From Borrelia hermsii DAH (GTDB lineage: Bacteria; Spirochaetota; Spirochaetia; Borreliales; Borreliaceae): a DNA stretch of 25,951 bases. Positions 1 to 25,951 of the stretch are shown here, one piece after another. Under the pieces are notes generated by a model. That model was not told the DNA's origin and ran no database searches. It was given only the letters and a program-made list of their open reading frames with translations. Position 1 is the stretch's first letter, and every line of letters starts with the position of its first letter. The position numbers were made by a program, and so were the translations under genes. The stretch spans positions 1 through 25,951 of the forward strand of contig NZ_CP073143.1 in assembly GCF_023035675.1 (NCBI RefSeq), in the 5' to 3' direction.

Positions 1-31
1 TATAATTTGTTATTAGTATGAGATTCTTTGA

Positions 32-195
32 ATTATAATATTGACTAAAGTTGCTATGAAAATGTACAAAGTTGATACCAAAATGAACAAAGTTGCCACG
101 AAAATGAACAAAGTTGATTTTTTTCATTTCTTATTTTTATGAGTTGACGCCAAAATGGACAAAGTTGCTATGAAAATGCACCATAGTTGTCACTA
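32..195 (+). pseudogene. Bdr-like repeat remnant
   Basis: A 21-bp unit (consensus AAAGTTGNNACNAAAATGNAC) recurs at 47-67, 68-88 and 89-109, and again at 143-181 in the same frame. Read on +, each unit gives seven residues of the type KVDTKMN, KVATKMN or VDAKMDK. This is the flavour of the Lys-Ile/Val-Asp repeats in Borrelia direct repeat (Bdr) proteins, which are small plasmid-encoded, probably membrane-anchored proteins. The frame opens after a TGA at 29-31, is broken by a TGA at 140-142 and ends at TAA near 194. There is no start codon with an RBS and no C-terminal membrane anchor, so this is a relic. The Bdr assignment is from repeat character only. Any 21-bp tandem repeat could look similar. 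Confidence 0.45.
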
Positions 196-239
196 AAATA
201 TACCAAAGTTGACATTTTTATAAATAAATATATATTTGC

Positions 240-715
240 ATACCAATGATTAGTATAAAAAATATTTTTACTAAAATCAAACCTAAAAAATTTATTACCA
301 AAATATCTACTACTTATTCATTTGAAATAAATCCTAAAGAAATTATGCCTTTCTCTAAAATTACCTCTAATTTTCTATTAGCAAACATTCCTTTGCCCAT
401 ATCATCCTAAAAAGAATCAAAATCATACTTTTGAATTACTTTTCATTTTCCCTTTGAATTATTATATCAACTGATATTCAGCTATAAATCAAATAATATA
501 GAACTTATAAAATATTTATGTCATAATTATTAATGAAAAGGAAAGGGCTTATATGCAAATGATGTACTATTTAACAATAATATAATTCTATTGATCTTTT
601 ATAAAGATCGGCTAGTAATTTACTTAAAACATGCTATTTTTAAGTCTTTCTAGAATTATTTAATAACTGCTTTTTTTAATAAAAAAGCAATCTAGACAAC
701 AGGGGAAATGATAAA
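240..715. other. Gene-free stretch with small hairpins
   Basis: No credible gene is seen. A 28-codon open stretch on - (about 314-400, beginning MGKGMFANRKLEVILEKG) looks protein-like but is too short to assign. Two perfect stem-loops are visible. GATCTTT/AAAGATC lies at 593-609. GCTTTTTT/AAAAAAGC lies at 669-688 with a 4-nt loop, just before the broken lipoprotein gene. Confidence 0.4.
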
Positions 716-720
716 TACAT

Positions 721-1411
721 GCAATTAAAGACAAAGTATTTAGCTTAAGTTTACTTTTAAGTTTTATTAGTTGTAATTTAATATTTAATGGTGAACTTAA
801 AGATAAATCCGTTAATTTTACCTGATAAAATTTACTCTACATTGGAAACTAATGAAGAAACTATTGTTTTGCTTCTAGCAAGAAGCAAAACAATACTACT
901 AAAAAGTCAAGTGGTAAAGGCTCTACATCAAGAAATAGAAAAGCTATAAAAAGTTCAAGAGCCTCTATGCTTGATGATATTTTAAGCGGTCAAGAAGAGC
1001 ATTTGTCACACTCTGTTGGAAAAGTAGTGAAATTTCAGCAGGTATAGTATAAGTGGCTTTGCTGGGGGGTACTCTTAGGAGACACAAATTACTTAAGTCT
1101 CGGTGGCACAACACCTATTAACATTAATTACAATTCATATCCGGGCACAGTTTTGGAACTACTTCGAACAACAATTCTCTTCAATAAGTACAATTGAAGA
1201 AAGTCTAAATAATGCTACACATCTTACTACTAATAATTTTGGTTACCAAAAAGAACAGCAAGCAAAGACAAAATGAGATAAGCTTAAAAAAGGCGTAAGT
1301 TCTTTGATTCCAAAAGTTCAAGAAAGTAATAAAAATACCTATAAAACATACGAAGAAATAGAATTTATAAAAACGTATCCCAAAGACCAAAATGAGTTAG
1401 AACAAACTTGA
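721..1411 (+). pseudogene. Broken lipoprotein gene
   Basis: Several + strand frames together read like one decayed surface lipoprotein. The leader can be rebuilt across a frameshift near 745 as MQLKTKYL then SLSLLLSFISCN, a spirochaetal signal peptide ending in a Cys. Downstream is a Lys/Ser-rich piece (KSSGKGSTSRNRKAIKSSR, about 900-960), then a frame from about 1160 to TGA at 1409-1411 containing KKGVSSLIPKVQESNKNTYK, itself interrupted by a TGA near 1274 that could have been TGG (Trp). At least three lesions make it non-functional. The leader resembles that of BBK32/Fbp fibronectin-binding lipoproteins, but the rest gives no support, so the family stays open. Confidence 0.5.
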
Positions 1412-1471
1412 CGGTACTACTGATGCTAGATAAGTTTACCTTTAAATTAAGTACTTTAAATAAAAATTACT

Positions 1472-1498
1472 AAGATAGGCCACAAGTAAGCCTATCTT
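1472..1498 (+). terminator. Terminator-like stem-loop
   Basis: Nine-bp perfect arms AAGATAGGC and GCCTATCTT enclose a 9-nt loop, with the second arm running into TTT. It lies about 60 bp after the end of the broken lipoprotein gene, the expected place for its terminator. The T-run is short. Confidence 0.5.
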
Positions 1499-1812
1499 TA
1501 CTGTTAATACATATATTCGTTTATTAGAGACTAGAATATAATTTACAACAACAAGATAAAGGACCTTATGTATAAAAGATAGGTATCTTAATAACACCAC
1601 CTAAACAATTAACTTTAGACCATAGAACTTATGATAAGAATTTATATTATCCAAAATACCATTGATAGAAATATCCTCAGCTGGTGCTGCAACATCAGGA
1701 ATTGAATCTTTAGTCACAATGTTTTACTTTGATTTATTACTACTTAAGTTAAATAATGCCATAAAGAAGTTTCGCTTATTATACAATATTAAGCTTATCT
1801 TGTAGTTTGTAT

Positions 1813-1988
1813 ATTCATTTATCTTCCCTCTTAATGCTTCTCTCCTCGATACGAAATTCTCGCTGCCTGAACTATTCCTGCGTCACTACCCATATAGTCA
1901 ATAGACTTTAAAAAACCTTTGTCTAAAACCTTATATTCCTGATTTAATAAGCTCTCTTTCTCGATCTCAGTATTCAACAAAGCATATC
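1813..1988 (-). pseudogene. thyX: thyX 5' fragment (flavin-dependent thymidylate synthase)
   Basis: On -, a frame of about 50 codons ends at TAA 1833-1831 and reads [19 protein letters not shown] then [15 protein letters not shown]. This is the N-terminus of ThyX, the FAD-dependent enzyme that methylates dUMP to dTMP with methylene-tetrahydrofolate. After the stop, another frame continues IKREDK, as expected for ThyX after a frameshift. The catalytic core, including the RHRxxSxxxxSxR signature and FAD/dUMP-binding residues, is missing, so it cannot be active. Borrelia carries thyX on plasmids (BBA76 on lp54 in B. burgdorferi), which fits. The decay suggests a functional copy elsewhere or dependence on host thymidine. 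Confidence 0.72.
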
Positions 1989-2141
1989 CCCATAAACCTT
2001 TAAAATAACCTATTGGTATCTAAATAATTAAACCTAAGAACATTACATTTATTTAAATAAATCTATAAGAGCTCCCTTTTTACAGGAAACTCTTATTTCA
2101 AAAACTAATGTTAGAATCTACTTAAGTACCTTTTTTATCTC

Positions 2142-3002
2142 TCAACTCGCTAGAGAAGATTTTGCCTCCTCAATGAGTTCTTCTATCTCTTTCTTTTTTC
2201 CCTTTGCTTCATTAAGCTTTATAGAAGAAGATTCTAATTGTCCTAAAGAATTTTCTGCATATCGTTGTGCTTCTCTGGATAATTGTACTAGTAAATAATT
2301 AGCTACTCTTCTGAAAGAAGACCGTAATGCATTTTTTAATCTTTCAGCAATAGCTTCTTTTAAAGTCTCTTGTGCTTTCTCAAAAAAGAATTTTGCAGAC
2401 TGTAGCTCGTTAAGTCCTTCTTCAACTTGATTTATAAGTCTTTCAAGTTCAAGATTTATCTTTAACTTATTTTGCAATTGAATTAGATTCTGTCTCTCTA
2501 TCCTACTTTTTCGAGGATAACTATTTGTTTTCCTTTGGATGTCTGAGAGTATATCATAAAAACTAGATTCTAATTGCTCATATTCACCTTTTAGTTTACA
2601 TGCGTCCTCAATTAATTTAGCAAATTCATAATTACCAAGAGCACTTTTTACCTTTTCAATTTCTGCTTCTGCTTCCTTTTCTTCTTTAGTACTTGGAATT
2701 AAATCTTTTTCTTCTATTTCTATCGTTTCTTGTTGGGAATATTGAAATACCGGAATAAAATCATTAACAGGTGCTACAGGCTCGCCCTGAACCACTTGAC
2801 GTACTCCTCCTTCTTCCATATTTTCAACAAAATCTACTTGCTCTTCTTCACCTTCCTGTTCATGGCCTGCACCTTCTATATTTTTATTTTCTTCTAAAAA
2901 TTTTTCCCTCGCTTTGCTTAGCAATGCATTAAGGGCATCTATATCACATGATAACAAACACAATAACGTCAACATAAATACTGCTAAAATACTCTTCTTC
3001 AC
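2142..3002 (-). CDS. Surface lipoprotein, coiled-coil, 286 aa
   Basis: A spirochaetal lipoprotein. MKKSILAVFMLTLLCLLSC is a charged n-region, hydrophobic core and lipobox LLSC, giving Cys19 as the lipidated residue after signal peptidase II. Residues 35-110 are acidic and low-complexity. Residues 110-286 are almost entirely Lys/Glu/Leu/Gln-rich helix, likely coiled coil. The start is GTG (3002-3000): an ATG two bases upstream runs into TGA, while GGGGG lies a suitable distance before GTG. The overall look resembles the Borrelia virulent-strain-associated/P35-type plasmid lipoproteins. I cannot name the family with certainty, and its partner is unknown. It stands alone, with its own promoter and a palindrome in the predicted 5' leader. 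Confidence 0.85.
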   Translation of the reverse strand: MKKSILAVFMLTLLCLLSCDIDALNALLSKAREKFLEENKNIEGAGHEQEGEEEQVDFVENMEEGGVRQVVQGEPVAPVNDFIPVFQYSQQETIEIEEKDLIPSTKEEKEAEAEIEKVKSALGNYEFAKLIEDACKLKGEYEQLESSFYDILSDIQRKTNSYPRKSRIERQNLIQLQNKLKINLELERLINQVEEGLNELQSAKFFFEKAQETLKEAIAERLKNALRSSFRRVANYLLVQLSREAQRYAENSLGQLESSSIKLNEAKGKKKEIEELIEEAKSSLAS

Positions 3003-3030
3003 ATTTCCCCCTGAGATATCAAATTACTCG

Positions 3031-3064
3031 AATTGTTGTATCTCAATATTGAGATACAACAATT
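3031..3064. repeat. Perfect 34-bp palindrome in lipoprotein 5' leader
   Basis: The arms AATTGTTGTATCTCAAT and ATTGAGATACAACAATT are perfect reverse complements with no spacer. It begins about where transcription from the predicted promoter would start, and ends 28 bp before the GTG codon. It could be an operator for a dimeric regulator or form a hairpin at the very 5' end of the mRNA. There is no T-run, so a terminator is unlikely. Confidence 0.85.
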
Positions 3065-3071
3065 ACTGGTA

Positions 3072-3099
3072 AGCATATACCATTTACTATAAATTACAA
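3072..3099 (-). promoter_or_regulatory. Sigma-70-type promoter of the 286-aa lipoprotein gene
   Basis: On - the -35 is TTGTAA (3099-3094) and the -10 is TATGCT (3077-3072) with a 16-bp spacer. This would start transcription near 3064, at the outer edge of the 34-bp palindrome. It is inferred from consensus match and position only. Confidence 0.45.
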
Positions 3100-3237
3100 A
3101 AATAAATTTTGAAAAATGATACAATGATGCTGCCGATAAAATTGCAAAAAAAATCCCGAAACCTATGCTCTCTTATCAGAAGATACCACTCAAAAATTGA
3201 AAATAATAAAATAAATAATACCTTAATAACAGCTCTG

Positions 3238-3262
3238 AAAAAACGCTGGACATTTATCCAGC
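3238..3262 (-). terminator. Rho-independent terminator
   Basis: Read on -, GCTGGA/TCCAGC arms enclose a 6-nt loop and are followed by G and six Ts. It lies about 400 bp downstream of the 255-aa lipoprotein gene on the same strand and may end that transcript. The intervening 3263-3656 shows no credible gene. Confidence 0.6.
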
Positions 3263-3656
3263 ATCCTGCCTATTCTCTCATAATCTTTTAGGATCTTTGT
3301 AACTATTGCAACATGATATCCCTATTACCTATTTCTTCTATAATGAGATTTATTGCTTTACCAATAAAAGCCAATCTTTACATGCCTAACATTAAAATAA
3401 CAAACCTGAAAACACATTATATATTTTACTTTCCGGGTCAACTTAAGCCAAAATTAATTAATTTCCATGCTATTGTATTAATGCAATGCACAAACCAAAA
3501 TTTATTAGCTACACAAACTTAGATATCAACATATCTCTCCTCAACCCTTACAACCACAAATTGGACTAATTGGTGAACAATGGACTTACAAGCTCATATA
3601 TTAATATGACAAAGGCCTTAGCCCTAAAGCTAACCTCCTATATCCAAAAAAAGTTA

Positions 3657-4424
3657 TTATAACTCTCCTTTCTTAACCTTTCGAAGAATTCCTTCTAAAG
3701 CACTTAAAAGACTCTCCACATTACCTTGAATTTTAAAATAAAAATCATTTTTATCTTGCCTTTTACTATCAACAAATTTATTCTCAGTATCTATGTACTT
3801 ATCATATGTCTTAGGAGATAAATAATACATATTACTTTGCAAATCTTTATTAGCAAGATTCAAAGTTAAATTGATATCGCTCTTCTTCTTATCGATACTC
3901 TCTTTGAAAGAAATCAACCCATTGTAATCAAAAACAATGCATTGAGCACCAAGCAGACTTTTACTTGGGCTGGACAATAATTTACTAGGGCTAAAATCTA
4001 AAATAAATTTAACACCCAAAGAATCTAAATTTCTATCTTTTATTAAATACTCTTTAAGCTCTTTTAAAGTCTTAATACCCAATTTACCTGCACAAGTTGA
4101 ATCTATTAATAGACTAACCTTCCCAACAGTAAAACTACTAGTTCTATCCGAACTACTCTCATAAACACCCCTTCTTGTTGCAATATGTTGTCCGTATAAT
4201 ACTTGATAATAAGCCCGTGATGTAGCTTCGGAATTACTATCTACAAACTCAAACACTAAATCAGACTTTATAGGCAATTCTTCAATGTAATAATACTTAT
4301 GATTATCAAAAATCACCCCAGTATAATCCTTAATAAAACCAGATGATGGTTTACTAAATACACCATGACTACAACTAAATATCATAAATAACAAGGTCAA
4401 AACAATATTCTTCATAATTCTCAT
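3657..4424 (-). CDS. Predicted lipoprotein, 255 aa, unknown function
   Basis: The leader MRIMKNIVLTLLFMIFSC has a lipobox-like IFSC, with Cys18 as the likely lipidation site. The ATG at 4424 is chosen because AGGAGG lies five bases upstream. The alternative ATG at codon 4 is less well spaced. The mature part has no long coiled coil. It mixes beta-like and helical stretches (residues 30-150, with Tyr-rich YYYIEEL near 44) and ends with a Lys-rich tail. It is unlike the neighbouring lipoproteins, and I do not recognise the family. It is probably anchored in the periplasm or on the surface. It stands alone between gene-free stretches, with a terminator candidate downstream at 3238-3262. Confidence 0.8.
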   Translation of the reverse strand: MRIMKNIVLTLLFMIFSCSHGVFSKPSSGFIKDYTGVIFDNHKYYYIEELPIKSDLVFEFVDSNSEATSRAYYQVLYGQHIATRRGVYESSSDRTSSFTVGKVSLLIDSTCAGKLGIKTLKELKEYLIKDRNLDSLGVKFILDFSPSKLLSSPSKSLLGAQCIVFDYNGLISFKESIDKKKSDINLTLNLANKDLQSNMYYLSPKTYDKYIDTENKFVDSKRQDKNDFYFKIQGNVESLLSALEGILRKVKKGEL

Positions 4425-4541
4425 CCTAACCTCCTACGCAAATTAAAATCAACCTATATCAAAATACTAGTACACATTAATTAAAAAAAAATTCCCCCCA
4501 TACTTGAATATAAATAAGCAAACTAAGATTGGGTTATACTT

Positions 4542-4814
4542 TTACTTGTTTCCTATCTTATCATTAAGTCTTCTTTCAAAAAGAGAACTTAAAGTTTCAG
4601 TTCTTGCCTGAATTTCCTGATTTTTAAGCTGACTTTCCTTTTCCATATGTGCCATCCAATCATCAAGACCTTTATCTGTTCCATACTGTCTTTGGAACTC
4701 TCTAAATTCTCTATCTAACTGCGCAGTCGTATAATCAACTTGGGCCATAAATGCTTCAATATCCATTTGTTCAGACTTTAAGCTCTTCCTCTTAGGAAAT
4801 TTAATCACTTTCAT
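4542..4814 (-). CDS. Small soluble protein, 90 aa, unknown
   Basis: The frame is open from 4832, but only through a TTG codon. The ATG at 4814 fits better because AAGGA lies 7 bases upstream. The product is hydrophilic and mostly helical. A basic N-terminus (MKVIKFPKRKSLK) is followed by an amphipathic Gln/Glu/Arg-rich helix (AQLDREFREFQRQYG), then a second helix ending at DKIGNK. There is no signal peptide or membrane segment. It has a compact cytosolic look with a possible coiled coil, but I do not recognise it. It lies 118 bp upstream of the 255-aa lipoprotein gene on the same strand, so the two could share a transcript. Confidence 0.6.
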   Translation of the reverse strand: MKVIKFPKRKSLKSEQMDIEAFMAQVDYTTAQLDREFREFQRQYGTDKGLDDWMAHMEKESQLKNQEIQARTETLSSLFERRLNDKIGNK

Positions 4815-5062
4815 ATAATGATCCTTAAACAAGCAAGAATAAGATAAACGCTTTCATACTAATAAATCAAAACTACTTATATAGTATATATTATATATTA
4901 ATCCAAAACACATAATTTCGTAAACTACACTTGTATTTAACACAAAAAACCCCCAAGTCGCCCTACCTTAGTATTTCAAAACTTGTTTTATGCACAATGA
5001 CTATTGTGATACATATAAATCTAAAAATAGAGAAATCATAATCATATAAAGACCAATAAAGA

Positions 5063-5272
5063 ATGAAATTAATTAATATGAAATTAGTATTCCCAAAAAC
5101 CCGAGCTACAATTAAAGTAATATTAATATATGGGGCCCTTATGACTTCAATAATTGTGTATTCTTGTCTAACTTTATGCATAGCATATTTTTATAACACA
5201 ATAAAAAAAGTTACTTCTAGCTTACAAATAATTCCCCAAAAAAATTTTTCAAACCCCTTATCTGATGTTTGA
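5063..5272 (+). CDS. Possible small membrane protein, 69 aa
   Basis: A 69-codon frame starts MKLINMKLVF, has a basic stretch and then one clear hydrophobic segment (about residues 18-44, VILIYGALMTSIIVYSCLTL), and ends in a polar tail. A single-span inner-membrane protein is conceivable. The RBS is weak (AAAGA next to the ATG), and an overlapping frame on the other strand is as long, so this may be chance in AT-rich DNA. No family is recognised. Confidence 0.22.
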   Translation: MKLINMKLVFPKTRATIKVILIYGALMTSIIVYSCLTLCIAYFYNTIKKVTSSLQIIPQKNFSNPLSDV

Positions 5273-5476
5273 AATGCTAATTTTGACTTTATATTTATTC
5301 ACTGCCAACAAATATTACAAATATACTCTTATAGGAACAATAATTAGTTTTTGCATGCTTATATTCCTTAAATAACAAATCAATATAAACATACAAAAAC
5401 AATCAATAAGTCAGCCCAATTATATGTGGTGAATATATTCATTCTATCATATCTGTTAAGCAGATCAATGCTGTAA

Positions 5477-6125
5477 CATGAACTACTACTTTCTCTAAAA
5501 AGATTCTAGAAGTAGCTTTTATATCATTCTATGATAGCTTTTTTCCAAAAACGGAGCGCCATCCACTCATGGGCCGCAAGCTTAACTTCAGGCCGTTTTA
5601 ACCTTAGTTTTTATTTCTTTATAGTAATAATCCTTTAAAATAAGGATTGCATTTACACCTCTATCATACATAACATTGCAATTACCACGAATCCATTCCT
5701 CATCGCTCAATTTAAATTGATATTTTTATTGCCACAAACACTGCACAACTTGATAAAAGGAAAAAATCTATCTACTTTACACAAGTTAGATTTGTACCAC
5801 TTTGACTTTTATAATAATTGTCTTGTAAATTCATATCATCCTAAATCATTATTAGCTTTTAAAATTTAACTATGATAAGAAGCATATTCATTTATTACTA
5901 AAATTTATCCCTAATAAACAACCTCTAAGTTCATTAACAACCTAAAAACAATTTCTTCAAAGTCTATAAGAAAAAAATATTTTACATACTTGCATAAATA
6001 CTATTGGAAAAATTATTTTAGTATGAAAGTTATTGTCTTATCTCTACTGGAAGGGTCTTTATTAATATCATTAAGAAATACATACAAATTCAATAAATTA
6101 TCATGGCAAAGAATTCTCCACCTAA
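5477..6125 (-). pseudogene. IS605-type tnpB relic, copy 1
   Basis: Reading on -, broken frames preserve the C-terminal end of TnpB, the RNA-guided nuclease of IS200/IS605 elements. Visible are VDRFFP, LCSVCGNKNIN and EEWIRGNCNVMYDRGVNA. The last matches the zinc-ribbon and RuvC-III motif (CxxC, then HDRDxNA), but the first Cys of the second pair is Arg. Stops and frameshifts abound. Copies recur at 8430, 9876, 10902, 13190 and 15225. The TnpB 3' end (5477-5520) carries a small inverted repeat around TAGAAGTAG, like IS605 subterminal hairpins. No TnpA is present. Confidence 0.7.
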
Positions 6126-6477
6126 ATTTCATAAAAATTATAGACGGAAAATTCCTTGTCATCTTTTGTTAAACAGTAACTAACTTAGCTGAACATCGTG
6201 TCATAAGATAATTGCTGTCTGAATATTAAATTAATGTTTAAGCCCAAAACTTATAGAATGAATTCCTTATATCTATAAATTTAACTTAAACATCAATACT
6301 TTTAGGACAAATCAAATTCTCTTAAATCATTAAGAATGATTTAAATTTAAAAACTAAAAATAAATGGAAGTCGGTTTTAAATTTTACAAAAAAATACCCT
6401 ACAGAGCCACAAACCCATACTTTATATAACTTAACAACAATTCCCAATTGTGGGAAGTTTATGTACAAATTATCTAT
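6126..6477. other. Gene-free stretch
   Basis: AT-rich sequence between the tnpB relic and the stop of the 309-aa lipoprotein gene. I see no open frame, strong hairpin or promoter here that I would defend. Confidence 0.4.
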
Positions 6478-7407
6478 CTAATCTTCTCTTATAAGCGAAG
6501 CTTCAGCAAATTTAAAATCAAACGAAGGTGATAAAATTTCAATAGCATTAATACTATCCATACTAGATCTTATATCATCACCATTGAAATGGGCATCTAT
6601 CACAGACAAATAATTATCCAATGAAGGCTCAATTTCCTCACTTAAATCATTTTTTACTTCTGTATATTCTACTCTCACCTCATCACTCATCTTTAATGCA
6701 AGTTCCCCGCCATCTAAATTACCAAGATCTAAAATAATCTCATTTACAGATTCAAATTTCCTTATACTGTCTAAATTTTTATTTATTATGTTAAGCATAT
6801 TTTTAACTTCATCTTCATCTAGAACTAAAATCCGATTCAATTTATCGATCTTATTAGTCAAAGCTTTTTCCAAAAATTCTAATGCCTCTTTTTGTTTTTC
6901 ATTTAGATTATCTTTTAATCTTTGCTTAGATCTCTCTAATAAATCTTCTTCCAACATTATTCTTGAGACTACATCGTTATCTTTGCGGGTCTCAGAAACA
7001 ACCGCCCGTTCGCCTATATACTCTATACTATCTTGTAAGGAAAATAATAAACTATCCTGCAACAGATAATCATCTAACTCTTCCACTTCTAAAATATCTA
7101 CTCCTGCAAATTTTTGATCATCCACATGATCATTTAAAACTTCTTTTTTAATTACTCCTTTATCCCTATTGTCCACATCTATTTGATCAATATTATTCTT
7201 TTCTATTTGTTTTTTACTATCTTTAGAACGTTGCCAAATGGCTTTATCTCCCTGAAATTCATTCTGCTCAGAATCATTATTGTATAATGGCACATCTAAA
7301 CCATCTTCAAAAAATCGAATACTTACATTACCTTTCTTATCCACACTACAGCCACTTAAGGCAATAACCAAGCAAATAATACTCAAAAGATTTATCACAA
7401 CACTCAT
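6478..7407 (-). CDS. Acidic lipoprotein, 309 aa, unknown function
   Basis: Starting at ATG 7407, the leader MSVVINLLSIICLVIALSGC ends in a classic lipobox LSGC, making Cys20 the lipidated residue. The frame is also open three codons further from a TTG (7416). GGGA is the only RBS-like run nearby and is set rather far back. Residues 20-110 are Asp/Lys/Asn-rich and probably flexible. Residues 150-225 form a helical, Lys/Glu-rich segment (LNEKQKEALEFLEKAL). The C-terminus is acidic and ends SLIRED. It is probably surface-exposed or periplasmic. The length and domain order do not let me name a Borrelia lipoprotein family. Confidence 0.78.
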   Translation of the reverse strand: MSVVINLLSIICLVIALSGCSVDKKGNVSIRFFEDGLDVPLYNNDSEQNEFQGDKAIWQRSKDSKKQIEKNNIDQIDVDNRDKGVIKKEVLNDHVDDQKFAGVDILEVEELDDYLLQDSLLFSLQDSIEYIGERAVVSETRKDNDVVSRIMLEEDLLERSKQRLKDNLNEKQKEALEFLEKALTNKIDKLNRILVLDEDEVKNMLNIINKNLDSIRKFESVNEIILDLGNLDGGELALKMSDEVRVEYTEVKNDLSEEIEPSLDNYLSVIDAHFNGDDIRSSMDSINAIEILSPSFDFKFAEASLIRED

Positions 7408-7564
7408 CAATAACAATTTCCCATTCTACTACAAAATTATAAATTTTAAAACCTTAGTTATCAACAACTTAGAATTACTATCAGCATAGAAACACTCCTG
7501 ATTGCATTTATGATATCAACAAAAACCAATGGGACTTAAATACATGAATTTCAACTTTCTGAAA

Positions 7565-8191
7565 TTAAAGAAAACTAAAATTATTCAGAATATCTCTTAC
7601 CAAACAGGTCAATATACCAAGCTTTTCAAGCTCCATAATGATCAATTCAGGAAAAGAAGAAATACTCTTTGTAGCATCGGTTACTAAATAAGATTGAAAT
7701 CCTAAATTATAGGCATCAATGATTGTTTCCTTTACGCAAAAGTCCAACGCTAAGCCTACCATAAACACCGTGTCAATTGCATTGGATTGAAGATAATCCA
7801 AAAGGCCCGTTGACTTTTTCTTACTAGAATCATCATAAAATCCACTGTAGCTGTCATAATTTCTGTCCTGTCCCTTTAGAAAAACAGCCTTTACTTTCTT
7901 AACATCCAAATCCTTTGGAAATTCTGCTCCCCATGTATTTTGAACACAATGCTTAGGCCAACCCCTACAATTAGTATCACTTAAAAAACTTATGTGATTC
8001 TCGCAATGCCAATCTTTAGTCGCAACAATATGCTCAAAACAATTCTGAAGTTGGTTTACCAAAGGGATAATGTCATTACCATGGGGAACAGAAAGAGCCC
8101 CAGATTCCAAAAAATCGTTTTGAATATCTATTAAAACTAATGCGACATTCTTTAAAGTCAAATGCGAAAATGATTTCTCCATCAAATTCAT
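7565..8191 (-). CDS. pncA: Nicotinamidase
   Basis: This enzyme hydrolyses nicotinamide to nicotinic acid and ammonia, feeding NAD salvage in the cytosol. The 208-aa product has the full isochorismatase-family layout. The catalytic triad is Asp22 (VLIDIQNDF), Lys106 (FLKGQD) and Cys152 (ALDFCV). The metal site is Asp60-Trp-His62 with His81. The cis-peptide region GLALDFCV is intact and nothing looks truncated. B. burgdorferi carries the equivalent gene (BBE22) on lp25, where it is needed for mammalian infection because Borrelia lacks de novo NAD synthesis. If this is the only copy here, the plasmid would be hard to lose. The start ATG 8191 has a weak upstream GTAGGT. It is transcribed alone. 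Confidence 0.95.
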   Translation of the reverse strand: MNLMEKSFSHLTLKNVALVLIDIQNDFLESGALSVPHGNDIIPLVNQLQNCFEHIVATKDWHCENHISFLSDTNCRGWPKHCVQNTWGAEFPKDLDVKKVKAVFLKGQDRNYDSYSGFYDDSSKKKSTGLLDYLQSNAIDTVFMVGLALDFCVKETIIDAYNLGFQSYLVTDATKSISSFPELIIMELEKLGILTCLVRDILNNFSFL

Positions 8192-8429
8192 TATTGTACC
8201 TACTCAAAATATAAAGATCATTGCTTCAAAATATTGCCAATCATATATAAAATGACACAGGGATATAAATTTTGATATAAAAACAAAAAGAGACGCTTAA
8301 AAAGCCTATATCCTATAAAAATATTATAAAATAATAATCCGCTTTAGAGTAAAAAATGCATTTAATATTATAATTAATATTTCCCAAATTTAGTAATTCA
8401 ATCTTTTTAAGAATGCCTACTAAATCAAA

Positions 8430-8625
8430 GTGAACTACTACTTTCTCTAAAGAAAAGATTATAGAAGTAGCTTTTTGTATCATTCCATAATAGCTTTTTA
8501 GGCTCCAAGAACACTATATCCACTAGGCATGATCAACAGATTTAACTTCAAGCGGTTTTAACCTTAGTTTTTATTTCTCTAATTGTAACTTAACGCTGGG
8601 GTAAAAAATTCTCCATCTATAGTTA
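8430..8625 (-). mobile_element. IS605 relic copy 2, internally deleted (MITE-like)
   Basis: The outer end TGAACTACTACTTTCTCTAA matches copy 1. The same block running into CCTTAGTTTTTATTTCT follows, after which the tnpB body is missing. The sequence passes directly to AATTCTCCATCTATAG, a string that also borders copy 6 (15211-15228). Both ends joined with almost nothing between them is the structure of a miniature, non-autonomous derivative. Confidence 0.5.
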
Positions 8626-8627
8626 AA

Positions 8628-8701
8628 AAGTCACATCCATAATGCTTGACCATTAGAATGTGACTTGAAGAATTACATTAAGTTGCGACTGACTTTGTCG
8701 C
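8628..8701. repeat. Two adjacent stem-loops
   Basis: The first is AAGTCACAT/ATGTGACTT (8628-8636 with 8658-8666), with a shorter inner pairing TAATG/CATTA in its loop. The second is GCGAC/GTCGC (8685-8701) with a 7-nt loop. They directly follow the short IS relic and could be element-end structures or an RNA fold. The rest of 8702-9102 holds no gene that I can support. Confidence 0.5.
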
Positions 8702-9102
8702 TTCTAATATATTATTTATTACTTTAGCTAATAAAACTACTCTTATAGTTTACTTGTTATTAAGCTACTAATTTTTATATTAAAATCCTACAAGAACTAC
8801 TGTGTCCAATATAAGAGTGGCTATTAAAATTTATTATAAGACATTGATAAAAGAATTACCTATTTTGTTATCAAAACTCTTTTTCACAATACCTCTCCTT
8901 ATCTGAAATAAAAGTCTTAGTATATATTGAATCACATCACAAGTTTTTTGTCAATTTAAATTAAATTTTATTAATAAAAATCCTGGATTTAATGTTAATC
9001 TTGTTATACTCAATAATACTAGACGAAACACAAAAAGTCATGACTTTAAAATATAAAGTCTGATGATACCAGTCTTAAGTTATAATTTTAATTACATTAA
9101 AT

Positions 9103-9399
9103 TCACTCTTTTGATATTACCTTTGCTATTAACTCTCTAAATTTAGGCATCTTTTCCCTAACTTCTCTCTTTATTTCAAATTTATATTTCTCATTATTTT
9201 TAAATGCAAGCAAACTAAGGGTTAAATATTTCAAAAAATCTTCAGGAATTAACATGATGTTTCCCACCCTGATATAACATTCTAAAACTTCTAACTTATA
9301 TCTTAAATGGCTCTTTGTAATTTTATACCCAAACTTACTTTTAAGGACTTCTTGTGCTTCAGAAACCTTGTAAAAAGAGTGCCCTTCTATCATTCTCAT
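9103..9399 (-). CDS. Small excisionase-like helix-turn-helix protein
   Basis: From ATG 9399 the product has 98 aa. The frame continues upstream to a GTG at 9450, but that start lacks a spaced RBS. Residues about 6-60 (FYKVSEAQEVL, then ITKSHLRYKLE, then YIRVGNIMLIPEDFLKYL) follow the pattern of small winged helix-turn-helix DNA-binding domains of the excisionase/HTH_17 type: an xxEAxxxL helix, a recognition helix, then a wing ending xVGxxxxIPxxDLxxYL. A basic helical tail follows. It may bind DNA as a local regulator or accessory factor. The assignment rests on pattern only, and no integrase is nearby. It lies beside the non-coding structured region 9472-9737, in the opposite orientation. Confidence 0.6.
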   Translation of the reverse strand: MRMIEGHSFYKVSEAQEVLKSKFGYKITKSHLRYKLEVLECYIRVGNIMLIPEDFLKYLTLSLLAFKNNEKYKFEIKREVREKMPKFRELIAKVISKE

Positions 9400-9471
9400 A
9401 AAATTAATTTTATACTTAATTAAACAAATAAAAACTTCAAAAATAAACACTCCATTTTGTAATAGAAAATA

Positions 9472-9737
9472 TTGAATTTACAAAATTGTGGTATAAAATC
9501 TAAATATAAGGAAAAATTTTCCTCAATAACAGTTAATAGTCTTGAATATTGGTTTGTTCTTATTTAAATAATATTAATGTTAACTTTTTAGAAGTTTTGT
9601 ATTATTTAAGATAAATGAACTCCATACAATGAGTTTCATTTACCTTCTTTTAACTTATGGGTACCTAAAGTACATAAATGCTTCTTAGGTACATTATTAA
9701 CTTTCCCTCCTCTCCGTTTGGGAAAGTTGTTTTTTTA
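9472..9737 (+). ncRNA. Candidate structured small RNA
   Basis: On +, TTGAAT (9472-9477) and TAAAAT (9494-9499), 16 bp apart, could form a promoter. The following 230 bases lack any coding frame but fold locally. There is a stem at about 9611-9641 (ATGAACTC with GAGTTTCAT, one bulge), a stem GTACCTAA/TTAGGTAC at 9661-9692, and a final strong terminator. Promoter, folds and terminator without a reading frame are what a small RNA gene looks like. A decayed gene leader is the alternative. Confidence 0.4.
9699..9737 (+). terminator. Rho-independent terminator
   Basis: Nine-bp perfect arms AACTTTCCC/GGGAAAGTT enclose a 12-nt pyrimidine-rich loop and are followed by G and seven Ts. This is the strongest terminator in the window, yet there is no + strand gene upstream of it. 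Confidence 0.8.
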
Positions 9738-9875
9738 TTAAGATGCTTTTTGATCAATTAGAATTGTAGTCTATTTTTGGTAAAACTTACAAATGTCTTA
9801 TCAACTAAACTTTGTATATACTAAAACCGCAAAACAAATTATTTGACTTATTATATCTTTGCAAAACACAATGGG

Positions 9876-10740
9876 TAATTCACTAAGCGTGTCATTAAGC
9901 TTTTTAGATCCAAAAACATTAATCCACTAGAGCATGGGGTCATAAGCCTAACTTCAGGTCATTTTAACCTTAGTTTTTATTTCTCTATAGTAATAATCCT
10001 TTACAACTAAGGATTGCATTTACACCTCTATCATGCATAACATTGCAATTACCACAAGTCTATTCCTTATCTAATCTGTTTTTAACTCTATTATTTGAAC
10101 ATTTCATTTTCTTAGATAGTCTTCTTTGATATCTCGTAAGTTTATTAGCGCTTTTAAGTCATCATTTAAGATGATTTTCCCCTTCACTACTCACAAAAAA
10201 ATACCCCCATTCTCTTATCATTGTCTACTACCTCTTTTTCATTATCAACTTCACTATTATTTTTGACATCTAAGCATTCAAATGCTATTTACATAGCATT
10301 TATTATCAAGGTTTTTGCTATAGTTACATTTTTATAATTTCACTACTTTGAAGTCTTATATGCAACTTAATTCTTACAATCCTGTCTTGGGTAATTTGAT
10401 TTTTTCCATTATCTACCCTTACTTTAACCTTTTTCATTCTTTGTTCTACACGTCTATCTTACCTAGATTTATATTTAGGAAATCCTTGTGCTTTGGGCCC
10501 TTTTCCTTTGGCTCTGAAAAATTATTATATGAAAACCTCACACACCCTAATACTTTGGCAAAAATACTCCATCCATAATTTAATTGCAGGACTATTAAAT
10601 TTAGTTGGAACATTCTTTGGTTTTTTGAATAAAAAATTAAAGGCCTCATTAGGGATTTTAAGTTAAAGTCTCTAACAAAACCTTTAATTGGTTTTATAAT
10701 TTCTTTTTCTGAAAGAGTGATACGTAAGTGTATCAAACCT
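9876..10740 (-). pseudogene. IS605-type tnpB relic, copy 3 (most complete)
   Basis: On -, pieces of TnpB occur in the right order. An N-terminal part reads KVLGCVRFSYNNF (about 10530-10570), matching the conserved GCVRFVYN start region. The central helix motif RYQRRLSKKMKCSNNR lies around 10085-10135. The C-terminal TCGNCNVMHDRGVNA follows (about 10015-10065), with the CxxC and His-Asp-Arg motif intact here, unlike in the other copies. Many stops and internal losses separate the pieces. IS605 TnpB is an RNA-guided nuclease helping element persistence. This one is dead. It is distinct in sequence from copies 1, 4, 5 and 6. Confidence 0.7.
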
Positions 10741-10853
10741 TAAATAAACTATACAACAATTTTGTTGATTTTCAAATATTTATGTTTAACATAAAAGAAA
10801 TAATTTTTATGGGGTGAATTGGTGAGCGTAAGCTTTGATCTTTTATGGGTTTT

Positions 10854-10901
10854 TTATATATTTGTACATTCTAAATTAATCTGTGTTTTTTCAAGATACT
10901 T
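10854..10901 (-). pseudogene. parA: Third parA (PF32) scrap
   Basis: On -, sixteen codons read KYLEKTQINLECTNI and then a stop. The intact ParA at 14285-15031 has EYLEKSQINVEYTNI at residues 55-69, and the DNA is also clearly alike. The scrap ends exactly where the tnpB relic copy 4 begins, so the element lies within or replaces the rest of this parA. Confidence 0.6.
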
Positions 10902-11560
10902 AGTGAACTTACCACTTCTATGATCTTCAATTATAGAAGTAGCTTCTTGCATCATTCCATGATAGTTTCTTAGGTTCCAAGAACACTAATCCACTAGAGC
11001 ATGAGTCGCAAGCTTAACTTCAGGTCATTTTAACCTTAGTTTTTATTTCTTTATAGTAATAATCCTTTAAAATAAGGATTGCATTTACACCTCTATTATA
11101 CATAACATTGCAATTACCACGAATCCATTCCTCATCACTCAATTTAAATTGATATTTTTATTGCCACAAACACTGCACAACTTGATAAAAGGAAAAAATC
11201 TATCTACTTTATACGAGTTAGATTTGTACCATTTTGACTTTTATAATAATTGTCTTGTAAATTCATATCATCCTAAATCATTATTAGCTTTTAAAATTTA
11301 ACTATGATAAGAAGCATATTCATTTATTACTAAAATTTATCCCTAATAAACAACCTCTAAGTCCATTAACAACCTAAAAACAATTTCTTCAAAGTCTATA
11401 AGAAAAAAATATTTTACATACTTGCATAAATACTATTGGAAAAATTATTTTAGTATGGAAGTTTATTGTCTTATCTCTACTGGAAAGGTCTTTATTGATA
11501 TCATTAAGAAATACATACAAATTCAATAAATTATTAGGCAAAAAATGTACATTATTGACA
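10902..11560 (-). pseudogene. IS605-type tnpB relic, copy 4
   Basis: Near-identical to copies 1, 5 and 6. The end AGTGAACTTACCACTTCTAT with its inverted partner ATAGAAGT lies at 10902-10945. The decayed tnpB C-terminus (GNCNVMYNRGVNA, LCSVCGNKNIN, VDRFFP) reads on -. It stands as an inverted repeat to copy 5 across the PF57-PF50 block and ends just before the PF57 leader. Confidence 0.7.
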
Positions 11561-11615
11561 AAACATAATTTTTCATATACACTGTACTCACACTTTTTTT
11601 GAAGGAGTAAATAAA

Positions 11616-12494
11616 TTGGAAATCTTAGAAAAAGCTCATAACAAAGAACCAAGAAAAAAATTCAATAAGCATCAACATAAGTTGATAGTACTAATATCAA
11701 CACTAAATTACATGAATTTAACCTTAAGAAAATATACCCAAAGTAACATACTATACTACTTTAATAACAATTTGAAAAGAAATGGTCAAAAAATTATAAA
11801 GATTAAAACATTACAAAGCTATTTATACAAATTAGAAAAAGAATTGCAGGTAACTATTAACTACTATAAACATCTAGGAAAGAACTACGGGACAGAAATT
11901 TATTATCAACTCAGATATCCTAAAAACAAATGTTATCACAAAATCAATTCATACTTTAAAAGAAAAAGAGAAAAAAAATTCAACGAAAGGGTTTATAAAT
12001 ATCTATGTTCAAAAAATATCAATGAAGAAAAATGGGAGTGTATAAATAATATAAATAATATAAATAATATAAAGCCACACGAAAAAAAAGAGGTAATAAA
12101 AAATAAACAAAAGGAACTCAAACTAAAACAAAAAACACCGAATCACAAAAATAAAAAATTCAAAAAAGAAAGTCACAATAAAAATAAATTAAAAGAAAAA
12201 TTAAATAAGACATACAAAAATCACAATTACAAGCCTAATTCCACGGCAGTAAATAAAAAATCCAAAAATCCAAACACAATAACAAAAGCAACAAAAGAAA
12301 AGGAAAGCAACGAAAACAATATTAGAAACAACATATTCAGCATACTACTTGAACAATTAAAACAAAAAACGGAGGTCAAAGTTTTAGTACCATTACTAAA
12401 AAACTATCTAGACAACACAAATAATCTAAATTATACTAAGATAATTAATAACCACTATTATTATGAGCTTTTAGAAATACTAAATGAGGTATAA
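11616..12494 (+). CDS. PF57/62 plasmid replication/maintenance protein
   Basis: This belongs to Borrelia paralogous family 57/62, present on nearly every Borrelia plasmid and thought to act in replication initiation. Residues about 15-125 carry the conserved domain (NKHQHKLIVLISTLNYMN, LRKYTQSNILYYFN, KTLQSYLYKLEKELQVTINY, YKHLGKNYGTEIYY). Residues 140-230 are a Lys/Asn low-complexity linker that includes an INNINNINN run encoded by a 9-bp repeat. A helical C-terminal domain closes the protein. The start is taken as TTG 11616, because AGGAG lies 8 bases upstream and no good ATG precedes the conserved domain. The length (292 aa) includes the expanded linker. PF50 follows directly on the same strand. 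Confidence 0.9.
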   Translation: MEILEKAHNKEPRKKFNKHQHKLIVLISTLNYMNLTLRKYTQSNILYYFNNNLKRNGQKIIKIKTLQSYLYKLEKELQVTINYYKHLGKNYGTEIYYQLRYPKNKCYHKINSYFKRKREKKFNERVYKYLCSKNINEEKWECINNINNINNIKPHEKKEVIKNKQKELKLKQKTPNHKNKKFKKESHNKNKLKEKLNKTYKNHNYKPNSTAVNKKSKNPNTITKATKEKESNENNIRNNIFSILLEQLKQKTEVKVLVPLLKNYLDNTNNLNYTKIINNHYYYELLEILNEV

Positions 12495-12525
12495 ACCATT
12501 TATTCATAGACCAAGGAAATTGAAA

Positions 12526-13098
12526 ATGAATGACCTATTCAAACGACTGAAACAAAAAGCAGAAATATTAAAATTAAATGCATCTCAAACGCGAATCAAA
12601 AACATTTTCGATAAAATAGAAAAGAACAACGGGAAAAAAATATACCATACAAAACCATTTAATGATTTTTACACATTCGGCATTAACAGAAAACAAAAAA
12701 ACAAATTCTTAATTGCCCTCAAAAAATATTCAAATCCCAACAAAGAAAGAAAAATATACACATTTCACTTATTTAGCATTAAAGGAGAAGATGCTTTCCT
12801 AGGAATTTGTTATTCTGTCAAAAAACTACAAAAACCCTTGGTCATTAAAAACGTAGAAAAAAATGAGTCCTATACCATAAGATGGTGTGTTTGCATGGAA
12901 TTCAGATTTAAAACAGGATTCGTCATATGTTATCTTACAAACTTTTATTCTTTGTTAAAAAAAACGAAAGTAAATACTGAATATTACAAAAAATTATTAA
13001 ACATTACTCTAGAAATTGAAAGACAGGTATATGCGTTTTATAACAAAAATTTACCCGAAGGAATAATAACCAAATGGATAGAGAAAAAACAAAGATAA
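12526..13098 (+). CDS. PF50 plasmid maintenance protein (DUF226)
   Basis: Borrelia paralogous family 50, always beside PF57 and PF32 in plasmid replication/partition loci. The 190-aa product has the family landmarks: MNDLFKRLKQKAE at the start, NNGKKIYHTKPFNDFYTFGI near residues 35-55, a Tyr/Phe-rich core, and the terminal helix ERQVYAFYNKNLPEGIITKW. The frame is open from 12484, overlapping the end of PF57, but ATG 12526 matches the usual family start and has AAGGA 8 bases upstream. Its last 25 bases overlap the start of the parA stub, as in the second locus. Exact biochemical role is unknown; plasmid replication or partition is inferred from context. Confidence 0.88.
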   Translation: MNDLFKRLKQKAEILKLNASQTRIKNIFDKIEKNNGKKIYHTKPFNDFYTFGINRKQKNKFLIALKKYSNPNKERKIYTFHLFSIKGEDAFLGICYSVKKLQKPLVIKNVEKNESYTIRWCVCMEFRFKTGFVICYLTNFYSLLKKTKVNTEYYKKLLNITLEIERQVYAFYNKNLPEGIITKWIEKKQR

Positions 13099-13189
13099 TC
13101 ACTATAGCATCAATTAAGGGAAACTATAAAAAAACACATCAGCATTATTTTATACATTATTATCTTCAAACCCCAATATCTTACTAATT
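13074..13189 (+). pseudogene. parA: parA (PF32) 5' stub
   Basis: ATG 13074 overlaps the PF50 stop by 25 bp, the standard arrangement. It reads MDREKTKIITIASIKG, identical in plan to the intact ParA, then loses the Walker A loop (GGVGKS) through small lesions, continues out of frame to ILLIDM, and is cut off by tnpB relic copy 5. It therefore lacks ATP-binding residues and about 80% of the protein. Confidence 0.85.
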
Positions 13190-13700
13190 GATATGAATAT
13201 TTTTTTCTTATAGACTTTGAAGAAATTGTTTTTAGGTTGTTAATGGACTTAGAGGTTGTTTATTAGGGATAAATTTTAGTAATAAATGAATATGCTTCTT
13301 ATCATAGTTAAATTTTAAAAGCTAATAATGATTTAGGATGATATGAATTTACAAGACAATTATTATAAAAGTCAAAATGGTACAAATCTAACTCGTATAA
13401 AGTAGATAGATTTTTCCCTTTTATCAAGTTGTGCAGTGTTTGTGGCAATAAAAATATCAATTTAAATTGAGTGATGAGGAATGGATTCGTGGTAATTGCA
13501 ATGTTATGTATAATAGAGGTGTAAATGCAATCCTTATTTTAAAGGATTATTACTATAAAGAAATAAAAACTAAGGTTAAAACGACCTGAAGTTAAGCTTG
13601 CGACTCATGCTCTAGTGGATTAGTGTTCTTGGAATCTAAGAAACTATCATGGAATGATGCAAGAAGCTACTTCTATAATTGAAGATCATAGAAGTAACAG
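13190..13700 (+). pseudogene. IS605-type tnpB relic, copy 5
   Basis: The tnpB C-terminal remnant reads on + (VDRFFP, LCSVCGNKNIN, GNCNVMYNRGVNA, with frameshifts). It ends in the hairpin CTTCTAT/ATAGAAG at about 13670-13692. It replaces the rest of the parA stub on one side and abuts the 3' end of PF49 on the other. It is an inverted match to copy 4 and a direct match to copy 6. Confidence 0.72.
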
Positions 13701-13701
13701 T

Positions 13702-14274
13702 TCACGTTTTCTTTTTAGGTTGTATCATGCATTTTTCAAAATCTTTTTTAGTTTTTTCTATGTATTCTTTGTCTTTTGTAAAGATCTTTTCCATAAGAAA
13801 ACAGGTAAATTTTGGGTTTGTTTTGTAAAAATTGTAGGCGTCTTGATTTTTGAATTGTAGTTTAATTGACTTGATTAAGTTTGATGTCTTTTGTTTGTTT
13901 TCCGTTTCTTTAGCTGATAAAAAAAAATATGTGTTCATTATTCCTTTTGTTATTATAGATTCTTCATTTATTAAGTTATTGTTAAGTCCTTCTGCAATAG
14001 TTAGATATGCATAAACTTGGGTTCTGGCTAAATTATAGTTTTTTATAAATGAGCTAAAGTTTTTATAGCCATCTAATTTGAATAGTTTTTTGTCATTAAT
14101 TTCTTTTAATATTTTCATGGTTTCTATTTTGTTGTAGATATCTTCTTTTAAATTTATTTTGAGTTTTGCTTTTAATTTTTCATAAATTTGTATATTAATG
14201 TCGTTAGTATTTTTTTGGAGAGAAGTATCTTTTTCAATAATCCTTTTATTTAACTTAAATTTATTCTTTTTCAT
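13702..14274 (-). CDS. PF49 plasmid maintenance protein
   Basis: Borrelia paralogous family 49, the fourth member of the PF57-PF50-PF32-PF49 plasmid cassette. The 190-aa protein shows the family core: KLKINLKEDIYNKIETMKILKEI (about residues 38-60), a DGYKNFSSFIKNYNLARTQVYAYL helix-turn-helix-like segment (68-91), and DAYNFYKTNPKFTCFLMEKIF near the C-terminus. It starts at ATG 14274 with AAGGAAG five bases upstream, ten bases after the ParA stop, so the two are co-transcribed. It is presumed to help ParA in plasmid partition; the precise role is not settled. The last codons touch the end of the tnpB relic, so the extreme C-terminus may be altered. Confidence 0.88.
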   Translation of the reverse strand: MKKNKFKLNKRIIEKDTSLQKNTNDINIQIYEKLKAKLKINLKEDIYNKIETMKILKEINDKKLFKLDGYKNFSSFIKNYNLARTQVYAYLTIAEGLNNNLINEESIITKGIMNTYFFLSAKETENKQKTSNLIKSIKLQFKNQDAYNFYKTNPKFTCFLMEKIFTKDKEYIEKTKKDFEKCMIQPKKKT

Positions 14275-14284
14275 ATAAACTTCC

Positions 14285-15031
14285 TTAAATTTGTTCGGCC
14301 CCGAACAAATTTTTTAATGCTTTTTTATAGTCTGATGTGTAATCTTCATTTAGAGAAAAGCCAATATTTTGTGCGATTCTTTTATTTAAATCCTCTCTCT
14401 CTCTTATAGAACCAATAAAATTAGAGTTTCGTTTGAGAATATCTAGATAAAATTTATTTGAATTGTTATTTTTAAATCTGGTATTTAATACATATATGGG
14501 TAAATTTAGGTCCAATTGTTTAATTTTAAAGTTAAGCGCTTCTAAGCTTTCTATAGACCATTTTTCAGCTGGAATTGGAGATATAATCAAATCAGAGACA
14601 ACAAGAGCATTAATTAGCGTAAAATCTAGGCTTGGATTGGTATCAATTATTATGTAATCATAAGCATTTTTAATAAAATAAAGTGCTTTTTTTAACCTGT
14701 TTTCTTTGAATGGTAAATTATCATTATTAAAAAAGTGTAAATTTAGATAACTAGGGATAAAGTCTAAATTTTGATTTATAGTGCAAATACTATTCTTAAT
14801 ATCCATATTCTTTCGTAAAATCTCATATATATTTGTATATTCCACATTAATTTGTGATTTTTCAAGATACTCATTAAAGTAACTTGTAAGACTTGCTTGG
14901 GCATCCATGTCGATTAGTAAGACATTAGAGTTTTTAGAAATGATAGTAGAGAAAAGGATAGCAGAAGTACTCTTTCCTACGCCTCCTTTAATTGATGCAA
15001 TTGTTATTATTTTTGTTTTTTTTCTATCCAT
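14285..15031 (-). CDS. parA: ParA plasmid partition ATPase (PF32)
   Basis: Borrelia PF32 ParA, a deviant-Walker ATPase that drives segregation of the plasmid by dynamic binding to the nucleoid with its centromere-binding partner. The 248 aa show deviant Walker A KGGVGKST (15-22) with signature lysine, switch I region DMDAQAS (41-47), and Walker B YIIIDTNPSL (about 126-134). Length is normal for the family and no lesion is seen. ATG 15031 overlaps the PF50 stub by 25 bp. PF32 sequence type usually defines Borrelia plasmid compatibility, so this gene rather than the stub at 13074 should set it here. Confidence 0.95.
   Translation of the reverse strand: MDRKKTKIITIASIKGGVGKSTSAILFSTIISKNSNVLLIDMDAQASLTSYFNEYLEKSQINVEYTNIYEILRKNMDIKNSICTINQNLDFIPSYLNLHFFNNDNLPFKENRLKKALYFIKNAYDYIIIDTNPSLDFTLINALVVSDLIISPIPAEKWSIESLEALNFKIKQLDLNLPIYVLNTRFKNNNSNKFYLDILKRNSNFIGSIREREDLNKRIAQNIGFSLNEDYTSDYKKALKNLFGAEQI
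14287..14312. repeat. 26-bp inverted repeat at the end of parA
   Basis: Perfect 12-bp arms AAATTTGTTCGG/CCGAACAAATTT are separated by CC, inside the last ParA codons (LFGAEQI) and 13 bp before the PF49 start. On + it is followed by TTT, giving a terminator look for transcripts coming from the PF57 side. On - it could modulate translation of PF49 or bind a protein. Confidence 0.7.
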
Positions 15032-15222
15032 TTATTTATTATCCCTCCAAGTAAATTTTTGTTATAAAACGCATATACTTGTCTTTCAATTTCTAGAGTA
15101 ATGTTTAATAATTTTTTGTAATATTCAGTATTTATTTTAGCTTTTCTTAGCAAAGAATAAAAGTTTATAAGGTAGTATATAATATAGGCTGCTTTGACTA
15201 TAAATGGTAGAGAATTCCCCAT
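15007..15222 (-). pseudogene. PF50 3' stub
   Basis: The last 60 codons match the C-terminus of the intact PF50 (LLNITLEIERQVYAFYNKNL, GGIINKWIEKKQK) with a few substitutions. The first about 10 residues (MGNSLPFIVK) come from unrelated DNA at the border of tnpB relic copy 6. The conserved N-terminal and central parts are gone, so it is not functional. It marks what was once a full PF57-PF50-PF32-PF49 cluster. Confidence 0.85.
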
Positions 15223-15224
15223 CT

Positions 15225-15912
15225 ATAGTAAGTTGCAGAGCTTTTAAATTTAGGTAGAGAATTTTTTGTCATGATAATTTATTGAATTTGTATGTATTTC
15301 TTAATGATATTAATAAAGACCCTTTCAGTAGAGATAAGACAATAACTTCCATGCTAAAATAATTTTTCCAATAGTATTTATGCAAGTATGTAAAATATTT
15401 TTTTCTTATAGACTTTGAAGAAATTGTTTTTAGGTTGTTAATGGACTTAGAGGTTGTTTATTAGGGATAAATTTTAGTAATAAATGAATATGCTTCTTAT
15501 CATAGTTAAATTTTAAAAGCTAATAATGATTTAGGATGATATGAATTTACAAGACAATTATTATAAAAGTCAAAATGGTACAAATCTAACTCGTATAAAG
15601 TAGATAGATTTTTCCCTTTTATCAAGTTGTGCAGTGTTTGTGGCAATAAAAATATCAATTTAAATTGAGTGATAAGGAATGGATTCGTGGTAATTGCAAT
15701 GTTATGTATAATAGAGGTGTAAATGCAATCCTTATTTTAAAGGATTATTACTATAAAGAAATAAAAACTAAGGTTAAAACGACCTGAAGTTAAGCTTGCG
15801 ACTCATGCTCTAGTGGATTAGTGTTCTTGGAATCTAAGAAACTATCATGGAATGATGCAAGAAGCTACTTCTATAATTGAAGATCATAAAAGTGGTAAGT
15901 TCACTAAGTATG
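15225..15912 (+). pseudogene. IS605-type tnpB relic, copy 6
   Basis: A long copy in + orientation, nearly identical to copy 5 over about 15390-15890 and extending further upstream (NLYVFLNDINKD stretch near 15270-15330, shared with copy 4). The C-terminal TnpB zinc-ribbon remnant is at about 15620-15740. The end hairpin CTTCTATAATTG...CATAAAAG is followed by GTGGTAAGTTCACTAAG. With copy 5 it brackets the PF49-PF32-PF50 stub block as direct repeats. Confidence 0.72.
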
Positions 15913-15960
15913 TCATTAACTAAATTTTGATTGCAGTTTCAGCCCTCGTTGCGTTAGGAA

Positions 15961-16835
15961 TTATTTTGTTAATGTATCTAATGTCTTAGTAACTGCACTT
16001 ACTGCTGTTCCTTTAATCTCAGCAGCAACAACCCCACCATCATCGGCACTAGCATTAGAAAATTTACCATCCTTTGCCATTGCTCTTAATGCTATAGCTC
16101 CTGCTATAGTTCCATCTTTAGCTATACCAGTAGTGTTAACAGCCCCCGCATTATTCTTAGCTAACTTGACAGCATCACCACCATCTTTAACCATAGCTTG
16201 TAATATGTCAGCACCAGTTACTGCTCCAACAGCTTTTGCTGCATCAGCTGCTGACTTCTTAGTTTGAGCAGCATCACCGGCATTACCAGCACCAATAAAC
16301 AATTTAGCCGCCTCTCCATCACCAGGATTATTATTAGTTCTTGCGCTACCATCTTCAGCTTTTTTATCTGTACCAGCATCGTCTTTACCTTTATCTCCAA
16401 GTACTACATCTACAATATCTTTAATTCCCTTGACCAAGCTTTCAACACTATCAGATTTAGCACCAACACCATGAGCAGCATCACCACCAGCCCCTTTAGC
16501 AGCAATATTGCCAATCGGATCACTAGAATTACCAATAGCCTCGCTAGCAGTCTTTGATCCTTCTATTATCTTATCAAGTGTTTCAGTAATTAGTTTGTTA
16601 ACAGCAATCTCAGTTTCAGCTGCATTAGGATTTCCTTCACTTTTCATGTCAGCGACAATTTTATTGAGCTTGTCCTTAGTGCCTTGTATAGTATCTTGTA
16701 CTGTCTTAAAATAAGCCCCAACATCAGACTTTTTTGTCTCTGTACTAAAACCTAATACCTTGGAAACTATATCTCCAAATGATGTAAACACATTTAAAAA
16801 ATCATTACCTAAGTCTATTACTGACTTTAAGAAAG
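15961..16835 (-). pseudogene. vlp: Silent vlp cassette, truncated at both ends
   Basis: A variable large protein (Vlp) surface-antigen cassette without leader, RBS or promoter. The coding frame runs in from about 16835 ([20 protein letters not shown]), well upstream of any start codon. Typical Vlp landmarks follow: [56 protein letters not shown], and the end LDTLTK with a stop. Intact Vlps continue for about 35 residues after this point, so the 3' end is also lost. It cannot be expressed as it stands but can donate variable sequence by recombination. Vlp in the expressed state is an abundant outer-membrane lipoprotein. Base composition is clearly GC-richer than the flanks. Confidence 0.88.
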
Positions 16836-16932
16836 TAAATATGATGCTGGTGATGGTGAAGCGGGAAAGTTATTTGCTTCTGCTAATGCTGGCACTGCTG
16901 ATAATCAGATTCCTGAAACTAAGAAGAACTAA
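16836..16932 (+). pseudogene. vlp: vlp fragment with large internal deletion
   Basis: A short in-frame remnant reads [18 protein letters not shown], found in the middle of the vlp at 21257, joined directly to [10 protein letters not shown] and a stop, which is the C-terminus of the vlp fragment at 20011-20440. The join lies at a shared ACTGCTGA/ACTACTGA-like stretch, suggesting deletion by short homology. It is head-to-head with the preceding cassette. Confidence 0.75.
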
Positions 16933-16959
16933 TATTAGAAGTAATAAGCAGTAAATAAC

Positions 16960-16998
16960 TAAATAAAGTTATTTAAGGAGAACCCTTCTATTGTTCTC
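16960..16998. repeat. Paired stem-loops after vlp C-terminus
   Basis: TAAATAA/TTATTTA (16960-16975) and GAGAAC/GTTCTC (16978-16998) follow the vlp tail. The same block, slightly diverged, follows the vlp fragment ending at 20440. It belongs to a repeated spacer of about 190 bp that links a vlp tail to the next vmp start (16890-17080 and 20405-20590). Confidence 0.6.
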
Positions 16999-17075
16999 GA
17001 TGCATGAGAGGTATTTCCTTATTTATATCTTGTCCCTTTACTTAAATAGAGTAATAAAGGAGGGCACGTAAAAAA

Positions 17076-18152
17076 ATGAGAAAAAGAATAAGAGCAATAA
17101 TAATGACTTTATTTATGGTATTAGTAAGCTGTAATAGCGGTGGGGTTGCAGAGGATCCTAAACATGTGTATTTAACATCTATAGCTAATTTAGGAAAAGG
17201 ATTCTTAGATGTTTTTGTGACTTTTGGAGATATGGTTACTGGAGCTTTTGGTATTAAGGCAGATACTAAGAAAAGTGATATAGGGAAGTATTTTACTGAT
17301 ATTGAGAGTACTATGACAGCAGTTAAAAATAAGTTGCAAGATGAAGTTGCTAAGAATGGGAATTACGCAAAAGTTAAAACAGTTGTTGACAAGTTTGTTG
17401 CAGATGTCTTAGACAAGATTGCAGCAGGAGCAAAGGAAGCAGCTAGCGGTCTTAAAGATGCTAATGGTAATTTAGGGGCTGTAGAAAAAGCCGCTGATGC
17501 TAGTAAAGGAGCAGACGCAACTAGTGTAGGTAACCTAGTTAAAGGAATAAAAAATATAGTAGATATAGCGTTAAAATCAAATGAGGGTGATGGAGCAAAA
17601 GATGTAACTAGCCCTGCTGTTGACGATAAGAAGAAAATAGGGAAACTATTTGGTGATAAGACTGGTAATGGAGCAGAAGAGAAACATATAGCAGCGGCTA
17701 GTGCATCTATAGGTGCAGTGAGTGGAGTTGATATTCTTCAAGCTATAGCTAGGTCTAGTGATAAAGCGGCTTCTGGTAAAGCAAGTGAAGCCAAAGATGC
17801 AGCAGGACTTGCAATGGCTAATGGTGATTCCACTGAAACTACTGATTTAGATGAAGCAGCAAAAAAAGATGCAGTAATAGCAGCAGGAATAGTATTAAGA
17901 GCAATAGCTAAAGATGGTAAATTTATTGTAAAGGATACTGGTGACAATAAGACTGAAGCTGAAGCCGCTAAAGGTGTAGCAGCAAGTGCAGTAGGTAAGA
18001 CATTAAGTACACTTATAATAGCAATAAGGAATACAGTTGATAGTGGATTAAAAACAATAAATGAAGTACTAGCTAAAGTTAAACAAGAAGATAAGTCAGC
18101 AGAAGCAACTAATACTGCAGAAGCAACAACTAGTGGCCCAGTAAATAATTAG
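17076..18152 (+). CDS. vlp: Full-length variable large protein (Vlp), probably silent
   Basis: A 358-aa Vlp lipoprotein with all parts present. The leader [19 protein letters not shown] has lipobox LVSC (Cys19). Then come LANLGKGFLDVF-like and FGIKADTKKSDIGKYFTDIE, VDKFVADVLDKIAAGAKEA, VKGIKNIVDIAL, SIGAVSGVDILQAIA, GIVLRAIAKDGKF, and the C-terminal TLIIAIRNTVDSGLKTI before GPVNN. It is in a different Vlp subfamily from the minus-strand cassettes. GGAGG precedes ATG 17076 by 13 bases, the same spacing as in the other vmp genes. No convincing -35/-10 pair lies upstream, unlike at 24910-24954, so this is likely an intact archived copy rather than the expressed gene. Confidence 0.92.
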   Translation: MRKRIRAIIMTLFMVLVSCNSGGVAEDPKHVYLTSIANLGKGFLDVFVTFGDMVTGAFGIKADTKKSDIGKYFTDIESTMTAVKNKLQDEVAKNGNYAKVKTVVDKFVADVLDKIAAGAKEAASGLKDANGNLGAVEKAADASKGADATSVGNLVKGIKNIVDIALKSNEGDGAKDVTSPAVDDKKKIGKLFGDKTGNGAEEKHIAAASASIGAVSGVDILQAIARSSDKAASGKASEAKDAAGLAMANGDSTETTDLDEAAKKDAVIAAGIVLRAIAKDGKFIVKDTGDNKTEAEAAKGVAASAVGKTLSTLIIAIRNTVDSGLKTINEVLAKVKQEDKSAEATNTAEATTSGPVNN

Positions 18153-18450
18153 TTGAGGGTAAATACTAAGGAAAACTCTTTTTTTTCTTTCTGTGAAACA
18201 GGGAGACTATTTGGCTAGCGGTAGTTTTGATGCTGAAGGTAATGCATAAGTAAAAGGAGGCACGTAAAAAAATGAGAAGAATAAATTAAGTGCAATAATA
18301 ATGACTTTATTTATGGTATTAGTAAGCTGTAATAATGGAGGACCAAAGCTTAAAAGTGACGAAGTAGCCAAGTCTGACGGAACAGTACTTGATTTGGCAA
18401 AAATAAGTAAAAAAATAAAAGATGCTAGTGATTTTGCAACAAGTGTAAAA
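17861..18450 (+). repeat. Long direct repeat, unit 1 (with 22568-23157)
   Basis: About 590 bp covering the vlp 3' end, spacer and vsp leader match 22568-23157 with an offset of 4707 and one visible difference (ACTAGTGG versus ATTAGTGG). The frameshifted vsp leader is shared, so the lesion predates the duplication. Confidence 0.85.
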
Positions 18451-18921
18451 GAAGTTCATACTTTAGTTAAGTCAATAGATGAGCTTGCTAAAGCTATTGG
18501 GAAAAAAATTCATAACGATGGTTCTCTTACTACTGAAGATGGTAAGAATGGTTCATTACTTGCAGGGGTACATAGTGTAATATCAGCCGTAAAGACTAAA
18601 TTGGGATCATTGGAACAAAAAGCTATTGGAGAATTTGCTGGAATGAAGGTTCAAGTTGTTGCTATTAAGACTGCAAGTATAGATTTATTAAATAAATTTA
18701 AAGATAAAAATGCTGAACTTGGGAAAAACGAGGTTAGTAATGACGATGCGAAAGCTGCCATACTTGTAAGTAATACCACTAAAGATAAAGGAGCTTCTGA
18801 GCTTGAAGCACTCAACACAGCAATAGATGGGTTGTTAAAGGCTGCTAATGGTGCAGTAGAAGCTGCAATAGCAGAGCTTACAACTCCTGTTAAGGGAGAA
18901 AAACCTTCTCAAAATAACTAA
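18272..18921 (+). pseudogene. vsp: Silent vsp with damaged leader (copy A)
   Basis: A variable small protein (Vsp) cassette. The RBS AAAGGAGGCACG and ATG 18272 are present, but a net +2 change in the leader gives MRRIN and then TAA. The in-frame mature sequence can be read from ATG 18301 ([14 protein letters not shown]), whose own upstream lacks an RBS. The body is intact: [39 protein letters not shown], a variable centre, then [20 protein letters not shown] and the PSQNN end. No promoter is seen. It is suitable as a conversion donor for everything after the leader. Downstream is the repeat 18922-19013. Confidence 0.85.
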
Positions 18922-19013
18922 CTAGGAAATAAATAATTTAAGTAGTTATTATAAGATAAGTATTTAAGTAAAAAGTAAACTAACCCTCCTGTATCAATAA
19001 CAAGAAAAGCGTT
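18922..19013. repeat. Downstream vsp repeat (with 23629-23720, partly 25638-25680)
   Basis: Identical at the two silent sites, from GGAAATAAATAATTTAAGTA through CTAACCCTCCTGTATC. The first 45 bases also follow the expressed-type vsp at 25637. Its position matches the downstream homology sequences that guide vmp switching in B. hermsii. Identity to those is inferred from position, not checked. Confidence 0.6.
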
Positions 19014-19051
19014 TCCCTTACAATAACTTTATCCTTTATACTTATCCTTAA

Positions 19052-20010
19052 CTAGTTATTAGTAGTGCCTTTAGGGGCGCTCTGTTCAGGAGTTATAGGA
19101 GTATCATTAGCATTAATTTTCATAGCTTCTTTAACCGTTTTAAGTCCCACATCAATTGTTTTTCTTATTGCAATAGTTAATGTATCTAATGCTTTAGTTA
19201 CTGAACTTATTGCTGCTCCTTTAATTGCAGTAACAGCATCATCAGCAGCAGCACTAGGGCCAGCAAATTTACCACCCTTTGCCATAACTCTTAAAGCTAT
19301 ACCTCCTGCAATAGCTCCATCTTTAGGGGCAGCACCAGCATTTTGAGCAGTAGCTAATTTAGCAGCATCACCATTATCTTTAATCATAGCTTGTAATATG
19401 TCAGCACCAGTTACAGCTCCTACTGCTTTTGCTGCATCAGCTGCAACTTTTTTTGCATTATTAGCATCACCAGCAGCACCTGCACCAGCAGTAAATAATT
19501 TACCCGCTTCACCATCGCCAGCAGCAGCAGTTCTTGCAGTATTGCCATCTTCAGCCTTTTTATCATCACCAGCATTAGCACTTCCTACACCTTTAAGTAC
19601 CACGTCTACAATTGTCTTTATTCCTTTTACTAGTTTGTCAACTTCAGTCCCAGCAGCACCAGCAGCATTCTGAGCAGCAACATTAGCAATTGGGTCACTA
19701 GCATCTCCAATAGCATCACTAACGGTCTTAGCACCTTCTATTATCTTATCAAGAGTATTATCAATTAGTGTTTTTACCGCAGTCTCAGTTGCAGAAGCAT
19801 TAGGATTTCCTTCTCTCTTCATGTCAGTAACAATTTTATTAAGCTTGTCCTTAGTGCCTTGTATAGTATCTTGTATTGTCTTAAAATAAGCCCCAACATC
19901 AGACTTTTTTGTCTCTGTACTAAAACCTAATACCTTGGAAACTATATCTCCAAATGATGTAAACACATTTAAAAAATCATTACCTAAGTCTATTACTGAC
20001 TTTAAGAAAG
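19052..20010 (-). pseudogene. vlp: Silent vlp cassette, 5'-truncated
   Basis: The frame enters from about 20010 ([21 protein letters not shown]) with no leader, RBS or promoter. The apparent GTG start at 19966 is an internal Val. The body is complete to a normal C-terminus ([20 protein letters not shown], then PKGTTNN), some 319 codons in all. Variable blocks are Ala/Gly/Asp-rich. The first 100 codons are almost identical to the cassettes at 15961 and 23751, while the centre differs. This is the expected pattern for archived donors sharing recombination arms. Confidence 0.88.
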
Positions 20011-20440
20011 CAAATATGCTGCTGGTGATGCTAATAATGCAAAAAAAGTTGCAGCTGATGCAGCAAAAGCAGTTGGAGCAATAACAGATGCTGATATATT
20101 ACAAGCTATTTCTAAAGGTTCTGAATGCAAAGCTGCTAAATTAGCTAAGAGTAATGATGGCAATGTTGGTGTTTCCCCTAAAGATGGAACTATAGCAGGA
20201 GCTATTGCATTAACAGTTATGGCTAAGGGTGGTAAATTTGCTGGTCCTAGTGATGCTGCTAGTGCTGATGCAAAGAAAATAATAGAGAGCTCAGCTACTA
20301 AGGCGCTAGATACATTAACTATTGCGATAAGGAAAACAATTGACGCAGGCCTTAAAACAATTAAAGAAGCTATGAAAATTAATCCTAATGATACTCCTGT
20401 AACTACTGATAATCAGATTCCTGAAACTAAGAAGAACTAA
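20011..20440 (+). pseudogene. vlp: vlp 3' half
   Basis: The frame runs in without a start from the head-to-head junction and reads [78 protein letters not shown] and ends [10 protein letters not shown]. It is the C-terminal half of a Vlp with a uniquely ending tail. Its first 190 bp recur at 24680-24869. The missing AVSAV before TKALDTL (reads SSATKALD) looks like a small internal deletion. Confidence 0.82.
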
Positions 20441-20582
20441 TATTAGAAGTAATAAGTAGTAAATAACTAAATAAAGTTATTTAAGGAGAACTCTTCTATT
20501 GTTTTCGATGCATGAGAGGTATTTCCTTATTTATATCTATCTCCTTTACTTAAATAGAGTAATAAAGGAGGCACGGAAAAAA

Positions 20583-21233
20583 ATGAGAAGAAGAATAAGT
20601 GCAATAATAATGACTTTATTTATGGTATTTACATCATGTAATAATGGAGGACCAAAGCTTAAAAGTGACGAAGTAGCCAAGTCTGACGGAACAGTACTTG
20701 ATTTGGCAAAAATAAGTGCAAAGATAAAAGAGGCTAGTACTTTTGCAGTAAGTGTTAAAGAAGTTCATACTTTAGTTAAATCAGTAGATGAGCTTGCTAA
20801 GGCTATTGGTAAGAAAATTTAGCAGGACACCGATACCTTAGGTACTGATGGAAACCATAATGGATCTTTAGTTGCAGGTGTATTTCAAGTAATGTTGACA
20901 GTAAAAGTTAAATTGGAAACGTTGGTAAAATTAGATGGGATTTCTAGTGAACTGAAAACAAAAGTTGATGATACTAAGGGCAAAGCTGAAACATTATTAT
21001 CTAAAGTGAAAACAAAACATACTGATCTTGGCAAACAAGATGCTACTGATGGGAATGCAAAAAATGCTATAGATGTATCAGATGGTGCTAAGGATAAAGG
21101 AGTTGCTGAACTTATTAAATTAAACACAGCAATAGATGAGTTGTTAAAGGCTGCTAATGGTGCAGTAGAAGCTGCAATTAAAGAGCTTACAGCTCCTGTT
21201 AAGGGAGAAAACCTTCTCAAAATAACTAACTAG
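20583..21233 (+). pseudogene. vsp: Silent vsp with in-frame amber and 3' frameshift (copy B)
   Basis: The leader is intact, [19 protein letters not shown] (lipobox-like FTSC), from ATG 20583 with AAAGGAGG upstream. The frame hits TAG at 20820-20822, right after AKAIGKKI, then resumes without shift ([10 protein letters not shown] and on through [16 protein letters not shown]). At the end one A is missing from a homopolymer, turning GEKPSQNN into GENLLKITN. Full length would be 216 codons. The amber truncates it to 79 residues, so it is inactive unless repaired by recombination or read through. Confidence 0.85.
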
Positions 21234-21256
21234 GAAATAAATAAGTTAACTAGTTA

Positions 21257-21988
21257 TTAGTAGTACCTTTTAGGGGCGCTCTGTTTAGGACTTATAGGAG
21301 TATCATTCGCATTAATTTTCATAGTATCTTTAACTGTTTTAAGCCCTGTGTCAATTGTTTTTCTTATCGCAATAGTTAGTGTATCTAGTGCCTTAGTAAC
21401 AGCACTTACAGCTGAGCTCTCTATTATTTTCTTTGCATCAGCACTAGCAGCATCACTAGGACCAGCAAATTTACCACCCTTAGCCATTGCTCTTAACACT
21501 ATACCTCCTGCTATAACCACATCTTTTTTATTAGCATCAACAGCAGCAACAGCAGCATTATTAGAAGCCAATTTCATAGCCTCACCATTATCTTTAACCA
21601 TAGCTTGCAAGATGTCAGCACCTGTTACAGCCCCAATAGCTTTTGCTGCATCAGTAGCCGATTTTTTTGCATTCTCAGCAGTGCCAGCATTAGCAGAAGC
21701 AAATAACTTTCCCGCTTCACCATCACCAGCATTGCCACCGATCCTTGCAGTATTACCATCGCTAGCTTTTTTATCATCCCCAGCCCCAGCATTTCCTTTG
21801 TCTTTAAGTACTATTTCTACAATTGACTTAATTCCTTTTACTAGTTTATCAACATCAGTTCCAACAGTACCAGCATCAGCACCAGCACCACCAGCAGCAA
21901 CATTAGCAATTGGATCATTAGCATCAGTACCAATAGCCTCACTTGCTGTCTTTGCTCCGTCAATTATCTTATCAAGTGTAGTAGTAAT
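21257..21988 (-). pseudogene. vlp: Silent vlp cassette, strongly 5'-truncated
   Basis: The Vlp-like frame begins at about residue 90 of a normal Vlp ([20 protein letters not shown]) and runs to a complete-looking tail ([20 protein letters not shown], ending PKRYY after a changed last codon run). The eleven residues before LITTT come from antisense of the vlp on +, so the open frame's apparent start is accidental. It carries [18 protein letters not shown], the source-like segment of the fragment at 16836. No leader or promoter is present. Confidence 0.85.
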
Positions 21989-22859
21989 TAAGTATTTCAA
22001 TGATATTGAAAAGATTATGAACACAGTTAAAAAGAAGTTGCAAGATGAAGTTGCAAAGAATGATAATTACGTAAAAGTGAAGGAAGTCGTTGACAAGTTC
22101 GTTGCAGATGTCTTAGACAAGATTGCAGTAGGTGCTAAAGAAGCAGCTAAAGGGGCTACTGGTGACGATAAAATTGGAAATGCTACTTCAGCTGGGCATG
22201 GAGCTATTCCTGCTAGCAAGGATTCTGTTGTTTTTCTTGTTAAAGGGATTAAGACACTTGTTGAAGTGGTTCTAAAAAGGATGAGGGGGGGATGCAGGAG
22301 CTACTAAAACAGGTGATGATAAAAAGGATATTGGTACATTGTTTATTGATAATACCGGTAAAGATGATGCTAAGGAAGAAAATATTTCAAAGGCATCAGC
22401 TAGTATTGGTGCTGTAACTGGTGCTGATATTCTTCAAGCTATTGCTAAATCTGAAGAAAATCCTGTTGTTGATAATACTAATGGCATTAACGCAGCCAAA
22501 AATGCAGCTGAAATTGCTGTTGCTCCGGCTGTTAACGGCAAGAAAGAAGAGTTGCCGTAGACTCAGCAAAAAAAGATGCAGTAATAGCAGCAGGAATAGT
22601 ATTAAGAGCAATAGCTAAAGATGGTAAATTTATTGTAAAGGATACTGGTGACAATAAGACTGAAGCTGAAGCCGCTAAAGGTGTAGCAGCAAGTGCAGTA
22701 GGTAAGACATTAAGTACACTTATAATAGCAATAAGGAATACAGTTGATAGTGGATTAAAAACAATAAATGAAGTACTAGCTAAAGTTAAACAAGAAGATA
22801 AGTCAGCAGAAGCAACTAATACTGCAGAAGCAACAATTAGTGGCCCAGTAAATAATTAG
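21989..22859 (+). pseudogene. vlp: vlp pseudogene, 5'-truncated with two frameshifts
   Basis: Related to the full-length vlp at 17076. It enters at [20 protein letters not shown], which corresponds to about residue 66 there. It continues through VDKFVADVLDKIAVGAKEA, shifts frame in a run near 22275-22290 (VLKKDEGG is rebuilt by the shift), and shifts again near 22550. From 22568 it is essentially identical to the 3' end of 17076, finishing GPVNN at TAG 22857-22859. The leader and first 65 residues are missing. Confidence 0.85.
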
Positions 22860-23157
22860 TTGAGGGTAAATACTAAGGAAAACTCTTTTTTTTCTTTCTG
22901 TGAAACAGGGAGACTATTTGGCTAGCGGTAGTTTTGATGCTGAAGGTAATGCATAAGTAAAAGGAGGCACGTAAAAAAATGAGAAGAATAAATTAAGTGC
23001 AATAATAATGACTTTATTTATGGTATTAGTAAGCTGTAATAATGGAGGACCAAAGCTTAAAAGTGACGAAGTAGCCAAGTCTGACGGAACAGTACTTGAT
23101 TTGGCAAAAATAAGTAAAAAAATAAAAGATGCTAGTGATTTTGCAACAAGTGTTAAA
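22568..23157 (+). repeat. Long direct repeat, unit 2 (with 17861-18450)
   Basis: Second copy of the vlp-tail, spacer and vsp-leader block. The match to unit 1 stops abruptly inside the vsp at about 23150, where the sequence switches to the copy-B vsp. Confidence 0.85.
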
Positions 23158-23628
23158 GAAGTTCATACTTTAGTTAAATCAGTAGATGAGCTTGCTAAGG
23201 CTATTGGTAAGAAAATTTAGCAGGACACTGATACCTTAGGTACTGATGGAAACCATAATGGATCTTTAGTTGCAGGTGTATTTCAAGTAATGTTGACAGT
23301 AAAAGTTAAATTGGAAACGTTGGTAAAATTAGATGGGATTTCTAGTGAACTGAAAACAAAAGTTGATGATACTAAGGGCAAAGCTGAAACATTATTATCT
23401 AAAGTGAAAACAAAACATACTGATCTTGGCAAACAAGATGCTACTGATGGGAATGCAAAAAATGCTATAGATGTATCAGATGGTGCTAAGGATAAAGGAG
23501 TTGCTGAACTTATTAAATTAAACACAGCAATAGATGAGTTGTTAAAGGCTGCTAATGGCGCAGTAGAAGCTGCAATAGCAGAGCTTACAACTCCTGTTAA
23601 GGTAGAAAAACCTTCTCAAAATAACTAA
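22979..23628 (+). pseudogene. vsp: Silent mosaic vsp (copy C)
   Basis: The leader has the same lesion as copy A (MRRIN then TAA). The body carries the same TAG (23218-23220) as copy B. The 5' part to about 23150 is copy A. From about 23152 to 23530 it is base-for-base copy B (offset 2398). From about 23577 on it is copy A again (AIAELTTPV, and the downstream repeat). It is therefore a patchwork made by gene conversion and is doubly inactive. Confidence 0.87.
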
Positions 23629-23750
23629 CTAGGAAATAAATAATTTAAGTAGTTATTATAAGATAAGTATTTAAGTAAAAAGTAAACTAACCCTCCTGTA
23701 TCAATAACAAGAAAAGCATTTCCTTACAATGACTTTATATTTACCCTTAA

Positions 23751-24679
23751 CTAATTAGCAGTAGCTTTAGGGGTGTTCTGTTCAGGACTTATAGGAGTAT
23801 CATTAGCATTAATTTTCATAGCTTCTTTAACTGTTTTAAGACCTGCGTCAATTGTTTTTCTTATTGCAATAGTTAATGTATCTAGTGCTTTAGTAATTGC
23901 ACTTACAGCTGCTCCTTTAGCAACAGTGACATAATCAGCACTATCAGCAGTAGGACCAGCAAATTTACCACCCTTAGCCATAACTGTTAATGCAATAGCT
24001 CCTGCTATAGTTCCATCTTTTGCATTAGCCTTGGCAGCATCAGCAGCTGCATTAGCACCATTTTTAACCATAGCTTGTAATATGTCAGCACCAGTTACAG
24101 CCCCAACGGCTTTTGCTGCATCGGCTGCAACTTTTTTTGCATTAGCATCATCACCAGCATTAGCAGCGAACAATTTACCTGCTTCACCATTACCAGCAGC
24201 GGTTCTTGCGCTAAGATCTTCAGCCTTTTTATCGGTACCTGCCTCAGCATTTCCTTCTTTTCCAAGTACCACGTCTACAATTGCCTTAATTCCCTTTGTC
24301 AGACTTTCAATCCCAGTTCCAGCAACACCAGCAGCATTGTTAGCACCTACATTAGCAATTGGGTCACTAGCATCTCCAATAGCATCACTAACGGTCTTTG
24401 ATCCTTCTATTATCTTATCAAGAGTATTATCAATTAGTGTTTTTACCGCAGTCTCAGTTGCAGAAGCATTAGGATTTCCTTCTCTCTTCATGTCAGTAAC
24501 AATTTTATTAAGCTTGTCCTTAGTGCCTTGTATAGTATCTTGTATTGTCTTAAAATAAGCCCCAACATCAGACTTTTTTGTCTCTGTACTAAAACCTAAT
24601 ACCTTGGAAACTATATCTCCAAATGATGTAAACACATTTAAAAAATCATTACCTAAGTCTATTACTGACTTTAAGAAAG
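23751..24679 (-). pseudogene. vlp: Silent vlp cassette, 5'-truncated
   Basis: The frame enters from the junction at 24679 without a start ([19 protein letters not shown]). The apparent GTG start at 24635 is internal. It runs about 309 codons to a normal end ([20 protein letters not shown], then PKATAN). The first about 100 codons are nearly identical to 19052-20010 (offset 4669). The middle ([30 protein letters not shown]) differs. Two diversified donors share identical arms. Confidence 0.88.
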
Positions 24680-24909
24680 CAAATATGCTGCTGGTGATGC
24701 TAATAATGCAAAAAAAGTTGCAGCTGATGCAGCAAAAGCAGTTGGAGCAATAACAGATGCTGATATATTACAAGCTATTTCTAAAGGTTCTGAATGCAAA
24801 GCTGCTAAATTAGCTAAGAGTAATGATGGCAATGTTGGTGTTTCCCCTAAAGATGAAACTATAGCAAGAGCTATAGCATTAAGAGAATGGCTAAAGGTGA
24901 TAAATTTGA
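24680..24909 (+). pseudogene. vlp: vlp fragment abutting the expression promoter
   Basis: The first 190 bp repeat 20011-20200 with two or three changes ([12 protein letters not shown] in place of [12 protein letters not shown]). A one-base loss then breaks the frame (GCATTAAGAGAATGGCTAAA). The homology stops at AAATTTGAT, where a run of 13 Ts begins. It is a dead vlp tail directly upstream of the vsp promoter. Confidence 0.8.
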
Positions 24910-24954
24910 TTTTTTTTTTTTTAACTTTGTAAACTTTGAAAGTTGAGGTATAAT
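24910..24954 (+). promoter_or_regulatory. vsp expression-site promoter with poly-T tract
   Basis: Thirteen Ts (24910-24922) precede -35 TTGTAA (24927-24932) and a perfect -10 TATAAT (24949-24954), with a 16-bp spacer. AAAGGAGGCACG before ATG 24990 is the RBS. No other vmp start in the window has this set. A T-rich tract ahead of a sigma-70 promoter is a known trait of the relapsing-fever vmp expression locus. A homopolymer this long is prone to slippage and may tune expression. Confidence 0.75.
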
Positions 24955-24989
24955 GCTAATGCATAAGTTAAAAGGAGGCACGTAAAAAA

Positions 24990-25637
24990 ATGAGAAAAAG
25001 AATAAGTGCAATAATAATGACTTTATTTATGGTGTTTATGTCATGTAATAATGGAGGGCCAGAGCTTAAAAGTGACGAAGTAGCTAAGCCTGATGGAACA
25101 GTGCTTGATTTGGCAAAAATAAGTAAAAAGATAAAAGATGCTAGTGATTTTGCAGCAAGTGTTAAAGAAGTTCATACTTTAGTTAAGTCTATTGACGAGC
25201 TTGCTAAAGCTATTGGAAAGAAAATTAAAAATGATAATAGTAACTTTGAGGATGAGAATGACCATAATGGATCGTTAATTGCAGGGGTATTTCAAGTAAT
25301 ATTGACTGTAAAAGCTAAATTAACATCATTAGAGCAAATTATTGGAATTTCTGATGAATTAAAGACAAAGGTTGGCATGGTTAAGAAAGAAAGTGAAGCA
25401 TTCGTAACCCAAGTAAAATCAAAGCATACTGATCTTGCTAAAGAAGGTGTTACTGATGCACATGCAAAGAGTGCCATACTTGTAACAGATGGCACTAAGG
25501 ATAAAGGAGCCGCTGAACTTATTAAGCTCAACACAGCAATAGATGAGTTATTAAAGGCTGCTAATGATGCAGTAGAAGCTGCAATTAAAGAGCTTACAGC
25601 TCCTGTTAAAGCAGAAAAACCTTCTCAAAATAACTAA
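24990..25637 (+). CDS. vsp: Intact variable small protein (Vsp), probably the expressed copy
   Basis: A 215-aa outer-surface lipoprotein of the Vsp family (structural relatives of OspC), the serotype-defining antigen of relapsing-fever Borrelia. The leader [19 protein letters not shown] gives lipidated Cys19. The body has the conserved helices [40 protein letters not shown], a variable centre (about residues 80-160), then [20 protein letters not shown] and the PSQNN end. No stop or frameshift is present. It has its own promoter, a strong RBS and a hairpin downstream. It differs from the three silent vsp copies mainly in the centre, as expected for the currently assembled antigen. Whether it was expressed in the sequenced cells cannot be seen. 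Confidence 0.93.
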
Positions 25638-25726
25638 CTAGGGAATAAATAATTTAAGTAGTTATTATAAGATAAGTTATTAAGTAAGCTGTAAGAGCAG
25701 GGAAAAATAAAGTCAAAAAGGAATAG

Positions 25727-25755
25727 GAAGCTAGGAGCGTAATGCTCTTAGCTTC
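25727..25755 (+). terminator. Stem-loop after the expressed-type vsp
   Basis: Twelve-bp arms GAAGCTAGGAGC/GCTCTTAGCTTC, with one G-T pair and a 5-nt loop, lie 90 bp after the vsp stop. The following TGATGTTATTT is only moderately T-rich, so termination is likely but not certain. The remaining sequence to 25951 shows no gene. Confidence 0.55.
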
Positions 25756-25951
25756 TGATGTTATTTAGGGAATGTTTATTTGTATATAAAATTGTTTATA
25801 TGAGTAAAGATTGAATATAAATAATTGCAAGTGTGATATTAAGAGTATGTTTTTATTGTAATCAAATAATTAAATACTTTAAAAGTAAGCTAAATGTGTG
25901 GTAAGGGCAGCAAAAGGGAAATTGGGATAGATGTTGGAAGGAAAAGAAGCA

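What the first reader, a model, noticed from the sequence alone, without database searches (positions are those of the whole stretch)
11616..15222. Two half plasmid-maintenance loci facing each other complement into one full set
PF57-PF50-parA stub on + face PF49-parA-PF50 stub on -. Each half keeps what the other has lost. Both stubs are cut at tnpB relics, and both show the same 25-bp PF50/parA overlap, with clearly alike but not identical DNA. This suggests fusion of two related plasmids, or duplication then inversion, leaving a two-promoter, tail-to-tail replicon. The PF57/PF50 type may then differ in origin from the ParA/PF49 type, which bears on compatibility.
Basis: partly seen in the sequence, partly recalled or inferred. 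Interest (0 to 1): 0.75.

Follow-up and report, generated by a model that had tools for sequence, protein, structure and literature searches.

The report
Rearranged plasmid-maintenance locus with antisense RNA
Two facing half-loci on a relapsing-fever Borrelia plasmid turn out to be one old duplicated plasmid-maintenance locus with half of it flipped, and beside it lies a predicted small RNA that matches, and so probably restrains, the start of the plasmid's own replication gene, a pattern also seen on other Borrelia plasmids.

Summary
It is not a fusion of two plasmid types. Nine related records carry the genes in one direction, ParA-PF49-PF57-PF50, with a ParA' remnant after PF50 (9 of 9) and a PF50' remnant before ParA (7 of 9): an old tandem duplication whose outer parts decayed. 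Both PF50/ParA junctions group together against 43 junctions of other plasmids. In B. hermsii/nietonii the PF57-PF50 half was then inverted between oppositely oriented tnpB relics, splitting the ParA' pseudogene (nt 1-129 at 13074-13198 plus; nt 161-206 at 10855-10900 minus). One complete F20-type set remains.

The ancestral tail holds a conserved predicted RNA gene (10775-10622, minus). Its core pairs 16 bp with the PF57 ribosome-binding site (11593-11608), the site pairing best with that leader on the whole plasmid. Comparable cores lie near other Borrelia maintenance loci and follow their own PF57 leader (12 of 18 types rank first, 0 of 20,000 permutations; 5 of 8 types fetched later, 3 of 20,000); several plasmids lack the match. 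I propose type-specific antisense control of replication. Transcription and effect are untested.

The parts
10748..10775 (-). promoter-like site of the candidate antisense RNA (TTGAAA-16-TATAGT)
   Evidence: in the alignment of 10 F20 plasmids the first hexamer is kept in all, the second varies in two
10622..10745 (-). candidate antisense RNA gene: 5' hairpin, antisense core, long terminator-like hairpin (about 10689-10635) followed by a T run
   Evidence: conservation; fold z -4.1; homologues on other plasmids
10703..10718 (-). antisense core ACTCTTTCAGAAAAAG, 16 bp (2 G-U) with the PF57 ribosome-binding site
10855..10900 (-). 3' fragment (nt 161-206) of the ParA' pseudogene, left outside the inversion
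10896..11546 (-). repeat unit R1 (tnpB relic), left inversion breakpoint
11555..11583 (+). PF57 promoter-like site TTGACA-17-TACACT
   Evidence: conserved in the relatives aligned
11593..11608 (+). PF57 ribosome-binding region CTTTTTTTGAAGGAGT, predicted RNA target
11616..12494 (+). PF57 (Borrelia_orfA) replication gene, inverted half
12484..13098 (+). PF50 (DUF226), intact, inverted half
13074..13198 (+). 5' fragment (nt 1-129) of the ParA' pseudogene
13196..13695 (+). repeat unit R3 (tnpB relic, shorter), right inversion breakpoint
13702..14274 (-). PF49 (Plasmid_parti)
14285..15031 (-). PF32/ParA, intact
15007..15222 (-). PF50' stub, remnant of the first copy of the tandem duplication (homology to 15205 at most)
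15261..15911 (+). repeat unit R4 (tnpB relic)
5503..6129 (-). repeat unit R0 (tnpB relic)

Best explanation
This is the single maintenance locus of an F20-type plasmid, most likely the vmp expression plasmid of B. hermsii. History: a cluster PF57-PF50-ParA-PF49-RNA gene was duplicated in tandem in an ancestor of the relapsing-fever species seen here; the outer parts decayed, leaving PF50'-ParA-PF49-PF57-PF50-ParA'-RNA gene. In the B. hermsii/nietonii lineage tnpB-relic repeats lying in ParA' and between PF49 and PF57 in opposite orientation recombined and flipped PF57-PF50-ParA'(5'). The flip keeps both transcription units and leaves the RNA gene outside. Function (inferred): PF57 starts replication, ParA/PF49/PF50 support maintenance, and the small RNA base-pairs with the ribosome-binding site of its own PF57 mRNA and limits its translation. 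As the pairing is type-specific, the RNA would set copy number and contribute to compatibility. Shown: layout, homology, one-type origin, split pseudogene, conserved RNA-like gene and cognate complementarity. Inferred: the order of events, transcription of the RNA, its effect.
For: Same layout in HS1 and nietonii. Co-directional array in nine related records, ParA' remnant in 9 of 9, PF50' in 7 of 9. One ParA' pseudogene split across the breakpoints, contiguous e.g. in B. parkeri, B. turicatae and B. anserina. B. coriaceae has the relic between PF57 and PF49 with like junctions but no inversion. Trees. Relic copies R1/R3/R4 more alike within a genome than R1 or R4 between species. RNA gene: conserved promoter-like site and hairpin in 10 F20 plasmids; homologues after PF49 on lp54 and the megaplasmid. 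PF57 leader pairs better than all of 40 shuffles in 5 of 5 species, PF50 and PF49 leaders in none. Best of 3446 window segments for pairing with the PF57 leader. Leader-blind test: 12 of 18 types rank 1, 0 of 20,000 permutations. Location test: 17 of 34 rows rank 1; for the 21 rows whose zone followed a fixed rule 8 rank 1, 0 of 20,000 permutations; for the 8 types fetched later 5 rank 1, 3 of 20,000. cp32 types: near-constant flanks, core following the leader in the 9 of 10 loci displayed.
Against: No RNA data are held: transcription and size are predicted. 11 of 34 rows rank 5th or worse; lp17 and lp36 have no site near the locus. Zones of 13 of the 34 rows (F20, cp32 types, cp9) were set knowing where the RNA lies. 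For lp28-3 and cp26 the hairpin criterion found no hairpin at the later site, and for lp28-3 another site scored higher in a wider scan (35 against 32.5). ParA leaders also pair above most shuffles in two of five species (p 0.025). Seen from the RNA side, several segments of the window pair with lower total energy than the PF57 leader. Stem covariation in the F20 set is weak (1 pair with changes on both sides). Short PF50/ParA alignments make the trees rough (bootstrap not settled; long decayed branches), and PF50' groups with PF50 within lineages, which needs gene conversion or repeated duplication. The order of relic insertion and inversion is inferred.
Confidence: 0.8

Rival explanations
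1. Fusion of two related plasmids of different maintenance types, each contributing one half.
For: Fusions are described as frequent in Borrelia (PMC9158201, section 10 part 1 read); two PF50 and two parA remnants are present.
Against: The 22 junctions of this family group together against 43 others in both trees; remnants are present in co-directional relatives; PF32 and PF57/62 clustering agree for F20 (PMC9158201).
Confidence: 0.06
2. Assembly artefact at the 99% identical inverted repeats.
For: 500-568 nt inverted repeats of 99% identity flank both halves.
Against: Same layout in HS1 and in nietonii YOR, where the central repeat is almost gone; the published assemblies used long reads (PMC10580987 abstract; PMC4901232 start of abstract in a listing).
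Confidence: 0.02
3. The inverted repeats make an active switch that flips the PF57-PF50 half back and forth in the population, changing expression of the maintenance genes.
For: Inverted repeats of 99%; copies look homogenised within genomes (R1/R3/R4 98.3-99.6% against 97.2% for R1 and 95.4% for R4 between species).
Against: The three assemblies seen show one orientation; in nietonii the central copy is nearly deleted, so flipping there is unlikely.
Confidence: 0.1
4. The RNA is only a terminator region, or a regulator of other genes; complementarity to PF57 leaders is a by-product of A/T-rich sequence and a shared ribosome-binding motif, or of repeated leader DNA in cp32.
For: Leaders and cores are A/T rich; in cp32 the antisense site equals a direct copy of leader DNA and a divergent gene has a similar leader; 11 of 34 rows rank 5th or worse.
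Against: Non-cognate leaders share the motif and composition yet score lower; linear-plasmid cases are inverted repeats, which copying of the leader would not give; the core follows the leader between near-constant flanks; 5 of 8 later types rank first.
Confidence: 0.15

Closest known systems
Canonical Borrelia partition cluster PF57/62-PF50-PF32-PF49 (e.g. lp54, cp26)
   Same: same four gene families, short PF50/PF32 overlap
   Different: permuted and tandemly duplicated with decayed ends, then half inverted; split over two convergent units
F20 plasmid family (PMC9158201, PMC10580987)
   Same: DAH lp26 and YOR lp23 are named F20 there
   Different: PMC10580987 calls the F20 family not syntenic; around the maintenance locus I find a shared order in the records fetched, with one inversion. 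I did not see the permutation or inversion described in the passages and sections read; figures and supplements were not available
Delihas 2009 'Sequence 5' (PMC2674063)
   Same: the lp54 RNA downstream of BB_A21/PF49 found here by the model is this element; RNAz z -6.04 reported there
Plasmid antisense RNAs such as pMV158 RNAII (abstract start in a listing), R1 CopA and ColE1 RNAI (recalled)
   Same: small RNA acting on replication control, for pMV158 on the initiator mRNA
   Different: classical ones are encoded opposite their target with full complementarity (recalled); here the gene lies elsewhere and only about 11-17 nt over the ribosome-binding site match
Split clusters in Borreliella: lp36 (PF49 inverted), lp17 (PF57 and PF32 apart)
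   Same: broken-up maintenance loci on native plasmids
   Different: no facing remnants of one type were seen in the annotation; no antisense site found near the locus

Membership tests
Borrelia PF57/50/32/49 maintenance cluster | one member of each of the four families | tested here: met
Borrelia PF57/50/32/49 maintenance cluster | one contiguous co-directional cluster | tested here: not met
   two convergent halves
F20 plasmid family | F20-type PF32 | tested here: met
   ParA 90-94% to six other species or strains (B. coriaceae lp28-2, B. venezuelensis lp17-2, B. turicatae lp19, B. parkeri, B. puertoricensis, Ca. B. fainii), 87% to B. anserina; lp26 and lp23 named F20 in PMC10580987
Plasmid fusion product | the two sets belong to different plasmid families | tested here: not met
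Antisense copy-control RNA | conserved RNA gene with promoter and terminator | tested here: met
   (sequence prediction only; the G+C-rule terminator scan found none)
Antisense copy-control RNA | complementary to the initiator mRNA, type-specific | tested here: met
   met for the window and a majority of types, not for all
Antisense copy-control RNA | encoded opposite its target (cis) | tested here: not met
   gene lies 0.9 kb away in the window, after PF49 on lp54 and others
Antisense copy-control RNA | changes copy number or compatibility | not testable with these tools
   needs experiment
Known Rfam family | match to a curated model | tested here: not met
   no match up to E 1 in 10000-16500
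IS605-type tnpB element | TnpB domain over the curated cut-off | tested here: not met
   21.6-22.9 bits for the four relics, cut-off 26.3; decayed

The most novel reading that the evidence does not exclude
Many Borrelia and Borreliella plasmids carry their own non-overlapping antisense RNA whose short core pairs with the ribosome-binding site of that plasmid's PF57 replication mRNA; this RNA, as well as PF32, sets copy number and decides which plasmids can coexist in one cell. The F20 expression plasmid keeps its RNA although its gene cluster was duplicated, permuted and half inverted.
Probability: 0.72. Interest if true: 0.9.

Novelty: new variant of a known kind. Interest (0 to 1): 0.78.

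Why it matters
Borrelia cells keep many related plasmids at low copy number. PF32 sequence type correlates with compatibility (PMC3303823, passages), yet the role of PF32 as a partition protein has been doubted (PMC9039534, passages). A type-specific RNA against each plasmid's own initiator would give a simple, testable rule for copy number and compatibility. The arrangement itself shows that a maintenance locus can be permuted and half inverted without loss of a complete set, on what is most likely the antigen expression plasmid of B. hermsii.

Tried and rejected
Fusion of two types: rejected by the trees. I first took the plasmid family as F27; PMC10580987 shows it is F20 (notes). First unbiased matrix: confounded by a divergent gene with a similar leader in cp30/cp32 and by a zone too short for the window; replaced. 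Hairpin criterion on B31 lp28-3 and cp26: no hairpin after PF49; the sites came from pairing scans. JD1 against 297 lp28-6 (about 10-fold copy number, PMC3303823, passage): RNA and ribosome-binding site are the same in both records; the differences upstream lie at the PF62 promoter, so it does not test the idea. Rfam: no match.

Rows dropped or set by hand: four junctions of turicatae BTE5EL and BTCAM1 were left out of the trees (altered ParA start); the PF50' and ParA' rows of hermsii/nietonii were cut where the repeat begins. Of 45 leader rows, L043, L045, L046 and L140 (no ribosome-binding motif) and L181, L142, L156 were left out; 38 clusters, 19 leader types, 18 with hairpins. In one search the zones of 13 rows (2 F20, 10 cp32-like, cp9) were set knowing where the RNA lies; therefore repeats the permutation on the other 21 and on the 8 later types. 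One search scanned 6 of the 34 rows only.

Paper searches on a Borrelia antisense or small RNA at PF57 (1 paper; 89: 11; 99: 20 listed of 120; 104: 15 listed of 45) showed none by title and abstract start; passages were searched in PMC5216591, PMC6041397, PMC9108270, PMC10406323, PMC9839762 and PMC10319736 (no occurrence of the terms in the last). Supplements were not available, and most subscription papers are not held.
Full report
WHAT THE WINDOW IS. The window is contig 8 of a 12-contig genome. B. hermsii HS1 lpE27 matches the maintenance region at 99.7% and B. nietonii YOR lp23 at 96.4%. The window holds a run of 13 T at 24910-24922, as reported upstream of the vmp promoter of strain DAH (PMC3974855, passages). 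PMC10580987 (section 7 read whole) names DAH lp26 and YOR lp23 as F20 plasmids carrying the vmp expression site. DAH has 12 listed replicons (PMC9158201, passage), so the window is most likely DAH lp26; this is inference.

OBSERVATION. The two halves are as described: PF57 11616-12494, PF50 12484-13098 and a parA stub on the plus strand; PF49 13702-14274, ParA 14285-15031 and a PF50 stub on the minus strand. Both PF50/parA overlaps are 25 bp, as in three other records looked at (28 bp in two others). Both outer sides and the centre carry copies of one repeat: R0 5503-6129, R1 10896-11546, R3 13196-13695, R4 15261-15911. The repeat is a decayed tnpB (below the curated cut-off, about 75% to Borreliella TnpB genes).

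RELATIVES EXPLAIN THE LAYOUT. In nine related records (B. coriaceae, Ca. B. fainii, B. venezuelensis, B. puertoricensis, B. parkeri, three B. turicatae, B. anserina) the genes run in one direction: ParA, PF49, PF57, PF50. A ParA' remnant follows PF50 in 9 of 9 and a PF50' remnant precedes ParA in 7 of 9; in turicatae BTE5EL and BTCAM1, whose genes are decayed, no PF50' match was listed. So the order is permuted and flanked by the overlap regions of missing neighbours, which is what a tandem duplication leaves after its outer parts decay. In the window ParA' nt 1-129 lie at 13074-13198 on plus and nt 161-206 at 10855-10900 on minus; in B. parkeri, B. turicatae and B. anserina they are contiguous. 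The stretch from PF57 to ParA'(5') was therefore inverted, and both breakpoints are relic copies. B. coriaceae has relic sequence (about 70-75%) between PF57 and PF49 with like junctions but no inversion. B. nietonii shares the inversion but has lost most of R3. Relic copies R1/R3/R4 are 98.3-99.6% alike within hermsii, R0 96%; copies within nietonii are 98.9-99.8% alike; between the species R1 is 97.2% and R4 95.4%. This fits recombination or conversion among copies.

FUSION TEST. I compared the PF50/ParA junctions. J1 is PF50' with ParA, J2 is PF50 with ParA'. With 11 J1 rows, 11 J2 rows and 43 junctions of other plasmids, J1 and J2 together form one group: PF50 part 100/100, ParA 5' part 98/97. 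Both halves come from one plasmid type. Within the group PF50' of B. hermsii sits with PF50 of B. hermsii (96/78) and likewise in B. anserina (96/88), which suggests gene conversion between the copies. The bootstrap had not settled, and decayed ParA' rows are long branches. PF32 and PF57/62 clustering agree for F20 in PMC9158201 (section 10 part 1). In the 18 genomes of the genus held, ParA of this type (88% DNA or more) was found in 4.

FUNCTIONAL STATE. One intact copy of each gene remains. PF57 keeps a promoter-like site, TTGACA-17-TACACT at 11555-11583, conserved in the relatives aligned. Published work fits a working locus: clones were obtained in which the plasmid was cut just downstream of its 'genes for autonomous replication' (PMC6011951, passages), and a cassette between pf50 and tra was tolerated and used for displacement by incompatibility (PMC3974855, passages).

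AN RNA GENE BESIDE THE LOCUS. Left of R1, where the ancestral array ends, a block of about 180-190 bp is 89-93% conserved in the other species (nietonii 97%, B. anserina 82%), while ParA' remnants next to it are only 67-74% like intact ParA in several species. It holds a promoter-like TTGAAA-16-TATAGT (10775-10748, minus), a 5' hairpin, a nearly invariant core, and a long hairpin followed by T residues. Folding is stronger than shuffles: z -4.1 in the window, -6.6, -6.3 and -6.5 in three relatives; covariation is weak (1 pair with changes on both sides). A covariance model of this block, searched over 76 sources, finds homologues after PF49 on B31 lp54 (E 7e-11), on the megaplasmid of the own genome (E 4e-8) and on related plasmids, and weaker hits on others. 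The lp54 element is Delihas' Sequence 5 (PMC2674063, section 9 read whole), reported there as a conserved structure without a function. The unit thus was PF57-PF50-ParA-PF49-RNA, and the F20 array ends with the RNA gene of the second copy.

THE RNA MATCHES THE PF57 RIBOSOME-BINDING SITE. Core ACTCTTTCAGAAAAAG (10718-10703, minus) pairs 16 bp, two of them G-U, with CTTTTTTTGAAGGAGT (11593-11608). In 5 of 5 species tested none of 40 leader shuffles was as good; PF50 and PF49 leaders were no better than shuffles (p 0.1 or more), ParA leaders reached p 0.025 in two. Scanning the whole window on both strands for sites that pair with the PF57 leader, its own antisense excluded, the best of 3446 segments is this RNA. 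Scanned from the RNA side several other segments have lower total energy. In the lp54 family the same position pairs with a different sequence, its own PF57 site CTTATATTAGGAGT, over 14 bp in 3 of 3 records; on the lp54 stretch that site is third by energy.

TESTS ACROSS PLASMIDS. (i) Leader-blind: hairpins followed by T runs were found without using leaders in 18 of 19 leader types; the cognate leader ranks first of 18 in 12 types, second or third in 3, lower in 3; the sum 460.5 compares with 281.5 +- 15.1, and 0 of 20,000 permutations reach it. (ii) By location, 34 rows: rank 1 in 17, rank 2 in 6 (in 4 of these only a leader of the same type ties or wins), 5th or worse in 11; sum 891.5 against 630.3 +- 17.1, maximum 711 in 20,000 permutations. 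Zones of 13 rows were set knowing where the RNA lies; on the other 21 rows 8 rank first, and the sum 506.5 compares with 390.0 +- 13.4, 0 of 20,000. (iii) Eight types fetched after the idea was formed: JD1 lp28-6, B31 lp28-3, cp26, lp25 and lp38 rank 1 of 34; on the eight alone 3 of 20,000 permutations are as good. lp28-1 fails the run score but is best by energy over the 26.9 of 28.2 kb fetched, 160 nt after PF49, where the model also hits. lp36 and lp17, whose clusters are broken up, have no site near the locus. In a 1.5-kb scan the site after PF49 is top for lp28-6 and cp26 but second for lp28-3, and lp28-3 and cp26 have no hairpin there by my criterion. (iv) Within one cell the cognate pair is best by energy for 6 of 8 B31 plasmids and 5 of 7 B. 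hermsii plasmids tested, own C5 only by -12.9 to -12.8. (v) Against leaders of other ORFs with a ribosome-binding motif, the PF57 leader is the best run for the window (0 of 30), cp26, lp28-3 and lp38 (0 of 68 each); 1 of 68, 3 of 69 and 19 of 68 equal or beat it for lp54, lp25 and lp28-1. (vi) In cp32-type plasmids the RNA lies upstream of PF57 on the other strand; near-constant flanks (ACTACC before, AATTTGC-like after) enclose a core that follows the leader from type to type in the 9 of 10 loci displayed, one with a one-base bulge; the tenth lacks the display anchor but ranks first.

MECHANISM. I infer that the RNA covers the ribosome-binding site of PF57 mRNA and lowers initiator synthesis, so that copy number feeds back on itself, and that different cores make plasmids independent of each other. 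cp32 shuttle vectors spanning nucP to PF32, without PF49, replicate and displace their cognate cp32 (PMC9839762, passages); that fragment probably includes the predicted RNA but also PF32, so it does not separate the two. Expression of the RNA, its size and its effect are not shown here.

LIMITS. Zone sizes (450-1100 nt) and scoring were mine; some failures come from an RNA further away (own C2, seen) or from a bulge. Trees rest on short sequences. All functional statements need experiment.

Noticed in passing
L006 (B. anserina lp12-1) 79-3553 and 7959-11432: The whole F20 array occurs twice as near-terminal inverted copies; both PF57 proteins carry the same accession.
   Followed up: partly
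L045, L046 (B. turicatae lp46, lp47): F20 array with fragmented PF57, PF49 and ParA: the locus has decayed on these larger plasmids, perhaps because another maintenance set has taken over.
   Followed up: no
own C2-C4 and cp32 loci, upstream of PF57: A divergent reading frame has a leader very like the PF57 leader of the same plasmid, type by type; the same RNA could act on both mRNAs.
   Followed up: partly
L190 (B31 lp36) 3875-7184: PF49 is inverted relative to PF57-PF50-ParA; another split maintenance locus, here without an antisense site found near it.
   Followed up: partly
L185/L186 (JD1 and 297 lp28-6) 4135, 4140: The two records differ at two bases around the PF62 promoter; RNA and ribosome-binding site are identical although copy number is reported to differ about 10-fold (PMC3303823, passage).
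   Followed up: yes
G000:C4 (own genome): Contig C4 carries two maintenance clusters about 28 kb apart with identical PF50/ParA junctions, like a dimer of a circular plasmid.
   Followed up: no
window 24910-24922: Run of 13 T, as described for the vmp expression site of strain DAH; window 15961-18152 holds vlp genes.
   Followed up: no
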